Notes under the pieces: generated by a model | Seen by the model: the letters and a program-made list of their open reading frames with translations, nothing else | Told to the model about the DNA's origin: nothing | Databases searched by the model: none | Made by a program: the position numbers and the translations under genes | DNA from: Selenomonas bovis DSM 23594 | Lineage (GTDB): Bacteria > Bacillota > Negativicutes > Selenomonadales > Selenomonadaceae | Direction: 5' to 3' | NCBI RefSeq assembly: GCF_000381005.1 | Contig: NZ_KB908380.1 | Span: 124,001-188,000 of the forward strand | DNA: 64,000 nt | In this document: piece by piece, positions 1 to 64,000 of the stretch | How positions within the stretch are numbered: the stretch's first letter is position 1 | How the letters are laid out: each line of letters opens with the position of its first letter

Positions 1-353
1 CTGAGGTCGCCGCTCTCGATGGCGTCCTTCGCCGCCTGAACCTCGGCTCTCTTGTCATCGTAGAGCATGGCTTCCATATCCTTCGTGATCGGCGTCTCCA
101 CTTTCAGCTGGAACTTGCCGCTCGCCAGGATATCGTTCATGAGATACTCCGTGATGCGCTGGTCAGAGCCCATTTTCTTGAACCGCGTGTCATCCGTGAA
201 CTGCATCACCACGCATTTCGGCGTCGGCTTCGCCTGTGCCTTTGCCGTCGCAGTTTCCTGCGGCGCCGCCTGCGCTGCGAGCGGCAGGCATATCGCGCAA
301 CATCCCATGAGGCATGCTGCCATGCCGCGCATCATCCATCTCCTGCTCTTCAT
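1..353 (-). CDS. Exported CsgG/LPP20-like protein, C-terminal part beyond the window edge
   Basis: Only the first ~117 codons lie in the window; the gene continues past position 1. The start is an ATG at 353 preceded by GAGGTGG, 10 bases after the upstream gene's stop. Residues 1-25 form a signal peptide (basic start, hydrophobic core, LAAQA-type cleavage region). The mature part begins VVMQFTDDTR and has a segment like the nucleotide-free core of CsgG/FlgT-type periplasmic proteins. That family assignment is by eye and weak. It is the last visible gene of a leftward cluster of exported proteins, so a shared envelope or appendage role is likely but unproven. Confidence 0.6.
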   Translation of the reverse strand, partial: MKSRRWMMRGMAACLMGCCAICLPLAAQAAPQETATAKAQAKPTPKCVVMQFTDDTRFKKMGSDQRITEYLMNDILASGKFQLKVETPITKDMEAMLYDDKRAEVQAAKDAIESGDL

Positions 354-363
354 CTGCGCCACC

Positions 364-1152
364 TCATTTCTTCGCCTTGATGCCCTGCGGCAGGGAGAGA
401 AGCGTCTCATCCGGCTGTCCGCTGAACTCATCGATCTTCAGTACGCACTTCCAGCCCACCAGCTCGCCCTTGTCATTCCGCGTATAGGAAACAGAGGCGA
501 TTTTCGTCAGCTGCCCATCCTTGAAGTAATAGCGGATGGCCTCCAATCCCTGCGCGCTGCTCGCCCGGTAATCCTCGAAGGAGAGGCCGCTGTCGAGCGT
601 GCCGTCGTCGACGAACGCATAGGACGGCATCCCCTCCGGCTTATCCTTTGCGGGCAGCATCGCCGTGAGCAGATGCGAGACGCTCTTCGTCCCGAAATCC
701 TCCCCGTAGAGGAGGTCTTTCTCCTCCCGGTAGGGCTTGGCCGCAAGTTCCCGCGCCTTTGCGCCATTGCTGTCCAGATAGGTAATCTTTTTCTTCTTGC
801 TCACCGTGCGCGCAAAGCGATAGGCATCCTTTCCCTTGCGGAGGTGCGAACTGCCGTAGTCGCCATAGTCCACATCGATGTAGCTCTCCGTTCCCTTGAG
901 CACAACCGTGCCATGATACGGCTGGTTGACGAACCGCTGCGGCTGCTTGCTCTGGTACCCGTACTCCATGCTCACAAGGCCGCGCGCGTGCACGAGTTCC
1001 CCTGGCGTGATGTTCTCATAACGGATCGTGCAGTTCCGCTCCGACAGCATATTGCTGTAGCGATCCAGCTGGTACGCCGCCGCTGATGGCAGGGCGATGC
1101 CCAGGGCGGCGAGCCCCACCAGGGCCGCGCGGACGATCTTACTTTTTCTCAT
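364..1152 (-). CDS. Exported protein of unknown function, LolA-like C-terminus
   Basis: This 262-residue protein starts with a clear signal peptide (MRKSKIVRAALVGLAALG, Ala-rich cleavage site near residue 26). The rest is soluble, rich in Tyr, Lys and Asp. The end, with DETLLSLPQGIKAKK, resembles outer-membrane lipoprotein-sorting or LolA-like beta-structures; this is a weak resemblance. Its ATG overlaps the 3' end of the preceding gene by 14 bases, so the two are probably translationally coupled. The next gene follows after 10 bases. I do not recognise a specific function. Confidence 0.65.
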   Translation of the reverse strand: MRKSKIVRAALVGLAALGIALPSAAAYQLDRYSNMLSERNCTIRYENITPGELVHARGLVSMEYGYQSKQPQRFVNQPYHGTVVLKGTESYIDVDYGDYGSSHLRKGKDAYRFARTVSKKKKITYLDSNGAKARELAAKPYREEKDLLYGEDFGTKSVSHLLTAMLPAKDKPEGMPSYAFVDDGTLDSGLSFEDYRASSAQGLEAIRYYFKDGQLTKIASVSYTRNDKGELVGWKCVLKIDEFSGQPDETLLSLPQGIKAKK

Positions 1153-1621
1153 CCTTCGTTCCTCCCATCGGGCCGAGATACCGCGGCTGCTTCATGAGTT
1201 CCTCGATGCCGCCGTCATTCGCCGCGTAGACCGGCACCTCTTCAGCCGGCTCGTCCATATGTGTGCCGAGATCGCCCGTCAGGCTCTGGATATCGAGCGT
1301 CTCAAGATGTGTTTCCTGCCCGTTCCGCAGCAAATATTCCTCGATGGCCACGAGTTTCCCATTCTCGTACAAGGCGTCATAAGCCAGCTGGCCAGCGACT
1401 GTCTGCGCCTGCGTCATGATGTCCTCCAGATAGCGGTCGCAGTCATACGACTTCCCAGCCACCGTCTTGACCGAGCTTGCCGCGAAGACCGGATGCCGCT
1501 CGCTCGGTGCATGACGCGTCCACGCATCCTGCCAGGCAAAGATGGAAAGCTCCTGCGGCAGGGCGAGCTTCTTCCGCGCCTCCGGCCACTTTTCTGTCGG
1601 ATCAATGGCGCTGCTCTCCAC
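1139..1621 (-). CDS. Hypothetical protein, probably missing its N-terminus
   Basis: The frame is open as 160 residues from a GTG at 1621, but no ribosome binding site precedes that codon. The same frame stays open upstream (about 1622-1690) and reads sensible protein there (QFFQTGKGKLTARVLPVADV). It has no ATG and no signal peptide, although its neighbours are exported. The simplest reading is that a deletion joined the 3' end of the FlgT-like pseudogene to this gene and removed its true start. The C-terminus (PAEEVPVYAANDGG...) matches no family I know. The gene overlaps the next one by 14 bases. Confidence 0.45.
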   Translation of the reverse strand: MESSAIDPTEKWPEARKKLALPQELSIFAWQDAWTRHAPSERHPVFAASSVKTVAGKSYDCDRYLEDIMTQAQTVAGQLAYDALYENGKLVAIEEYLLRNGQETHLETLDIQSLTGDLGTHMDEPAEEVPVYAANDGGIEELMKQPRYLGPMGGTKDEKK

Positions 1622-1647
1622 ATCCGCGACCGGCAGAACGCGTGCGG

Positions 1648-2403
1648 TCAGTTTGCCCTTTCCAGTCTGGAAAAACTGGGCGTCGCCGCCACATGGCGGA
1701 ACCGCTGCTCGAGCTGCTCGGCGGCAGCGGCAGCTGCCTGCTGCCGCGCGAGATTCGCGGCAATGCCGCCGTCATTCTCGACGCCCTGCCCCGTCGCCTG
1801 GAATGTGCCGAGCACCTGCCCCGTCGCGTAATCGACGATGCGCATGGAGAGATCCGCGCGCGCGGAGCTGACAGCGGACATCTCCCTATAGCCTCTGCCA
1901 TCCGAGATCTGCACAGGGTAGTCATGCGTATCGCAGCGCCCGAGCACGAGATAGTCGAGCGCGGTATCCCGCGCATCGCCATCCCATTGCGGCGCACCGC
2001 CCTGCACAGTACCCGCGAGCCGCACGGAGCCCGCGATGCTCGCCGTCTGCCCCGCATCCATGACATGATGGAATCACATATCGATGAGACGCTCCGAGAG
2101 CGCGCCTTCCACGATGGCATCCCGAGCGTCCGCCTCCTGCGCGCGGGAGAGAATCTCCGTATGCGTCACATAGCCCTGCGACTGCGCGTAGATCTCATCG
2201 AGCTGCGTCTGGCCATCCGCGACGAGCGTCCGCGACGACAGATAGGTGCCTGCCGCCTGCTCGACTGCATTGCGCACAGCGTCCCGCTGCGCCGCCGCCT
2301 CATCCGCGCCGACGCCGTCCACGACGACCGACTGTGCCCCCGCGGATCCAAGCCAGCAGGCAAACAGGACGCTCAGCGCCAGACATATCTTCTTCCTCAT
2401 CAT
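1648..2403 (-). pseudogene. FlgT-like exported protein interrupted by an in-frame TGA
   Basis: The start is ATG-ATG at 2403 with an AGAGGAAG site upstream and a signal peptide ending in GSAGA. Residues ~25-80 look like the N-terminal domain of FlgT/LPP20-type proteins (VVVDGVGADEAAAQRDAVRN, then a YVTH segment). At 2074-2076 a TGA interrupts the motif ALSERLIDM-stop-FHHVMDAGQ, where FlgT-like proteins usually have Gly-Phe; GGA to TGA is one base. The same frame continues for 137 residues to 1648 with the expected second domain (LDYLVLGR, DYATGQVLGTF). Restart at the ATG at 2061 is possible. It is either a nonsense pseudogene or a split gene. Confidence 0.6.
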
Positions 2404-2441
2404 GCTTTTTCTTCCTCTATCCTTGTACTCTTTCATTCCTG

Positions 2442-3017
2442 CTAAAACCGCACTGCCGCTAGCTTCACATGCGTCTCCTGACCCGCCCGAACCTCGATTT
2501 TCTGCACGAGACAATTGCGGATGCCGACGAGGCGGAACTCGAACTCATCGAGGCGCGGCAGACGAGCGAAAAGTTCCTCTCGCGCCGCGCGTTCCGCCGC
2601 GCCCTCATCGAACGGCTTGCCGAAAGGATCAAGCGTCATGAGATAGTAACGGCCGGGCGGTATCTCCTCGAACCTATACGCGCCCTTCGCGTCGGCGTGC
2701 GTGCGGTAGATGGGCGCGCCCGCGGGAATCTCCTGCCGTTCATAGAGCGCGTCGATCGCCTCATCAGAAAGCTTGGAGAAAGCGAAGTCCTCGCGGATGA
2801 GCCAGATATCCGCCCTCTGCTGCGGCTTCGTGTTTTTCGGGGCCGCGACGTCCCAGCTCACCGTTCCCGTCGAGAGCATCTCGTCGGAGCGGATCTGCAT
2901 CGCGCGCTCCGTACCTTTCGTATGCGTCGTTCCCGTCACGCTGCCGCCCTGCGCCGCCTGCGCGGCGGGCGCGGACAATGCAAGCAGCAGCGCGGCGAGC
3001 AGACAGATCTTTTTCAT
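2442..3017 (-). CDS. Exported protein with carboxypeptidase-regulatory-like fold
   Basis: The 191-residue protein starts at the ATG at 3017 (MKKICLLAALLLALS), chosen because of a strong GGAAAGGAG site and a signal peptide. The middle contains a segment with DAKGAYRFEEIPPGRYYLM (around residues 105-125). That pattern is typical of carboxypeptidase-regulatory or prealbumin-like beta-sandwich domains found on surface and periplasmic proteins. It is the first gene of the leftward exported-protein cluster. Its 5' leader holds a terminator and one copy of the repeat described at 3032-3192. A structural role in the envelope is likely; no enzyme motif is visible. Confidence 0.65.
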   Translation of the reverse strand: MKKICLLAALLLALSAPAAQAAQGGSVTGTTHTKGTERAMQIRSDEMLSTGTVSWDVAAPKNTKPQQRADIWLIREDFAFSKLSDEAIDALYERQEIPAGAPIYRTHADAKGAYRFEEIPPGRYYLMTLDPFGKPFDEGAAERAAREELFARLPRLDEFEFRLVGIRNCLVQKIEVRAGQETHVKLAAVRF

Positions 3018-3031
3018 AAATACGCGCTCCT

Positions 3032-3192
3032 TTCCCGCTGCCCGATGGATCCAGCATGTTTCAAGCAACTGTCTACATAGTTCGCCCTTTAGAAAAGAAA
3101 CTCCTTCCCATCGCCAGCAAAAAAAGAGGCATTCGCCTCTCAGAATCATCAGCCATTAGTATTCTTACTTCTCGACAACATCTTTCATTTTT
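3032..3192 (-). repeat. Copy 1 of a pucR-tail/terminator/leader repeat
   Basis: Read on the minus strand this holds, in order: seven codons like the end of the PucR gene (MKDVVEK-stop against MKDIVEKQE-stop), a GAGGC terminator, and an ~85-base stretch shared with 4929-5013 that contains GGGCGAACTATG, AGTTGC and ATCGGGCAGCGGGAA. The leader can form two adjacent hairpins (GGC-AACT with AGTTGC, and TGC with GCA). It leads directly into the ribosome binding site of the gene at 3017. Confidence 0.6.
3119..3139 (-). terminator. Rho-independent terminator
   Basis: On the minus strand GAGGC-gaat-GCCTC is followed by seven T residues. It lies just after a pucR-like 3' remnant and about 100 bases before the exported gene starting at 3017, so it ends whatever transcript once came from the right. 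Confidence 0.6.
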
Positions 3193-3199
3193 AAAGGCG

Positions 3200-4739
3200 G
3201 ATTGTATAATCAATTTGAACACCTAAAAATCCACAGCGGCCTGTGGTAGAATGCAGTAGAACGAATCGCATCTACGAAGGAGGCCGCTATGGATCGTCTA
3301 CAGTCTACCACTGATATGCCCCGCAGGAAATGGGCGCACCTGACATTTGCGGAACGCGTCATCATACAGACCCGTCGGAAGGACAAGTGGTCGCTTCGGA
3401 GGATTGCCCGCGAGCTTGGCTGCGCTGTCAACACCGTACGAAACGAAGTGCGGTGAGGCAATGTCCTCCTCTACAACGGCAAGGTGGAACGCTACCGTGC
3501 TGAGGACGGACAGGCGGCCTACGATGCGAACCGCAAGAACTGCGGACGCAAGTGCGATGCTCTCCGCAAGGGACGATTCCTCGACTATGTCGACAAGAGA
3601 TTCCAGGAAAATCACTGGTCGCTCGATGCCTGCGTCGGCCGTGCTCTCGCCGAAGGTCTCTTCGGACGCGAGGACATTGTCTGCACCAAGACCCTATACA
3701 ACTACGTCACCATGGGCTTCTCGGGAAGATCAAGAGCATCGACCTCCCTCTGCGCGTCAGGCGCAAGAACAAGAAGAAGCATACGCAGGAGCGTAAGAAG
3801 AAGCTGGGACGCAGCATCGAGGAACGCGATCCTTCTATCGAAGAGCGGCAGGAGTTCGGGCACTGGGAGTGCGACCTGGTGCTCGGCGCACGATCGAAGG
3901 ACGAGGTGCTCCTGACCCTGGTCGAACGGAAGACCCGCAGAGCCATACTCCGGAAGCTCCGCAACAAGGAGAGCACCACCGTCCTCGAAGCTTTCCGCAA
4001 GCTCCGGCAGGAAGAGATGTTCAAGGACTGCTTCAATCAGGTGTTCCGGACACTCACCACCGACAACGGCAGCGAGTTCGCACGCCTCTCCGAACTGGAA
4101 GAGATGAACGCCGTGCGCGTGTACTACGCTCATCCCTATTGCTCCTGCGAGAAGGGGACGAACGAGAACCACAACGGGCTGTTCCGCCGCTTCCTCCCAA
4201 AGGGAAAGCGGATGGAGGACTATCCGGCTGGGCACATCGCTCGTGTCGAGGAATGGGCGAACACCCTTCCGAGAAAGATCCTCGGCTACAGCGCCCCGGA
4301 AGAGTGCTTTGAAAAAGATGTCTACCTGTGCAGCGAAGGCCGCAAGCTGGTGGTCAGCGGCATCCGTCATGCAAAAAGCCGGACTGGTTTTGTCAGCGAG
4401 AAGACCTGCTACACCTGCAAAAGCTGCAAGGACTGCCCGCGCAAGGCGGACTGCATCCATGGCAACCACAGCAAGCAGCCGCTTGATGAGCGCACGAAAC
4501 ATTTCGAGGTGGCCAAGGTTTTCCAGCAGGAACGGCAAGAAGACCTGGCGCGTATCACGAGCGAACATGGCATTGAGGTGCGTGTCAACCGCAGCATCCA
4601 AGCAGAGGGAGCTTTTGCCGATGTCAAGGCTGACAGGAACTACCGTCGTTTCCTGACAAAAGGGCATGTCAACGTAGAGGCAGAAACCATCCTGCTGGCA
4701 ATGGCACATAACATTTTTAAGGAACCGCTGATTAAATGA
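3200..4739 (+). mobile_element. Degraded chimeric insertion sequence, IS30 front and IS1182 back
   Basis: The region carries a transposase frame whose first part matches IS30-family transposases and whose last ~140 residues match the C-terminal domain of IS1182-family (DDE_Tnp_1_6) transposases. The switch is near 4320. No terminal inverted repeats could be fixed with confidence: the left end is somewhere near 3195-3230, and the right end coincides with a MITE at 4721. A stop codon and a frameshift make it inactive as written. It sits between two direct copies of a pucR-tail repeat. Confidence 0.6.
3289..4739 (+). pseudogene. Chimeric IS30/IS1182-type transposase, stop and frameshift
   Basis: The ATG at 3289 has AAGGAGG upstream. 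The N-terminus is an IS30 helix-turn-helix (FAERVIIQTRRKDKWSLRRIARELG). A TGA at 3454-3456 breaks the usual RRG motif; CGA to TGA is a transition. Near 3714-3718 a one-base loss shifts the frame (YVTMG, then LLGKIKSIDLPL). The IS30 catalytic residues are all present: Asp in GHWECDLV, Asp in LTTDNGSEF, Glu in CEKGTNENHNG. After LGYSAPEECFEKD the protein changes to an IS1182-type tail (CYTCKSCKDCPRKADC, then EGAFADVKADRNYRRF). The last residues EPLIK and the stop come from the adjoining MITE. Confidence 0.8.
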
Positions 4740-4897
4740 GGTGCTCCGGATTTGCGCGGATGCGCTGTATCTCTCTAGGAGACAAACCGGAGGCGTAGCG
4801 GCAAAACGCTCCATCGCGTTTTGTGCTGAGGATTGTAGGGCGACTGGAGGACAACGCAGACGCGTGAAGACGGAGTGCCGAATTAATCAGTGGTTCC
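4721..4897. repeat. MITE-like element, copy A
   Basis: The ends are inverted repeats: GGAACCGCTGATTAA at 4721-4735 and its near-complement TTAATCAGTGGTTCC at 4883-4897. The interior (gaggtgctccgg... gaagacggagtgc) matches copy B at 35200-35360 in the opposite orientation. The element is 177 bases, has no coding capacity of its own, and supplies the last codons and stop of the transposase remnant. Confidence 0.7.
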
Positions 4898-4928
4898 TCA
4901 AAGCGCCTGCCTCGGCGAGCAGGCGATC

Positions 4929-5113
4929 TTCCCGCTGCCCGATACTTCCGGCATTTTTCAGGCAACTACTTGCATAGTTCGCCCTGCGGAAAGGGAAATC
5001 CTTCCCGTTGACGACAAATAAAAAAGAGGCTCCCGCCCCTTCTGTCATTCAGCAGCACCACTATCAGCAAACAGCATCATTCCTGTTTCTCGACAATGTC
5101 TTTCATCTTGAAG
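4929..5113 (-). repeat. Copy 2 of the pucR-tail/terminator/leader repeat
   Basis: On the minus strand this runs from the last codons of the intact pucR gene through its terminator into a leader-like stretch (GGGAAGGATTTCC, GGGCGAACTATG, AGTTGCC, ATCGGGCAGCGGGAA) clearly related to 3032-3192. Here no gene follows; the stretch ends near the MITE at 4897. Differences between the copies partly keep the two predicted hairpins (GCC against GCT opposite GGC). Confidence 0.6.
5020..5041 (-). terminator. Terminator of the pucR-type gene
   Basis: On the minus strand AGGGGC-ggga-GCCTCT is followed by TTTTTTA, 36 bases after the stop codon of the regulator. Confidence 0.65.
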
Positions 5114-6261
5114 TAATCACCAACGTAATACGCGAGCATGTAGTCGAAGCAGACGACGGCGTCGTCGAAGTCCGCGCCGGTGATTTCCTTGATCTTGTTG
5201 ATGCGGTAGCTCACGGTGTTGCGGTGCGCGTACATGGCGCGCGCCGTCTCCTGCAGGCTGTTCATGTGGAAGAGATAGTAGCGCAGCGTCGGCGCGAGCT
5301 GCGCGTTGTGCTGCTCATCGTAGCGGAGAAGCGGCACGAGCAGCGACTCGTAGAGCTTGCGCAGCGTGCGCATGTCCTTGAGCGCGAAAAAGACGCTGTA
5401 GACGCCGATGTCGTCGAACTGCATGACCGGCTTTTCCGTGAGGCGCGCGACCTCGAGCGCCGCCTCCGCCTGCTGGTAGGCCTCCGTGAGCCCCGCGTAC
5501 TCCATGTGGATCTGGCTCTCGCCGCAGAACTGCGGCGCGGCCTCCTTCGGCAGGGCCGCGAGCAGTTTCTCCGAGACCGCGAAACTCTCCTCCGGGTTCT
5601 TGTGGAAGATGATGAGCAGCAGATAATTCTGCTGGAAGAAGAGCAGATACGGACGGCGCAGATGGTTGAGCATGCGTTTCCAGCTCGCGACGATGAATTG
5701 CTTCTCGCTTTCCTGGATGGTCTCCCGGCGCAACTCGTAGAGCTTGAGCCGGAACGCCGTATGCGGATACATGCCGCCGCTCAGCGCCTGCAGGTAGTCG
5801 TCTTTCTGGCAGCTCGAGGAGATGACGCCGCGCACGAGCATCTCGAAGTTCAGCTGGTTCTGCTGCGCGAGCAGCAGGCGCTTGCCGTAGTCCTGCACGA
5901 TGTCGGCGAAGCGGATGTGCCAGGGGATCGTGAAGAGCGCGAAATCCTTCTGCGCGCAGTACGCGAGCACGTTTTCGGAGATGTCCTGCTCCGTCAGATA
6001 TTTGCCGATGTTGAGGATGAGGCCGCTCGCGCGGTAGCGCACGAGCTGCTCGATGAACGCTTGCAGCCACCCCTCCCGGCGCTCGCACATGAGCCCCGTC
6101 GTGATGACGAGCTCGCCGCCGCGCAGGAATTTGACCGTGTCGATGTCCTCGCAAAGCTGCACCCACGAGCATTCCCGCGTGAGCCCGGAGTCGCCTGTGA
6201 GCTTGTGGATCTGATATGTTTTCGCCGTTTCCTGGTAAATCTTCTGAATCTGTAACGACAA
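5077..6261 (-). CDS. PucR-family transcriptional regulator
   Basis: The likely start is a TTG at 6261 (SLQIQKIYQ...) because GGGGAGGTGA lies 7 bases before it; an upstream ATG at 6300 has no such site. That gives 394 residues. The N-terminal PucR domain has the family's LTGDSGLTREC..VQ pattern (residues ~20-150). The C-terminus (~340-390) is the PucR-type helix-turn-helix: SLQETARAMYAHRNTVSYRINKI is the family hallmark. Family members respond to metabolites and control catabolic genes. It lies downstream of, and in the same direction as, the permease and Etf-linked oxidation operon and is the obvious candidate to control them; that is inference. Confidence 0.85.
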   Translation of the reverse strand: MSLQIQKIYQETAKTYQIHKLTGDSGLTRECSWVQLCEDIDTVKFLRGGELVITTGLMCERREGWLQAFIEQLVRYRASGLILNIGKYLTEQDISENVLAYCAQKDFALFTIPWHIRFADIVQDYGKRLLLAQQNQLNFEMLVRGVISSSCQKDDYLQALSGGMYPHTAFRLKLYELRRETIQESEKQFIVASWKRMLNHLRRPYLLFFQQNYLLLIIFHKNPEESFAVSEKLLAALPKEAAPQFCGESQIHMEYAGLTEAYQQAEAALEVARLTEKPVMQFDDIGVYSVFFALKDMRTLRKLYESLLVPLLRYDEQHNAQLAPTLRYYLFHMNSLQETARAMYAHRNTVSYRINKIKEITGADFDDAVVCFDYMLAYYVGDYFKMKDIVEKQE

Positions 6262-6406
6262 GAAGCTCACCTCCCCGAAAAACCATCCTGCTGTCCGCAT
6301 ATCAAAAATCAGCCATCGGACGCACGACTTTCACACGCAATAACGCACGGAATAGGCACAGCCCTCAAGAGAGGGGCGATGTGCCTATGAAATCGTGCCT
6401 GCCCTG

Positions 6407-8038
6407 TCAGCTGAACAGGTGATAGAAGCCGAGCACCGTGCAGACGCCGCAGAGGATCGCGAAATAGGGAAGCATGCCGCACTTCTTGAGCGCGGCGCCG
6501 TTCTCCTCCGCCTCGAGCGTGCTCGCGGGGAAGACGCCTTTGTCCTGGATGTAATGGCGGAAGCAGAAGACGGGCAGGATCATCGCGCAGATGATGAGGC
6601 CGATGACGATGTTCGTCGTGCTGATCTTCGCTGCGGCAACGCCGAGGAACGCGAGATTGCAGAAGCTCAGAAGCACGTTGAAGCCGAGAAGCACGGTCGG
6701 CGCGCGGAACGGACGCAGGGCGTCGGCGCGGTCGATGCGATGAATCCAGCCGGACTGGAGATTGAGCCAGTTGAAGAGGATGTAGCCGCAGTTCGAGGCG
6801 AGGAGCACGACCATATAGTCAGACATCATGAGCAGGATGAGATTGAACGAGAGATCCGTGAGCATCGCGTAGATCGGCGAGCCGTGCTTGTTGACCTTCG
6901 TGAGGTAGCGCGGCAGCCAGCCGTCGACGCTCGCCTGATAGAGCGTGCGAGACGAGCCTGCCATCGACGTCATGACGGCGAGCGCGATGGAGAGCAAGAG
7001 CATGACGACGATGAAGTTCGTGAGCGTCGCGCCGCCGTGGAGCAGGTCGCCGAGCGCGCGGGCCACGCCCGAGCCGGCGACGATTTCCGGCGCGCGCAGC
7101 CCGTCGAGCCCGAGGGAGCCCTCGAAGACGAACGGCACGATGGAGAACATGAGGATGCAGAGCAGGCCGGAGAAGACGAGCGACTTGATGACATCCGTCT
7201 TCGGATGCTTGAACTCGCTCGTGTAGCAGACGCAGGTCTCGAACGCGTAGGTGGACCAGGCGGCGACATACATGCCGCTGAGGAAGATGCCGATCCCTTC
7301 AAAGTCCCAGGCGCCATTCAGCGGGACGAACGGCTGGAAGTTCGCCATATCGACGTCGCCCGCGAGGAGCGGCCCGACGGAGCAGAGCAGGAGCGGCAGC
7401 AGGCCGGCCATCGAGAGGATCATCGTGATCTTCGCGGCCTTCGAGATGCCGAAGTACTGCGCGGTGAAAATGCTGATGAGGATGAACGCTCCGAGGAAGA
7501 ATGTCGCGTTCAGCCGGAGCGTCAGACCGTCGATGGCCCAGCTGAGGTCGGCAATCGTGTACTGCCACGTCATGACGGCGGAGTCCGCCGGGAAGATGCT
7601 CGTGAGCAGGTAGCCTGCCATGAGCCCCGTGCCGATCGCGAGGATCGGCGTCCAGGCGATCCAGTTGCACCAGACGGAGAGCGGCGCGATGAACTTGCTG
7701 TACGGCAGCCAGCCGATGGAGCCGTAGACGGAGGCGCCGCCCGACTTATTCGGGAAGAGGCCGGAAATCTCGGCGTACGTGAACGCCTGGAAGAAGCCCA
7801 TCGTCACAGAGAGCGCCCAGATGAGGCAAGCCGGCGTACCAACCTGGTCAGCGAGGGCTCCGACGGAAAACAGCACGAGCGCGGGAACGCCGCTGGCGAT
7901 GAAGAAGACATCGATCCAGGAAAGCGACCGCTTCAGCGTGTTGACATGACCATGAATCGTTGATTCCACGGCAGGCGCACCAGCGGGAGAACCCACGGAT
8001 TCGCTCCCCACCGGTGGACGAAGTAGTAGATCACTCAT
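6407..8038 (-). CDS. APC-superfamily amino acid permease
   Basis: The start at 8038 (MSDLLLRPPVG) is preceded by GGAGGGC; it gives 543 residues. About twelve hydrophobic helices fill residues ~60-540. The N-terminal helix region (LSWIDVFFIASGVPALVLFSVG) is the usual APC entry, followed by FTYAEISGLFPNKSGGASVYG, the conserved loop of the family. It should be a proton-coupled or exchange transporter for an amino acid or amine. It lies between the PucR regulator and the Etf-linked oxidation operon, so it may import that operon's substrate. Its leader has a promoter and an early terminator. Confidence 0.85.
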   Translation of the reverse strand: MSDLLLRPPVGSESVGSPAGAPAVESTIHGHVNTLKRSLSWIDVFFIASGVPALVLFSVGALADQVGTPACLIWALSVTMGFFQAFTYAEISGLFPNKSGGASVYGSIGWLPYSKFIAPLSVWCNWIAWTPILAIGTGLMAGYLLTSIFPADSAVMTWQYTIADLSWAIDGLTLRLNATFFLGAFILISIFTAQYFGISKAAKITMILSMAGLLPLLLCSVGPLLAGDVDMANFQPFVPLNGAWDFEGIGIFLSGMYVAAWSTYAFETCVCYTSEFKHPKTDVIKSLVFSGLLCILMFSIVPFVFEGSLGLDGLRAPEIVAGSGVARALGDLLHGGATLTNFIVVMLLLSIALAVMTSMAGSSRTLYQASVDGWLPRYLTKVNKHGSPIYAMLTDLSFNLILLMMSDYMVVLLASNCGYILFNWLNLQSGWIHRIDRADALRPFRAPTVLLGFNVLLSFCNLAFLGVAAAKISTTNIVIGLIICAMILPVFCFRHYIQDKGVFPASTLEAEENGAALKKCGMLPYFAILCGVCTVLGFYHLFS

Positions 8039-8091
8039 GATAAAGCCCTCCAATCCCAAAAGAAAAATAAATGCGATACGAAGTTCTTGAG

Positions 8092-8132
8092 AAAACAAAA
8101 GGCCTCCATGGACCAACGGGTCCATGGAGGCC
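8092..8132 (-). terminator. Strong terminator in the permease leader
   Basis: A 14-base-pair perfect stem (GGCCTCCATGGACC and its complement, four-base loop) is followed on the minus strand by TTTTGTTTT. It lies ~25 bases after the likely transcription start and ~55 bases before the permease start codon, so it may act as an attenuator. It could also end the upstream Etf operon. Confidence 0.75.
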
Positions 8133-8161
8133 TCATCGCCTCATCTCTATCGTATGAATGA

Positions 8162-8190
8162 AGTATAGCACAGCTTCTTTCATACAACAA
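8162..8190 (-). promoter_or_regulatory. Promoter of the permease gene
   Basis: On the minus strand TTGTTG is separated by exactly 17 bases from TATACT. No other good promoter lies between the terminator and the permease start. Confidence 0.55.
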
Positions 8191-8216
8191 TGAGCCGATT
8201 GAACAAAAAACAGGGC

Positions 8217-8230
8217 GATGATTGTGTACG
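8217..8230. promoter_or_regulatory. Candidate operator, ATGATTGTG motif
   Basis: The sequence GATGATTGTGTACG lies ~30 bases upstream of the permease -35 box. A closely related motif occurs twice upstream of the aldehyde dehydrogenase operon promoter (16887-16899 and 16921-16933). Shared upstream motifs suggest one regulator for both units. Confidence 0.35.
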
Positions 8231-8250
8231 ATAAACAATATGTGTATTTA

Positions 8251-10383
8251 TCAAGAGGACGCTGTTAACATTTCTCCATCACTTTCCTCTGTTTTGTCGG
8301 CAGAAAGGCAATCAGCGATCAGCTCGGCGATGTCTTTGACGGCAAGCTCTTTCTCCATGCCTTCCGTCTTCACGGCGTCATCAAACATCGCGAGGCAGTA
8401 CGGGCAGGCGACGGCGAGCACATCAGGATGCGCGCTCTCCTTGATCTCGCGCAGGCGCAGCGAGCTGACCTTCTCCTTCTCCGGCACATTGAACCAGGCG
8501 TTGCCGCCGCCCGCGCCGCAGCAGAAGCTCGTATCCCGGCACTTTTCCGGCTCGACGAGGGAGGCGCCCGGCAGCTTCTCTATGACCGTGCGCGGTGCAT
8601 CGTAGATGCCGTTCATCCTGCCGAGATTGCAGGGATCGTGATAGGCGATGTGCGCGAGCTTCGCGTCCTTGGCGGCCAGCGGCAGCTTGCCCTCCTGCAC
8701 GAGCTGCGCGAGGAGCTCCGTGTGGTGGATGACCTTGAGCTCGAGACCGAAGTCCTTGTACTCATGCAAGAGCGTGTTGTAGCAATGCGGGCACGCCGTG
8801 ATGAACGTCTTATCCGCATAGGGTTCGAGATACTGGACATTCTCCATCGCGAGCAGCTGGAACCTGCCCTCCTCGCCGAGGCGTTTGACGACCTCGCCGC
8901 AGCATTTCTCCTCCGCGAGGATGGCGAAGTTCACGCCAGCTGCCTGAAGCACGCGGATGATAGCGCGCGTAACTTCCTGGTTGCGCTGACCATAGGCACC
9001 CGCGCAGCCGACCCAGAAGATATAGTCAGCATCCGGATTGTCCTCGATGTCGGGAATCCCATCATCGAGCAGCCACTCCATGCGCTCATAGGACGGCATG
9101 GCGTAGGGATTGCCATTGCGTTCGACCGCAGAGAGCAACGCTGCCTGCTTGTCCATGATCTCTCCCTTGGAGAAGAGATGGCGCCTGAGATCGAGCGTGT
9201 ACTCGACATGATGGATGGAGGCAGGACACTCCTCCATGCAGGCACCGCAGTTCAGGCAGGACCAGGCGGCATTCTCCGTGATTACGCCATCCGTGAAGAC
9301 GTCGGCGCCCTCTCCTTCCTCGACGCTGTCCTCATCGAGAACGAAATCACTTGCCTCCGCCCTTTTCATGCCGAGGGACACCGGCGGCGCCTGGAGCGTC
9401 TTCTTGAGTCCCTGCACGAGCAGGCGCGGCGAGAGCTCACGTCCAGCGACGTGCGCGGGGCAGACGCGCTCACAGCGTCCGCAGTTGATGCAGGCGTCGA
9501 GCTCGAGGCAGCGCTTCCAGTCAAGGTCTTTCACTGTCGCGATGCCCATCTGCGGCTCGGCGTCATCGTCCTCCGCCATCTCCATGAGGTTAAAAGGCAT
9601 GGAGAGCTTCGCCTTCGGCACGCCAATCGTTTCGAGAAAGAGATGCACGGGGATCGCGACAATGTGGAAGAGCTTCGTAAACGGCACGATGGCGAGCATC
9701 GTGAGCGCCGCGAAGAGATGCACCCACCAGAGCACCGGATAGGCAGATGGCACGGCAGCCGCCGGCACGAATGCCGCAAAGATGCTGCCGACATAGGAGT
9801 AGCCGCCCCAGGCGACGGGATGCGCCGCGAGGCGCATGCCCTCGAGCAAGAGGCCGCTCACGCCGAGGAACAGGAGCAGGAGCAGCACGGGAACTGCGTC
9901 GCGCGTGTTCTCGAGGTAGTCAGGCTTCGCGAGCAACCGGCGTCCGAGCGCCATGAGGCAGCCCGCCACGAAGAAGAGCGCCGCCGTATCGAGTGCGAAT
10001 TCGAAGAAGAAGTAGGTGCCGTTTTTGAGGACCGTCACACCGATATGCGAGAGGAGGTCCTGCTGGAGCGCCACGGTCATCGTACCGAGCGTAAGGAGGA
10101 GCATGCCTCCGTAGATGAACCAGTGGAACGCCCCCGCAAAGGGACGGCGCGTGATCTTCTTGTGCAGGAGACCCAGGGACACCACGTTCCTGAGGCGCGC
10201 CATGCCCGTCTCCTTCGCATCCGCCACAAGCTCGGCAAGCGCCGCCTGTGGGCGGATGCCGTAGCGCAGGAAGCGCCGATAAAATCCGTAGGCCATCACG
10301 CCGATGAAGACGAGCGACAGCGGATAAATGACTGCGCCCGCGGCCTTTGGCATGAATGGCAAAAATTCCCTTACTGCATCCAT
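8251..10383 (-). CDS. Membrane Fe-S oxidoreductase, Etf:(mena)quinone oxidoreductase type
   Basis: This 710-residue protein begins at the ATG at 10383 (a GTG at 10392 is also possible). Residues ~1-250 hold about six membrane helices of the nitrate-reductase-gamma type. Two 4Fe-4S motifs follow, CINCGRCERVCP and CLNCGACMEECP, and then two CCG domains (GCAGAYG..CCGEVV, and HDPCNLG..CCGAGGG). This is the layout of the DUF224 proteins next to etfBA that pass electrons from Etf to menaquinone, known from syntrophic fatty-acid oxidisers. It is the last gene of the leftward operon, 26 bases after etfA, and probably delivers the pathway's electrons to the quinone pool. Confidence 0.8.
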   Translation of the reverse strand: MDAVREFLPFMPKAAGAVIYPLSLVFIGVMAYGFYRRFLRYGIRPQAALAELVADAKETGMARLRNVVSLGLLHKKITRRPFAGAFHWFIYGGMLLLTLGTMTVALQQDLLSHIGVTVLKNGTYFFFEFALDTAALFFVAGCLMALGRRLLAKPDYLENTRDAVPVLLLLLFLGVSGLLLEGMRLAAHPVAWGGYSYVGSIFAAFVPAAAVPSAYPVLWWVHLFAALTMLAIVPFTKLFHIVAIPVHLFLETIGVPKAKLSMPFNLMEMAEDDDAEPQMGIATVKDLDWKRCLELDACINCGRCERVCPAHVAGRELSPRLLVQGLKKTLQAPPVSLGMKRAEASDFVLDEDSVEEGEGADVFTDGVITENAAWSCLNCGACMEECPASIHHVEYTLDLRRHLFSKGEIMDKQAALLSAVERNGNPYAMPSYERMEWLLDDGIPDIEDNPDADYIFWVGCAGAYGQRNQEVTRAIIRVLQAAGVNFAILAEEKCCGEVVKRLGEEGRFQLLAMENVQYLEPYADKTFITACPHCYNTLLHEYKDFGLELKVIHHTELLAQLVQEGKLPLAAKDAKLAHIAYHDPCNLGRMNGIYDAPRTVIEKLPGASLVEPEKCRDTSFCCGAGGGNAWFNVPEKEKVSSLRLREIKESAHPDVLAVACPYCLAMFDDAVKTEGMEKELAVKDIAELIADCLSADKTEESDGEMLTASS

Positions 10384-10409
10384 TCTGCTCACCGCCCTCC
10401 TAGTTCCTT

Positions 10410-11270
10410 TCAGTCGCCGATGGCTTCCTCAAGCGCCGGCAGGACCTCATAGAGGTCGCCGACGATGCCGTAGTCCGCGAATTGGAAAATCGGCGCCTTC
10501 TTATTGTTGTTCACCGCCACGATAATCTTGGAATCCTTCATGCCGGCGAAGTGCTGAATCGCGCCAGAAATGCCGAGCGCGATGTAGAGATCCGGCTTGA
10601 CGAGCGCGCCCGTGATGCCGACCTGATGCTCCTGCGGCAGCCACTTGAGCTCCTCAGCGATGGGCCGCGAGCAGCCGATCTCCGCGCCGAGCTTCGCGGC
10701 AAGCGCCTCGACAGCGCTGATGTCTTCCTTCTTGGCGACGCCGCGCCCGAAGGAGACGATGCGCTTCGCCTTCGTGAGGTCGACGGTCTTCGCGAGCGGC
10801 TCCGTCTTCACGAGCTCCTTGCTTGGCGCGGCGGCAGCCGCGGGCGCGGCCGCGGCCTCGAAGCTCCCGGCCGTCTCTACGCCCGCGAGCGCGGAGAGCG
10901 CGACCGTGAGCACGGCCGTCTCCGTCTCGAAGGCGAAATTCCCCACGGCGATGCCGCCGTAGATCGCGCGCTTCGCCGTGAGCTTGCCATCCTGCGCGGC
11001 GAGCGAGAGCGCCTCGGTGACGCAGCCCGTATCGATGAGCTGCGCGGCGCGCGCCATGACCTCGTTGCCCTTCTTCGACGCCGGTGCGATGAGCACCGCA
11101 GCGCCTGCCGCTTCCGCGGCTGCCTTCACGGCCGCCGCCTCCTGCTCCGGGAAAGCGCTTCCCGCCTTCAGATAAACGATGCTGCCCTCTGCGAGGGGAG
11201 CTGCGAGCGCAGCGAGACGGCCTGCCGTCTCTTCTGCTGCCGCGTAGATCAATACTTTATATGCGCCCAT
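10410..11270 (-). CDS. etfA: Electron transfer flavoprotein alpha subunit
   Basis: The ATG at 11270 overlaps the etfB stop by one base (TGATG), so translation is coupled; 286 residues result. The N-terminal half is the Etf alpha/beta domain. After an Ala-Pro-rich linker (AAAAPAAAAAPSK) comes the FAD domain with its hallmarks: VSFGRGV, GCSRPIAEE, QVGITG, LYIALGISGAIQHFAGM and ADYGIVGD. The protein binds FAD and shuttles electrons from a dehydrogenase to the membrane oxidoreductase encoded next. Whether this Etf bifurcates cannot be decided from motifs alone. Confidence 0.95.
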   Translation of the reverse strand: MGAYKVLIYAAAEETAGRLAALAAPLAEGSIVYLKAGSAFPEQEAAAVKAAAEAAGAAVLIAPASKKGNEVMARAAQLIDTGCVTEALSLAAQDGKLTAKRAIYGGIAVGNFAFETETAVLTVALSALAGVETAGSFEAAAAPAAAAAPSKELVKTEPLAKTVDLTKAKRIVSFGRGVAKKEDISAVEALAAKLGAEIGCSRPIAEELKWLPQEHQVGITGALVKPDLYIALGISGAIQHFAGMKDSKIIVAVNNNKKAPIFQFADYGIVGDLYEVLPALEEAIGD

Positions 11271-12049
11271 CAGTTCATCACCTTCTCTTCCTCCAGATAC
11301 TTCACAAGCGTCTTCGCGGCCTCGGCAGGCGTGCCGTCGATCATGATGTTCTTGCGCTCCTGCTCGGGAATCTCGTAGCCGAGCATCGTGACGGCCGGCA
11401 TCTCGAGCACGCTGTCCTCGAGGCCGAGATCCTTGAGCTTCCACTGCTTGATGCGGTCGGAGCGGACCTTCATGATCTGGATGGCGGTCGGCAGGCGCGG
11501 CACGTTGATGGCGCTGCTCACCGTGAGCAGGGCCGGCAGCGGGCCTTTGACCGTCTCAGCCGTATCCTCAAGCGTGCTCACCGCCTCATAGCCGCCTTCG
11601 GTCGCCTGGAGCGCCGTGACATAGCTGACCGCAGGCAGGTCGAGGCGCGCGGCGACGCGTGCGCCCGTCTGGCTGTTGTAGCCATCCTCGGAGACCTCGC
11701 CGCAGAGGACGAGATCGACGGGAGCGAGTTTCTCGACCATCTTCGAGAGAATCAGCGAGACCTGCGCCGTATCGAGCTGCTGGCGCGGGGAGACCGTGAG
11801 CAGATAGGCGTTATCTGCGCCCATCGCGAGCGCCTCCTTGAGTGTTTTGACCGCGTCGCGCGGTCCGATGGAGATGAGCGAGACCGTCGCTCCGAGCTCC
11901 TTCTTGAGCTTCACCGCCTCCTCGACGGCGTTTTTATCGTAGTCGTTGATCTTCGTGGAAAGACCGCGCAGCACGAGCTCGTTCGTCTTCTTGTCGACAT
12001 GGATCTCCGTGCTGTCCACGACATGTTTCACACAAACAACAATGTGCAT
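11270..12049 (-). CDS. etfB: Electron transfer flavoprotein beta subunit
   Basis: The start at 12049 (MHIVVCVKHVVDSTEIHVD) follows GGAGGTGT at good spacing; 259 residues. Etf-beta signatures include NDYDKNAVEEAVKLK, SIGPRDAVKTLKEALAMGADNA, and the SDRIKQWKLKDL region near the C-terminus. It forms the heterodimer with EtfA. The gene is separated from the preceding small gene by ~115 bases that contain a stem-loop at 12076-12112. Confidence 0.95.
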   Translation of the reverse strand: MHIVVCVKHVVDSTEIHVDKKTNELVLRGLSTKINDYDKNAVEEAVKLKKELGATVSLISIGPRDAVKTLKEALAMGADNAYLLTVSPRQQLDTAQVSLILSKMVEKLAPVDLVLCGEVSEDGYNSQTGARVAARLDLPAVSYVTALQATEGGYEAVSTLEDTAETVKGPLPALLTVSSAINVPRLPTAIQIMKVRSDRIKQWKLKDLGLEDSVLEMPAVTMLGYEIPEQERKNIMIDGTPAEAAKTLVKYLEEEKVMN

Positions 12050-12075
12050 GCCAGACACCTCCTATATACAGAAAC

Positions 12076-12112
12076 GCCGGGAGATGTACGCCTCATCTCT
12101 GCATCTCCCGGC
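12076..12112. other. Intercistronic stem-loop between the small gene and etfB
   Basis: GCCGGGAGATG at 12076-12086 is complementary to CATCTCCCGGC at 12102-12112. The minus-strand side is not followed by a T-run, so it looks like an mRNA processing or stabilising hairpin rather than a full terminator. Confidence 0.5.
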
Positions 12113-12164
12113 ATTTCCCGGCTTTTCTCACATGAGCCGCCAGAAACGGCTCGCAAAAGCTGCC

Positions 12165-12365
12165 TCAGCTCTCAAGCTCTTCTTTCGTGTAGCCCGGCAG
12201 GCAGCGGCAGGCTTCCTGCTCGTGCATCCACGTGAGATAGAGCATGCGATCCTGATGCATCTTCTTAATCGCCTCGTCATTCACCGTGTGCTGATGGAGA
12301 TACTCCGTCATCCGCCAAGGCTCGACTTCGTAGTAACCGTCTTTCTTTACAACCTTCTCAGCCAT
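12165..12365 (-). CDS. Small 66-residue protein of the Etf operon, unknown
   Basis: The ATG at 12365 sits 3 bases after the stop of the Fe-S gene, with GAGGTG overlapping that stop, so the gene is almost certainly translated. The protein is charged, has no membrane helix and carries a single CRC pair (EACRCLPGY) near the C-terminus, plus WRMTEYLHQH and YLTWMHEQE. I do not recognise a family. Its place between the Fe-S subunit and EtfB suggests an accessory subunit or assembly factor of the oxidase complex. Confidence 0.65.
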   Translation of the reverse strand: MAEKVVKKDGYYEVEPWRMTEYLHQHTVNDEAIKKMHQDRMLYLTWMHEQEACRCLPGYTKEELES

Positions 12366-12368
12366 TTC

Positions 12369-13586
12369 TCACACCTCGATTCCCATGCAGTAAGCGACGA
12401 CTTCCAGGATGTGCACCGGCTCGATGTTGATGCCGGACTTCGTCTTCGTCTCGGCGAACATGTCCTTGCAGTGCGGGCACGCGAGCAGCAGCACCTCGGC
12501 GCCGACATCGTTCGCGTGGCGCAGGCGGCGCACGCCGATCTTGTAGGCGATATCCGGCAGCGCCTTGCGGAACGCGCCGGAGACGCCGTTGCCGCAGCAG
12601 TACTTCCACTGGAGAATCGGCTTCTCGATATCAGCGTGCGTGCCAGGCAGGGCCGCGATGATCTCGCGCGGCGCCTGGTAATTGCCGCAAAGCTTGTTGA
12701 GGCTGCACGGATCATGGTACGTGACATTCTTATTGTACGGCTTCACGAACGCGATCTTATCCGCCTTGATGAGGTCGTTGACGTAGTCCGTGATGTAGAC
12801 AACCTCGAACGGCAGCGTGCCGCAGTAGCGCGGATACTCCTTGATGAAGTAGGAGTACTCATGCGGGTTGACGAGGATGACCGTCTTGGCACCAGCGGCT
12901 TTGAGGTCGGCAACGTTCTTCTTTGCCGCCTCAACCCATTTGTCCTCATCCGTCTCGTAAAGCTCGCCCGTCGTGACGTGCGGATGCTTGAGGATGCCGA
13001 ATTCCACTCCGGCTGCCTTGAGGATCTTCGCCGCAGCGATCGGCACTTCGCGCGTCTGGAACGCATTGTAGTAATCGACGAACATCATCGTCTCGCCGGA
13101 GAACGGCAGATCGAGGCCAACAGACCAGCTCGTGAGCTCCTCATCGGGACCTGCATCGTGCGCGAGGTGCTCATCGATGACCTGCTGCACCTCGTCGAAC
13201 CCGTCGTAGTCGATGCCCTGCGCGTGGAGATCGCGGCGCATCTTGCGCACGAGATCGACGGTCGTCGTCGCATAGTGGTAGAAATCGCCGCCGAACATCG
13301 TGTTCGGGCACTTGAGCTCGCACTGGCCGCACTCGAGGCAGTGAATGAACTCGTTCTTCATCTCGGGGAGACTTGCGTTGCCGCGCGCGAGCGCCAGCGT
13401 CGAGGTGTGCACGCCGTAGGACGTGTAGGACTCGTTGCGCTCCTCGACGTAGTCAGGACACCACTCACGGCAGAATTTATGGCGGCAGGCAAAGACGTTG
13501 TAGCAATCCTTCGTTAATTCGTCCGAGATGGGCGCATCCTTTTTGACCGGCTCATCGTAGAATTCCTTATAGCTGAGTATTTCCAT
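12369..13586 (-). CDS. (Fe-S)-binding CCG-domain oxidoreductase subunit
   Basis: The start at 13586 (MEILSYKEFY) has GGAGGG six bases upstream; 405 residues. The N-terminus has an unusual Cys set (CYNVFACRHKFCREWCP) and a normal CLECGQCELKCP 4Fe-4S motif. CCG-type half-domains follow (HDPCSLNKLCG, KYCCGNGVSG, LLACPHCKDMF). Such proteins are the Fe-S partner of GlcD-like FAD oxidases in glycolate or lactate oxidation. Here it lies directly after the FAD oxidase (33 bases) and before the Etf genes, so it probably relays electrons from flavin to Etf. Confidence 0.85.
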   Translation of the reverse strand: MEILSYKEFYDEPVKKDAPISDELTKDCYNVFACRHKFCREWCPDYVEERNESYTSYGVHTSTLALARGNASLPEMKNEFIHCLECGQCELKCPNTMFGGDFYHYATTTVDLVRKMRRDLHAQGIDYDGFDEVQQVIDEHLAHDAGPDEELTSWSVGLDLPFSGETMMFVDYYNAFQTREVPIAAAKILKAAGVEFGILKHPHVTTGELYETDEDKWVEAAKKNVADLKAAGAKTVILVNPHEYSYFIKEYPRYCGTLPFEVVYITDYVNDLIKADKIAFVKPYNKNVTYHDPCSLNKLCGNYQAPREIIAALPGTHADIEKPILQWKYCCGNGVSGAFRKALPDIAYKIGVRRLRHANDVGAEVLLLACPHCKDMFAETKTKSGINIEPVHILEVVAYCMGIEV

Positions 13587-13619
13587 TTCCAGCCCTCCCT
13601 TTCTATCATGCAAATCATC

Positions 13620-15146
13620 TCAGTAGGCAAGATGCAGGTTGTACTTTCCGGGGTTCATGATGTTATTCGGATCGAACATCTTCTTGATCCGCTTCATGAG
13701 ATCGAACTGACCGTCTGCGAGTTCCTTGTCGATGAGGACATCGATATCGCCCTCGCGGCAGGCGCCGTGGCAGATGGAGATGGAGCCGCCGAGCTCTACG
13801 GCGAGTTCTGCGATCTCGCGCTTCATGTCGAGCCAGCGCTCCCAGAGCTCCGGCGTCATCGCGAGCTCATTGATGAAGACATCGACCTCGGCGAGATAGT
13901 CGCCCCAGGTACGGTACGGACCGCCCGTGTAGATGAAGCAGCCGGCGTCATCGAAGATGCCGTCGTATTTCTCGACGTACTTCTTGACGATCTTGTGCAG
14001 GCCGTGCGTGAACTCGGGGAGTTCGCTGTGGATCATGCAGTTATCCTCACAGTGCCACGACATCGTGACGACCTGACCTGCCTTGTTGCGGCAGTGCACG
14101 GCGAGATGATAGCGGTCGTGGCGGGTCGCCCAGTCGCCCCAGGCCTGTTCCTCGCCGAGGTAGTGGCCGCCCGCGGCCTTCATGATAGAAAGGGACTTCT
14201 TGCGCGCCGCGAGGACTTCGCCTTCCGTGCCGGCGAACGTCGCCATGACGACGCACTTGACGGTCTCCGGCAGGGGGATGAACGCGTCATCGTCGCGGCG
14301 CAGGAAATCGATTTTCTCATCGTCGAACATGATATAGTTGACGGCACACTTGATGCCAGAAATACCCATTTTGAAAAGTGCCTTGTAGGCCGCATCGTAG
14401 CTGGGGAAGCCGAAGTAGGACGGGAACTCGACCTCCGGTTTCGGTGCGCAGTCGAGCACGGCCTCCGTCACGACACCGAGCGTGCCCTGATGGCCGAAGA
14501 AGAGCTCGAGCATGCGGAACCCGGCGGAGGAGTTGCGGCATTTCTTCGAGCCGCCCTTGCCGACGCGGACGATCTGACCGTCGGGGAGGACGACCTCCAT
14601 GCTGCAGACGAGGTTCGCGGGATGGCCGGAGCCTGCGCCCGCGACGCTCCAGCCGTTCGTTCCGATGCGGCCGCCGATGACGGCCGTGCCGTAGGAGGCG
14701 GGATCATCCGGATAATACATGCCGACTTTCGCGAGGACTTTGTTGAGCTCCTGCATATTGACGCCCGGCTGCACCGTGACCGTGCGGTTGATGTCGTCGA
14801 CCTCGAGGATCTCCGCCATGCGCTTCATATCGAGGCAAATGCCCTTGTTGAGCGGGAACGCGCCATCCGCGAGGCCGCAGCCAGCGCCGCGGGGCACGAC
14901 GGGCAGTCGGTACTTGTTCGCGAGCTTCATGACCTCGGAGACTTCATCCGTGTTGCCCGGCAGGACGACGACATCGGGGATGTGATCCTCCCAGCGCTGC
15001 ATCGGGAACGGGGCGCAGGACGCGGCGCGGATCGCGCGGTCGTGCATGCTCGTCATGACGTTTTCCTTGCCGACGATGTCCTCGAGCTCCTCGATGTGGT
15101 CGGCGACATTGCCGTAGTTAAACTTGCTGAAATCTATTTTGCTCAT
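13620..15146 (-). CDS. FAD-binding oxidase of the GlcD superfamily, divergent active site
   Basis: The 508-residue protein starts at 15146 after GAGGAGGAGTG. The PCMH-type FAD domain is clear: DVVVLPGNTDEVSEVMKLAN, the PRGAGCGLADGAFP loop, IGGRIGTNGWSVAGAGSG, FFGHQGTLGVVTEAVL. The C-terminus ends FDPNNIMNPGKYNL as in the family. However, the two catalytic-domain hallmarks kept by the paralogue at 33744 (GHAGDGN and GEHGIG) are replaced by WHCEDNCMIHSE and SICHGACREGD. A substrate other than a simple 2-hydroxy acid is therefore likely. With its neighbours it would reduce Etf. Confidence 0.8.
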   Translation of the reverse strand: MSKIDFSKFNYGNVADHIEELEDIVGKENVMTSMHDRAIRAASCAPFPMQRWEDHIPDVVVLPGNTDEVSEVMKLANKYRLPVVPRGAGCGLADGAFPLNKGICLDMKRMAEILEVDDINRTVTVQPGVNMQELNKVLAKVGMYYPDDPASYGTAVIGGRIGTNGWSVAGAGSGHPANLVCSMEVVLPDGQIVRVGKGGSKKCRNSSAGFRMLELFFGHQGTLGVVTEAVLDCAPKPEVEFPSYFGFPSYDAAYKALFKMGISGIKCAVNYIMFDDEKIDFLRRDDDAFIPLPETVKCVVMATFAGTEGEVLAARKKSLSIMKAAGGHYLGEEQAWGDWATRHDRYHLAVHCRNKAGQVVTMSWHCEDNCMIHSELPEFTHGLHKIVKKYVEKYDGIFDDAGCFIYTGGPYRTWGDYLAEVDVFINELAMTPELWERWLDMKREIAELAVELGGSISICHGACREGDIDVLIDKELADGQFDLMKRIKKMFDPNNIMNPGKYNLHLAY

Positions 15147-15258
15147 TCTACACTCCTCCTCCTACTCTCTATGACACACAGTTCGAATGATTGCCAAAAA
15201 TCAATTTACTGCATCGGCCTCACCTCCCCAATGGGGTGGCCCGCCCCATCTGATATCG

Positions 15259-16737
15259 TCAGCCCTCGAACCAGCCGATGGGCGCGACATTCAAGTTCAC
15301 GTTGATCTGCTTGACCTCCGTGTATTCCTCATACCCGTAGGTGCCGAGCTCGCGGCCGCCGTTGCCGCTCTCCTTGTAGCCGCCCCACGGCGCTTCGTTG
15401 TACGTGGAATGATAGCCGTTGATCCAGGTGATGCCTGCCCGCAGCGCCTTGATCACGCGCATCGCCTTCGCGCCGTCCTGCGTGAAGCAGGCACCGGCGA
15501 GGCCGTAGCGCGTATTGTTCGCCATGCGGATCGCATCTGCCTCGTCCTCGAAGACCTGCACCGCGAGCACCGGACCGAAAATCTCATCCTTGACGATGCT
15601 CATATCCTCCGTCGTATCCGTGAAGATCGTCGGCTCGACGAAGAATCCTTTCGCGAGGTCTCCCTCCACCATGCGGTGGCCGCCGCAGGCGAGCGTCGCG
15701 CCCTCCTGCACGCCGAGACCGATGTAGTGGAGGACTTTCTCCATCTGGCGCTCCGAGACGAGCGGCCCCATCTCGACGCCAGGCATGAGACCCGGCCCGA
15801 CTTTGATCTTCTTCGCACGTTCGACGAGGCGGGCGATGAACTTCTCCGCGATGCTCTTCTCGAGCAGCAGCCGCGAGCCCGCCGCGCAGATCTGCCCCTG
15901 TCCGGCGAAAATCGCGAAGAGCGCGAAGTCCACGGCCGTCTCGAAATCCGCATCGGCGAAGACGATGTTCGGCGACTTGCCGCCAAGCTCCAAAGAGACG
16001 CGCTTGAGGTTGCCGACAGACGCGGCGAGGATCTTCTTGCCTGTCACCGTGCCGCCTGTGAACGCAATCTTGTCGACGTCCGGGTGCTCGCTGAGCGCCG
16101 CGCCGACCGTCGCGCCCGCGCCGAGCACGAGGTTCGCCACGCCCTTGGGGATGCCGACCTTCTCCATGAGGCCGAAGAACTTGATCGTCGAAAGCGGCGT
16201 GATCTCCGCTGGCTTGAAGACGACCGTGTTCCCGGCAGCGAGCGCCGGCGCCATCTTCCACATCGCCATGAGCAGCGGATAGTTCCAGGGAACGATCTGC
16301 GCGCAGACGCCGATTGGCTCGCGCACCGTGAGCGCCTGCATGTCCTCCGGCACATCGTAGGTGACACCGTAGGGCTTCGTCGCGAGGCCTGCGTAGTAGC
16401 GCAGGCAGTTCGCCGCGTCGCTCACATCGCACTCTGCCTCCCTGAGCGGCTTGCCGCTGTCGAGCACCTCGAGGTGGGCGAAGTCCTTTGCCTCAGCTTC
16501 GAGCGCATCGGCGAGTGCGAAGAGGAGTGCTGCCCGCTCCCCTGCTTTCATCTCGCGCCAGGAGGAATGGTCGAATGCCTCACGCGCCGCCTTGACAGCT
16601 ACATCGACATCTTCCTTCGCTCCCTCGTAGACTGTTCCGATCACCGACTGGTCGGCGGGGTTGATGATGTCCCGCGTCACGCCGGACTTTGACGGCACCC
16701 ACGCGCCATCGATATACATGCGTCCCGGCTCTGCCAT
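15259..16737 (-). CDS. NAD(P)-dependent aldehyde dehydrogenase, betaine-aldehyde type
   Basis: The start at 16737 (MAEPGRMYIDG) has GGGAGC upstream; 492 residues, the usual length. Family landmarks in order: PWNYPLLMAMWKMAPALAAGN, FKPAEITPLS, FTGGTVTGKKI, the catalytic Glu in LELGGKSPN, the catalytic Cys in GQGQICAAGSR, and KDEIFGPVLAV. It oxidises an aldehyde to the acid; closest by eye to BetB/ALDH9-like enzymes. It is the first gene of the leftward Etf operon, 112 bases ahead of the FAD oxidase. Its product or its substrate may be shared with that oxidase, so substrate naming stays open. Confidence 0.9.
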   Translation of the reverse strand: MAEPGRMYIDGAWVPSKSGVTRDIINPADQSVIGTVYEGAKEDVDVAVKAAREAFDHSSWREMKAGERAALLFALADALEAEAKDFAHLEVLDSGKPLREAECDVSDAANCLRYYAGLATKPYGVTYDVPEDMQALTVREPIGVCAQIVPWNYPLLMAMWKMAPALAAGNTVVFKPAEITPLSTIKFFGLMEKVGIPKGVANLVLGAGATVGAALSEHPDVDKIAFTGGTVTGKKILAASVGNLKRVSLELGGKSPNIVFADADFETAVDFALFAIFAGQGQICAAGSRLLLEKSIAEKFIARLVERAKKIKVGPGLMPGVEMGPLVSERQMEKVLHYIGLGVQEGATLACGGHRMVEGDLAKGFFVEPTIFTDTTEDMSIVKDEIFGPVLAVQVFEDEADAIRMANNTRYGLAGACFTQDGAKAMRVIKALRAGITWINGYHSTYNEAPWGGYKESGNGGRELGTYGYEEYTEVKQINVNLNVAPIGWFEG

Positions 16738-16777
16738 GCTCGCCAGCTCCCTTCTGATAAGACTGTACCTCATGCAC

Positions 16778-16811
16778 AAAAAGCGCTCATACCCTCGTCG
16801 GATATGAGCGC
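16778..16811 (-). terminator. Early terminator in the aldehyde dehydrogenase operon leader
   Basis: A nine-base-pair stem GCGCTCATA/TATGAGCGC is followed on the minus strand by TTTTT, and nothing T-rich follows on the plus side. The only transcripts it can stop start in the divergent intergenic region to its right, so it lies inside the operon's own leader, ~41 bases before the start codon. Confidence 0.75.
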
Positions 16812-16851
16812 CCTTGCTCTTGACTTGCTGTTTTCTTTTGATTACAATGTC

Positions 16852-16880
16852 ATTCTAGCACCGGCCCCCACAGGGGACAA
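16852..16880 (-). promoter_or_regulatory. Promoter of the aldehyde dehydrogenase-Etf operon
   Basis: On the minus strand TTGTCC and TAGAAT are separated by 17 bases. The start would fall ~35 bases ahead of the leader terminator. Confidence 0.5.
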
Positions 16881-16886
16881 CGGCAC

Positions 16887-16934
16887 GCGTCACAATCATT
16901 GACTGCAAACTTTGTTCACTGTGCACAATCAAAA
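16887..16934. promoter_or_regulatory. Two candidate operator sites, CACAATCA motif
   Basis: CGCGTCACAATCAT (16886-16899) and GTGCACAATCAAAA (16921-16934) are the complement of the ATGATTGTG motif upstream of the permease. They sit just upstream of the operon's -35 box, between the two divergent genes. Confidence 0.35.
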
Positions 16935-17023
16935 CTCCATATTTTACGCACATAAAAGCAGGAACGATGAACATCGCGTCGAATAATACTAATCAAGACA
17001 TAAAATAGAATGGAGTGAGTCCA

Positions 17024-18037
17024 ATGAAACGTATTTCCTTATTGAATCCCATCAAAACAATCATCAATACTGTAAAGGGCTTATTTCATGAAGTACCGCG
17101 CAAAGCCGTCGACTACAGCCACGCGGAGAACTGGGCCTTCCTCGCAGATACCACGGGTGCCGAGGCGGAGAACCCGCCCGCCGATGTCTTCTTCATCAGT
17201 CCGACGGCCTGCCTCGGCCGCTACGAGCCGTACTTCCTCGACCTCTCCGATCAGAAGGAGAAGGCGGCGCTTGCGAAGGTCATCCGCATGGAGAAGGGCA
17301 TCTACGACAAGCACAGCCGTTTCTTTGCGCCGTACTACCGTCAGGCGGGCTTCGAGGTCTATTCGTTCGGCGACGAGTTCCGCGAGGAGTGCCTGCGCGA
17401 CGCGCATGAGGACGTCGAGGATGCCTTCGACTATTATATGGCGCATTATAATGAAGGAAGGCCCATCATCATCGCGGGCTTCTCACAGGGCGCCGACCAT
17501 GTACTGCGCCTGCTCAAGGCGCATGCCGCCGACGAGCGCGTCACGAGCCGCCTCATCGCCGCCTATGCGATTGGCTGGACTATCACGACGGAGGAGATGG
17601 CGCGCTATCCGCAGCTGCGCTTCGCGGGCCGCGCGGACGATACGGGCGTCATCGTCGCCTTCAACAGCGAGGCGGAAAATGTCACCGACTCGCCGATCCT
17701 GCCGAAAGGCGTCCACGCGCTCGCGATCAACCCGCTCAACTGGCGCACGGACGGCACCGTCGCGGACAAGGAGCTCAACAAGGGCGCCTGCTTCGTGAGC
17801 CCGGAGGGCAAGGTCGAGACCGAGATCCCCGCGCTCACGGGCGCCTATATCGACACGCGGCGCGGCGCGCTCAAGTGCACGGACATCGGCCCGGGAGACT
17901 TCCCAGGCAAGCTCTACGACGATGGCATCTTCCACATCTACGACTACCGCTTCTTCTACCGCAACCTGCAGGAGAACGTCAGTGTCCGCATCGACGCCTA
18001 TCTCAAGGAGCACGGCAAGCCGCATAAGGCCGCCTGA
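17024..18037 (+). CDS. DUF3089 alpha/beta-hydrolase-like protein
   Basis: The ATG at 17024 follows GGAGTGAG; 337 residues. The GFSQGADHVLRLL segment (around residue 155) is an alpha/beta-hydrolase nucleophile elbow, and PADVFFISPTACLGRYEPYF plus PFYRQAGFEVYSF-like regions fit the DUF3089 family. There is no clear signal peptide. The natural substrate is unknown; lipase or esterase activity is plausible. It is transcribed away from the aldehyde dehydrogenase operon and ends in a strong terminator. Confidence 0.7.
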   Translation: MKRISLLNPIKTIINTVKGLFHEVPRKAVDYSHAENWAFLADTTGAEAENPPADVFFISPTACLGRYEPYFLDLSDQKEKAALAKVIRMEKGIYDKHSRFFAPYYRQAGFEVYSFGDEFREECLRDAHEDVEDAFDYYMAHYNEGRPIIIAGFSQGADHVLRLLKAHAADERVTSRLIAAYAIGWTITTEEMARYPQLRFAGRADDTGVIVAFNSEAENVTDSPILPKGVHALAINPLNWRTDGTVADKELNKGACFVSPEGKVETEIPALTGAYIDTRRGALKCTDIGPGDFPGKLYDDGIFHIYDYRFFYRNLQENVSVRIDAYLKEHGKPHKAA

Positions 18038-18098
18038 GCCGCGCGCGGCGGGCGCAGCGCACAACCGCCATCGCACCCCCGTACCATAGGACAGCAAA

Positions 18099-18138
18099 GA
18101 GGCGTTCCGCCACGGTCTTCCCGTGCGGAACGCCTCTT
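18099..18138. terminator. Bidirectional terminator
   Basis: GAGGCGTTCCGC and CACGG pair with CCGTG and CGGAACGCCTC across a short loop, one of the strongest hairpins in the window. It ends the DUF3089 gene and could also end the leftward ctpA transcript at 18296. Confidence 0.75.
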
Positions 18139-18295
18139 CTCTATCAATAGAAAACAAATATGACAGGCCGCCGCGCGCCCACCCGCGGCAACGCACAAAG
18201 CGGCCGCGCCTCAAACGCGGCGTATTCATGCTCCATGCACAATATCCAGCCTGCCCCCCTTGTGCAGCCTGCTGTCCGCGCTCCCAGCCCAGAGC

Positions 18296-19435
18296 TCAGA
18301 GCTTGCCGCGCAGGACTTCCTCCGCCTTCTCGAGCTGCACATCGCTCGTCGCATCCTGCGGCAGCGCGACCTCGACGTCCGGCTCGATACCGATGCCGTC
18401 GATGCAGCGGCCGCTCGGCGTGTAGTATTTCGCGATCGTGAGCTTGAGCGCATCATCGTGGTGCATGGGCACGACGACCTGCACGGAGCCCTTGCCGTAG
18501 GATTTCGTGCCGACGAGCGTCGCTGCGCCCGTATCTTGCAGCGCACCCGCGAGGATTTCCGCCGCACTCGCGCTGTTGGCGTCGATGAGCACGACGATGG
18601 GGTATTTGCTCTCCGCGAGATCCGACTCGTACGTTTCCTTCTTGCCGTTCTTTTCGATGACGGAGACGACGGTTCCCTTTGGCACGACGTGGTCCGCGAC
18701 TTCGACACAGCTCTTGATGAGGCCGCCGGGGTTCTCTCGCAAGTCAAGGATCAGCCCCTGCATGCCCTGCCCCTCGAGCTCCTGCAGCGCGCTCGCGAAC
18801 TCCCTGCCCGTATGCTCGGAGAAGGTGCCGATGCGGATGTAGCCCATACCGTCCGCGAGCATTTTCCCCGCGACGGTCTTCATCTCGATGGAGCCGCGCG
18901 TCAGCGTGTAGTCCTTGTCCTCCTCGCCCGCGCGGCGGATCGTGAGTGTGACATCCGTGCCGACCTCGCCGCGGATGTGCATGGCGACCTCCTCCGGCTG
19001 ATACTCCGTGACCGGCGTGCCGTCGACGGCGACGATCTCATCGCCCGCACGGAGTCCGGCGCTCTCTCCCGGCGTCCCCTCCATGACGGAAATGATGCTC
19101 ACGCTGCCGTCCTTGAAGCCCATGTAGACGCCGATGCCGCCGAAGCTGCCCTCCGTCTGGCTCATGAGCTGGCCGTACATCTCCGGGTCGAGATAGATAG
19201 AGTGCGGGTCGCCGAGCGCCTGCACCATGCCACTGATGGCACCGTCCATGAGTTTCTCATCATCGACATCGCCGACGTAGCGGCTCTCGATGAAGCGGCG
19301 CGCGCCGAGAAAGCGCGCGAGGTCGCCGATATGTTCCGCGCGGAAACCGACGAGATAGCAAATGCCGCCGACCGCAGCGATGCCGCCCGCGAGAAACGCG
19401 GCGAGGCAGCCTGCCATGATTTTCTTCTTGCTCAT
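18296..19435 (-). CDS. ctpA: S41-family C-terminal processing protease
   Basis: This 379-residue protein has an N-terminal signal anchor (residues ~5-30). A PDZ domain follows (SFGGIGVYMGFKDG, AGLRAGDEIVAVDG), then the S41 catalytic core with Ser in DANSASAAEILAGAL and Lys in GTKSYGKGSVQ. It acts in the periplasm, trimming or degrading proteins at a C-terminal tag. It lies downstream of the EnvC-like peptidase and ftsEX, the common Firmicute order ftsE-ftsX-M23 peptidase-ctp, which supports a role in cell-wall turnover at division. Confidence 0.95.
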   Translation of the reverse strand: MSKKKIMAGCLAAFLAGGIAAVGGICYLVGFRAEHIGDLARFLGARRFIESRYVGDVDDEKLMDGAISGMVQALGDPHSIYLDPEMYGQLMSQTEGSFGGIGVYMGFKDGSVSIISVMEGTPGESAGLRAGDEIVAVDGTPVTEYQPEEVAMHIRGEVGTDVTLTIRRAGEEDKDYTLTRGSIEMKTVAGKMLADGMGYIRIGTFSEHTGREFASALQELEGQGMQGLILDLRENPGGLIKSCVEVADHVVPKGTVVSVIEKNGKKETYESDLAESKYPIVVLIDANSASAAEILAGALQDTGAATLVGTKSYGKGSVQVVVPMHHDDALKLTIAKYYTPSGRCIDGIGIEPDVEVALPQDATSDVQLEKAEEVLRGKL

Positions 19436-19488
19436 TCCCTCATCCTCTTAGTGCCAGGTACGGGCTGCCGCCCTCTCCTGGCGATTTC

Positions 19489-20606
19489 TCATAGATAGCC
19501 GTACGGGCTCACGGGCTCGCCGTTCTGACGCACCTCGAAATGGCAGTGCGGTCCCGTGGAATTGCCCGTCGAGCCGCAGTAGGAGATGACCTGCCCCTGT
19601 GATACTACCTGGCCCTCGCCGACCGCAAGCGACTGATTGTGACCGTAGAGGGTCGTGATGCCGCCGCCGTGATCGATGATGACCGTATTGCCGTAGCCGG
19701 AGATCCACCCCGCGTACGTCACGGTGCCGCTCTGCGCCGCGTGCACGGGCAGGCCGTATTCGCCGCCGATATCGAGGCCGCTGTGGAACCGCTGATCGCC
19801 TGTGATTGGATGCGTGCGCCAGCCGAACTCTGAGGTGATGGGCCCCGAGATCGGCCAGATCATCGCGCCGCTGCCTGATGGCTGGACATTATAATGACTG
19901 CCGCGGATCATCTCGCCGACCTGGCGCGAAGCCGCCATGAGTTCGTCGTACTGCTGGTCAAAGACAGCCTTGTCGCTCTTCATCTTCTCGATGAGCGCCT
20001 GTTGCTTCGCGACCTTCTGCTCCATGATCTCGCGCGCCGTGCGCGCCTTCTGCTCCTGCTCCGCTTGGGTGCTGCGGTCGCTCGCAAGCTGCTTCTGCCG
20101 CTGCTCGATCTCCGCCTGCTCTGTGAGCACCGTATGCACGAGCTCGTAGTCATCGCGCACGACGCGCTTCAATAGATCCATGCGCGTGAGCAGGTCGCCG
20201 AAGTCCTTCGCGCCGAAGAGCACGTCAAGGTAGGAGATCTGCCCGTTGATATAGATATCGCGCACGCGCTTGCCGAGGCGCGTGCGTTTCTTGTCGTAGT
20301 CTCCCGCGAGCACATCGAGCCGCGCCTCGTTCTCCTTCATGCTGCGCTCCGTCTCATCGAGTGCGGCCTTCGCCTCCTTGTGCTCGGCGATGGCGCGATC
20401 CGCCTCCTCGTCGAGCTGGCGCTTTTCCTCGGAGAAATTGTTGATGCGCCCCTGGATCTCATCGCTTTTCTGCTTTTTCTGCTGTGCCTGCTGTTCATAG
20501 CTCTTCGCCTCCTGCTCCGTCACAGCATACGCGGGGAGCGTCGGCGCTGCGGCCAGGAGCAGCGCGAGTGCGGCGGCCGTCGTGGCCGCTGCTTTGTTCT
20601 TCCACA
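19489..20606 (-). CDS. EnvC-like M23 murein hydrolase or activator
   Basis: The start at 20606 (MWKNKAAATTAAALALLLAAAP) has GAAGG upstream and a signal peptide; 372 residues. Residues ~30-240 form a long coiled coil. The C-terminal M23 domain has HSGLDIGGEYGLPVHA and HCHFEVRQNG, keeping HxxxD and HxH metal ligands, plus LYGHNQSLAV. Intact ligands suggest a real peptidoglycan endopeptidase, not only an activator. The FtsEX complex encoded just upstream is known to control such coiled-coil partners. Confidence 0.9.
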
Positions 20607-20621
20607 TAGACGAGCCTTCTT

Positions 20622-21509
20622 TCAAACCTTGAGGAACCGCTTGAGGGAAATCGTCGAGCCGAGCGCGCCAATGCCCATGCCGGAGAGCAGGATGGCGGCG
20701 CTCACATAGTACATATAGGGATACTGCGGCAGCAGTGGGAAAAAGGCGAGCGTCTCGTAGATCTTCGCCGCCATCGCCGCGTAAAAGCTCTGCAGTGCGA
20801 TCGCCGCGAGCACGCCGCCCACGAAGCCAAGCACCATGCCCTCGAGCAAGAACGGCCAGCGGATGAACCAGTCCGTCGCGCCGACATACTTCATGATGGC
20901 GACTTCCTTGCGCCGCGCGAAGACCGTGAGACGGATCGTATTGCTGATGATGAAGAGTGTCGCGCCCGCGAGCAGCACCATGAGCGCGAGGCCGAAGATG
21001 CGGATGAGACGCGTGATGGCGAAGAGATGCTCGATGACGTCCTGCCCGTACTTCGCCTGCTCGACGCCGTCCATGCGCGTGATGGCAGCGGCGGCTGTCT
21101 CAACGAGGGCGGGGCTCTTGAGCACAACCTCGAATGAGTCGGGCAGCGGATTTTTCTCGCCGAGCGCGTCGAGCAGATATTTCTGATCGCCGAGACGCTT
21201 CGCGAGACGCTCTTTCGCCTCCTCCTTCGGCACGTAGCGGATCTCCTCGATGCCCTGGAGCGCCTCGATGTCCGACGCGATGTTCTTGCGCGCGCTCTCG
21301 CTGAGGCCATCCGCGAGATAGACGCTGATCTGCACCTGCGACTCGAGCGAGGAAGCGAGCCGGTTCATATTGAGCACGAGCAGTAAAAAGACGCCGAGCA
21401 CGAAGAGGGAGACGGCGACCGTGCCGACGGACGCGAACGACATCCAGTTGTTCCGACGGAGACTCCGCAGCGTCTCCTGGATGAAATATTCACTCGTCCT
21501 AAGCTTCAT
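20622..21509 (-). CDS. ftsX: Cell division ABC-transporter-like protein FtsX
   Basis: The start at 21509 (MKLRTSEYFIQETLRSLRRN) follows AGAGGAGG; 295 residues. One N-terminal helix, an extracytoplasmic domain (residues ~60-165) and three C-terminal helices match FtsX. It overlaps ftsE by 11 bases. FtsX passes the ATPase signal to periplasmic peptidoglycan hydrolases, here most likely the EnvC-like protein encoded next. Confidence 0.95.
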   Translation of the reverse strand: MKLRTSEYFIQETLRSLRRNNWMSFASVGTVAVSLFVLGVFLLLVLNMNRLASSLESQVQISVYLADGLSESARKNIASDIEALQGIEEIRYVPKEEAKERLAKRLGDQKYLLDALGEKNPLPDSFEVVLKSPALVETAAAAITRMDGVEQAKYGQDVIEHLFAITRLIRIFGLALMVLLAGATLFIISNTIRLTVFARRKEVAIMKYVGATDWFIRWPFLLEGMVLGFVGGVLAAIALQSFYAAMAAKIYETLAFFPLLPQYPYMYYVSAAILLSGMGIGALGSTISLKRFLKV

Positions 21510-22188
21510 AGCCATAGCCTCCTCTTGCCTCATCGCGCACGACTTGTCCATCCTCGATGGCAATGACGCGCCGCTTCATCGTATCGACGATATTCCTGTC
21601 ATGCGTCGCCATGACGATGGTCGTACCCGCGCGGTTGACGCGCTCAAAAATTTCCATGATGTCCCAGCTCGTCTCCGGGTCGAGATTGCCCGTCGGCTCA
21701 TCGGCGATGACGATGGCCGGATCGTTGACGATGGCGCGCGCGATGGCGACGCGCTGCTGCTCGCCGCCTGAGAGCTGGCGCGGGAAGCACTTGTACTTGT
21801 CGCGCAGGCCGACGACATCGAGCACGGCGTTGACGCTGCGCTGCATGAGGCGGCGCGGCGCCTCGATGACCTGCATCGCGAACGCGACATTTTCAAATAC
21901 CGTCTTATCGGGGAGCAACCGGTAATCCTGGAAGATGACGCCAAGCCCGCGCCGCAGGTAAGGCACCTCGCGCCGTGGCATCGTGACGACGTTGCGCCCT
22001 GCGACGCGGATCTCCCCTGCCGTCGGCAGTTCCTCGCGCAGGAGCAGTTTGATGAACGTGGACTTGCCCGCGCCGCTCGCGCCGACGAGGAATACGAACT
22101 CTCCCTTCCCGATGTCGATGCTCACATGGTCGAGCGCGACGGTGCCGTTCTCATAGACCTTCGATACGTCCTTCAGCTGAATCATCAT
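21499..22188 (-). CDS. ftsE: Cell division ATP-binding protein FtsE
   Basis: A 229-residue ABC ATPase: Walker A GASGAGKST, Q-loop FQDYRLLPDKTV, signature [14 protein letters not shown], Walker B IVIADEPTGNLD and switch His ATHD. The RLLPDKTVFENV segment is typical of FtsE. It pairs with FtsX at the inner membrane and is the first gene of the ftsEX-envC-ctpA unit. Confidence 0.97.
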   Translation of the reverse strand: MMIQLKDVSKVYENGTVALDHVSIDIGKGEFVFLVGASGAGKSTFIKLLLREELPTAGEIRVAGRNVVTMPRREVPYLRRGLGVIFQDYRLLPDKTVFENVAFAMQVIEAPRRLMQRSVNAVLDVVGLRDKYKCFPRQLSGGEQQRVAIARAIVNDPAIVIADEPTGNLDPETSWDIMEIFERVNRAGTTIVMATHDRNIVDTMKRRVIAIEDGQVVRDEARGGYGYEA

Positions 22189-22296
22189 CTGTCTCCTTCG
22201 TGTAAGATAAAAGCGTCCGCCGCGCTTGCAGCCCGGATGCGCGGCGTTCCAATTCCCAAGCGCCTGCCTTGCGGTCAGCGTGCGCCCGCCTCACAG

Positions 22297-22336
22297 GAAA
22301 AGAGGCTGCTGCACAACGGATGTCGTACACAGCCTC
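22297..22336 (-). terminator. Terminator after csaB
   Basis: On the minus strand GAGGCTG pairs with CAGCCTC over an 18-base loop and is followed by TTTTCC, directly after the csaB stop. Confidence 0.55.
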
Positions 22337-22341
22337 CTGCG

Positions 22342-23433
22342 TCACTTTTCCAATAGTTCGATGGCGAGTTCCGCGTTGCGCGCCGCGAGGCCGCGCTGCT
22401 TCTTGAGCAGAGCCGCATTGTGCTGGCGGATGGCACGCCTGTGCTCCCATTTCTCCCGCACGGCGGCGAGCAGCACGGGGGCCGTGAGCGTATCGAGCTT
22501 CCCCGCCGGCTGCTCACCGATGGAGTCGAGGAAGCGGTCGATCTTCGGGTCGTAGGAGATGCCGATGAGCGGCACACCCATGACGCCCGCGAAGATTAGC
22601 GCGTGCAGACGGACAGCGATCATGAGGTCCATGTTGCCGACGAGCGAGAGGAGCTCTGCCGTCGTGTATTCCCCGGGCAGCACCGTATAGGGCTCCTGCA
22701 TGCGCGCGGCGACGCTCTCGGCAGCGCGCACATCCTCCGGGAACTGCATGGGCAGGAAGACAACGCGCGCGCCATACGTACGCACAATCTCATCGGCCGC
22801 CTGCGCGAGCACTTCCTTGTACTGTGTCCAGCCGCACCAGTCGCGCACGGAGATACCGACGACGGGCCTCGCGCCCTCAGCCCGGTTCGCTGTGAGGATC
22901 AGACGCCCGGCCTCGCGGTCGACGGGATGGATGGCGAGCACGGCGTCGGCCGTTGCCTCGATGCGCGGCCGCCGGATGCCGAGCCTGGAAAGCTCCGCGA
23001 GCGAGCCATGGTCGCGCACGGTGATGAGCTGGACGCGATTCACGATATGGCGCGTGAGCGCGCAGGCGAGGCGCCCGCGAATGGGGCCGATGCCCTGCGC
23101 ATAGAGCATGACAGGCGTCTTCACAGTGAGCGCGAGGAAGATGATGCCGAGATAGTAGTAGAGGCTCCTGCGGCTCGTGACGTTCTGCAGCAGGCTGCCG
23201 CCGCCCGAGATCAGGAGATCGGCGCGCCCGAGCAGCTGCAGGATGTGCGTGATGTCGAGCCAGGAGACGGCATCGACACCGTGCCGCGCTCTCGTATCCT
23301 CAGGATCTGCCGAGATGACCGTGATATGAAGTTTTGGGTCCAGATCAGATAAGACTTCCAGCATGGCTGCGAGCATGGCTTCATCGCCGGCATTCTTCGA
23401 GCCGTAATATCCGGATACGACCAGATTCCTCAT
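22342..23433 (-). CDS. csaB: Polysaccharide pyruvyl transferase CsaB
   Basis: The 363-residue protein opens VVSGYYGSKNAGDEAMLAAML, the typical CsaB start. It has GGGSLLQNVTSRRSLYYYLG and VRLHALIFAGVMGVPLIGISYDPK, conserved in pyruvyl transferases. CsaB adds pyruvate to cell-wall glycans that SLH domains bind. The SLH-porin at 48441-49745 gives a likely user in this genome. The gene starts 5 bases after the DUF5693 gene, indicating one operon. Confidence 0.92.
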   Translation of the reverse strand: MRNLVVSGYYGSKNAGDEAMLAAMLEVLSDLDPKLHITVISADPEDTRARHGVDAVSWLDITHILQLLGRADLLISGGGSLLQNVTSRRSLYYYLGIIFLALTVKTPVMLYAQGIGPIRGRLACALTRHIVNRVQLITVRDHGSLAELSRLGIRRPRIEATADAVLAIHPVDREAGRLILTANRAEGARPVVGISVRDWCGWTQYKEVLAQAADEIVRTYGARVVFLPMQFPEDVRAAESVAARMQEPYTVLPGEYTTAELLSLVGNMDLMIAVRLHALIFAGVMGVPLIGISYDPKIDRFLDSIGEQPAGKLDTLTAPVLLAAVREKWEHRRAIRQHNAALLKKQRGLAARNAELAIELLEK

Positions 23434-23438
23434 AGATG

Positions 23439-25499
23439 TTACTTTCTCTCCTTTGCGGCTGCAGCCGCCTTCTTAAGCAGCCACTGCCAGAGCTCGATGA
23501 GCACCATGCAGAGCGCGCCGATACCGGCGCCGAGCACGATGCCGCCGATGCCGCGCATGAACGACATATAGACCGGCGTGCGCATGTGCGCGAACGTCTC
23601 CACCATCGATCCCTGACCGATCGTCGCGACGAGCACGAGCGCGCAGAGCACCATCGTCGGCCACTTGCGCCAGAACGCCATCCACGCGAGCAGGAAGGCC
23701 GGATGGCCGATGAGCAGTTCCTTCGTGCGCGGACGCGCGTAGAACGCCTGTTCGAGCGCCGCGCGGAACCTGAGCTCGAGGCTCGAGACCGGCATGCCGG
23801 ACGTATGGCCGCTGCGCGCGACGAACACGACGGCGGCAGCGAGCACGACGAGGCCGATGAGCAGCGTCTTGATGCGCACGGGCATGTCGAAGATCTTCTT
23901 CATCTGCGCGATGACGCCGTCCGTATCGTCCATGCGGCCATCGAAGATGTCGAAGCGCTGCAAAAACGCGATGCCGACGAGCACGATGGGCAGCAGGAAT
24001 GTGAGCTTGATGCCGCGGAAGATATTGAACTCAAGCAGATACTCCGTATCAGCGAGCGCACCGGAGAGGTACGCCGCGCCGACATAGGAGAGCGCCCCCG
24101 TCACGAAGAGCGCGGTAACACCCGTCGCGACGAGCGCCAGCAGGCTTTTTCCCGTCCTCTGGCACGCGCGGATGCGGTCGAGCTGCCAGATCACGGCCAG
24201 CGCGGGGAACACGTTCGCGCTCGCGAAAGCCGCGAGCACACGGATCTTCGCGCCGTTGCCCATGAGCACGGGCACGGCGGCGAGGAGTGCCAAGACCGCG
24301 AAAATGAGGTACTGGTAGCGTGGGCGCGCGTTCAGACGCGGGATGACGAGCGAGAGATAGAGCACGCCCGCCGCCGCGACGCCGAGCATGAGCACGGCGC
24401 GCAGGTATTTGCTCGGATAGAAACTCGAGAACGTCGCCGCAGGACCGACCGTGAAGCCGTGGCGCAGCAGAGCCTCATGCGTATCACGGAAATACTTCAT
24501 GTTCGTTTCCATGAGCGTCATATTGGGCGACGGCTTGTCGTAGATGCGCAGGAGGTCGATGCGGATGTTGCGCTCCATGTCCGTATTCGCCCAGCGCTCG
24601 ACGGCCGTGTCGATCTTGAGCTTCGGCTGCTCGTCCTTCGGGATGGAGTAGAGGCGCGCGACCTTGTCGTAGCCGAGACCTTTCGCGACCTCCGTCATAC
24701 CGTCCTGCTTGTAGAACTGCAGCTGCGTGACCGCCTCGATGAGGCCGAGGTTGATGCCGCGCGCCCTCATCTCATCGATGGTCGTCTGGAGCGCCTTCGG
24801 CGTGCCGAGCACCTGGTTGCCGGAGAAGACAATCTCTGAGATCTGGAAGCTGTCGAGGCGCGAGAAGACCGCCTTGACGTCGTCAGGCGTGCATTTCTCG
24901 TAGTTGCTCGGCCGCGCGAGCACATAGAAGCCCGCGTCGTTCACCGCCTGCATCTCGTCGGTCGGCATGCCGAGGTTCATCTTCATGAGGGACTCGTAGT
25001 GCGCCTTGACGGCGAGCACTTCCTCGCCGCCCGCGCTGAGCACGCTCACGCGGTCGCTGCCGAGGCGGCGGTAGAGATCCTCCTTCACCTCGCGGTAGGT
25101 GCGCTTGTCGTGACCCGTGACGTAGACCTCGGTGCCCTTGATCTCGCCGTCCTCGACGAGCTTTCGCCAGGCGGGATCCGTGAGCGTGCCGTCATGGTAG
25201 CTTTCGAGCAGGCGTGCGCCGCTCACCGCCGTCGTCTTGCCGTTCTCGTTGAGCTTCTTGAACGTCGTCTCGTAAACGGCGAGCGAGGTGATGCCCGCGT
25301 CCTTCGCCGCCTGGAGCACCTCGGCCTCCGGCAGGCCCTCGCGCTGCGCGAGCTCCTGCAGCCCCTCGTAGTCAATCGCGAGATCGACGCGTGTGTTCTG
25401 ATGCTCCACGCCGCTGCGCGCGAAATCAATGGCCAGAGCCGCAATGAGTCCGATCGCGATGATGGCGATGAGCACGCGGCTGTATCTGAAAACCTTCAT
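23439..25499 (-). CDS. DUF5693 polytopic membrane protein
   Basis: The start at 25499 (MKVFRYSRVLIAIIAIGLIAAL) gives 686 residues. After one N-terminal helix comes a ~370-residue extracytoplasmic domain (GLQELAQREGLPEAEVLQAAKDAGITSLAVYE, then SEIVFSGNQVLG) and then about nine membrane helices. This fits DUF5693, a family commonly encoded beside csaB. No function is established; the context suggests export or modification of cell-wall polymers. Confidence 0.8.
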   Translation of the reverse strand: MKVFRYSRVLIAIIAIGLIAALAIDFARSGVEHQNTRVDLAIDYEGLQELAQREGLPEAEVLQAAKDAGITSLAVYETTFKKLNENGKTTAVSGARLLESYHDGTLTDPAWRKLVEDGEIKGTEVYVTGHDKRTYREVKEDLYRRLGSDRVSVLSAGGEEVLAVKAHYESLMKMNLGMPTDEMQAVNDAGFYVLARPSNYEKCTPDDVKAVFSRLDSFQISEIVFSGNQVLGTPKALQTTIDEMRARGINLGLIEAVTQLQFYKQDGMTEVAKGLGYDKVARLYSIPKDEQPKLKIDTAVERWANTDMERNIRIDLLRIYDKPSPNMTLMETNMKYFRDTHEALLRHGFTVGPAATFSSFYPSKYLRAVLMLGVAAAGVLYLSLVIPRLNARPRYQYLIFAVLALLAAVPVLMGNGAKIRVLAAFASANVFPALAVIWQLDRIRACQRTGKSLLALVATGVTALFVTGALSYVGAAYLSGALADTEYLLEFNIFRGIKLTFLLPIVLVGIAFLQRFDIFDGRMDDTDGVIAQMKKIFDMPVRIKTLLIGLVVLAAAVVFVARSGHTSGMPVSSLELRFRAALEQAFYARPRTKELLIGHPAFLLAWMAFWRKWPTMVLCALVLVATIGQGSMVETFAHMRTPVYMSFMRGIGGIVLGAGIGALCMVLIELWQWLLKKAAAAAKERK

Positions 25500-25545
25500 T
25501 TGTTTCCCTGTCCTTCGTCTATCTTCCCGGGGCTGCTGCCGTCCC

Positions 25546-26271
25546 TCAATTGTCGTAATAGGGCGCGAGCACATCGTCCGCAGCCGACGCGTCATAGGCC
25601 GCCTGGATGACGACCTTGCCCGTCTGCATCCTGACGTCCGTCACCTTCATGCCGAGCGGCATCTTTCCCTTCTTCACGAGCGGGATGTCGCCGAACACGC
25701 TGCCGAGGCTCGCCTTGCCGAACGGTGCGTTCTTGATGGTGAGGCTCGTCATGTGGAACATGAGCTGGCCGCCGTCGTCGAGCACCGTGCCCGTGAGACG
25801 CGCGTCCGCCATGCGGCCGAATACCTTGACATTCGCCGTGACCGTGACGCCGTCCGACGCGATTGCAACCTCGGTGTTCTCGAGTTTGTCTACCTTGCGC
25901 GCGAGGAGTTCCTTGAGGTTCTCCTCCGTCACGACGCCTGTGAGCGCGAACCTGCCCGCGCGCCTGAGCTCGATATGCTCTCCGCTTGCGAGCGCGCCCA
26001 TGTCGATGCGCAGATCCTCGCCGTCGAGCGCGAGCTCGCTCACGAGGACCTCGCCGAGCCTGCCCTGATGGGCGACGACATGGGCATGGTCCACCTGTCC
26101 AAGCAGGAGCAGCGCACTGGGTGTCGAGGAGAGCTCCGCGCTCACATCGCTCGTGCCGAGACGTTCCTCGATGCGATGCGTGAGCGTCCGCTGTACGACG
26201 GCGGGGAGCACGACCTCCGCGCCGAGCACAGCGGCCGCGAGCAAGAGCGCGAGGATGCCTTTAGATTTCAT
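25546..26271 (-). CDS. DUF2993 / LmeA-like exported protein
   Basis: A 241-residue protein with a signal peptide (MKSKGILALLLAAAVLGAEVV). The ordered pattern IEERLGTSDVSAELSSTPSALLLLGQVD, VVTEENLKELL, and MKVTDVRMQTGKVVIQA fits the DUF2993 family, whose characterised member LmeA acts in periplasmic lipid/glycan metabolism. It overlaps prfB by 11 bases, so expression is coupled. It may bind lipids at the outer face of the inner membrane. Confidence 0.75.
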   Translation of the reverse strand: MKSKGILALLLAAAVLGAEVVLPAVVQRTLTHRIEERLGTSDVSAELSSTPSALLLLGQVDHAHVVAHQGRLGEVLVSELALDGEDLRIDMGALASGEHIELRRAGRFALTGVVTEENLKELLARKVDKLENTEVAIASDGVTVTANVKVFGRMADARLTGTVLDDGGQLMFHMTSLTIKNAPFGKASLGSVFGDIPLVKKGKMPLGMKVTDVRMQTGKVVIQAAYDASAADDVLAPYYDN

Positions 26272-27367
26272 GGTTGGCCTTCGCCGCGAGGTAGGCGCGG
26301 ATGAACGGATCGAGATCGCCGTCCATCACGGCCTGCACGTTGCCCGTCTCCTCGTTCGTGCGGTGGTCCTTGACCATCGTGTAGGGCTGGAATACATAGG
26401 AGCGGATCTGGCTGCCCCACTCGATCTTCTGCTGATCGCCCTCGAGCTTCGCGAGCTCTTTTTCCTTTTTCTCCTGCTCGAGCTCGAAGAGCTTCGCGCG
26501 CAGCATCTTGAGGCACTGCTCGCGGTTCTGGAGCTGGGAGCGCTCGTTCTGGCACTGCACGACGATGCCCGTCGGCTCATGCGTCATGCGCACGGCGGAC
26601 GACGTCTTGTTGATGTGCTGGCCGCCGGCGCCCGACGCGCGGTAGGTATCGACGCGCACATCGGCCATGTTGATGTCGACCTCGACGGCATCGTCGATCT
26701 CCGGCATGATGTCGCAGGCCGCGAACGACGTATGACGGCGCGCGTTCGCGTCAAACGGCGAGATGCGCACGAGGCGATGGATGCCCTTCTCCGACTTGAG
26801 GAAGCCGTAGGCGTTATGCCCCTTGATGAAGAGCGTCGCACTCTTGACACCAGCCTCATCGCCGGGCAGCAGGTCTGCCGTCTCGACGGTGAAGCCGTGG
26901 CGCTCCGCCCAGCGGCCGTACATGCGCAGGAGCATCTGCGTCCAGTCCTGCGCCTCCGTGCCGCCCGCGCCCGCGTGGAGCGTGAGGATGGCGTTGTTCG
27001 CGTCATAGGGGCCGGAGAGCAGCACCTCGAGCTGGAGATTCTCGAGACCATCTGCTACCTTGTCCAGCGCGTCCTTGATCTCCTCCTCGAGCGACTCGTC
27101 GCCGTCCTCCATCGCCATTTCCCAGAGCGTCTGCGCGTCCTCAAACTTCGCCTTGAGGCTTTTGAACTTATCGACGCTGATCTTCACGTCGTTGAGCTCC
27201 TGATTGATCTTCTGCGCTTCCTCAGCGTCGTCCCAGAACGTCGGCTCGCCCATCTTGTACTCGAGCTCGGCAATCTTCTCCTCTTTCGCCGGCACCTCGA
27301 GCGAGACCTCCATCTGGTCGAGCTTTTCCTTGAGTTCCCCGAGACGGGGCTTGATATCTTCTAACAT
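26261..27367 (-). CDS. prfB: Peptide chain release factor 2
   Basis: 368 residues, with the RF2 tripeptide SPF in VRISPFDANARRH and the catalytic GGQ in GAGGQHINKTSSAVR. It terminates translation at UGA and UAA. The reading frame is continuous from MLEDIKPRLG; the internal UGA and programmed +1 shift found near codon 25 in many bacteria are absent (here QMEVSLEVPAKEEKIAELE reads straight through). It follows secA by 47 bases, the usual secA-prfB order. Confidence 0.97.
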   Translation of the reverse strand: MLEDIKPRLGELKEKLDQMEVSLEVPAKEEKIAELEYKMGEPTFWDDAEEAQKINQELNDVKISVDKFKSLKAKFEDAQTLWEMAMEDGDESLEEEIKDALDKVADGLENLQLEVLLSGPYDANNAILTLHAGAGGTEAQDWTQMLLRMYGRWAERHGFTVETADLLPGDEAGVKSATLFIKGHNAYGFLKSEKGIHRLVRISPFDANARRHTSFAACDIMPEIDDAVEVDINMADVRVDTYRASGAGGQHINKTSSAVRMTHEPTGIVVQCQNERSQLQNREQCLKMLRAKLFELEQEKKEKELAKLEGDQQKIEWGSQIRSYVFQPYTMVKDHRTNEETGNVQAVMDGDLDPFIRAYLAAKANHEI

Positions 27368-27413
27368 TGCATTCCTTTCTATATATATACGGGCTGTCGT
27401 GGAGATGCGCGCG

Positions 27414-30011
<2,598 letters not shown>

Positions 30012-30151
30012 AAAGAACCACTCCTCATATATCCATCGAACTGCGCACAAGCTGCCACCGCCTGGAGAGCGTGCGCCCGTCTCGCAGCAAATATAGCCAA
30101 GCGCGCCTTTCCCTTGCGCGCGTGAGACTCACTAAACAAACCCATTTATTG

Positions 30152-30180
30152 ATTTTATCAGACAGTATTATAGAAGTCAA
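30152..30180 (-). promoter_or_regulatory. secA promoter
   Basis: On the minus strand TTGACT and TAAAAT are spaced by 17 bases. A second TATAAT lies within the spacer but is too close to the -35 box to pair with it. Confidence 0.6.
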
Positions 30181-30207
30181 TCAGCCCCGGCGAAGTACGC
30201 GCCTCCA

Positions 30208-30243
30208 AGAAAAAAAGCTGCCGCAGGAAACATCCCGCGGCAG
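30208..30243 (-). terminator. Leftward terminator upstream of the secA promoter
   Basis: CTGCCGC pairs with GCGGCAG and is followed on the minus strand by a run of T. No leftward gene lies to its right before the divergent promoter, so it must stop antisense or short transcripts starting within 30244-30387, or an alternative secA transcript. Confidence 0.65.
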
Positions 30244-30312
30244 GCAGAGAGAAAAGATCGCTTTATCACCAAATCACTGTCACGAAAAGCCCTCTTTATC
30301 CTATAAAGCATA

Positions 30313-30341
30313 TTGACATGCTATGTATAGTACTGTATGAT
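30313..30341 (+). promoter_or_regulatory. Promoter of the solute-binding protein gene
   Basis: TTGACA (30313-30318) and TATGAT (30336-30341) are separated by exactly 17 bases, 47 bases before the start codon. Confidence 0.75.
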
Positions 30342-30387
30342 GATGCTATCATCCTGTTAGAGAATCAGATTGCGAGGTGTTCATCCG

Positions 30388-31191
30388 ATGAAGAAACTTT
30401 TCTTACTGAGCCTTGCCGCATGCTTGCTCGGCGCGCTGGCGATGACGGCGGGCTGCGGCAGCGCGCCAGACAGCGCGGATACGCAGGCGACGGAGCCGCA
30501 GGTGCTGCGCGTGGGCATGGACGCGAGCTATCCGCCGTTCGGCTCGCAGAACCAGGAGACCAAGGACTACGAGGGATTCGACGTCGATATCATCCGCGCC
30601 ATCGCGGCGGAAGAAGGCTTCGCTGTCGAGATCAGCAACCGTTCTTTCGATGGCCTGGTCCCGGCGCTGCAGGCCAGGGAAATCGATGTCGCCATCAACG
30701 ACATCACAATCACCGACGACCGCAGGCAGTCCGTGGACTTCTCCCAGCCGTACTACATCGCAGGGCTCGGCGTCGTCGTCCGCGCGGACAACGACACGAT
30801 CCACACGGCCGAGGATCTGCAGGGCAAGACGCTCGGCGTCTCGATCGGCTCGACGGGCGAAGAGGCGGCGCGCAAGATCCCAGGTGCCGATGTCCGCGTC
30901 TTCAACGCCATCAACGAGGCGTTCCTCGAGGTGCAGAACGGCGGCGTCGACGCCGTCGTCAACGATATCCCGACGAACGAATACTATGTGAGCCACACGG
31001 GCAGCAAGCGCGTGCGCACGGCAGAGGTGGCCCTGACGAAAGAAGATCTCGGCATCGCCGTGCGCAAGGGGAATCATGCACTGCTCGCGAAAATCGATGA
31101 CGGACTCGCAAAAATCAAAGCGAACGGCAGATTCGCAGAAATCTATGAAAAATGGTTTGGCAAACAGCCGCCGCAGGAACTCCTGCAGTGA
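30388..31191 (+). CDS. Amino acid ABC transporter solute-binding lipoprotein, orphan
   Basis: The start at 30388 (MKKLFLLSLAACLLG) leads a lipoprotein signal with lipobox TAGC; 267 residues. Family 3 binding-protein signatures: LRVGMDASYPPFGSQN, GFDVDIIRAIAAEEGF, DGLVPALQAREIDVAINDITIT, RRQSVDFSQPYY, NGGVDAVVNDIP. It should capture a polar amino acid or derivative. No permease or ATPase adjoins it; the next gene is homocysteine methyltransferase, 24 bases downstream, suggesting a methionine-related ligand such as S-methylmethionine. A similar protein at 38385 belongs to a full transporter whose permease it might share. Confidence 0.9.
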   Translation: MKKLFLLSLAACLLGALAMTAGCGSAPDSADTQATEPQVLRVGMDASYPPFGSQNQETKDYEGFDVDIIRAIAAEEGFAVEISNRSFDGLVPALQAREIDVAINDITITDDRRQSVDFSQPYYIAGLGVVVRADNDTIHTAEDLQGKTLGVSIGSTGEEAARKIPGADVRVFNAINEAFLEVQNGGVDAVVNDIPTNEYYVSHTGSKRVRTAEVALTKEDLGIAVRKGNHALLAKIDDGLAKIKANGRFAEIYEKWFGKQPPQELLQ

Positions 31192-31215
31192 GGCGGACGG
31201 AGAGGAGAAGACACC

Positions 31216-32157
31216 ATGAATACGATTGCACGCGATTTAGCGGACTATCCGCTGCTCGTGCTCGACGGCGCCTTTGGCACGGAGCTCGCGCGCCGCGGCT
31301 TTGACACGAACGATGCGCTTTGGTCCGCCAAGGCGCTTTTCGAGAAGCCGGAGCTCGTCGAGGCCGTCCACCGCGATTACTACGAGGCAGGAGCAGACGT
31401 TTCGACGAGTGCGAGCTATCAGGCGACCATCGAGGGCTTTGAAAAGAAGGGATTTTCACGCGACCAGGCCAAAGAACTCATCACGCGCTCGGTCCGCCTC
31501 GTGCAGCGGGCACGCGATGCGTTCTGGCAGCAGGCGGCGAAGCGGCCAGGCCGGCCGCAGCCGCTCGTCGCCGCCTCGGTCGGCCCCTACGGCGCGTATC
31601 TTGCCGACGGCTCGGAGTATCGCGGCGACTACAAGGCGAGCCGCGCGGAGCTCGCGGATTTCCATGCGGAGCGCCTCGCGCTCCTCTGTGGGGCGCAGCC
31701 GGATCTTCTGGCCTGCGAGACGCTGCCGCTGCTCGACGAGGCGCGCGCCATCCTCACCGACCTGCGCCGCCATCCGGAGACTGTGGCTTGGATCTCCTTT
31801 TCGTGCAGGGATGACGCGCATACCTGCGGCGGCGATGCGATTGCCGACTGCGCGCGGCTGCTCGACAAAGAGCCCCAGGTCGCGGCCATCGGCGTCAACT
31901 GCACGGCCCCCCAGCATGTGGCGGGCCTCATCCGCCAGATCCGTCAGCATACGGCAAAGCCCATCGTCGTCTATCCAAACACCGGGGAAACGTACGATGC
32001 CGTAACGAAGACATGGCACGGCAGCCCGACGCCGTACGGCGACTTCGTGCGCGCGTGGTACGCGGCGGGCGCGCGCCTGATCGGCGGCTGCTGCCGCACG
32101 ACACCAGACGATATCCGCGGTATCGCCGCCTTCCGCGCCGAATTGCAGCGCGGCTGA
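31216..32157 (+). CDS. mmuM: Homocysteine S-methyltransferase
   Basis: 313 residues of the betaine/homocysteine methyltransferase fold: LVLDGAFGTELARRG at the start and zinc-binding Cys residues in GVNCTAPQH and GGCCRTTPDD. It transfers a methyl group from S-methylmethionine (or SAM) to homocysteine, giving methionine. Forming a two-gene unit with a solute-binding lipoprotein, it may be linked to uptake of the methyl donor. A bidirectional terminator follows. Confidence 0.93.
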   Translation: MNTIARDLADYPLLVLDGAFGTELARRGFDTNDALWSAKALFEKPELVEAVHRDYYEAGADVSTSASYQATIEGFEKKGFSRDQAKELITRSVRLVQRARDAFWQQAAKRPGRPQPLVAASVGPYGAYLADGSEYRGDYKASRAELADFHAERLALLCGAQPDLLACETLPLLDEARAILTDLRRHPETVAWISFSCRDDAHTCGGDAIADCARLLDKEPQVAAIGVNCTAPQHVAGLIRQIRQHTAKPIVVYPNTGETYDAVTKTWHGSPTPYGDFVRAWYAAGARLIGGCCRTTPDDIRGIAAFRAELQRG

Positions 32158-32235
32158 GCGCAGCGCGCAGCCATCCCCTGCGATGGCGCTATACCATATT
32201 CGCACAGCAGACGTTTATGCTCGTACTTTGCACAC

Positions 32236-32266
32236 AAAAAGCGACACCGCGCAGGTGCCGCTTTTT
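32236..32266. terminator. Bidirectional terminator after mmuM
   Basis: AAAAAGCGACACC and GGTGCCGCTTTTT are near-perfect complements around a short loop, with A and T runs on both sides. Confidence 0.75.
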
Positions 32267-32373
32267 GCTATGTAATCCTCAATCAGGTGCAGCGGAAAGC
32301 GCGCGCTGACGGTGCACTGCAAAAGACAATGACGGGGTCGCCTCGCGGCGTCTCCAACCACTTCCCCATCATC

Positions 32374-32405
32374 AAAAAAGGAGACAGCGCCTTTCCCCTG
32401 TCTCC
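32374..32405 (-). terminator. Terminator of the glcDF operon
   Basis: On the minus strand GGAGACAG pairs with CTGTCTCC and is followed by six T residues, 18 bases after the glcF stop. Confidence 0.75.
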
Positions 32406-32422
32406 TGTCGATATTTTGTCAA

Positions 32423-33742
32423 TCACTCGAAGCCGCCGGCATGGTAGGACGCTGCGAGCAGCTGGATCGGATGATAGACTACCTGCGGCAGCTTGCGGTG
32501 GATGATGCCGTCCGTGATGTGCATGCGGCAGCTCGGGCAGCTCGTCGCGACGTAGTCGGCGTGCGTCGCCGCGATGTTGTCGCACTTCCTGTCGTTGATC
32601 TTGCGGCTCATCTCGTAATGCGCCATGCAGAAGGAGCCGCCGGAGCCGCAGCAGCGGTCGTGTTCCTTCATCTCGCGGAACGTGAGCCCCGGGATGGATT
32701 TCAGGACCTCGCGCGGCTGCGCGGTGATGCCGAGGCCGCGCACCATGTGGCACGGATCGTGCATCGTGACGACCTTGTCGACGTTGCCGAGCATGTCCTT
32801 CCGATAGCCCCTTTCTACGAGCAGCTCGCTGATCTCGCGCACCTTCGCCGCCATCTTCTCGGCGCGCGCCCTCCACGCAGGATCGTCGCTGAGCCACCCG
32901 GGATAGTGCTTGAGCGCCTCGACGCAGGAGCCGCAGGCACCGACGATGTAATCGACGTCGAGATGCTCGAACACCTCGATCGTATGCTTCGCCATCTCGT
33001 TTGCCAGCGCGAACTCGCCGGAGACGTGGACGGGCGTGCCGCAGCAATGCTGCTTCGGCGGCAGGATGATCTCGACCTCATTGGCGCGCAGGACGTCGAT
33101 GACGGCCTTGCCGATGTCCGTGTACATGTAGTTGATCGTGCAGCCCGTGAAGAAGGCAACGCGGTACTTCGGATGCGGGCAGGCGATGACCTCTGGATAC
33201 TGGCTGCGGAGCGGCTTTGCCGCGAGCGGCGGCGTCGCGCGCTCAGAATCCATGCCCGGCATCGGCAGGCGTGAGACGACGGCGTTCTTGCCGGGGATTT
33301 CCTTGAACGTCATCCAGCCGAACATGCCGCCGAGCTTGAGCGCTGCATCGAAGAGCGAGCGGTTGGCGAGCAGACGGAAAACGTTCTTCTTGACAGGATG
33401 AAGCCCGCGCGCCTTGACGGCCGCGTTCCGCGCGCGCAGGATGAGCTCATCCGCCTCGACGCCGCAGGGGCAGTTCGCCGCGCAGCTCTTGCAATTGAGG
33501 CACATCGCCATGATGTGATCGAAATTTTTCGATACGGGCAGTCTCCCCGAGAGGACGCCCTGCATGAGGGAAATCTTGCCGCGCGCGACCATCTGCTCCT
33601 GATGCGTCTCGCGGTAGATGGGGCAGACTGCCTGGCAGTTGCCGCACTTCATGCAGTTCGCCATCGCGTCATCGAGATCTGCGAGCAACGTGGCGTCCTG
33701 TGCATTGAGATCGGCTGCCGTTATTTTCTTCTCCTCTGACAT
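32423..33742 (-). CDS. GlcF-like Fe-S subunit of glycolate/D-lactate oxidase
   Basis: 439 residues. Two 4Fe-4S motifs (CMKCGNCQAVCPIY and CLNCKSCAANCPCG) are followed by two CCG domains (FFTGCTINYMY..QHCCGTPVHVSG and HDPCHMVRGLG..DRCCGSGGSFC). It accepts electrons from the FAD subunit, whose stop is one base away, and passes them on towards the quinone pool. The pair is the canonical counterpart of the divergent oxidase at 13620. Confidence 0.9.
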   Translation of the reverse strand: MSEEKKITAADLNAQDATLLADLDDAMANCMKCGNCQAVCPIYRETHQEQMVARGKISLMQGVLSGRLPVSKNFDHIMAMCLNCKSCAANCPCGVEADELILRARNAAVKARGLHPVKKNVFRLLANRSLFDAALKLGGMFGWMTFKEIPGKNAVVSRLPMPGMDSERATPPLAAKPLRSQYPEVIACPHPKYRVAFFTGCTINYMYTDIGKAVIDVLRANEVEIILPPKQHCCGTPVHVSGEFALANEMAKHTIEVFEHLDVDYIVGACGSCVEALKHYPGWLSDDPAWRARAEKMAAKVREISELLVERGYRKDMLGNVDKVVTMHDPCHMVRGLGITAQPREVLKSIPGLTFREMKEHDRCCGSGGSFCMAHYEMSRKINDRKCDNIAATHADYVATSCPSCRMHITDGIIHRKLPQVVYHPIQLLAASYHAGGFE

Positions 33743-33743
33743 A

Positions 33744-35129
33744 TCAGCACTCTCCTAACAGCTTTCCGGGGTTCAAGATGAGATTCGGATCGAGCGCACG
33801 CTTGATGCTCCGCATCGCCTCCATGCCTTCCTTGCCGTGCTGGAGCTCCATCCAGGGGAGCTTGCCGAGGCCGATGCCGTGCTCGCCGGAGAGCGTGCCG
33901 CCGAGGCTGACGGCGCCGCGGAAGATATCGTCCATCGCCGCGCGCACGCGCTTCGTCTCGTCCTCATCACGCAGGTCGCAGACGATGGTCGGATGCATAT
34001 TGCCGTCGCCCGCATGACCGAACGTGCCGATCGTCATATTGTGCTCCTTGGCGGCTTTCTTGATGATGTTGAGGAATGCCGGAATCTTGCTGCGCGGAAC
34101 GGTCGCGTCCTCGACGAACGTCGTCGGGCGGAGCTTGGCGAGGCAGGGGAGCGCCATGCGGCGCGCCGTCCAGAGCTGCTCTTTGTGAGCGGGATCGCGC
34201 GCGAGCGTGACCTCGCGGGCGTTGTTTTCCTCGAGGACCTCCATGACCTTTTTCGCATCATCCTCGACGATGACGGGATGGCCGTCGACCTCGATGAGCA
34301 GGATGGCATCCGCATCCGTCGGCAGGCCGACATGCATGAAATCCTCCACGGTGCGAATGGTTGCGTTGTCGAGGATCTCGAGCGTCGCGGGGATGATCTT
34401 CGCCGCGATGATGCCCGAGACAGCCCGTCCGGCATCCTCGATCGTATCGAAAATGGCGACCATGCTCTTCTGCGCCTGCGGCGCCGGTACGAGCTTCAGG
34501 AGCGCCTTCGTCACGATGCCGAGCGTCCCCTCCGAGCCCGTGAAGAGCTTCGTCATATCGTAGCCGGAGACATCCTTGACATTCTTGCCGCCCGTGTGCA
34601 GCACGTCGCCGTTCGCGAGAACGACTTCGAGCCCCTGCACGTAGTTTTTCGTGATGCCGTACTTGAGCCCGCGGAGCCCGCCGGAGTTCTCCGCGATCGT
34701 CCCGCCGAGACTCGCCGTCTTGACCGTGCCGGGATCCGGCGGATAGATGAGGCCGTACTGCGCGATGTGATCGTTGATGTCCTGTACGATCACGCCCGCC
34801 TCGACCTCCGCGATGAGGTTCTCGAGATCGACGTCGATGATCTTGTTGAACCGCAGCATCAAGAGGACGATGCCGCCCTTCAGAGGTGCCGTCCCCGCCG
34901 AGAGATTCGTGCCCGAGCCGCGCGTGTAGACCGGCACGCGGTTCGCGTTCGCCAGCTTCATGATCCGGGAGACTTCCTCCGTCGTACCGGGACTCACGAC
35001 GACATCCGGCAGATACGTATGGCCCGGCGTTGCGTCATAGGAGTACGCATAGAGATCCTCCTGGGATGTCTGCACGTATTCGCTCCCAACGATTTTTTTC
35101 AGCTCTTCGATCAGTTCTTCTTTGCTCAT
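33744..35129 (-). CDS. GlcD-like FAD-binding subunit, glycolate or D-lactate dehydrogenase
   Basis: The start at 35129 (MSKEELIEELKKIVG) follows GAGGAG; 461 residues. FAD-domain motifs are PVYTRGSGTNLSAGTAP, GGTIAENSGGLRGLKYG and FTGSEGTLGIVTKALL. The catalytic-domain motifs GTFGHAGDGNMHP and GGTLSGEHGIGLGK are intact, as in 2-hydroxy-acid dehydrogenases. It oxidises D-lactate or glycolate. A MITE sits ~70 bases upstream of the start (35200-35360) and may have replaced or separated its promoter. Confidence 0.9.
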   Translation of the reverse strand: MSKEELIEELKKIVGSEYVQTSQEDLYAYSYDATPGHTYLPDVVVSPGTTEEVSRIMKLANANRVPVYTRGSGTNLSAGTAPLKGGIVLLMLRFNKIIDVDLENLIAEVEAGVIVQDINDHIAQYGLIYPPDPGTVKTASLGGTIAENSGGLRGLKYGITKNYVQGLEVVLANGDVLHTGGKNVKDVSGYDMTKLFTGSEGTLGIVTKALLKLVPAPQAQKSMVAIFDTIEDAGRAVSGIIAAKIIPATLEILDNATIRTVEDFMHVGLPTDADAILLIEVDGHPVIVEDDAKKVMEVLEENNAREVTLARDPAHKEQLWTARRMALPCLAKLRPTTFVEDATVPRSKIPAFLNIIKKAAKEHNMTIGTFGHAGDGNMHPTIVCDLRDEDETKRVRAAMDDIFRGAVSLGGTLSGEHGIGLGKLPWMELQHGKEGMEAMRSIKRALDPNLILNPGKLLGEC

Positions 35130-35199
35130 CTCTTTACTCTCCTCTTTCAGAATCATGGATTCCACCAAGGCTTCCCTGCCAATCCACTCCATATCCTTA

Positions 35200-35360
35200 G
35201 GGAACCACTGGTTAATTCAGCACTCCGTCTTCACGCGTCTGCACTGTCCTCTCGTCGTCAACAAATCCTCAGCGTCGCATCGGCTACGCCTGCGGTTTGT
35301 CTCCGAAGAGTACAGCGCATCCACGTAAACCCGGAGCACCTCATTTAATCAGCGATTCCC
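35200..35360. repeat. MITE-like element, copy B
   Basis: Inverted ends GGGAACCACTGGTTAA (35200-35215) and TTAATCAGCGATTCCC (35345-35360) enclose 130 bases related to the interior of copy A in reverse orientation (cagcactccgtcttcacgcg ... ccggagcacctcatt). The stem extends outward as CCTTAG/CTAGG. The remaining bases between here and the hpf terminator (35361-35510) are AT-rich, with no gene seen. Confidence 0.7.
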
Positions 35361-35513
35361 TAGGCATCATTTTATCTTATCTAGATGCCGTTTTATATTA
35401 TTATCCCTATTTTTGCTATTGTTGTCAATTTTTTATTTTAGAATACGCTGTTTGTACGAACTGCGCAGGCTTGCGTTGCGCTTCGGAGAGAACGCGAGAT
35501 CATGCCGCACACC

Positions 35514-35544
35514 AAAAACTGCCGCAGGAATCTTCCTGCGGCAG
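35514..35544 (-). terminator. Terminator of hpf
   Basis: A perfect 11-base-pair stem (CTGCCGCAGGA and complement) is followed on the minus strand by TTTTTGG, ~50 bases after the hpf stop. Confidence 0.75.
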
Positions 35545-35596
35545 TCTGCCCCGCGACGGGGGAAATGGTAAAACTCACCCTTACAGCGAGCGATGT

Positions 35597-36151
35597 TCAG
35601 TTACCGGACTCGATGAGGCCGTAATTGCCATCGTTGCGGCGATAGACGACGTTGACCTCCTCCGTCTCGGCATCACGGAACACGAAGAAATTATGGTCGA
35701 GCAGATTCATCTGCATGATGGCTTCCTGCACATCCATCGGCTTCACGACGAAGCGCTTCGTCTTGACCACGGGGTACTCAGGGCTCGCATCGCGCTGATC
35801 GACGGGATGCTCCTTCTCCTGCGCCTCGATGACCTCGGTCTTGAGGCTGCCGCCGCGCAGACGGCGCGAGAGCTTCGTCTTCTGTTTATGGATCTGGCGC
35901 TCGAGCTTCTCGACGACGAGGTCGATGGAGGTGTACATATCCATCGTAGCTTCCTCGCCGCGCAGGACGATGCCGCCCTGGATGGGCACCGTCACCTCGA
36001 CGATATGACGTCCTTTCGATACGGTGAGGAGCACAGTGATCTCGCCGACATGCTCAAAGTATTTCGTGACTTTGCCCACGCGCTTCTCCACATACTCGCG
36101 AAGCGAAGGAGTGATCTCGATGTTTTTTCCTCTTACAGTGAATGTTGCCAT
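35597..36151 (-). CDS. hpf: Long-form ribosome hibernation promoting factor
   Basis: The start at 36151 (MATFTVRGKNIEITPSLREYVEKRVGK) follows AAGGGGAT; 184 residues. Residues 1-100 are the HPF/RaiA ribosome-binding domain. Residues ~125-184 (RFVVKPMDVQEAIMQMNLLDHNFFVFRDAETEEVNVVYRRNDG) are the long-form dimerisation domain that joins two 70S ribosomes. It shuts down ribosomes in stationary phase. It stands alone with its own terminator. Confidence 0.96.
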   Translation of the reverse strand: MATFTVRGKNIEITPSLREYVEKRVGKVTKYFEHVGEITVLLTVSKGRHIVEVTVPIQGGIVLRGEEATMDMYTSIDLVVEKLERQIHKQKTKLSRRLRGGSLKTEVIEAQEKEHPVDQRDASPEYPVVKTKRFVVKPMDVQEAIMQMNLLDHNFFVFRDAETEEVNVVYRRNDGNYGLIESGN

Positions 36152-36312
36152 AAGACACATCCCCTTTCTTATGTTCCTGTGCTTATGCTATACCTATTCG
36201 CCAAGCGGCGGGGAATTCCTGCCTGTATTGGAAAAATTTTCTGAAAGAATTGTGCCGCACAGAATATCGAACACAAAACGACTGTCTGCCGCAAAGATAA
36301 CCATCACGACAG

Positions 36313-36346
36313 AAAAACGGCCGCTGCAGCCAGGCCGCAGCGACCG
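36313..36346 (-). terminator. Terminator of the cold shock gene
   Basis: On the minus strand ACGGTCGCTGCGGC pairs with GCAGCGGCCGT and is followed by TTTTT. Confidence 0.7.
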
Positions 36347-36360
36347 TCAGTGTCTTATTC

Positions 36361-36561
36361 TCAGGCCGTCTTGACGACGTTCGCAGCCTGCGGGCCGCGC
36401 GCGCCCTCGACGATATCGAATTCTACGCCCTGCCCCTCGTTGAGCGTCTTGAATCCCTCATCCTGGATGGCGGAGAAATGCACGAACACATCGTCGCCGT
36501 CTTCGCGCTCAATGAAGCCGTAGCCCTTCTCTGCACTGAACCATTTTACCTTACCTACCAT
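36361..36561 (-). CDS. Cold shock protein, CspA family
   Basis: 66 residues, the normal length. RNP1 (KGYGFIE) and RNP2 (VFVHFSAI) motifs are intact. It is a single-stranded nucleic acid chaperone. The gene has its own ribosome binding site and terminator and stands between hpf and the amino acid transporter genes. Confidence 0.97.
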
Positions 36562-36687
36562 GATAATTCCTCCTAGATACGATATGCGGCCGGACTTCCG
36601 GCCACATACTCATTATACGTTGCCGCTATTGACATGTCAACGCAAGTTTCATTTCTTTCGTTTATTCCGAGCCTCTCCTCCGATAAA

Positions 36688-37407
36688 TCAGAGCACCTTC
36701 GAGAGGAAGTTCTTCGTGCGCTCCTCCTGCGGATGCTCGAAGACCGCCTCCGGCGTGCCCTGCTCGAGGATGCGCCCGTCGTCGACGAAGAGCACGCGGT
36801 CGCCGACCTCGCGCGCGAATCCCATCTCATGCGTGACGATGACCATCGTCATCCCCTCCTTCGCGAGGGACTTCATGACATCGAGCACCTCACCGACCAT
36901 CTCGGGGTCGAGCGCCGAGGTCGGCTCGTCGAACAGCATGACCTTAGGTTTCATCGCGAGCGCCCGCGCGATGGCGACGCGCTGCTGCTGGCCGCCGGAG
37001 AGCTGCTGGGGGTAGCTCTCCGCCTTGTCCGCGAGGCCGACGCGCGCGAGGAGCTTGCGCGCACGCTCCTCCGCCTCTTCCTTCGACACCTGGCGCACCT
37101 TCATCGGCGCGAGCATGATGTTCGCGAGCACCGTCATGTGCGGGAACAGGTTGAAGCGCTGGAACACCATGCCGACTTCCTTGCGCACGTCGTTGATGTT
37201 CGCCTCGCTGCCGAGGATGATGCCGTCGACGCTTACCGTGCCGGACGTCGGCCGCTCGAGGTAGTTGATGCAGCGCAGCAGCGTGCTCTTGCCCGAGCCG
37301 GACGGGCCGATGATGACGACGACTTCCTTTTCCTTGATATGGAGGTCGATGCCCTTGAGGATGTGGGCATCGCCAAACGATTTATGCAGGTTCTCAATGT
37401 CTATCAT
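36688..37407 (-). CDS. Polar amino acid ABC transporter ATPase
   Basis: 239 residues with Walker [10 protein letters not shown], signature [15 protein letters not shown], Walker [15 protein letters not shown] and switch His in [14 protein letters not shown], the GlnQ/HisP-type pattern. It powers the permease encoded just upstream, overlapping it by 14 bases. Confidence 0.95.
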
Positions 37408-38059
37408 CCGTGTTGTACCTCTTTTCCAAATATGCGACGAGACGGGAAATCGAGAGCGTCATGACCAGGTAGATGATGGCGACGCTGAACCAGATCTCGA
37501 GCGAGCCGTACGTCTTGGCGATGATGAGCTGGCCGCGGCGCGTGAGCTCCTCGAAGCCGATGACCGAGACGAGCGAGGAGTCCTTGAGGAGCGCGATGAA
37601 CTCGTTGCCGAGCGGCGGGATGACGCGCTTGATGGCCTGCGGCACGATGATATAGCGCATCGTCTGCACCCAGGTCATGCCGAGCGAGCGGCCCGCCTCC
37701 ATCTGGCCCTCGTCGATGGACTGGATGCCCGCGCGCACGATCTCAGCGACATAGGCGCCAGAGTTGATACCGCAGGAGCCGACCGCCGCCACATAGGGAT
37801 CGATGCGCTGTCCCGTGATGACAGGCACTGCGAAGTAAAAGAGGAAGATCTGCACGAGGAGCGGCGTGCCGCGGAAGAAATCCACGTAGACCGCCGCGAG
37901 GAACCGCAGCGGCTTCACGCGGCAGATGCGCACGATGCCGACGAAAAGGCCGATGAGCACGCCGAGTGCCACCGACATTGCCGTAATCTTGATGGTCACG
38001 CCCGCCCCGAGCAGCAGCAGCGGGAACGAGGTCACCACGAGATCGAAATTGAAATTCAT
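37394..38059 (-). CDS. Polar amino acid ABC transporter permease
   Basis: The start at 38059 ([25 protein letters not shown]) gives 221 residues with about five helices. The EAA loop reads [34 protein letters not shown]-like, typical of HisM/GlnP permeases; [14 protein letters not shown] is the other family hallmark. It should act with the ATPase downstream and the binding protein at 38385. Confidence 0.95.
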
Positions 38060-38234
38060 AAACGTCACCTTTTCCTATCAGATTCGGACAGCAGTCCCCT
38101 GCCCACTGTTCCAGAGGAAACACATGCCTGCAACCGACCCTCTTGTCAGCACAGGAAATTACATAAATATGCAAGATTTACAACAAAATATTCTATCCCA
38201 GTCCTGCGTTCCTGTCAATGAAGGTTTCCTGACA

Positions 38235-38280
38235 AAACAAAAAAGAATCCGCAGCGGCCCGTATCAGCCGGTGCGGATTC
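38235..38280 (-). terminator. Leftward terminator after the binding protein gene
   Basis: GAATCCGCA (38245-38253) pairs with TGCGGATTC (38272-38280); the minus-strand side runs into TTTTTTGTTTTG. It would let the binding protein be made in excess over the permease and ATPase. Confidence 0.65.
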
Positions 38281-38339
38281 CTCATCAGCCCGCGGCAAGC
38301 GGGCGTTGCTGCACGCGCGTGCAGCTCCAGAAGCGTTCC

Positions 38340-38384
38340 GGAATCACTGATTCATCCGGAGCACCTCATTGAATCAGCGCTTCC
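38340..38384. repeat. Short TIR element, copy C
   Basis: GGAATCACTGATTCA and TGAATCAGCGCTTCC are inverted ends around 15 bases (tccggagcacctcat) that match the interior edge of copies A and B. It looks like an internal-deletion derivative and touches the stop codon of the binding protein gene directly. Confidence 0.65.
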
Positions 38385-39179
38385 TTATTTCTTATCGCCG
38401 AACCATTTCGCGTAGATCTTGTCGTACTCGCCGCTATCCTTGAGCTTCTTGAGCGCGGCGTCGATCTTCTCTGCGAGCTCCTTGTCGTCCTTCGCGACGG
38501 CGATGCCGTAGTCCTCAGACGTCAGACGTTCCGGCAGAGCCTTGACGCCCGTCTGCCCGCTCTTCTGGATGAAGTAGTCGTTGACGGGGCGGTCGTTGAC
38601 GACAGCGTCCACGCCGCCAGACTTGAGCTCCATGAAGCAATCCGCCGGCGTGTTGAGCTCCTTGACCTCGACGCCCTCGAGCTTCTTGACCTCTTTCGCG
38701 CTCGTCGTGCCCATCTGGACTGCGACCTTCTTGCCCTTGAGATCCTCGAATTTCTTGATATTCTGTTCATCCTCACGCACGACCATCGTGAGGCCCGACT
38801 CATAGTACGGCGCGGAGAACGTCACCTTCTGCTTGCGCTCGTCGTTGATCGTCATGCCGGAGATCAGTACGTTGACCGTCTTCGCCTCGAGCGCCGGAAT
38901 CAGGCCGTCGAAGCCGATGTTGCTGACCTCGACCTTGTAGCCCATCTCCTTGCCGATGGCGCGGATGAGATCCATGTCGAAGCCCTGGTACTCCGCCTGG
39001 CCCTCATCCTGGAACTCGAACGGTGCGAAGTCGATGGAGGAACCGACCTTGAGCACCTTCTCGCCGCTCGCGCCGGAACCAGAGGACGTCGCCGCCTGGT
39101 TGCCGCCGCAGCCGGCGACGGCCACGACGGATGCAAGCGCGAGCGCGCCTGCGATGAGGAGTTTTTTCATCTGGAACAT
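38385..39179 (-). CDS. Polar amino acid ABC transporter solute-binding lipoprotein
   Basis: The start at 39179 (MFQMKKLLIAGALALASVVAVAGCGG) is favoured by GGGGAT at normal spacing; 264 residues with lipobox VAGC. Family 3 signatures: KVGSSIDFAPFEFQDEG, GFDMDLIRAIGKEMGYKV, FDGLIPALEAKTVNVLISGMTI, GGVDAVVNDRPVNDYF. It delivers an amino acid such as Gln, His or a cationic one to the permease downstream. Confidence 0.94.
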   Translation of the reverse strand: MFQMKKLLIAGALALASVVAVAGCGGNQAATSSGSGASGEKVLKVGSSIDFAPFEFQDEGQAEYQGFDMDLIRAIGKEMGYKVEVSNIGFDGLIPALEAKTVNVLISGMTINDERKQKVTFSAPYYESGLTMVVREDEQNIKKFEDLKGKKVAVQMGTTSAKEVKKLEGVEVKELNTPADCFMELKSGGVDAVVNDRPVNDYFIQKSGQTGVKALPERLTSEDYGIAVAKDDKELAEKIDAALKKLKDSGEYDKIYAKWFGDKK

Positions 39180-39218
39180 AAAATCCCCGCTTTCTCTTTC
39201 CTTTGATACCATCTGCAC

Positions 39219-39249
39219 AAAGGAGCCCTTGGCATTCCAGGGCTCCTTT
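39219..39249. terminator. Bidirectional terminator
   Basis: AAAGGAGCCCT and AGGGCTCCTTT form a perfect stem. It separates copA (ending at 39339) from the binding protein gene. Confidence 0.7.
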
Positions 39250-39338
39250 GCTCATCTACATTCCATATTATAACAGGATTTTCTTTTTCCGCAAGACATT
39301 TGCCTGTCTGGAGACAAATTTTCTTTCCCGCCGACTGT

Positions 39339-41906
39339 TCAGCCGACAAGCTCGTAGCCCGCGTCGGCAATGACCTGCGCGAACTCCTGCTGCGGGATTT
39401 CGCGCGTCGCCTCGACGCTGGCGCTGCCGCCCGCGAGGTCGACGGTCACGTTCGTCACGCCCGCCATCTTGCTCAGCGCGTCATGCACATGCTGCTGGCA
39501 ATGCGCGCACATCATGCCTTTGATTTTCAGAGTTTTTTCCATCATAGATCCTTCTTTCTTTTCCTTCGCATCATGAATCATTTCTGCTGCCTCCCGGCGC
39601 TCCCCCGTCTCAGCCGCCGCGTGCACCGGGCGGAAGAAGCGCAGCCGCAGCGCGTTCAGGACGACGCAGACGCTCGAGAGGCTCATCGTCGCCGCGCCGA
39701 TGACCGGCGAGAGCTTGACGCCGAGCGCCGGATAGAGCACACCTGCCGCGAGCGGGATGCAGACGACGTTGTAGATGAGCGCCCAGAACAGGTTCTCCTT
39801 GATGTTGCGGAGGACGGCGCGCGCGAGGCGCACGGCGTTCACCGCGTCGAGGAGGTCGCTCTTCATGAGCACGGCGTCCGCGCTGTCGATGGCGATGTCC
39901 GTACCCGCGCCGATGGCGATGCCGACATCGGCTTGGGCGAGCGCCGGCGCGTCGTTGATGCCGTCGCCGATCATCGCGACGCGGTGGCCCGCCGCCTGCA
40001 GTTCCTTGACATGCGCGGCCTTGTGCTCGGGCAGGACGCCCGCGATGGCGCGCTCGATGCCCATGCGCGCGCGCATGGCCTCCGCCGTGCGCTCGTTGTC
40101 GCCCGTGAGCATGACGACAGAGAGACCGAGCGCGTGGAAGTGCTCGATGGCCTCGCGGCTCGTCGCCTTCGGCTCGTCTGCCGCGCCGAGCAGGCCGATG
40201 AGCCGGTCGTCCGCCGCGAAGAGGAGCGGCGTCGCCCCCGCCGCGGCGAGCGCGTCGAACTTCTCGCGCACGGGAGCGAGACCTATGCCCCGCTCCGCCA
40301 TCAGGCGCTCGTTGCCCGCGAGATACACGTGGCCGTCCGCGCGCGCCTCGACGCCGCGGCCGAGCGCCGCGGCAAAGCCCGTCATGGCACGCGGCGAAAC
40401 GCCTTCCTCCGCAGCAACAGAGAGCACGGCCGCCGCGAGCGGATGCTCGCTGCCCGCCTCGAGCCCCGCGGCGATGGCGAGCAATTCCTCGCGCGGGATG
40501 CCGAGCGGCATGACGGATGTGATGCGCGGCCTGCCCTCCGTGATGGTGCCCGTCTTGTCCATGACGACGGTATCGACAGAGGCAAGCGTCTCGAGCGCCT
40601 CGCCCGACTTGATGAGGATGCCGTTTTCCGCGCCCTTGCCCGTGCCAACCATGATGGCGACGGGCGTCGCGAGCCCGAGCGAGCACGGACAGGAGATCAC
40701 GAGCACGCAGATGGCGATGGAGAACGCGAACTCGACGCTCGCGCCGAGCGCGAGCCAGATACCGCCCGCTGCGAGCGCGATGAGGATGACGGCCGGCACG
40801 AAGACGCCGGCGATCTTGTCCGCCATGCGCGCGATCGGCGCCTTCGACGCACTCGCCTCGTCTACGAGGCGGATGATCTGCCGGATGGTCGTCTCCTCGC
40901 CCACGCGCTCCGCGCGGAAATGGATGGCGCCGCGCTGGTTCATCGCGCCGGAGGTCACGCGGTCGCCCGCCCGCTTCAGCGCGGGCATCGGCTCGCCCGT
41001 GATGGCGGACTCATCGAGCGTCGTCTCGCCCGAGACGACCGTGCCGTCCGCGGGGATGCGCTCGCCGGGGCGGACGACGACCTCGTCGCCGACGGCGAGC
41101 TGCTCGACGGGCACGACGCATTCCTTGCCGCCGCGCACGACCGTCGCCTGCTGCGGCGCGAGGCGCATGAGCTTCTCGAGCGCCTGGCCCGTCTGCCCCT
41201 TCGCGCGCGCCTCGAGGTACTTGCCGACCGTGATGAGCGTCACGATCATGCCCGCCGACTCGAGATAGAGGTTCTTGCCGTACGCCGCGACGAGCGCGAG
41301 ATCCCCGTGGCCGAAGCCCCAGCTCATGCGGAAGATCGCGAATACGCCGAACGCGGCCGCCGCCATCGAGCCCATGCCCACGAGGCTGTCCATGTTCGGC
41401 GCGCCGTGGAAGAGATTACGGAAGCCAGCGATGTAGTAGTGCCGGTTGAGATACATGATGGGCAGCACGAGCAAGAGCTGCGCGAACGCGAACGTGATCG
41501 CGTTCTCCGGCCCATCGAACACCGTGCGGACGAGCGCGGGCACCGGCAGGCCGAAAAGCTGGGCAAAAAGCCCGTGCATCGAGATGTAGAGCGTCGGCAG
41601 CAGGAAGGCAACCGACCAGATGAGCCGGCTGCGCATCTCCGCCGCGTGCCGCTGCAGCGGATCCTCCGCCGGCGCCGGCTGCTCCGCCTTTGCGCCCTTG
41701 ACGCTCGCGCCGTAGCCCGCGGCCTCGACGGCCGCGATGATGGCGGCGGGATTCGTCTGCTGCTCGTCATAGCGCAGCTGAAGAGAGTTCGTGAGCAGGT
41801 TGACGCTCACCTCCTCCGTGCCCGCAAGCTTGCGGACGGCCTGTTCCACACGCGCGGAGCATGCCGAACAGGTCATGCCCGTTACGGTAAATCGTTCTTT
41901 CTTCAT
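39339..41906 (-). CDS. copA: Copper-exporting P-type ATPase with HMA domains at both ends
   Basis: The start at 41906 (MKKERFTVTGMTCSACSARVEQAV) gives 855 residues. An N-terminal metal-binding domain (GMTCSAC) is followed by eight membrane helices, the ion site SCPCSLGLA, phosphorylation motif DKTGTITEG, TGDNERTAEAMR and GDGINDAPALAQADVG. MSLSSVCVVLNALRLR in the last helix marks Cu(I) pumps. After ~35 residues a second HMA domain (MEKTLKIKGMMCAHCQQHV) ends the protein, possibly a fused CopZ chaperone with its start-like Met-Met. It exports Cu(I); the csoR gene lies 26 bases upstream. Confidence 0.95.
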   Translation of the reverse strand: MKKERFTVTGMTCSACSARVEQAVRKLAGTEEVSVNLLTNSLQLRYDEQQTNPAAIIAAVEAAGYGASVKGAKAEQPAPAEDPLQRHAAEMRSRLIWSVAFLLPTLYISMHGLFAQLFGLPVPALVRTVFDGPENAITFAFAQLLLVLPIMYLNRHYYIAGFRNLFHGAPNMDSLVGMGSMAAAAFGVFAIFRMSWGFGHGDLALVAAYGKNLYLESAGMIVTLITVGKYLEARAKGQTGQALEKLMRLAPQQATVVRGGKECVVPVEQLAVGDEVVVRPGERIPADGTVVSGETTLDESAITGEPMPALKRAGDRVTSGAMNQRGAIHFRAERVGEETTIRQIIRLVDEASASKAPIARMADKIAGVFVPAVILIALAAGGIWLALGASVEFAFSIAICVLVISCPCSLGLATPVAIMVGTGKGAENGILIKSGEALETLASVDTVVMDKTGTITEGRPRITSVMPLGIPREELLAIAAGLEAGSEHPLAAAVLSVAAEEGVSPRAMTGFAAALGRGVEARADGHVYLAGNERLMAERGIGLAPVREKFDALAAAGATPLLFAADDRLIGLLGAADEPKATSREAIEHFHALGLSVVMLTGDNERTAEAMRARMGIERAIAGVLPEHKAAHVKELQAAGHRVAMIGDGINDAPALAQADVGIAIGAGTDIAIDSADAVLMKSDLLDAVNAVRLARAVLRNIKENLFWALIYNVVCIPLAAGVLYPALGVKLSPVIGAATMSLSSVCVVLNALRLRFFRPVHAAAETGERREAAEMIHDAKEKKEGSMMEKTLKIKGMMCAHCQQHVHDALSKMAGVTNVTVDLAGGSASVEATREIPQQEFAQVIADAGYELVG

Positions 41907-41932
41907 CTTGGATTCAGCCCCCTTGGCGGCAA

Positions 41933-42289
41933 TCACTTCATGACTTTCTGCAGCGTCGCGACGAGCTCATCGACCACCTCGTCATGCCCCGCGCGGATGT
42001 CATCCACCACGCAGGTGCGGATGTGCTGGGAGAGCAGTTCCTTCGTGAAGGCGTTGAGCGCGGACTGGATCGCGCTGACCTGCGTGAGGATATCCACGCA
42101 GTAGCGGTCGTCCTCGACCATCTTCTCCACGCCGCGCACCTGCCCCTCGATGCGGCGCAGGCGCGAGATGAGGCATTTGTACTCCTTGCTCTCCTTGTCA
42201 CGGTGCTTATGCTTCACGCAGGCAGCGCAGCCGCCGGTACAGGCGGCTGAGGTCTGCGCGCTTTCGTTCTCCTTTGCTTGCGTACACAA
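41933..42289 (-). CDS. csoR: Copper-sensing repressor CsoR
   Basis: The likely start is a TTG at 42289 after GGGGGT; 118 residues. The DUF156 fold is clear: LISRLRRIEGQVRGVEKMVEDDRYCVDILTQ with the Cys-His-Cys copper ligands (Cys in RYCVD, His and Cys in QHIRTC). An N-terminal Cys/His-rich extension (ACTGGCAACVKHKH) is unusual. It represses csoR-copA by binding the double operator overlapping its own promoter. Confidence 0.93.
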   Translation of the reverse strand: MCTQAKENESAQTSAACTGGCAACVKHKHRDKESKEYKCLISRLRRIEGQVRGVEKMVEDDRYCVDILTQVSAIQSALNAFTKELLSQHIRTCVVDDIRAGHDEVVDELVATLQKVMK

Positions 42290-42294
42290 GATAA

Positions 42295-42342
42295 ATACCC
42301 CCTTACGGTATTCAATATATACCGTAAGGGGGTATTTGTCAA
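42295..42342 (-). promoter_or_regulatory. csoR-copA promoter with two CsoR boxes
   Basis: On the minus strand TTGACA (42337-42342) and TATATT (42314-42319) are spaced by 17 bases. Two copies of ATACCCCCTTACGGTAT in opposite orientation lie at 42295-42311 and 42319-42335, forming an 18-base-arm perfect inverted repeat that covers the spacer and the transcription start. ATACC..GGTAT with C-rich centre is the known CsoR-type operator. Confidence 0.85.
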
Positions 42343-42351
42343 CCATTGCCC

Positions 42352-43383
42352 TCAGCCTTCTTCGCTCGTGCTGCCCTTGTCAATGGAATGGATGATGATG
42401 TCCGTGATGACCTTCGTCCAATCGACGCCCTTCGTGCTGCCGGACGGCTGCTTCGCCGGTGCGGGATGACGCTGCAGCTCCGCCGCGCGGCGCGCCTTCG
42501 CAAGATCGTCGGCGATGGCCGCGTCCTGCCTGCCGGAGGCATCATAGGCAGCCTCGAGCTCGCGCACCGCGTCGTCATAGCGCCGCCAGTCGTAGTAGAT
42601 GAGACCGCGATACTGCTTCGCGCGCCAGACAGGATAGGCTGCATCGCCCGGCGTGATGCGCTCCGCGTCGTTGAAATCGCTCAGCGCTTCCGTCGCACGG
42701 TGCATCCCGTAGTAAGCGCGCCCGCGCAGATAAAACGCATAGGCGAGCGGCCCGCCTTTGACATCGCGATCGGAGATGACCGGCGTCAGCGTCTCGACCG
42801 CCGTCTGGAACTCGCCGCGCTGGATTGCGCTCATACTCCGGTCGAACACCTTGCTGAGGTCATAGCGCGTCTCAAGCTCCGTGCCGAGCTCCCGCTTTTC
42901 GCGCCCCTTGGCCTTCTCATAGGCCGCGAGCAGTTCCTCGTTCTGCTTCTTGAGCGCGTCGCGCTCCGCCTGCAGCTTCTCGAGCTCCGCCTTATTCGCC
43001 AGCATCGCCTGCAGGTCGATGGCATCCGGATCGACCTCCGCCGTGAGATGCACCGTGTACTGGAGCGTGCCGCCCGCAAGCTCGGGCACAGCATCCTCGT
43101 CGATGACCTTGAGCACAGCGCCCGAGATCGTTCTGACCTCATCCTCCGTGAGCTGCATGTTCTTCGTCTTGGAATAGCTCTCGACATAGACGCCCGCCTT
43201 CTCGACGGCTGCGCGCAGCGCCTCCTGCCGCGCGGCATCGCGCGCGATTTTCGGCGAGTCGTTGTCGCCCATCGCATACGTCCCAGCAGCCCGTATGACC
43301 TGCGGCGCTGCGAGTGCCCACCCGGGCAGCGCGAGCAGCAGGCTCGCCAGGACGCAGGCGCAAAATATCCGGAAGCTCTTCAT
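42352..43383 (-). CDS. Exported LPP20/FlgT-N-like protein with TPR repeats
   Basis: The start at 43383 (MKSFRIFCACVLASLLLALPG) follows GGTGGAGG; 343 residues with a signal peptide. Residues ~28-120 resemble the FlgT/LPP20 N-domain (RDAARQEALRAAVEKAGVYVESYSKTK). A coiled coil follows (~130-165), then at least two tetratricopeptide units (AYAFYLRGRAYYGMHRATEALSDFNDA and QYRGLIYYDWRRYDDAVRELE). It is periplasmic or outer-membrane associated; the function is unknown. It is a distant relative of the broken gene at 1648-2403. Confidence 0.7.
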   Translation of the reverse strand: MKSFRIFCACVLASLLLALPGWALAAPQVIRAAGTYAMGDNDSPKIARDAARQEALRAAVEKAGVYVESYSKTKNMQLTEDEVRTISGAVLKVIDEDAVPELAGGTLQYTVHLTAEVDPDAIDLQAMLANKAELEKLQAERDALKKQNEELLAAYEKAKGREKRELGTELETRYDLSKVFDRSMSAIQRGEFQTAVETLTPVISDRDVKGGPLAYAFYLRGRAYYGMHRATEALSDFNDAERITPGDAAYPVWRAKQYRGLIYYDWRRYDDAVRELEAAYDASGRQDAAIADDLAKARRAAELQRHPAPAKQPSGSTKGVDWTKVITDIIIHSIDKGSTSEEG

Positions 43384-43481
43384 TCCCTCCACCTTCCTCA
43401 ATACTTGTTGTTTCTATTATAAGGGAAACGCGTTCTGATTCCACTAAAACAAAATAAATTTCTCTATTTCGTAAAAAAGTA

Positions 43482-43510
43482 TTGACAGACTCCAAGGAAG
43501 CCGCTATACT
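43482..43510 (+). promoter_or_regulatory. Promoter of the tRNA-Thr pair
   Basis: TTGACA (43482-43487) and TATACT (43505-43510) are spaced by 17 bases, 33 bases ahead of the first tRNA. Confidence 0.85.
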
Positions 43511-43542
43511 AGTTTCTGTCAGTTGCAACAAGCAACAAAAAT

Positions 43543-43618
43543 GCTGATTTAGCTCAGTTGGTAGAGCAGCTCATTCGTAATGAGCAGGTCGTAGGTTCAA
43601 GTCCTATAATCAGCTCCA
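43543..43618 (+). tRNA. tRNA-Thr (CGT), first copy
   Basis: A 76-base cloverleaf with acceptor GCTGATT/AATCAGC, D-arm AGCTCAGTTGGTAGAGC, anticodon stem CTCAT/ATGAG around loop TTCGTAA (anticodon CGT, reading ACG), T-arm with GGTTCAAGTCC, and encoded CCA. Confidence 0.97.
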
Positions 43619-43624
43619 TATCTT

Positions 43625-43700
43625 GCTGATTTAGCTCAGTTGGTAGAGCAGCTCATTCGTAATGAGCAGGTCGTAGGTTCAAGTCCTATAATCAGCTCCA
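43625..43700 (+). tRNA. tRNA-Thr (CGT), second identical copy
   Basis: Identical over all 76 bases to the preceding tRNA, six bases downstream, also with encoded CCA. The two are co-transcribed from one promoter and end in the terminator at 43712. Confidence 0.97.
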
Positions 43701-43711
43701 TTGGAACATCG

Positions 43712-43739
43712 GCGTCCGCGCAAGCGGGCGCTTTTTTAT
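43712..43739 (+). terminator. Terminator of the tRNA operon
   Basis: GCGTCCGC pairs with GCGGGCGC over a four-base loop and is followed by TTTTTTATTTT. Confidence 0.85.
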
Positions 43740-43879
43740 TTTGCTTCTCCTTGCGCAACGTGAAGCATTCCTTCAAATTGCGTAAATATAATTGAGAAAT
43801 CCCTACTGCTATGATAGAATAGGACAAGGGGTCCATAAAAAACAATATCTGCTCCCATTCCCCACAAGGAGGCCTCTTC

Positions 43880-45319
43880 ATGCAGCCGCTACGCATCCTG
43901 ATCGTCGACAACGCCATCTCTCATAGGAAAGTCATGCGCGCTGCCATGGAGGAAGTACTCGCCGCCCTGCCTGGCGGCGGCATCACCGAGTTTGCTACGA
44001 CCGCAGAGGAAACGCAGCTCCTGCTCACCGCCTTCCAGCCGAACGCGATCACGGTCAATTTCGCCATGTCGATCCTGCGCATCGATGATACCCCCTTCGT
44101 GCCCTGGCTCGTCCGGACAGCGAGGGTTCCCACCATCGGCTACGGCCTCAGCGACGTCCTGCGTGACGCGGCGCTCGCAACCGGCATCGACGCTTATTTC
44201 ATGCGCCCCACACAACGCAGCGACTGGCCGCCGTTCTGCAGCAAAATCGCGCGGTTCCTGCGGCGTCTCGCGTTCCCGGACGAGCCGCCCATCTACGCGC
44301 CGCCGCATCGTCATGCGCCAGCAGGCATCGCCTCGCGCGGAGCGCCTGCCCCGCAGCCGCTCCGGCAGACGGCGCCGATTGCTCCTGCGGCGAGCGCCGC
44401 GTCCCGCGCGCAGCAGCCCACGCCAGCTGCGCGCAGTGCCGCTCCCACGTTAGCGCCTCCCACAGCACCTCTGACAGCACCAGCTGGAGCTGCCGTGCCA
44501 CAGCGGCCAGCACCGTCCGCAGCTCCAGCGCCCTCCTCTGATGCCGCTCCCTCAGTCAAGACGACACCGCCCGCCGCAGAGCCCCTCGTACGCGCCGTCG
44601 TGCCCAGTTCCCTGCGCCGGAAAGTCACGCCGTCGAAGGAGGACGAGCTCTTCGCGATGCTCGCGCGCACCGCGCACACGCACGCCGCACCTGCGCCCCC
44701 TGCCGCGGCACCACCGCTCCCCGCGGAGATCCGCCCCGCAGCGGGCATCAAGCTCATCGCCATCGGCGCCTCGACGGGCGGGACGGACGCCATCGCCGAC
44801 GTGCTGCACCGCCTCCAGCCGCCCCTGCCGCCCATCGTCATCGTGCAACACATCCCCGCCTACTTCTCCCGCCTCTTCGCCATCCGGCTCAACGAGGAAT
44901 GCACGCTGCCCGTCGATGAGGGCGAGGACGGCCTCATCCTCGAACCGAGCCACGCCTACATCGCGCCCGGCGACTACCACATGGCCGTCTGCCGCCAGGG
45001 AGGCGAACTCGCGCTGCACTGCTTCCACGGACCGAAGATCCACAGCGTCCGCCCTGCCGTCGACGTGCTCTTCGGCTCCGTCGTCAAGGTACTCGGCGCG
45101 GATGTGCTCGGCGTCCTGCTCACCGGCATGGGCAAGGACGGCGCGGACGGCCTGCTGCGCCTGCGCCAGGCAGGCGCGCCTACCATCGGTCAGGACCGCG
45201 AGACCTGCGTCGTCTACGGCATGCCGCGCATCGCCCAGGAACGCGGCGCTCTCCTCTACCAGCTGCCCCTGCCGCAAATCGGCCCTGCCATCCAGAAGAT
45301 TGCCGGTGCGCGCTACTGA
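43880..45319 (+). CDS. CheB-type chemotaxis methylesterase with a degenerate receiver
   Basis: 479 residues, start after AAGGAGG. The N-terminus (1-130) is a receiver-like domain, but the acidic pair is DN (ILIVDNAIS) and the phosphate acceptor is Asn60 (ITVNFAMS, where CheB has LD-EMP); the switch Lys is replaced by Arg in FMRPT. A very long Ala/Pro linker fills ~140-285. The methylesterase domain is intact: Ser in IGASTGGTDAI, His in VQHIPAYFS, Asp in GMGKDGADGL. It should demethylate receptors or act on other esters, without phosphorylation control. No cheR or receptor gene is nearby. Confidence 0.85.
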   Translation: MQPLRILIVDNAISHRKVMRAAMEEVLAALPGGGITEFATTAEETQLLLTAFQPNAITVNFAMSILRIDDTPFVPWLVRTARVPTIGYGLSDVLRDAALATGIDAYFMRPTQRSDWPPFCSKIARFLRRLAFPDEPPIYAPPHRHAPAGIASRGAPAPQPLRQTAPIAPAASAASRAQQPTPAARSAAPTLAPPTAPLTAPAGAAVPQRPAPSAAPAPSSDAAPSVKTTPPAAEPLVRAVVPSSLRRKVTPSKEDELFAMLARTAHTHAAPAPPAAAPPLPAEIRPAAGIKLIAIGASTGGTDAIADVLHRLQPPLPPIVIVQHIPAYFSRLFAIRLNEECTLPVDEGEDGLILEPSHAYIAPGDYHMAVCRQGGELALHCFHGPKIHSVRPAVDVLFGSVVKVLGADVLGVLLTGMGKDGADGLLRLRQAGAPTIGQDRETCVVYGMPRIAQERGALLYQLPLPQIGPAIQKIAGARY

Positions 45320-45390
45320 CAAAAATAACCGCACGAAGGAAGGCGGCAAACGCACAGCCGCCGCCCCTCGCCAGAGCATCCCAGCGAAAA

Positions 45391-45425
45391 GGAATCCCTC
45401 GAAAAAGAGGAGATTCCTTTTCTTT
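45391..45425 (+). terminator. Terminator of the cheB-type gene
   Basis: GGAATC and CCTC pair with GAGG and GATTCC, followed by TTTTCTTTT. Confidence 0.8.
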
Positions 45426-45566
45426 TATCGAAATACTCGTGAGAAAGCGCTGATATATTACCCCGTGCTTCCGATCGACATCTCCCCCGCAGCGATACAA
45501 CCAGGGGTGGCAGCGCACAGGGAGGACACAAGGGATTTTATCTATCTAGGAGAGGGGACATGACTG

Positions 45567-46742
45567 ATGTTCAAAGAATTGATGGATAGCTTTCTCATCC
45601 ACTATCTGAGCCATTTTGACAAGTACCCGTTCAACATCGAGCTGCACGGCGACACTTACCGCATCGGCGACGGGGAGCCGCGATTCACGATCGTCGTGAA
45701 CAAGGACATCCCGAAAAAGGACCTCATGGCCTCGACCTCGCTCGCACTCGCGGAGGCTTACATGCGCGGCGACATCGCCGTCAAGGACGGCGACCTCTTC
45801 ACCGTCATCGCCTGCCTCCTCGAGCAGGCCGACCGCATCACGCTCGACCGGCACGCGCTCAAGGATCTCTTTTCCTTCTCGGAGAAGAAGCGCGACCAGG
45901 CGAAACAGGTCTCGAGCCACTACGACCTCGGCAACGACTTCTATAAGCTCTGGCTCGACCCAACGCTCAGCTACTCCTGCGCCTATTTCAAAAGCGAGGA
46001 CGACTCCCTCGAGACGGCGCAGCGCAATAAAGTCGACTACATCCTCAAAAAGCTCTATCTAAAGCCCGGCATGAAGCTCCTCGACATCGGCTGCGGCTGG
46101 GGCTACCTGCTCCTCGAAGCCGCGAAGAAATACGGCGTCAAGGGCTACGGCTGCACGCTCAGCAAGGAACAGTGGAAGATGGGCCAGCTGCGCATCCACG
46201 CGGCAGGCCTCGACGACCAGGTCACCATCGACCTCATCGACTACCGCGACCTGCCGGAGAAAGGCCTCACGTTCGACCGCATCGTGAGCGTCGGCATGAT
46301 GGAGCACGTCGGCCGCAACAACTACCAGACCTACTACGAGTGCGCCAACGCGCTGCTCCGGGACGGCGGCCTCTTCCTCCTCCACTCCATCACGGGCAAC
46401 GACGAGAAGATGAGCGACTCCTTCATGCGCAAGTACATCTTCCCGGGCGGCATGCTGCCCTCGCTGCGCGAGCTCGTCTCCATCGCCTACGACCACGCGT
46501 TCCGCGTGCAGGACGTCGAGAGCCTGCGCCGCCACTACTACAAGACGCTGCTCTGCTGGTACAAGAACTTCCAGGCCGTCCATGAGCAGGTCAGGGACTG
46601 GAAGGGCGAGGAATTCGTCCGCATGTGGGATATCTACCTCGTCGGCTGCGCCGCCGCGTTCTACACCGGCTACATCGACATCCACCAGGTGCTCATGACC
46701 AAGGGAACGAACAACGAGCTCCCCATGACGCGTTGGTACTGA
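45567..46742 (+). CDS. cfa: Cyclopropane-fatty-acyl-phospholipid synthase
   Basis: 391 residues. The SAM site LLDIGCGWGYLLLEAAKKYG, the region HYDLGNDFYKLWLDPTLSYSCAYF and the catalytic segment GMMEHVGRNNYQTYY are all canonical. It adds a methylene bridge to unsaturated membrane lipids, hardening the membrane against acid and stress. It stands alone with its own terminator. Confidence 0.96.
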   Translation: MFKELMDSFLIHYLSHFDKYPFNIELHGDTYRIGDGEPRFTIVVNKDIPKKDLMASTSLALAEAYMRGDIAVKDGDLFTVIACLLEQADRITLDRHALKDLFSFSEKKRDQAKQVSSHYDLGNDFYKLWLDPTLSYSCAYFKSEDDSLETAQRNKVDYILKKLYLKPGMKLLDIGCGWGYLLLEAAKKYGVKGYGCTLSKEQWKMGQLRIHAAGLDDQVTIDLIDYRDLPEKGLTFDRIVSVGMMEHVGRNNYQTYYECANALLRDGGLFLLHSITGNDEKMSDSFMRKYIFPGGMLPSLRELVSIAYDHAFRVQDVESLRRHYYKTLLCWYKNFQAVHEQVRDWKGEEFVRMWDIYLVGCAAAFYTGYIDIHQVLMTKGTNNELPMTRWY

Positions 46743-46773
46743 GCAGGCGCGTAAGCTTCCTCATCACGCAAAA

Positions 46774-46815
46774 GGCCGCCCGCAGCAAGAAAGCATGCTG
46801 CGGGCGGCCTTTTTG
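46774..46815. terminator. Strong terminator after cfa
   Basis: GGCCGCCCGCAGCA pairs perfectly over 14 bases with TGCTGCGGGCGGCC and is followed by TTTTT; the A-run on the left also lets it act for the leftward permease transcript. Confidence 0.85.
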
Positions 46816-46890
46816 CGCCTGGAAAATCACGCTGCGAGTGCCGCTACGCGGCGTGAGGCAGCGCCAGAGAGCCTCGCGCAGCGCTGCGGC

Positions 46891-48231
46891 TCACCCCTGC
46901 CGTCTGCGGCAGCGATAGCCGACGAAGAGCACGAGGAGCCACGCGGGCAGGAACAGCACGGCGAGCTGCATATCCGGCACCTGCGCCATGAAGAAGATCA
47001 CGCCCGCGAGAAAAACGAGCGAGAGGACATTCGTCCAGGGATAGAGCGGCGAGCGGAACCGCGTCGCGCGCCCCTCGGCCGCGCAGCGGCGGCGGAACAA
47101 GAGATGCGTCACGCAGATCGTCACCCAGCTGATGACGGCCGCGCACGTCGCGATCATCATCAGATAGAGGAAGATATGCCCCGCGAGGAAATAATTCAGC
47201 GCGACGACGATGAGCGTGATACCCGACGAGACGAGGATGCCGCGCACGGGCACGCCGTGCGGTGAGAGCCTGAGGAAGAACGCGGGCGCCTCCCCCTCCT
47301 TCGCGAGGCCGTAGAGCATGCGGCTGTTGCTGTAGATTGCGGAATTGTAGACCGAGACGGCTGCCGTGAGTACGACGAAATTCAGGATATGCGCCGCGGC
47401 GGGCACACCGACGTTGTCGAAAATCTGCACGAACGGACTCGCCTGCGTGCCGACCTGATCCCACGGCCAGAGCGCCATGAGCACTGCCATCGTACCGACA
47501 TAGAAAATGAGGATGCGCCAGATGACCTGGTTGATGGCGCGGGGGATCGTGCGGTCAGGATCCTCCGCCTCGCCCGCCGTGATGCCGATGAGTTCGATGC
47601 CGCCGAACGAGAACATCACGACCGCCGTCGCCTCGAGCAGGCCCCAGACGCCGTGCGGCAGGAAACCGCCGTTCGACCAGAGATTGCTGAAATTCTCCGG
47701 GAACGGCTGGCCGCTCGAGAAAAGCAGCCCCAGACCGAGCAGGATCATGCTCACGATCGCGGCGATCTTGATGAGCGCCATCCAGAACTCCGCCTCGCCA
47801 TACGCCTTCACATTCACGAGATTGAGCGCCGTGATAGAGACGAGACAGACGAGCGCCGAGAGCCACTGCGGCAGGTCGGGGAACCAGAAATTCATGTAGA
47901 TGCTGACCGCCGTGAGCTCCGCCATCGACACGAGCACGTAGTTGAACCAATAATTCCAGCCGGACAGGAAGCCCGGGAACGCGCCCCAGTACTTCGACGC
48001 GTAGTAGCTGAACGAGCCGGAGACCGGCTCATCGACCGCCATCTCGCCGAGCATCCGCATGATGAAGAAGATCACGATGCCGCCCATGAGGTACGCGAGC
48101 ATCACGGACGGACCCGCGAGCGCGATCGTCGACGTCGAGCCGTAAAAGAGCCCCGTGCCAATCGCGCCGCCGAGCGCGATCATCTGCAAGTGGCGGTTCT
48201 TCAGCCCGCGTTTCATCCCTTGCTGCTCCAA
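46891..48231 (-). CDS. Amino acid permease, AroP/AnsP group of the APC family
   Basis: Start uncertain: a TTG at 48231 (EQQGMKRGLKN) has GAGGAG at good spacing, and an ATG at 48216 is also possible; ~446 residues. KNRHLQMIALGGAIGTGLFYGS is the hallmark of this group, followed by FSYYASKYWGAFPGFLSGWNYW and FGGIELIGITAGEAEDP. Twelve helices are visible. It imports a neutral or aromatic amino acid by proton symport. It ends near the cfa terminator and shares no operon with it. Confidence 0.93.
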   Translation of the reverse strand: MEQQGMKRGLKNRHLQMIALGGAIGTGLFYGSTSTIALAGPSVMLAYLMGGIVIFFIMRMLGEMAVDEPVSGSFSYYASKYWGAFPGFLSGWNYWFNYVLVSMAELTAVSIYMNFWFPDLPQWLSALVCLVSITALNLVNVKAYGEAEFWMALIKIAAIVSMILLGLGLLFSSGQPFPENFSNLWSNGGFLPHGVWGLLEATAVVMFSFGGIELIGITAGEAEDPDRTIPRAINQVIWRILIFYVGTMAVLMALWPWDQVGTQASPFVQIFDNVGVPAAAHILNFVVLTAAVSVYNSAIYSNSRMLYGLAKEGEAPAFFLRLSPHGVPVRGILVSSGITLIVVALNYFLAGHIFLYLMMIATCAAVISWVTICVTHLLFRRRCAAEGRATRFRSPLYPWTNVLSLVFLAGVIFFMAQVPDMQLAVLFLPAWLLVLFVGYRCRRRQG

Positions 48232-48380
48232 GAAAACCAACTCCTCTACAGATAAATAACGACTTCATTATAGCAGAACAGACAGGCATCCGTCCATCAG
48301 CGCAGGAAAAATGGCAGATGAGGAGAAATATTTCCGCAGACTACGAGAAAAACGGAGGAACCCACCAGATGAACGCATAG

Positions 48381-48410
48381 AAAAAAGCCCCCGCCGAAGC
48401 GGAGGCTTTT
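48381..48410 (-). terminator. Terminator of the SLH porin gene
   Basis: On the minus strand AAGCCTCCGC pairs with GCGGGGGCTT and is followed by TTTTTCT, 31 bases after the stop. Confidence 0.75.
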
Positions 48411-48440
48411 GAGGGGAGAACAGATGTGAGTGTCTGTCGA

Positions 48441-49745
48441 TTAGAAGAAGACCTCGACACGGCCCCAAAGGGTGTTCGTGTCACGGTTGTCATCGATGGA
48501 CTTGCCGTCATAGTACTTCACAGACGTCACGATGTTCTTGAACGGAGCCCAGTTGGCACCGACTTCCCAGCCCTTCGTGCCAATCGTAGCGGCATCTTCC
48601 GTGCCGTACCAGCTAGCGAAGTCGCCGAGGTAACGGTATGCGGCATAAGCGCCCCAAGTGCCCTTGTTTTCTTTCTGCGCGCCCTTGTAGCTGTAGATGG
48701 CCTGCCAGCTGTGATCGAGGTTGTCCGCCTCCGTGTTCTTCGCATAGGAAGCGAAGAGCGCGCTCACGCCATCGAAGCGATAGCCAGCGTTGAGGGTCCA
48801 GATGTTGGCCTTGTCCGTCTGACCATTCTTCTTGTAGGACTCGAGCTTAAACCAATCATCGTGAACGCGGTCAAAGGCGCCCTTCAGGTTCTCATCGTCG
48901 AAATGATAGTATGCAGCGCCGCCATAGAGTTTGCTCTTGGCCGGAGCATCATACTGGAGGGTCAGGCCCTGGAGGTTGCCAGCCTGATCGTCAACCAAAG
49001 AATAGCCAGTGTAGTGCAGGCGGCCAGCATAGAGCGTCGCCTTGAGGTCGCTACCGAACGTCACGTTCGCACCGGAGAGTTTCGTATCGAAGACGAGGCC
49101 CTGCTCCGGCGTGTAGAACTCGAACTTACCGAGCTGCGTGCTGAAGTTCTTGTAATCTCCCTGCGCGTAGATGTGCTGGAGCGTGACCTTTTCGCTGTCC
49201 TTGTAGCCGCTGTCCGTGTCGAGGTACGTCGTCGCATCGAGACGTGCGTTCACATGCCAGTGATCGTTGACCTCAGCGTTCGGCTCGAGGCGGAAGAGCA
49301 TCTTGTCATCATTGACACGATCAGAAGGATCCGTCTTCGTCTTGTCAGCGCGCCGACTCGTGTACGTGTACTCGATCTTGCCGTTCCACTTCACCATGTC
49401 AGCGTTGCGCTCGAGGTTGGAGACGCGGACGCCGAGGTTGTTGAGCTCATCAGCGAACTCAGCGGCGAGCTTGTCGATCATGGCCTTGTCAGCAGCGGAG
49501 ACGTCCGTCTTTGCCATTGCCTTTGCGACCATCTGCGCCATCTCGTAGCGCGTGATGTTCTTGTCGCCCTGGAACGTCGTATCGCCATAGCCCTCGATGA
49601 CGCCGTCCTGCGCGAGCTGCGCGACAGCATCGTATGCCCAGTGGTCAGCCGGGACATCGGAGAACGGATTAGCAGCAGCGAACGTCGTGGACGCTGCACC
49701 GACGACGATCGCCGTCGTGAGTGCGGATACGAGAGTCTTTTTCAT
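48441..49745 (-). CDS. S-layer-homology-domain porin, OmpM type
   Basis: The start at 49745 (MKKTLVSALTTAIVVGAASTTFA) follows AAGGAGGAG; 434 residues. After the signal peptide comes one SLH domain (NPFSDVPADHWAYDAVAQLAQDGVIEGYGD..ITRYEMAQMVAKAM). A short coiled coil follows, then a beta-barrel with alternating segments ending WGRVEVFF with a C-terminal Phe, as outer membrane proteins do. In Negativicutes such proteins tether the outer membrane to peptidoglycan and form pores. Its codon use and strong promoter suggest high expression. Confidence 0.93.
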   Translation of the reverse strand: MKKTLVSALTTAIVVGAASTTFAAANPFSDVPADHWAYDAVAQLAQDGVIEGYGDTTFQGDKNITRYEMAQMVAKAMAKTDVSAADKAMIDKLAAEFADELNNLGVRVSNLERNADMVKWNGKIEYTYTSRRADKTKTDPSDRVNDDKMLFRLEPNAEVNDHWHVNARLDATTYLDTDSGYKDSEKVTLQHIYAQGDYKNFSTQLGKFEFYTPEQGLVFDTKLSGANVTFGSDLKATLYAGRLHYTGYSLVDDQAGNLQGLTLQYDAPAKSKLYGGAAYYHFDDENLKGAFDRVHDDWFKLESYKKNGQTDKANIWTLNAGYRFDGVSALFASYAKNTEADNLDHSWQAIYSYKGAQKENKGTWGAYAAYRYLGDFASWYGTEDAATIGTKGWEVGANWAPFKNIVTSVKYYDGKSIDDNRDTNTLWGRVEVFF

Positions 49746-49853
49746 GAGAAACTCCTCCTTAGATAGATGAAATCTTCTATCTGACCCGAAACAAGTTTCC
49801 CAGAAAGTTTCCATGTTTCCTTTTCGGTATTTTGTTTCGTCTCAGATGTGTTT

Positions 49854-49882
49854 AGTATATCTTTTTTCTCATTTTTCGGCAA
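49854..49882 (-). promoter_or_regulatory. Promoter of the SLH porin gene
   Basis: On the minus strand TTGCCG and TATACT are spaced by 17 bases, giving an untranslated leader of ~100 bases. The stretch 49746-50022 is AT-rich compared with its surroundings; no gene, and in particular no tmRNA, is seen there. Confidence 0.65.
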
Positions 49883-50022
49883 ACATTCTCACGTTCTATT
49901 TTTCATCGTAAAAGAAGATTTTATGAAACAGGCTATCTTTTTCTTTGTCCTTTTTAGTTTTTCTCTATATCGCTAGAAAGCTATATTTAATATGTTTTAT
50001 TTGAATCTCTTTACTGTTTCAC

Positions 50023-50493
50023 TCAGCGCTGTCTCTCCTTCCACGCGCGCTCCATCTCCCGGCGATCCGCCTTCTGCTTGAGGTCCTGCCGCTTATCGTA
50101 GTTGTGCTTGCCAGAGGCGAGCGCGAGCTCGAGTTTCGCGCGGCCGTGCTTGAAGTAAATCTTGAGCGGCACGAGCGTCCAGCCCTTTTCGCGCGTCTGG
50201 CTGAAGAGCTTTACGATCTCCGCTTTGTGCAGCAGGAGTTTCCTGCGGCGCAGGGGATCGTGGTTGAACTGGTTGCCCTGGTCATAGGGGCTCACGTGCA
50301 TGTTCTCGAGATAGATCTCGCCGTCCTTGATGAGGGCGAAGCTGTCCTTGAGGTTCGCCTTGCCCGCACGCAGGGATTTCACCTCGGTGCCGACGAGCTC
50401 GATGCCCGCCTCGTAGGTCTCATGGATGAAGTAGTCATGGCGCGCCTTGCGGTTCTCGCAGACGATCTTGATGGGGATGTTGTTCTTGCCCAT
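50023..50493 (-). CDS. smpB: SsrA-binding protein SmpB
   Basis: 156 residues with [34 protein letters not shown], the SmpB signature, and the basic tail [21 protein letters not shown] that enters the ribosome in trans-translation. It lies just downstream of rnr, as in many Firmicutes. Confidence 0.97.
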
Positions 50494-50508
50494 GGTTTCA
50501 CCTCTCGC

Positions 50509-50536
50509 AAAAAGGACTGCCGCATCCGCGGCAGCC
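50509..50536 (-). terminator. Hairpin terminator between rnr and smpB
   Basis: GGCTGCCGC and GCGGCAGTCC pair over a four-base loop and are followed on the minus strand by TTTTTGC. It would only partly stop read-through into smpB, whose start is 16 bases away. Confidence 0.55.
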
Positions 50537-50553
50537 CATGTCTTTTCTTTTTC

Positions 50554-53250
50554 TTATTTGCTGTCCTTCGTCCCGTCCTCGGTCTTGCGGTGCGGGCGGG
50601 GTTTCTGGCGCTCGGCGCTCTTCGCCTTGAGGGCGTTTTCCTCCTCGCGCTGCTTGCGCTCGTGGTAGCCCGGCGGGTCCGGCCAGACGGCCTTGTTGAG
50701 ACCGGTGACGCGCACGCGCTGGTAGTCCTCGCGCTCGCGCTTCTCACGCCTTACAGGCGTTCCCCAAGCGCCGGCGACGCGCTTCTCGATGCGCTTTTCG
50801 CGGATGTCCTTGCGGCGGCTGCCGCGCGGCGCGCTCGTGTGCTCGCCGACGGAGCGAGAGACGCGCTCGCCGCTCGGGCCTTTGCCGCGGCGCTGCGCGC
50901 CGTGCTGCGGACGATGCGCGGCCTCCTGGAAGGCCGCTGCGAGTACGCTCTCGCCCCTCGCGCCGCCGCGCGGCCTGCGGCCCTCTCGGCTGCCTTTGTT
51001 GCCTTTGTCGCCGCTCGGGCGCGGGCCTTTGCCGCCGCCCTTACCGCCGCTGCCGCCTTTGCGGCCGCCGCCCACGGCGTTCTTCATCGCCACGGGGTCA
51101 TAGGCGCCGTTGTCCTTGAGCACGAAGTCGAGGTTGCGCTCCTTGGCGTTCGCGCGCACGAGCAGCACTTCGACCTCGTCGCCGAGGCGGTAGCGCTGCT
51201 GCGTGCGCTCGCCGACCATCGCGTACTGCTCTTCCTTGTACTCGTAGTAGTCGTTGACCATCGTCGAGACATGCACAAGGCCCTCGACGCCGTTGTCGAG
51301 CTCGACGAAGATGCCGAACGCCGTGACGCCCGAGATGACGCCCTTGAACTCCTCGCCGACGAACTGCGCCATGTACTCGATCTTCTTCATGTCGGTCGTC
51401 TCGCGCTCCGCCTCGATGGCGACGCGCTCGCGCTGGGAGGCCCAGTCCGCGATGTCGGGGAGCGCCGTGCGCAGCTTCTCCTGGCGCTCGCGCGGCAGCG
51501 TGCCGCCGTCCTCGAGCGTCTCGCGCAGCAGGCGGTGCACGATGAGGTCAGGATAGCGGCGGATTGGCGAGGTGAAGTGCGTGTAGTAGCGCGCGGCGAG
51601 GCCGAAGTGGCCGAGACTCTCCGCCGCGTAGCGCGCTTGCTGCATCGAGCGCAGCGAGACGGTCTCGACGATGCGCGCCTCAGGCTTTCCCTTGACCTTT
51701 TCGAGCACCTGCTGCACGTCCATCGGCCGGATGTGGCCCGCCTCGTCCTGATGGACGAAGAGGCCGAACGCGCCGAGCAGGTTGTTGAGGTTCTCGATCT
51801 TCTCCTCGGTCGGCTGCTCGTGCACGCGGTACATGAACGGCAGTTGCTTCTTATCCATGTGCTCGGCGACGGTCTCATTCGCCGCGAGCATGCACTCCTC
51901 GATGATGGACTCGGCGAGCGAGCCCTCGCGCTTGATGAGGGCGATCGGGTGGCCCTTCTCGTCGAGCTTGACTTTGACCTCGGGGATGTCGAAGTCGATG
52001 GAGCCGCGGCGGTGGCGCTTGGCTTTCATGACGTTCCGCAGCTCCTCGAGCGTCTCGAGCATCGGCAGGAGGTCGCGCTGCGCCTCGACGGTCTCGGGGT
52101 CTTTGTCCACGAGGACCTTGTTGACGATGTTGTAGGTGAGGCGGCGGTAGACGTGGATGACGGCAGGCACAATCTCGTAGCTCGTGATCTCGCCCTCGGG
52201 GCTCACCTGCATCTCGCAGGCCATCGAGAGGCGGTCGACGCCCTGATTGAGGCTGCAGATGCCGTTGGAGAGCGCGAACGGCAGCATCGGGATGACGCGG
52301 TCGACGAGATAGACGCTCGTGCCGCGCTCGCGCGCCTCGCGGTCGAGCGGCTCGCCCTCGCGCACGTACCAGCTCACATCGGCGATGTAGACGCCGAGGA
52401 AATAGGAGCCGTCTGCCTTCTTCTCGACGTAGACGCCGTCATCGAAGTCCTTGGAGTCATCGCCGTCGACGGTGACGATGGTGAGGTCGCGGCGGTCGCG
52501 GCGGCCCTCGTACTCATCGGGCGAGGGGTTCTGCTCGATGTGGTCCGCGGCGTACTGCACGTCCTCGGGGAACTCCTGCGAGAGGTCGTACTGGCGCATG
52601 ACGGAGAGCACGTCGACGCCCGGATCGCCCTCCTTGCCGAGCACCTCGACGACCTTGCCCTCCGCGTTGTGGCGGCCGGACGGCCATTTCGTGATCTCGA
52701 CGACGACTTTGCTGCCCGTGCGCGCGCCGCCGAAATGCTTTTTCGGGACAAAGATGTCGTTATTGAGCTTCGTGTTGTCCGGCGTCACGAAGGCGAACGT
52801 CTTGTTGCTCTCGAACGTGCCGACGATGCGCTCGTTCGCGCGCTCGATGACGCGGATGATCTCGCCCTCGCGCGAGCGGCCTTCCTCCTCAGGCGGCTTG
52901 ACGCGCGCCACGACGCGGTCGCCGTGCATGGCAGTGCCGAGCGCGACGCCCGGCACGAAGACGTCCGTGTCCTCCTCCGTCTCCTTGATGTCGGGGATGA
53001 TGAAGCCGAAGCCCTTCGCCGTCATCGTGAGCTTGCCGACGACGAGGTGCATGCGGCTCGGGATGCCGTAGAGGTCGCTGCGGTTCTTGATGACGAGCGC
53101 CTCCTGTTCCAGCGCTTCGAGCGCCGCGGGGAAGGCGACCTGTTCCTCTGCCGTGAGGTTCATGCCTTCAGCGATATCCTCCGCCAGCATCGGGCGGAAA
53201 GCATCCTCCTTCATATAGGTGAGGATGCGGTCTTTCAGATTTGTTTCCAT
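50554..53250 (-). CDS. rnr: Ribonuclease R with a long basic tail
   Basis: The start at 53250 (METNLKDRILTYMKEDAFRPM) gives 898 residues. Two cold-shock domains (KGFGFIIPDIKETEEDTDVF), the RNB catalytic core with the Asp cluster DGDDSKDFDDGVYVEK and a C-terminal S1 domain (GEEFKGVISGVTAFGIFVELDNGVEGLVHV) are in order. Beyond ~residue 725 a disordered tail of ~170 Gly/Arg/Lys-rich residues follows, longer than usual. It degrades structured RNA and works with SmpB/tmRNA. Confidence 0.96.
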   Translation of the reverse strand: METNLKDRILTYMKEDAFRPMLAEDIAEGMNLTAEEQVAFPAALEALEQEALVIKNRSDLYGIPSRMHLVVGKLTMTAKGFGFIIPDIKETEEDTDVFVPGVALGTAMHGDRVVARVKPPEEEGRSREGEIIRVIERANERIVGTFESNKTFAFVTPDNTKLNNDIFVPKKHFGGARTGSKVVVEITKWPSGRHNAEGKVVEVLGKEGDPGVDVLSVMRQYDLSQEFPEDVQYAADHIEQNPSPDEYEGRRDRRDLTIVTVDGDDSKDFDDGVYVEKKADGSYFLGVYIADVSWYVREGEPLDREARERGTSVYLVDRVIPMLPFALSNGICSLNQGVDRLSMACEMQVSPEGEITSYEIVPAVIHVYRRLTYNIVNKVLVDKDPETVEAQRDLLPMLETLEELRNVMKAKRHRRGSIDFDIPEVKVKLDEKGHPIALIKREGSLAESIIEECMLAANETVAEHMDKKQLPFMYRVHEQPTEEKIENLNNLLGAFGLFVHQDEAGHIRPMDVQQVLEKVKGKPEARIVETVSLRSMQQARYAAESLGHFGLAARYYTHFTSPIRRYPDLIVHRLLRETLEDGGTLPRERQEKLRTALPDIADWASQRERVAIEAERETTDMKKIEYMAQFVGEEFKGVISGVTAFGIFVELDNGVEGLVHVSTMVNDYYEYKEEQYAMVGERTQQRYRLGDEVEVLLVRANAKERNLDFVLKDNGAYDPVAMKNAVGGGRKGGSGGKGGGKGPRPSGDKGNKGSREGRRPRGGARGESVLAAAFQEAAHRPQHGAQRRGKGPSGERVSRSVGEHTSAPRGSRRKDIREKRIEKRVAGAWGTPVRREKREREDYQRVRVTGLNKAVWPDPPGYHERKQREEENALKAKSAERQKPRPHRKTEDGTKDSK

Positions 53251-53333
53251 ATAATTCCTTTCACGATTCTTTCTCATTCCTCCCGGCGTCCGCCAGGATA
53301 TGGCAGGCTGCACCCCCGCAGCAGCAAGCGCAT

Positions 53334-54083
53334 CTAGCGCGCTCCGCCCTGCGCGAGGAATTCCGCAGTCTTTGCAAAGACGGTCTGCCGTTCCACGTCG
53401 AGCGGCAGCAGATGGCCGGAGTGCTCCAGCCAGACGAGCTCCTTCTCACGGCTCGCGATATGTTCATAGAGATAGCGCGCGCTCTCTGGCGCCGCCGTAT
53501 GGTCGCACTTGCTGTGCATGATGAGCGTCGGCTGCGTGACCTCTCCGAGATGCGCCTTCATGCGCGCGATGACGCCGAGGAGCTCATGCACGGAGACGAG
53601 CGGCATGCGCGCGTAGCTCTCGTTCACCGCAGGCGGCACATCGCGCATGCGCCGCCTGCGCTTCGGCGCGTAGCGCCCCGCGCAGAGGGCGCGCGGCGGC
53701 AGCTGGTCAGCGCCGCGCTCCGGAGCGATGTCCACAGGCGTTGCGAGGCTCACGATGCGCTGGAGCGGCTGCTCCATCGCGAGCAGGAACGCGAGCACGC
53801 CGCCGAGGGAGTGGCCGACGACGGAGAGCGTCCGCGTGCAGCCGCGCAGGAGCGCCGCACCGTCGCGCACGGAGTCGAGCCAGTCCTCCGCCGTCTGGCG
53901 GCTCAGATCCTCCTCGCTCGTCGCGTGGCCGGCGAGCCGCACGCCGAGCACAGTGCAACCCCGCGCCTGCAGAAACCGGCCGAGGAGCAAGAGATCGGCG
54001 GGACTCCCCGTGAAACCATGCACGAGCAGCACGCCCTGCGTCCCGCCCGGCAGGAAAAACGGCTCCGCACCGGAACAAATCAT
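53334..54083 (-). CDS. Alpha/beta hydrolase, carboxylesterase of the secG-rnr operon
   Basis: The start at 54083 (MICSGAEPFFLPGG) gives 249 residues; a start at 54152 is possible. VLLVHGFTGSPADLLLLGRFL, the nucleophile elbow VVGHSLGGVLA, Asp in MHSKCDHTAAPESA and His in LEHSGHLLPLD form a complete triad. It matches the Est30/YvaK-type monoacyl esterases found between secG and rnr in Firmicutes. The physiological substrate is unknown. Confidence 0.88.
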   Translation of the reverse strand: MICSGAEPFFLPGGTQGVLLVHGFTGSPADLLLLGRFLQARGCTVLGVRLAGHATSEEDLSRQTAEDWLDSVRDGAALLRGCTRTLSVVGHSLGGVLAFLLAMEQPLQRIVSLATPVDIAPERGADQLPPRALCAGRYAPKRRRRMRDVPPAVNESYARMPLVSVHELLGVIARMKAHLGEVTQPTLIMHSKCDHTAAPESARYLYEHIASREKELVWLEHSGHLLPLDVERQTVFAKTAEFLAQGGAR

Positions 54084-54174
54084 CCATCCTCGCCCCTCTA
54101 TCTCAGACCAGCGGCGCGTCAGGCGCCACATGAAAAAACGCCCTCGCCCCACACGGCAGAGAACGTCTCCTTTA

Positions 54175-54402
54175 TCACGATGTCATGCGGGCAATCACAA
54201 TGGTGATGACGGCGAACAGGACCGCGAGGACCACCGTCACACGGGCAAGCAGCGCATCCATGCCACGTGCCTTGCTCGAGAAGACAGTATCCGCGCCACC
54301 GCCGAGACCGCCCATGCCGTCCGACTTCGCCTCCTGCCCGAGCACAGCGGCAATGAGCGCAATGCAGACAAGCGCATCCAATATCATCAATAAGGTCAGC
54401 AA
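54175..54402 (-). CDS. secG: Preprotein translocase subunit SecG
   Basis: The TTG at 54402 with AGAGGAGG seven bases upstream is the likely start (LTLLMILDALVCIALI); 75 residues. Two membrane helices flank the conserved QEAKSDGMGGLGGGADTVF loop. It is the small subunit of SecYEG and the first gene of the secG-esterase-rnr-smpB unit. Confidence 0.92.
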   Translation of the reverse strand: MLTLLMILDALVCIALIAAVLGQEAKSDGMGGLGGGADTVFSSKARGMDALLARVTVVLAVLFAVITIVIARMTS

Positions 54403-54467
54403 CCCGAGTCCTCCTCTACGCACAAGTTACATCTTATCATACCACAAGGCACGCAGGAGTGGCAAGC

Positions 54468-54493
54468 AAAAAGAGCCGCCAGACGGCGGCTCT
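54468..54493 (-). terminator. Terminator of pyk
   Basis: AGAGCCGCC pairs perfectly with GGCGGCTCT over four bases and is followed on the minus strand by TTTTTGC. Confidence 0.8.
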
Positions 54494-54523
54494 CACATAT
54501 TCTCCTATGAAGAGGTTCTGTAC

Positions 54524-55951
54524 TTACACCTGATAGACGCGGATCATGTTCGTGTTGTTGCCGACGCTCGTCTTGCTCTGGAGCTTGATGCCGGAGGTGA
54601 TGATCGTCGTGTCACCGCGCTTGAGGTAGCCGCCCTTGACGGCAGCCGAGGCAGCGTTCGCGATCATCTCGTCGACATCGTTCCACTGCGTGCCGAGGAT
54701 GGGATAGACGCCCCAGCGCAGATTGAGCTGGCGGACGACCTTCTCGTGCGGCGTGTAGGCGACGATGGCCGCTTTCGGACGGTAGCGGGAAACGACCTTC
54801 GTCGTGTAGCCGCTGTCGGTCGGCGTGATGATGGCGGGGACGTCGAGCTCCCAGGCCATCTGCACCGTCGCATGCGCCACGGCGCGCGTGCGGGACTGCA
54901 TGTGCTCGAAGCCGCGCTCGACGAAGAGCTCCTTGTACTCGAGCGAGCTCTCGATGCGCTGCGCGATGCGGTTCATCGTCGCGACGGCCTCGACCGGATA
55001 GTCGCCCTGCGCCGTCTCGCCGGAGAGCATGATGGCGTCCGTGCCATCGAGGATGGCGTTGCCGACGTCGGAGACCTCGGCGCGCGTCGGACGCGGGTTC
55101 GACGTCATGGACTCGAGCATCTGCGTGGCGACGATGACGGGCTTGCCCGCCTTGTTGCATTTCCGAATGATCTCCTTCTGGATGAGCGGCACGTCCTCCG
55201 CGGGCACCTCGACGCCGAGGTCGCCGCGCGCGACCATGATGCCGTCGGAGACCTCGAGGATCTCGTCGAAGTTCTTCACGCCTTCGAGGTTCTCGATCTT
55301 CGGCAGGATCTCCATATGGCCGTTGTGCTCCTCGATGAGCTTGCGGATGGCGAGCACGTCCTCCGGGCGCTGGATGAAGGAGGCCGCGACGAAGTCGAGA
55401 TCTTGCTCGCAGCCGAAGACGATGTCCTTCGCGTCCTGCTCGGAGATCGGCGGCAGGCCGAGCGAGACGCCCGGCGCCGCGACGCGCTTTTTCGTGCTCA
55501 TCTTGCCGCTGTTCTGGATGGTCGTGATGATGTCCTTGCCGCGGATCTCGTCGACTTTGAGCGCGACGAGGCCATCGGAGAGCAGCAGCGTGTCGCCCGG
55601 CTTCACCTCGGTGTAGAGGCCCTTGTGGTTGACGGAGACATGCGTCTCGTCGCCCGGGATATCCTCATACGTCAGTGTGAACTGGTTGCCCTTCTCGAGC
55701 ATGACCTTGCCGTTTTTGAACTCGCCGAGACGCATCTCGGGGCCCTTCGTATCGAGAATCAGGGAGATGACTTTGCCCGCTTTTTTCGCGGCCTCGCGCA
55801 CCATGTTGATGCGGCCGAGATGCTCCGCGTGGTCGCCATGTGAGAAATTGAAACGCGCGCAGTTCATGCCGTTCGCAATCAGCGCGTCGACGACGCCCGG
55901 CTTCTCCGTCGCAGGGCCCTGTGTGCAGATGATTTTCGTCTTTTTTAACAT
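54524..55951 (-). CDS. pyk: Pyruvate kinase
   Basis: 475 residues. ARFNFSHGDHAEH, LDTKGPEMR, ILPKIENLEGVKNFDEI, DGIMVARGDLGVE and ATQMLESMTSNPRPTRAEVSDVGNA-type segments are canonical. Glu in TKGPEMR is the residue linked to K+-dependent enzymes. It makes ATP and pyruvate from phosphoenolpyruvate. The extra phosphotransfer C-domain of bacillar enzymes is absent. Confidence 0.97.
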   Translation of the reverse strand: MLKKTKIICTQGPATEKPGVVDALIANGMNCARFNFSHGDHAEHLGRINMVREAAKKAGKVISLILDTKGPEMRLGEFKNGKVMLEKGNQFTLTYEDIPGDETHVSVNHKGLYTEVKPGDTLLLSDGLVALKVDEIRGKDIITTIQNSGKMSTKKRVAAPGVSLGLPPISEQDAKDIVFGCEQDLDFVAASFIQRPEDVLAIRKLIEEHNGHMEILPKIENLEGVKNFDEILEVSDGIMVARGDLGVEVPAEDVPLIQKEIIRKCNKAGKPVIVATQMLESMTSNPRPTRAEVSDVGNAILDGTDAIMLSGETAQGDYPVEAVATMNRIAQRIESSLEYKELFVERGFEHMQSRTRAVAHATVQMAWELDVPAIITPTDSGYTTKVVSRYRPKAAIVAYTPHEKVVRQLNLRWGVYPILGTQWNDVDEMIANAASAAVKGGYLKRGDTTIITSGIKLQSKTSVGNNTNMIRVYQV

Positions 55952-56273
55952 ATACTTCCCGCCTTTTCTCGGACCGCCACTCCATACACTATGGTCCGAA
56001 TACCAGTTTGCTCATGGGGAACGGTTACCCTTTTGCCCTTATCGTAACACTCTTCCCTTTGGCAAGTAAAGAGGTTTCCGCATGATTTTGGCCGGATTTG
56101 GAGAAATTTTTTGCTCCCTAGAGCAGTTGTTATTATTGTTTCTGATTGCGTGTATACAGTATAATATATTTTATTAATTCGTAGCGAAATCATGATTTAT
56201 AAAATTTATGAAAAGATAATCCTGTGATTTCCTGCCTGCAGCGCCCAGCAGGCCGCACCGCCGAGAGAGCTTG
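55952..56273. other. AT-rich intergenic region upstream of pyk
   Basis: The centre (56090-56215) is far more AT-rich than its surroundings and holds a TATACT box on the minus strand (56158-56163) but no good -35 match. A weak hairpin GCCTGC/GCAGGC after the hexokinase stop may end that gene. No gene is seen. Confidence 0.4.
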
Positions 56274-57548
56274 TCACTCACCTCGCTCCCCCTGCCCCAG
56301 GATGCCGGCGATGGCCGCGCCTCTGCCGGAGGCATCCCGCACGAGACAAAGGGAAAGCCCCTGCGCCGTCTCCTCGCCGAGCAGCAGCGCGAGCGTCTCC
56401 TGCATGGTCGCCGCGACGCCGGGCATGTGGGCGAAAACAGCGCCGTCGACGGCAATCGTCTGCGGCGCAATGCGCGGCTGCCTGTCCGCAGCCGCGCGAT
56501 GACGCAGCACGGCGGCAAGCGTCATAGCGGCGAGGCGCGCCGAACGGCGGATGAGCGCGCGGGCGAGCGTGGCGAGCGACGCGGCGGAGGGGAGCGGCCG
56601 CCCGCCGGGGAGCGCCGCGAGCGTCCCTTGCGCGGCCTCCCCCACCATCTCGGCGGAGAGCGGCGGCAGGGTAGCATCGTGCAGCCCTTCGCGCAACACG
56701 CGCGTCAGGAGCTCGCCGAGATAGCGCCCGGAGATCATCTTCTCGAGCCGCTGCGCGCCCGGCTTCGCGGAGGCCGCGTCGAGCTGCCTGTCGTACGGAT
56801 TCTGTGGGAAATGGCGGAAGCTCCCCGACTCGATGTTGTAGACCATCGGCGGCCGCTGGCCGCCGAATGTCTCGAGGTAGCAGCTGTTGAAGCCCGTCGC
56901 GTAGATGGCCGCAATCGCTGTGCCCGGCGCGCAGAACGCGGCGGCGAGCAGCACGGCAGCCGTATCGTTGAGGATGGCCGTCGGCTGCACGCTTCTGAGT
57001 CCCGCCCGCGTGAGCGCCGCGCGCAGCTGCGCGTTGACATAGGCGCCCTCGACGCCCGGCACCGAGATCTCCTTCGACCAGACGATGAGACGCGCGTCGC
57101 TGAGACACCGCTGCCGCGTGCCGAAGGAGAACGTATGGCCGAGCGGCAGCGGGTCCTCAGGCCGCGCGCCGCCCCGCGCGAGTGCCTCGCGCACGAGATC
57201 CACAAGGAAGTCGAAGAGCGCCTCCGCCGTCTCCGCGTGCGTCACATCATACGCGCCGGGCGCGCGGAGCGGACGGCGCACCTCGCCGCGCACATGGCAG
57301 CCATCCGCCGCGAGCTCCACGAGCGCCGCGCGCGCGTTCGTCCCGCCGAAATCGAGCGTCACGGCCCGCCCGCGCTCGCGGCCCGTCGGCAGATCCACGT
57401 AGCAAGGCTCCATGTAGAGCGAGGACGCCGCCGGCTGCCGCAGCCCGAGTGCCATCTCCTCCTCGAAGCGCAGCATCCCCTGCCGCAGCGCGTCGTCCGT
57501 CACGCGAAACTGCGCGGCCGCCTCGTCCAGCCATGTCTCATCTGTCAT
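56274..57548 (-). CDS. Hexokinase family protein, eukaryotic-type fold
   Basis: The start at 57548 (MTDETWLDEAAAQF) follows GAGGAGGAG; 424 residues. It shows the hexokinase_1/_2 phosphate loop VTLDFGGTNARAALVEL, the GHTFSFGTRQRC segment (SFP-like motif), the catalytic-region ILNDTAAVLLAAAF and IYATGFNSCYLE. This is the layout of eukaryotic hexokinases rather than bacterial ROK or Glk enzymes. It should phosphorylate a hexose. Neighbouring pyruvate kinase and nearby gpmI fit a sugar-catabolism setting. Confidence 0.8.
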   Translation of the reverse strand: MTDETWLDEAAAQFRVTDDALRQGMLRFEEEMALGLRQPAASSLYMEPCYVDLPTGRERGRAVTLDFGGTNARAALVELAADGCHVRGEVRRPLRAPGAYDVTHAETAEALFDFLVDLVREALARGGARPEDPLPLGHTFSFGTRQRCLSDARLIVWSKEISVPGVEGAYVNAQLRAALTRAGLRSVQPTAILNDTAAVLLAAAFCAPGTAIAAIYATGFNSCYLETFGGQRPPMVYNIESGSFRHFPQNPYDRQLDAASAKPGAQRLEKMISGRYLGELLTRVLREGLHDATLPPLSAEMVGEAAQGTLAALPGGRPLPSAASLATLARALIRRSARLAAMTLAAVLRHRAAADRQPRIAPQTIAVDGAVFAHMPGVAATMQETLALLLGEETAQGLSLCLVRDASGRGAAIAGILGQGERGE

Positions 57549-57690
57549 CGTATATCTCCTCCTCACGACTGCCCGTCCACGACGGGATTTCTGGATGATT
57601 TCTTGCTGATTTTTATGAAAACACCTGTTTCCTGCGATATAATAGAAGGAGAGATCTTCTCCGACATCACCACGGAAGGAGGTGTGATTC

Positions 57691-58527
57691 ATGTCTACGA
57701 TTTCCTCTATGGCGAACAACACGTACATGATGTACAAGTTCGCCGCCAAGGCCGGTCTCAGCCCCACAGGCGGCACGACGAGCTCGAGCACGCTTTCGGG
57801 GCTCAGCAGCTCCTACGCCAAGGCGAAGAGCGGCACAGCCGCCCTGCCCTATGACGAGTCGTCCGCTGCCTCTGATATGCGGACGCTCTCGAGCATCCGC
57901 GAAGGCTATGCCGGTCTCGTGAGTTCCTACACCGAGACGAAGACGACGTTCAACACGGAGATGAAGTCGACGCTCTCCGACCTCGCGGGCTCCGCCGCGA
58001 GGGTCGCGAGCATGAGCTACGATTTCTCCGCGAGCGACATCCAGACAAACGCCGCCGGCAAGACGACGTACAGCGATGGCCTCAAGAGCGCCATCAGCAG
58101 CGTGAAGTCGCTCGTCTCGGACTACAACGACGCCCTCTCGTTCTTCTCGGACAACAAGGACGTCTCGAAGCGCGCGAGCGCGCTCGCGACGGAGTTCGCT
58201 GATACGACCTACCGCGCAGATTCCTACCGTGCCATCGGCATCAATGTCGACAGCAAGACGGGAGCGCTCACCCTCGACGAGGACAAGCTCGCGAAAGCGC
58301 TCACGACAGAGAGCAGCCGCGCGGAAAACCTGCTGGGGAAAAACGGCCTCGCCGGCAAGGCGCAGAGCCATGTCGGCCTCGCCAAGTTCCAGCAGGATAA
58401 AGTGTTCCCCTCCATGCAGAGCATGATTGGCGGCGAGATGACCGTCGCCTCGCTCTATACGGGACGCACGCTGCAGAACATCTCGAGCTTCGTGACGACG
58501 GGCAACCTCATCGACATGCTGTTTTAG
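57691..58527 (+). CDS. Ser/Ala-rich protein related to the C-terminal part of FliD
   Basis: The ATG at 57691 follows AAGGAGGTG; 278 residues, no signal peptide. The composition (Ser, Ala, Thr, Lys; few hydrophobics) and the segments SDGLKSAISSVKSLVSDYNDALSFFSDN and GINVDSKTGALTLDEDKLAKALT resemble the end of the flagellar cap FliD. It lacks FliD's N-terminal half. It could be an extracellular filament accessory protein exported by the flagellar system. The gene converges with the repeat protein at 58668. Confidence 0.6.
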   Translation: MSTISSMANNTYMMYKFAAKAGLSPTGGTTSSSTLSGLSSSYAKAKSGTAALPYDESSAASDMRTLSSIREGYAGLVSSYTETKTTFNTEMKSTLSDLAGSAARVASMSYDFSASDIQTNAAGKTTYSDGLKSAISSVKSLVSDYNDALSFFSDNKDVSKRASALATEFADTTYRADSYRAIGINVDSKTGALTLDEDKLAKALTTESSRAENLLGKNGLAGKAQSHVGLAKFQQDKVFPSMQSMIGGEMTVASLYTGRTLQNISSFVTTGNLIDMLF

Positions 58528-58535
58528 GGAACTTC

Positions 58536-58595
58536 CTTAAGGAATCACTGATTAATGCAAGGATTTTACCACTTCATAAATCATCGTTTCCTTAA
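58536..58595. repeat. Short TIR element, copy D
   Basis: CCTTAAGGAATCACTGATTAATG and CATAAATCATCGTTTCCTTAA are imperfect inverted ends around ~15 bases. The left end matches the TIR of copies A to C; the right end is more diverged. It lies directly after the FliD-C-like gene. Confidence 0.55.
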
Positions 58596-58603
58596 AAAAT
58601 GGC

Positions 58604-58649
58604 AAAAATGGCTGCGATAACGTGACTTCGCGTTATCGCAGCCATTTTT
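58604..58649. terminator. Bidirectional terminator between the convergent genes
   Basis: TGGCTGCGATAACG pairs perfectly over 14 bases with CGTTATCGCAGCCA, with AAAAA before and TTTTT after, serving both convergent genes. Confidence 0.9.
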
Positions 58650-58667
58650 ATGCCATGCGTTCTGCGC

Positions 58668-59213
58668 TCAGGCGCCGATGTCGACCGTCGCACCGCGAGA
58701 GACGCTGCCGAGGCTCGCCGCCTGCTTGTAGGCGCTCGCAACAGCCGCGAACTTCGCGCTGACCTGCGCGTTGGCCTGCTGAAACTTGCTCGAGCCGAGT
58801 TTCGTCTCATCGCCGAAATTCGATACCTTCGTGTAGGAGGCCGCCTTCTCCATGCTCTCAGAGACATTGCGCTGGCCCTGCTCCGATGCAGCCTTGACCG
58901 TCTGCTGGAACTTGCTCGAGCCGAGTTTCGTCTCCGTGCCGAAATTCGACACGGCATAGTAGCTCTTCGCCTTGTCCATGAGCTCGGACGTCTTGTTCTC
59001 GCCGATTGTCGCGATCGTCTCGTTGCCGCGCTGGAACTTGCTCGTGCCGATCTTCGTCTCGTTGCCGAAATTCGACACGCGCGAGTAATCTCCCGCTTCC
59101 TTGGAGATCCTCGACGCCTGCTCCACGCCCTGCGTATGGACGTCGCGGTTCAGCTGCTGGAACGTCTTCAGCGTACTGTAGGACGCACCGGCACCGATCC
59201 CTGAAATACCCAT
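58668..59213 (-). CDS. Protein with three 42-residue VSNFGxETKLG repeats, unknown
   Basis: 181 residues, no signal peptide or membrane helix. The motif VSNFG-x-ETK(I/L)G(S/T)SKFQ occurs at residues 46, 88 and 130, an exact period of 42, each followed by an amphipathic helix-like stretch. The N-terminus is MGISGIGAGASYS. No family is recognised. It has its own promoter and converges with the FliD-C-like gene. Regular spacing suggests a rod, a filament-binding protein or a repeated ligand site. Confidence 0.75.
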   Translation of the reverse strand: MGISGIGAGASYSTLKTFQQLNRDVHTQGVEQASRISKEAGDYSRVSNFGNETKIGTSKFQRGNETIATIGENKTSELMDKAKSYYAVSNFGTETKLGSSKFQQTVKAASEQGQRNVSESMEKAASYTKVSNFGDETKLGSSKFQQANAQVSAKFAAVASAYKQAASLGSVSRGATVDIGA

Positions 59214-59297
59214 AAAGCTATCCCTCGCTTTCTTGCTGCTTCATCCCTGGAATGATCCCTGGGTATCATAAGAGGCACACGCTCTTACTCTGCCTAT

Positions 59298-59326
59298 ATT
59301 ATAGAAGGATATGACAAAAAGGACAA
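59298..59326 (-). promoter_or_regulatory. Promoter of the 42-residue-repeat gene
   Basis: On the minus strand TTGTCC and TATAAT are spaced by exactly 17 bases, ~85 bases before the start codon. Confidence 0.7.
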
Positions 59327-59374
59327 GTGCCGGAACGTCTTATTTTCGCATTGGTCGCGCGGTAGCCGCTTCCC

Positions 59375-59767
59375 TCAGGCGTCGGCTGCAATCTTATGGA
59401 CCTCGCGCGCCTCGCCGATCTTCGCTGCGATATCATCGAGGCTCGTCTCCATCTGCGCTTCGACGGCCGCGAGGACGGCGCCCTCGACGAGCGGGGCGTC
59501 GAGCATGCGGATGCGCGTATCGTCGAGCGCCTCGCAGACCATCTCCGTCGTCATGACGGCGCTGCCCATGTCCATGAGCACGCCCACGCCGTCTCCCTGG
59601 TCAACCTCCTTGACGGCGGCAGCGATGCGCTCGAAGCTCGTGCCGAGGCCGCCGTCCTCAAGACCACCCGCAGCGGCGAGCGGCGCCTCCGCCGCCATCA
59701 TGCGGGCGATCTCCACGACGCCTTCCGCGAGTTTCTTGCTGTGCGATACGATGACAATCCCTACCAT
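59375..59767 (-). CDS. dhaM: Dihydroxyacetone kinase phosphoryl donor subunit DhaM
   Basis: 130 residues, the single-domain (EIIA-man-like) form. The phosphorylated His is in IVIVSHSKKLAEG, and GVLMDMGSAVMTTEM is the family motif. It carries phosphate from the PTS protein HPr to the ADP bound in DhaL. It is the last gene of dhaK-dhaL-dhaM. Confidence 0.95.
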   Translation of the reverse strand: MVGIVIVSHSKKLAEGVVEIARMMAAEAPLAAAGGLEDGGLGTSFERIAAAVKEVDQGDGVGVLMDMGSAVMTTEMVCEALDDTRIRMLDAPLVEGAVLAAVEAQMETSLDDIAAKIGEAREVHKIAADA

Positions 59768-59785
59768 GGTTTTCGTGTCCTCCCG

Positions 59786-60409
59786 TCAAAGTACGCGCGT
59801 GATCTCCTCGAGCATCATGAGAGACGACATCGCGCCTGGGTCCTCATGACCGATGCTGCGCTCGCCGAGATAGCTCGCGCGGCCCTTCGTCGCGATGATC
59901 GTCTTCGTGTAGGCGACGCCGTCCTTCGCGGCGGCGACCGCCTCGCCCATCGCCGTCTTGAGGTCTTTCCCCGCGGCGAGGGCTTCCTTGAGCGCCTTGA
60001 GCGCCGGGCATTGCGCGTCGAGCATCGTCTTCTCGCCCTCGTGCGCCTTGCCGCGCATCTTGATGCCCTCGACACCCGCCTCGAAGGCCGCCGCGAATTT
60101 CGCCGCGTCGATGTCCGTCTCACCCTTGAGCGCGCCGCCCGCCTTCATGAACGCCGTGCCGTAGAGCGGGCCGGAGGCGCCACCGACGTTCGAAACGAGC
60201 GCCATGCCGACGCCCTTGAGGATGGCACCGAGGTCCTTGTCTGCGAGCTGCGGCAGCTTCTGCTCGACGGCCGCGAAGCCGCGCGCGAGGTTGATGCCGT
60301 GGTCGCCGTCGCCGATGGCATTGTCGAGCTCCGTGAGGAATTCCTTCTCCTTCTCCATGCGCTTGGCGATCGCCTGCATGATTTCTACCATTTTCTTGTT
60401 GTCGATCAT
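59786..60409 (-). CDS. dhaL: Dihydroxyacetone kinase ADP-binding subunit DhaL
   Basis: 207 residues. The Mg-ADP-binding Asp residues lie in NAIGDGDHGINLARGF, and GGASGPLYGTAFMKAG is conserved. ADP stays bound as a cofactor and is rephosphorylated by DhaM, so the kinase uses phosphoenolpyruvate through the PTS. Confidence 0.96.
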   Translation of the reverse strand: MIDNKKMVEIMQAIAKRMEKEKEFLTELDNAIGDGDHGINLARGFAAVEQKLPQLADKDLGAILKGVGMALVSNVGGASGPLYGTAFMKAGGALKGETDIDAAKFAAAFEAGVEGIKMRGKAHEGEKTMLDAQCPALKALKEALAAGKDLKTAMGEAVAAAKDGVAYTKTIIATKGRASYLGERSIGHEDPGAMSSLMMLEEITRVL

Positions 60410-60498
60410 ACTCTGTTCCCTCGATCCTTGTTCTCCCGGAAGACGATTCCGGGGAACCGCAGTCCCCCGGAAACAAGTGCTCCCGTATCTTTGCTATG

Positions 60499-61488
<990 letters not shown>

Positions 61489-61694
61489 AGAAGATAACCC
61501 CCTTGAACGCAAATTATCAGAATTGTTTCCGATTCCCAACACAATCAGTATAACAAGAAACAGAATAAAATTCAAGGGAAATACCAGGTAATTACACATT
61601 ATTTCATCTTGATTTTCTTCTTATCTGTCCCTCAACTGACGCTGCGATGGCGCGAGGTGGCAGACACCTTCAATCCAGACTGCCGCTGTGATGT

Positions 61695-61735
61695 AAAAAA
61701 AGAAGGGACGCCGCAAAGCTGCGGCAGTCCCTTCT
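61695..61735 (-). terminator. Terminator of the GGGtGRT operon
   Basis: AGAAGGGAC and CCGCA pair with TGCGG and GTCCCTTCT, followed on the minus strand by TTTTTTTAC, 31 bases after the stop. Confidence 0.85.
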
Positions 61736-61765
61736 GATGGAAACACGCGTTTCCTTGATGCCAGA

Positions 61766-62770
61766 TTATTTATTCATGGCTTCCTGCACGGCAACCGCGA
61801 CGGCGACCGTCATGCCGACCATCGGGTTGTTGCCAGCGCCGATGAGGCCCATCATGTCAACGTGTGCCGGCACGGAGGAGGAGCCTGCGAACTGCGCATC
61901 GCTGTGCATGCGGCCCATCGTGTCCGTCATGCCGTAGGAAGCAGGGCCTGCGGCCATGTTGTCCGGATGGAGCGTACGGCCCGTGCCGCCGCCGGAAGCA
62001 ACAGAGAAATACTTCTTGCCCTTCTCGATGCACTCCTTCTTGTAGCAGCCAGCGACAGGATGCTGGAAGCGCGTCGGGTTCGTGGAGTTGCCCGTGATGG
62101 AGATATCGACGTCCTCCATGTGCATGATGGCAACGCCTTCCTGCACGGAGTCAGCGCCGTAGCACTTGACCTGGGAACGCTCGGGATCCTTGCCGTAGAC
62201 GATCTTGTCGACGACGTTGACCTTGTTGGCCTTGTAGTCGTATTCCGTCACGACATAGGTGAAGCCGTTGATGCGGCTGATGATCTGCGCAGCATCCTTG
62301 CCAAGACCGTTGAGGATGACGCGCAGTTTGTTCTTGCGCACCTTGTTCGCCGTCTTGGCGATGCCGATGGCGCCCTCAGCAGCCGCGAAGGACTCGTGGC
62401 CAGCGAGGAAGCAGAAGCAGCCGGCCTCCTCAGAGAGGAGCATCGCACCGAGGTTGCCGTGGCCGAGGCCGACCTTGCGGTGGTCAGCAACGGAGCCCGG
62501 CACGCAGAAAGCCTGGAGGCCCTCGCCGATGGCCTTTGCGGCCTCGACTGCGGACTTGACGTTCTTCTTGATGGCGATGGCAGCACCGAGCGTGTAAGCC
62601 CACTTCGCATTCTCGAACGCGATCGGCTGGAGATCCTCTACGATCTGATACGGGTTGATGCCCTTGTCGGCGCAAATCGTCTTTGCGTCCTCGATGGAAG
62701 CAATCCCATACTGTTTGCAGACTTCGTTGATTTTGTCAATACGGCGCTCATAGCCTTCGAATAATGACAT
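61766..62770 (-). CDS. GGGtGRT protein, function unknown
   Basis: The start at 62770 (MSLFEGYERRIDKINEVCKQYG) gives 334 residues. The family's naming motif is present as ASGGGTGRTLHPDNMAAGP near residue 255. Gly-rich stretches (GLGHGNLGAMLLSEEAGC, LIGAGNNPMVGMT) and several Cys (GCFCFLAGHE, KCYGADS, AGCYKKEC) suggest a nucleotide- or metal-binding enzyme, but no reaction is known. It is the second gene of a unit with a NifU-like scaffold, 48 bases upstream, an association also familiar from other anaerobes. Confidence 0.9.
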   Translation of the reverse strand: MSLFEGYERRIDKINEVCKQYGIASIEDAKTICADKGINPYQIVEDLQPIAFENAKWAYTLGAAIAIKKNVKSAVEAAKAIGEGLQAFCVPGSVADHRKVGLGHGNLGAMLLSEEAGCFCFLAGHESFAAAEGAIGIAKTANKVRKNKLRVILNGLGKDAAQIISRINGFTYVVTEYDYKANKVNVVDKIVYGKDPERSQVKCYGADSVQEGVAIMHMEDVDISITGNSTNPTRFQHPVAGCYKKECIEKGKKYFSVASGGGTGRTLHPDNMAAGPASYGMTDTMGRMHSDAQFAGSSSVPAHVDMMGLIGAGNNPMVGMTVAVAVAVQEAMNK

Positions 62771-62818
62771 TCTATTCATTCCTTTCGATATGCGTACCAA
62801 TATCTCGTGAGAGGCTTC

Positions 62819-63514
62819 TTACTCTTCGCGCGGGTCGATGAACTTGACACCATCGGCGAAACGGCCCTTCGTGCTCGTGTTCGCCTTGATCGCCTCGTTG
62901 GCATCCTTGCCCTGACGGACAGCCTCGAGGACTTTGCCGACCTGCACGACTTCGTAACCAACAATGCGGTTCTCTTCATCGAGCGCGAGTTTCGTGACGT
63001 AGCCTTCTGCGAGTTCGAGGTAACGCGGGCCCTTCTTGAGCGTACCGTAGAGCGTGCCGACCTGGCTGCGGAGGCCCTTGCCGAGGTCATCGAGGCCAGC
63101 GCCGATGGGCAGACCGTCATCGGAGAACGCCGTCTGGCTGCGGCCGTAAGCAATCTGGAGGAAGAGCTCACGCATCGCCGTGTTGATGGCATCGCAGACG
63201 AGGTCGGTGTTGAGCGCCTCGAGCACCGTGAGACCCGGGAGGATCTCAGCCGCCATCGCCGCGGAGTGCGTCATGCCAGAGCAGCCGATCGTCTCGACGA
63301 GGGCTTCCTGGATGATGCCGTCCTTGACGTTGAGCGTCAGCTTGCAGGCACCCTGCTGCGGAGCGCACCAGCCGACACCGTGCGTGAGGCCGCTGATGTC
63401 CTGAACGTTCTTGGATTTGACCCATTTGCCTTCTTCAGGAATGGGAGCAGCGCCATGATGAACTTCCTGCGCTACACATGCCATGTCTTCCACTTTCTGT
63501 GAATAAGCAATCAT
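62819..63514 (-). CDS. NifU/IscU-like Fe-S cluster scaffold protein, extended form
   Basis: 231 residues, longer than IscU (~130). The core has Cys in GVGWCAPQQGACKLTLN and in ETIGCSGMTHSAAMAAEILPG, matching two of the IscU cluster-ligand regions. The third IscU Cys region (HCS) is not apparent; instead the segment reads ELFLQIAYGRSQTAFSDDG. A unique C-terminal domain (~150-231, YLELAEGYVTKLALDEENRIVGYEVVQVG) follows. It may build or hold a cluster for the GGGtGRT protein. First gene of the unit. Confidence 0.85.
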   Translation of the reverse strand: MIAYSQKVEDMACVAQEVHHGAAPIPEEGKWVKSKNVQDISGLTHGVGWCAPQQGACKLTLNVKDGIIQEALVETIGCSGMTHSAAMAAEILPGLTVLEALNTDLVCDAINTAMRELFLQIAYGRSQTAFSDDGLPIGAGLDDLGKGLRSQVGTLYGTLKKGPRYLELAEGYVTKLALDEENRIVGYEVVQVGKVLEAVRQGKDANEAIKANTSTKGRFADGVKFIDPREE

Positions 63515-63585
63515 TGTTCATATTCCTCTCTTTACTAATAGAATACAGAGCTTCGACCCTACCGGGCGTTACGCAAATCCGAACC

Positions 63586-64000
63586 TCAAAGCTCGACGAG
63601 GTTCTTGCCCGTCATTTCCTCCGGGATGTCGACGCCGGCGAGCGTGAGGAGCGTCGGCGCGATGTCAGAGAGCGCGCCGTCCTTGACGGATTTCACGCGG
63701 TCCGAGACGACGATGAAGGGAACGGCGTTCGTCGTATGCTTCGTGAACGGCTGGTTGTTGACGTAGTCCATCATCTTGTCCGCGTTGCCGTGATCCGCCG
63801 TGATGCAGACCTCGCCGCCGACTTCCTTGATGGCCGCGACAAAGCGGCCCACGCAACTGTCGACCGTCTCGACGGCCTTGACGACTGCCGGGAACACGCC
63901 CGTGTGACCGACCATGTCGCAGTTCGCGTAGTTGAGGATGATGAAGTCGTATTTGCCGGAACGGATGGCCTCGCAGACCTTGTCCGTGACCTCGACGGCG
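63586..64000 (-). CDS. gpmI: 2,3-bisphosphoglycerate-independent phosphoglycerate mutase, C-terminal part
   Basis: Only the last ~137 codons are in the window; the 5' part lies beyond position 64000. DFIILNYANCDMVGHTG and the metal site CITADHGNADKMMD identify GpmI, as does the ending APTLLTLAGVDIPEEMTGKNLVEL-type tail. It interconverts 3- and 2-phosphoglycerate in glycolysis with Mn. Confidence 0.95.
   Translation of the reverse strand, partial: AVEVTDKVCEAIRSGKYDFIILNYANCDMVGHTGVFPAVVKAVETVDSCVGRFVAAIKEVGGEVCITADHGNADKMMDYVNNQPFTKHTTNAVPFIVVSDRVKSVKDGALSDIAPTLLTLAGVDIPEEMTGKNLVEL

Follow-up and report, generated by a model that had tools for sequence, protein, structure and literature searches.

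Two Selenomonas leaders with an upstream palindrome at a fixed distance and a six-base-loop hairpin at the terminator base: probable PucR-type activation with ANTAR-like antitermination

The window, the whole 64,000-nucleotide stretch of the genome of the rumen bacterium Selenomonas bovis DSM 23594 (G000) that was analysed, contains two adjoining transcription units on its reverse strand (Table 1): an oxidation operon of six genes of the aldehyde/FAD/ETF type and a unit in which an APC-family permease gene is followed directly by a pucR gene, whose product was found to contain PucR and HTH_30 domains. A DUF3089 gene lies upstream of the oxidation-operon leader and is divergent from the operon. 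The oxidation operon is carried by four of the six other genomes of the genus (G001, G003, G004, and G006), which gives five carriers with the window genome. No close homologue of the permease was found in the rest of the family outside the genus; beyond the genus, it is closest to proteins of proteobacteria (Burkholderia, Mesorhizobium, and Methylophaga, ∼50% identity), which suggests a horizontal origin. An open reading frame whose translation, judged by eye, resembles an IS30-type transposase is located at 3552-4739 (+), where it separates the permease-pucR unit from the genes that follow.

Table 1. Genes and leader features of the two units (offsets are relative to the first base of the -10 element)
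Feature	Position	Strand	Remarks
PucR-type regulator	5077-6300	-	PucR N-terminal domain, GGDEF-like domain, HTH_30; presumed activator
APC-family permease	6407-8038	-	ATG at 8038; NCBIfam TMAO-permease model, score barely above cut-off
Permease leader terminator stem, 16 bp	8099-8134	-	Strongest terminator of the scan
Permease mini-hairpin GAGGC[GAUGAG]GCCUC	8127-8142	-	Loop position 1 is G; A in orthologues G003, G004, G006
Permease promoter TTGTTG-17-TATACT, extended -10 TGCTATACT	8162-8190	-	TGC-TATACT with -10 at 8167-8162; -35-like TTGTTG at 8190-8185; extended -10 identical across all species
Third half-site TTGT, permease, within TTTTTTGTTCA	8203-8206	-	At -39; 100% conserved
17-bp palindrome (candidate operator) TTGTTTATCGTACACAA, permease	8222-8238	-	-71 from the -10
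Oxidation operon, remainder: GlcD-like FAD oxidase, Fe-S HdrD-like protein, EtfB, EtfA, membrane Fe-S/HdrD-LdhH-like protein	8251-15146	-	
Aldehyde dehydrogenase, betaine-aldehyde-dehydrogenase-like, oxidation operon gene 1	15259-16737	-	ATG at 16737
Oxidation-operon leader terminator stem	16782-16812	-	-23 kcal/mol; U tail to ∼16777
Oxidation-operon mini-hairpin GAGC[AAGGGC]GCUC	16806-16819	-	A1, G4, C-G closing; 3' arm is the base of the terminator 5' arm
Oxidation-operon promoter TTGTCC-17-TAGAAT, extended -10	16852-16880	-	Extended -10 88% identical between species
Third half-site TTGT, oxidation operon, within ATGATTGTG	16892-16895	-	At -38
17-bp palindrome (candidate operator) TTGTGCACAGTGAACAA, oxidation operon	16912-16928	-	-71 from the -10; same offset in orthologues, permease and gabT promoters

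The leaders of both units adopt the same order of promoter, intrinsic terminator, ribosome site, and gene, and this order is kept in each of the five genomes of the genus that carry the operon. Such leaders had been proposed for both units in a sequence-only reading of this DNA; their coordinates were confirmed, and the proposal is borne out by comparison with shuffled sequences and by conservation in G001, G003, G004, and G006. Relative to dinucleotide shuffles, the folds of the two leaders of the window have z-scores of -5.7 and -3.4, and the leaders of the relatives are likewise more stable than their shuffles (z-scores of -3.7 to -6.0). An alignment of the upstream regions of both units from all carriers shows conservation of the terminator stem, its U tract, and the extended -10, while loops and spacers diverge. 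The terminator stems are 100% paired in every species, with two-sided changes at one and two pairs and several G-U changes. The 205-kb contig has 12 intergenic regions between divergent genes, and among these a strong U-tailed terminator less than 100 nt from a start codon is found only in the oxidation-operon leader. Because the upstream DUF3089 gene is divergent, this hairpin can act only on the leader of its own operon, as the sequence-only reading had held. The permease hairpin is also situated downstream of the last gene of the oxidation operon (stop near 8251) in the same direction, and may double as the 3' terminator of that operon.

Several other features of the leaders were considered. 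A leader peptide in the permease leader was rejected on inspection, as its frame and stop vary between species, and a CTCCATG/CATGGAG stem was rejected as a specific signature, as like hairpins are found at other loci elsewhere in the genus. No covariance-model match to an Rfam riboswitch, T-box, or other leader was obtained at the two leaders. The top promoter-like match of the scan, TTGACT-17-TACAAT at 16820-16848 (+), is directed toward the divergent DUF3089 gene from inside the oxidation-operon leader; judged by eye, it is not conserved in relatives.

Anchoring the upstream regions on the -10 element revealed a 17-bp palindrome, TTGKN9ACAA. In 10 of 10 promoters (both units, five genomes), it lies upstream of the -10 at a distance of exactly 71 bp, counted from the first base of that element. 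A further TTGT half-site is observed at -39 or -38 in the permease and oxidation-operon promoters. The 2.7-Mb genome contains only four matches to the strict pattern TTGTNNANNNTNNACAA, two of them at the permease and oxidation-operon promoters. The upstream motif that the sequence-only reading had taken to be shared by the two units, ATGATTGTG, occurs twice in the window (0.35 expected) and did not hold up as the common element: its copies have opposite orientations with respect to the genes that they precede, cover different arms of an inverted-repeat array, and are found in G000 and G001 only, with the motif absent from G003, G004, and G006. The conserved element is instead the palindrome at -71.

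The palindrome is also found upstream of other genes. In the window genome, gabT is transcribed divergently from a second PucR gene, and the gabT promoters of five species have TTGTGC-N5-GNACAA-like sites, with the first base varying, also at -71. In a family-wide search of 189 genomes, the combined operator and promoter pattern gave 20 matches, compared with 2 for the reversed control; matches in other genera precede gabT (G049 and G050) and a gene for an amino-acid ABC ATPase (G178), and all three have leader terminators. PucR-family proteins are known to bind inverted repeats, with lengths of 17, 24, and 21 bp reported for PutR, AdeR, and GabR, respectively (PMC7652997); the comparison with PutR concerns the reported length of the site, not its sequence. 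Taken together, the shared palindrome at -71, the PucR-linked targets, and the inverted repeats known for this family make a PucR-type regulator the likely ligand of the palindrome. In G005, an aminotransferase gene (L228, contig C195) adjoins a third PucR gene; its upstream region has TTGTGCAAACTGACGAA at -71 as well as TGCTAGACT, and its leader terminator carries AGC[AACGAA]GCU. No leader terminator was seen at other TTGTN9ACAA sites, such as the one upstream of a PTS IIA-like gene (C16:45930), and further weak matches to the pattern, including L236, L238, and L239, were set aside because they do not resemble leaders.

In each of the two leaders, the bases just 5' of the terminator can pair with the 5' base of the terminator, yielding a mini-hairpin of 4-5 bp with a six-base loop, such that terminator and mini-hairpin are mutually exclusive folds. 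The predicted fold strongly favours the terminator over the mini-hairpin. The oxidation-operon orthologues have the forms GAGC[AAGGGC]GCUC, GAGC[AAUGGC]GCUC, and GGGC[AGCGGU]GCUC, and the permease leaders have GGGC[AUCGAA]GCCU and GAGGC[AUCGCG]GCCUC, with GAGGC[GAUGAG]GCCUC in G000 and G001. A loop with A at position 1 and G at position 4 (A1/G4) that overlaps the terminator 5' base is thus present in five of five oxidation-operon leaders and in three of five permease leaders (G003, G004, and G006), loop position 1 of the permease hairpin being G rather than A in G000 and G001. Comparison of A1/G4 mini-hairpins across leaders, with a stem of at least 3 bp and overlap with the terminator base, extends the series: the gabT leaders have CGGC[AANGGC]GCCG in the genus and GGC[AAAGGU]GCC and GGC[AAUGGA]GCC in another genus, the stem of the G005 aminotransferase leader comprises 3 bp, and the ABC transporter leader of G178 has GAGU[AAAGGC]GCUC.

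With a stem of at least 4 bp, the A1/G4 form is found in only 2 of 128 intergenic terminators, those of the oxidation operon and of amtB-glnK; shuffled leaders give this form in 0.5-2.4% per leader. Hexaloops in general were rejected as a signature: without the A1/G4 rule they occur in 11 of the 128 terminators, about as often as loops of other sizes. Two-sided covariation was found in none of the mini-hairpin pairs in the permease or oxidation-operon alignments; the 3' arms of the mini-hairpins are constrained by terminator pairing in any case. In the gabT leaders of G006 (L246) and G004 (L229), the operator and promoter are kept and the terminator and mini-hairpin are lost together, a natural deletion that offers a control.

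The mini-hairpin is reminiscent of the P2 hairpin of ANTAR targets, which overlaps the 5' base of the terminator and is characterised by a conserved closing pair and by A and G as the first and fourth loop bases (PMC3369931). The pattern AGCANNGNNGCT..AGC..TTTT was discarded as a descriptor of P2, its matches being no better than those of the reversed control and mostly ordinary terminators. A search of the window genome for RCAANGGNGY followed by TTTT, in which every match was folded and its context checked, returned strong terminators with the mini-hairpin at amtB-glnK (twice), amt2, gabT, and the oxidation operon, as well as at an operon encoding an amino-acid ABC transporter, where the mini-hairpin reads UCGC[AAAGGC]GCGA. 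The amtB-glnK leader (G000:C2:120620-122600, L174 and L256), located ∼1.4-3.4 kb before the start of the window, contains two tandem terminator/mini-hairpin units, CAGGC[AAUGGA]GCCUG and GGGAC[AACGGC]GUCCC, downstream of a near-consensus promoter; these are conserved in most of the genus, and the U tract of the second copy lies beyond the matched string. Across three genera, the element is present in most of the amt loci examined, and some amt loci gave no match. In the amt2 leaders of G000, G001, G002, G004, and G005, a second A1/G4 hexaloop ∼22 nt upstream, with a weak stem, completes a dual form. The PucR palindrome was not seen in the amt leaders displayed. A short sequence, CATCA or CCATC, recurs just 3' of the -10 in the amtB, gabT, and G178 ABC leaders and is perhaps start-site context or a degenerate P1.

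Each of the seven genomes of the genus encodes exactly one ANTAR protein, the gene of which neighbours a sensor kinase gene, as read by eye. The ANTAR protein of the window genome aligns over its full length with Rv1626 (1s8n) and EutV (6wsh/6ww6). Nearly all of the residues that contact the RNA loop in EutV, the roles of which are taken from PMC8934654, are retained: R142, K143, K149, E160, Y164, and M172 are identical, and K147 is replaced by Arg.

These features suggest that both units combine PucR-type activation with ANTAR-like antitermination through a single hexaloop, a reading to which we assign a probability of about 0.68 from sequence comparison. Initiation would depend on a PucR-type activator, for which the product of the pucR gene that follows the permease gene is the simplest candidate. 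The activator would bind the 17-bp palindrome, centred ∼63 bp upstream of the -10 start, together with the further half-site, and would activate the extended -10 promoter when substrate is present. Elongation would then be stopped by default at the intrinsic terminator, 20-40 nt into the transcript. The base of the terminator 5' arm could alternatively form the mini-hairpin of 4-5 bp with its six-base A1/G4 loop, and an active ANTAR response regulator would hold this mini-hairpin, blocking the terminator and allowing transcription into the operon. The ANTAR protein presumably responds to a nitrogen-related signal, given that genes for ammonium transporters, PII, and GABA transaminase are preceded by the same element. 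The sequence-only reading had suggested common control of the two units by attenuation or antitermination together with a DNA-binding regulator; the identical operator spacing, the conserved terminators with some compensatory changes, and the mini-hairpin shared with nitrogen genes all point the same way. A broader version of the proposal, which we hold at even odds, is that this Selenomonas lineage uses an ANTAR attenuator with one hexaloop and no P1 as its standard nitrogen switch and that, in amine-catabolism units, the attenuator has been joined to a PucR-type operator with constant spacing to give a compact gate requiring both substrate and nitrogen signals.

The leader terminators may be genuine and be regulated by something other than the ANTAR protein, such as a different RNA-binding protein, translation, or a ligand, with the likeness of the hexaloop to ANTAR sites being incidental. 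The missing P1 in both leaders, the permease loop without A1 in two genomes, and the mini-hairpin without double-sided covariation are consistent with such a factor. It is nonetheless unlikely, since the same loop consensus recurs in independent nitrogen-gene leaders of three genera, including amt2 with its second hexaloop, and since the two loci match no Rfam riboswitch or leader and G000 and G001 encode no CAT_RBD (BglG/LicT-type) antiterminator. The terminators could also be passive and serve only to damp the basal leakage of PucR-activated promoters, readthrough being unregulated. A leader terminator is indeed present at all PucR-linked promoters examined in detail except gabT of G004 and G006, where it has been lost; however, the loop letters conserved in gabT of two genera (AANGGN) are not needed by the terminator fold, and the same element is present at amt genes, in whose displayed leaders the PucR palindrome was not seen, which makes a passive role quite improbable.

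A further explanation is that the permease hairpin serves only to end transcription of the oxidation operon and that the two loci are alike by chance. This would fit the position and direction of the last operon gene, after which no other terminator is evident before the hairpin. A conserved promoter is nevertheless found between that gene and the hairpin, the hairpin is in the permease leader in five of five species, and the oxidation-operon leader has the same layout with no gene upstream from which to terminate; this explanation is accordingly very hard to sustain. Antitermination through a single hexaloop, under a PucR-type activator, thus remains the preferred reading.

The closest known systems are the ANTAR dual-hexaloop leaders of nitrogen regulons (EutV/eut, NasR/nasF, and AmiR/amiE; Ramesh et al. 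2012, PMC3369931). Similar to these, the leaders described here usually have, where the terminator begins to pair, a hexaloop of the A1/G4 type closed by C-G, are associated with nitrogen genes (ammonium transporters and PII), and occur together with a REC-ANTAR protein with conserved loop contacts. The main differences are that most leaders here, including those of the permease and the oxidation operon, have one hexaloop and no P1, are very short, and are accompanied by a fixed PucR-type operator. In the eut system, antitermination requires P1 (PMC3369931, PMC8934654). As a P1 hexaloop upstream of the mini-hairpin was looked for and is absent from both leaders, they are not assigned to the dual-hexaloop family; their mode of action is most likely similar to that of its members. 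The promoters resemble those of PucR-family regulators (Bacillus subtilis PutR and AdeR, Corynebacterium glutamicum GabR) in having the regulator beside its targets, a palindrome of 17-24 bp upstream of the promoter, and gabT as a target (PMC7652997), and differ from them in that the site is farther upstream (-71 from the -10 start), the spacing is invariant, and a leader terminator is coupled to the promoter. As in the RAT antiterminators of BglG/LicT, a short hairpin overlaps the terminator 5' arm, but the RNA element is different and the window genome has no CAT_RBD protein.

In a literature search, no account of leaders of this kind was found for the lineage. Structural work on EutV concluded that the minimal ANTAR target is one hexaloop, yet both are needed in eut, and the reason for having two was left open (PMC8934654); a natural leader with one loop would therefore be informative. 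If such leaders work with one hexaloop, the role of P1 becomes directly testable, and single- and double-loop leaders (amtB and amt2) would be available for one ANTAR protein in the same genome. The combination can also be searched for as a module, by which genes whose substrates are unknown, those of the permease and the oxidation operon among them, may be assigned to a nitrogen or amine regulon. Elsewhere in the window, a pair of tRNA genes with equal scores, ∼10 nt apart, is located at 43543-43697 (+).

Follow-up and report, generated by a model that had tools for sequence, protein, structure and literature searches.

The window analysed here is the whole stretch of 64,000 nucleotides from Selenomonas bovis DSM 23594. 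Its central feature is a minus-strand gene (13620..15146) encoding a 508-aa FAD subunit, a member of the WHCED/CHGACREGD clade described below, with an ATG start preceded by a strong ribosome-binding site. The nearest named relative, 98% identical to this protein, is the copy in an S. bovis rumen MAG. Domain searches identified FAD_binding_4 (130.3 bits, Pfam gathering 26.4) and FAD-oxidase_C (69.9 bits, Pfam gathering 21.2), which places the protein in the GlcD-like VAO/PCMH group, and its FAD half is matched by solved VAO/PCMH relatives. These scores bear out the first-pass annotation of a GlcD-superfamily ORF with a normal FAD half. The GlcD equivalog model TIGR00387 scored the subunit at 231.2 bits against a cut-off of 567.9; the best E-value for this model among eight clade members was 8.7e-72, and the window protein's own E-value was similar. 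An AlphaFold2 model based on 11 rows reached a mean pLDDT of 62.5 and a pTM of 0.67; extended segments of the pocket region scored below 50, and the model gave no reliable view of the active site. A canonical GlcD-type paralogue at 33744-35192 retains both GHAGDGN and GEHGIG, as previously claimed, and with its GlcF-like partner it forms a canonical GlcD/GlcF-like pair in the same genome.

Operon organization and predicted electron path

In Selenomonas, the FAD gene belongs to an operon with the order ALDH-FAD-FeS-small-EtfB-EtfA-QO713-permease-PucR, which is conserved in loci L005, L006 and L007. Locus L008 retains the genes from FAD to the permease, and no ALDH is present on its contig. All operon genes of the window lie on the minus strand. 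The betaine-aldehyde-dehydrogenase-like aldehyde dehydrogenase (ALDH) is located at 15259..16737, within an ORF that extends to 16779. The Fe-S partner (12369..13586, extendable to 13613 with a TTG start) contains one full CxxCxxCxxxCP motif and one full CCG motif set. EtfB (11270..12058) is followed by the 286-aa EtfA (10410..11270), whose start overlaps the EtfB stop. QO713 (8251..10392) is a 713-aa membrane/Fe-S protein with a nitrate-reductase-gamma-like region, Fer4 and two CCG motifs. An APC permease of the trimethylamine N-oxide (TMAO) permease family (6407..8125; NF053774, 707.9 bits, cut-off 690) and a PucR-type regulator (5077..6300) complete the operon. A DUF3089 gene on the plus strand (17015-18037) is divergent from the operon and is kept beside it in L005-L007. 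Two further minus-strand ORFs of 235 and 370 aa, located at 2442-4814, had no Pfam or NCBIfam match at E 0.001.

Based on its domains, QO713 is presumed to be an ETF:menaquinone oxidoreductase. The operon combines EtfAB with an Fe-S membrane protein, a gene content that would suit electron delivery to quinone via ETF. EtfA contains the ETF and ETF_alpha domains only and lacks the ferredoxin domain that would indicate a confurcating complex of the Ldh-EtfAB type. Since it differs in this respect from the EtfA of Acetobacterium woodii, plain ETF transfer to QO713 and menaquinone is the simplest reading, and from the domains electrons would pass from FAD to the Fe-S partner, then to EtfBA, QO713 and menaquinone.

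Replacement of the metal site in the FAD subunit

The first-pass annotation had described both canonical catalytic motifs as lost and had placed two Cys/His-rich segments at the corresponding positions. Neither GHxGDGN nor GEHG occurs anywhere in the FAD subunit, although the His of GEHG is retained. CHGACREGD does occupy the position of GEHGIG, but WHCEDNCMIHSE does not correspond to GHAGDGN. Instead, it aligns opposite VEDATVPRS of GlcD, on the strand one element before GHAGDGN, with the ED pair retained; this placement was agreed by BLAST, MAFFT and hhalign and by four MAFFT modes applied to eight clade and eight canonical rows. The counterpart of GHAGDGNxH is the region of residues ~398-425 (FDDAGCFIYTGGPYRTWGDYLAEVD), where the clade carries an insert of ~10 residues and none of the eight members has a His. 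The register within this region varies by aligner (the earlier MAFFT and hhalign runs differ from the four-mode result). His393 of the paralogue is opposite D400 in all four MAFFT modes, and its His400 is opposite E420 in three modes and D422 in the fourth.

In human D-2-HGDH (PMC7801405), the metal is bound by His434, His441 and Glu475, the substrate carboxylate is held by Arg386, the distal carboxylate by Lys401, and His476 acts as the base; activity is lost when any one of these three ligands is mutated. The equivalent set given for LctD comprises His377, His384, Glu422, His423 and Arg328 (PMC9232219).

Four minus-strand signatures define the corresponding site in the window. R342 of GDWAxRHDRY (14121..14123), the counterpart of Arg386, is retained. 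WHCED (residues 364-368, 14043..14057) has D368 on a conserved Asp, and its C366 falls at a pocket position on the preceding strand, presumably that of Lys401. PYxxWGDYLxE (residues 410-420, 13887..13919) lies within the region replacing GHxGDGNxH and contains no His. In CHGACREGD (residues 459-467, 13746..13772), C459 stands in place of the Glu metal ligand, and the base H460 is retained. By eye, HGACREG may be aligned with the YGxYR motif of VAO/PCMH proteins.

The positions of the carboxylate Arg and the catalytic His were identical in the four MAFFT modes, the Glu ligand is replaced by Cys459 and the two metal-binding His are gone. As judged from these alignments, the known metal site is absent from the FAD subunit. 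Residues H365, C366, C459, H460 and C463 are invariant in the clade, with three Cys in the two motifs, and together they may form a new Cys/His metal site. The earlier proposal that Cys and His line the substrate pocket is thus plausible, even though it was reasoned from an incorrect alignment. A metal-dependent mechanism, which had been put forward as the novelty, is not supported: the canonical enzymes are metal-dependent, and here the known site has disappeared. The broader proposal of a changed active site, and probably of a new substrate, is supported because all three metal ligands are replaced and the GlcD equivalog cut-off is missed.

A 2-hydroxy acid, or another hydroxy acid such as carnitine, could still be the substrate if the metal site had been rebuilt, perhaps on thiols (C366, C459, C463, H365). 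The retained Arg and base, the 30-32% overall identity with GlcD and the three invariant Cys in the two motifs are consistent with this alternative. We nevertheless regard it as improbable, given the replacement of all three ligands in a site where D-2-HGDH is inactivated by the loss of any one (PMC7801405), a score of 231 bits against the GlcD cut-off of 568, and the canonical GlcD/GlcF-like pair already present in the genome.

Distribution of the clade and its constant partners

In a 23-row tree, the clade was monophyletic with 100/100 support and grouped on the canonical GlcD side, apart from the PYG-type rows. The signatures GDWAxRHDRY, WHCED, WGDYLxE and CHGACREGD are present in all eight full-length distinct members, down to 52-53% identity, and exceed what chance would produce because they are invariant between distant groups. 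Among 17 other relatives, eight carried both canonical motifs, one carried GEHG only and eight carried neither. Close copies (E <= 1e-60) are confined to one Selenomonas-type genus: they turned up in 5 of 151 family genomes, each of them one of the seven listed for that genus, in 2 of 260 genomes of the class and in 1 of 398 of the phylum. Outside the Selenomonas genus, full-length relatives were detected in 2 of 201 genomes from the phylum of G540. A fuller examination of the class of G1127 yielded full-length relatives in 4 of 158 genomes, with 53% identity; these loci are referred to as Chloroflexota-type because G540 is a Dehalococcoidales MAG. A Georgenia plasmid, the sole witness from Actinomycetota, encodes the first 307 FAD codons with 46% identity, and its record ends inside the FAD gene. 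No clade match at 1e-55 was obtained among 398 genomes from the phylum of G539, a search run with no positive control. In the phylum of G538, 6 of 267 genomes produced matches, but all seven loci contain GHxGDGN and GEHG, and none was accepted as a clade member. A scan of viral contigs returned two partial relatives that were left aside, and literature searches found no paper describing the WHCED/CHGACREGD clade.

A ninth member (L008/L019) carries GDWAxRHDRY and WHCED and is missing the last ~104 residues. In L008 (3846-6198), an internal loss joins the FAD and Fe-S genes, removing residues 405-508 of the former and 1-33 of the latter; either a real deletion or a misassembly would account for it. 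Together with the lost metal ligands, this deletion in one genus member could suggest that the FAD subunit is a decayed or inactive paralogue. Such decay is very hard to reconcile with invariant signatures at 52-53% identity between distant groups, an intact ORF, a conserved operon and constant partners; we give it very little credence, and the pseudogene reading of the FAD gene was dropped.

The prediction that the motifs would define a clade always accompanied by etfBA held for the clade itself but not for the neighbourhood. The etfBA genes adjoin the FAD gene only in Selenomonas; inspection of the four Chloroflexota-type loci and of the Georgenia record did not recover them. A CCG Fe-S protein, by comparison, adjoins the FAD gene at every locus examined, namely the window, L005-L008, the four Chloroflexota-type loci and Georgenia. 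The Selenomonas Fe-S partner retains the second CCG set and has lost the first (window 12369-13613). In the Chloroflexota-type (L055 10493-11791) and Georgenia proteins, part of the first set is present (CCGGP) and the second appears as CSG/CPWS. The Fe-S partners have HKFCRExCP in common, at the position expected for the first ferredoxin cluster.

The third module member is a conserved small protein of 66 aa (12165..12365, minus strand), whose ORF lies in the 310-nt gap between the Fe-S and EtfB genes. Conservation of the DNA runs to the end of this ORF, stop codon included, and is much lower past it; the window and L006 differ at 11 first, 7 second and 25 third codon positions. An RNA in this gap was considered and set aside, with no Rfam match in 3000-18500 and the gap holding the small ORF. 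In the Chloroflexota-type loci, its counterpart of 78 aa is encoded by the ORF that immediately follows the FAD gene. The two proteins aligned with a Smith-Waterman score of 64, a value that 5000 shuffles did not reach (maximum 53), and profiles built from either group recovered the other group as the next best matches (E 4e-5 to 0.03; 12,309 frames). The small protein is present in all nine loci where its position is visible and, using a joint profile at E <= 10, in no other fetched locus. It had no credible Pfam family match; matches with E 0.03-0.08 (two of three queries) and one plasmid match with E 0.7 were taken as chance. The constant partners of the FAD gene are thus a CCG Fe-S protein and a small protein of 66-78 aa, and we infer that the three form one enzyme.

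Candidate substrate and relation to known systems

The neighbouring ALDH was best matched by the BADH model (TIGR01804) with 599.8 bits, below its equivalog cut-off of 668.6. Among PDB entries, the best match was the betaine aldehyde dehydrogenase of S. aureus (513 bits, compared with 473 for ALDH1A1). The protein is also 52% identical to a P. megaterium BetB encoded beside an iron alcohol dehydrogenase, with which it has the NYP, WK and APWGG residues in common. Its nearest plasmid relative (57-58%), likewise betaine-aldehyde-dehydrogenase-like, is encoded on Bacillus badius pPM400 (L061 3466-10464), in an operon that also comprises hemA, the subunits of a HODM/DmmA-like haem N-demethylase set and an NCS1 permease. 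The B. badius permease shares 45% identity with its NCS1 counterpart at the head of the Chloroflexota-type FeS-FAD operon. In Ensifer and Gemmobacter, more distant NCS1 relatives (~32%) have betA-annotated genes as neighbours, and two others are located beside agmatinase-family genes.

A TMAO-permease-family gene above the cut-off was found in 4 of 151 family genomes, with a fifth strong match split between contigs; these are exactly the five genomes in which the FAD gene occurs. Relatives of the window permease are located beside DmmABC in Paracoccus, beside EtfAB/QO713-like and GCV_T genes in Paraburkholderia and, as a member of the same family, beside a copper amine oxidase in Ensifer. The permease name leaves the substrate unfixed because its margin is 18 bits and the family includes this last member. 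At the Chloroflexota-type loci, no ALDH of the betaine-aldehyde-dehydrogenase-like type and no ETF was found; their surroundings contain cytosine-deaminase-like, hydantoinase and molybdenum hydroxylase genes, which fit other N-compounds. CutC and MTTB-family genes were absent from the window's genome (0/1 each), and domain searches of the operon detected no aromatic-degradation gene. Independent lines, namely the permease, the ALDH and the plasmid and NCS1 neighbours, therefore indicate small cationic amine compounds.

Within this class, the module may oxidize a C-N bond, either deaminating an amine or removing a methyl group from an N-methyl amine or amino acid (dimethylglycine, sarcosine or creatinine-derived sarcosine). 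The ALDH would take up the aldehyde set free, and the system would be an O2-independent stand-in for HODM/Dmm-type N-demethylases. The haem N-demethylase set in the operon of the nearest plasmid ALDH is consistent with this possibility, as are the DmmABC and the EtfAB/QO713-like and GCV_T neighbours of the permease relatives. R342 could hold a carboxylate, and the Chloroflexota-type locus pairs its NCS1 permease with nearby cytosine-deaminase-like and hydantoinase genes. However, the alcohol-deprotonating base H460 is retained in all eight members, and the ALDH looks like a betaine aldehyde dehydrogenase, not like an enzyme acting on formaldehyde. C-N oxidation is an alternative that we consider rather unlikely.

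Among cationic amines, a choline-type alcohol best explains the retained base and the ALDH, and N-demethylation explains the retained Arg and the HODM neighbours. Our tentative preference, held with somewhat less than even confidence, is that the FAD subunit belongs to a three-part O2-independent dehydrogenase acting on a small cationic amine, with a choline-type amino alcohol as the first choice; both the substrate class and choline are deduced from the comparisons above. The Arg speaks against choline, since the counterpart of R342 binds a carboxylate in D-2-HGDH (PMC7801405) and choline has none. In such an enzyme, Trp, Tyr, Cys and Glu would have taken over what was once a carboxylate-plus-metal pocket. 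H460 would accept the hydroxyl proton and hydride would move to FAD N5, after which the neighbouring ALDH would convert the aldehyde to the acid (betaine, if the substrate is choline). Anaerobic respiration with fumarate occurs in this bacterial group, and the menaquinone route would couple the oxidation to it. The complete scheme, in which a rumen propionate/succinate former oxidizes choline or a close quaternary amine alcohol to betaine via ETF and menaquinone, independently of O2, at a metal-free or thiol-based site and with no trimethylamine, is a more speculative proposal that we would not expect to hold in full. CJ25-type choline oxidation was rejected as the same system; the CJ25 paper points to FucO and GabD homologues (PMC12482172).

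The common annotation of a GlcD-type protein is glycolate or lactate dehydrogenase, and the present clade consists of GlcD-type proteins with the whole metal site exchanged and the base and flavin half retained. Its small protein partner can escape gene callers. If the amine reading is true, choline-type compounds would have an anaerobic fate in the rumen other than trimethylamine lyase.

The FAD subunit resembles GlcD, D-lactate dehydrogenase and D-2-HGDH in its fold domains, FAD half, Arg and catalytic His, and its CCG Fe-S partner recalls GlcDF-like pairs. It differs from them in the missing metal triad, in WHCED, WGDYL and CHGACREGD, in the ~10-residue insert and in the small third protein. 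As in BetA/BetB and GbsAB, a BADH-type ALDH lies beside a putative alcohol-oxidizing enzyme and an amine permease, but those pathways start with a GMC flavoprotein or an iron alcohol dehydrogenase, whereas here a GlcD-type FAD/Fe-S/ETF system would carry out the first step. With the HODM/DmmABC N-demethylases, the locus has in common related ALDH and permease genes in the neighbourhood; those enzymes use haem and O2, whereas the window module would use neither. Acetobacterium woodii Ldh-EtfAB likewise combines a GlcD-type flavoprotein and EtfBA in one operon (PMC9232219). The window system departs from that complex in its EtfA, which lacks the ferredoxin domain, and in having a separate Fe-S subunit and a membrane Fe-S quinone-type protein, so that it probably relies on plain ETF transfer and not on confurcation. 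The FAD-FeS-FAD flavoprotein of the benzene degrader BzS1 also joins a GlcD-like flavoprotein to a CCG/HdrC-like Fe-S protein (PMC13416013). A locus from an uncultured Desulfobacterium (L010 4575-12700) contains two tandem FAD-CCG-FAD cassettes with the layout reported for BzS1. Compared by description only, the BzS1 system differs from the window module in having two flavoproteins per unit (PMC13416013).
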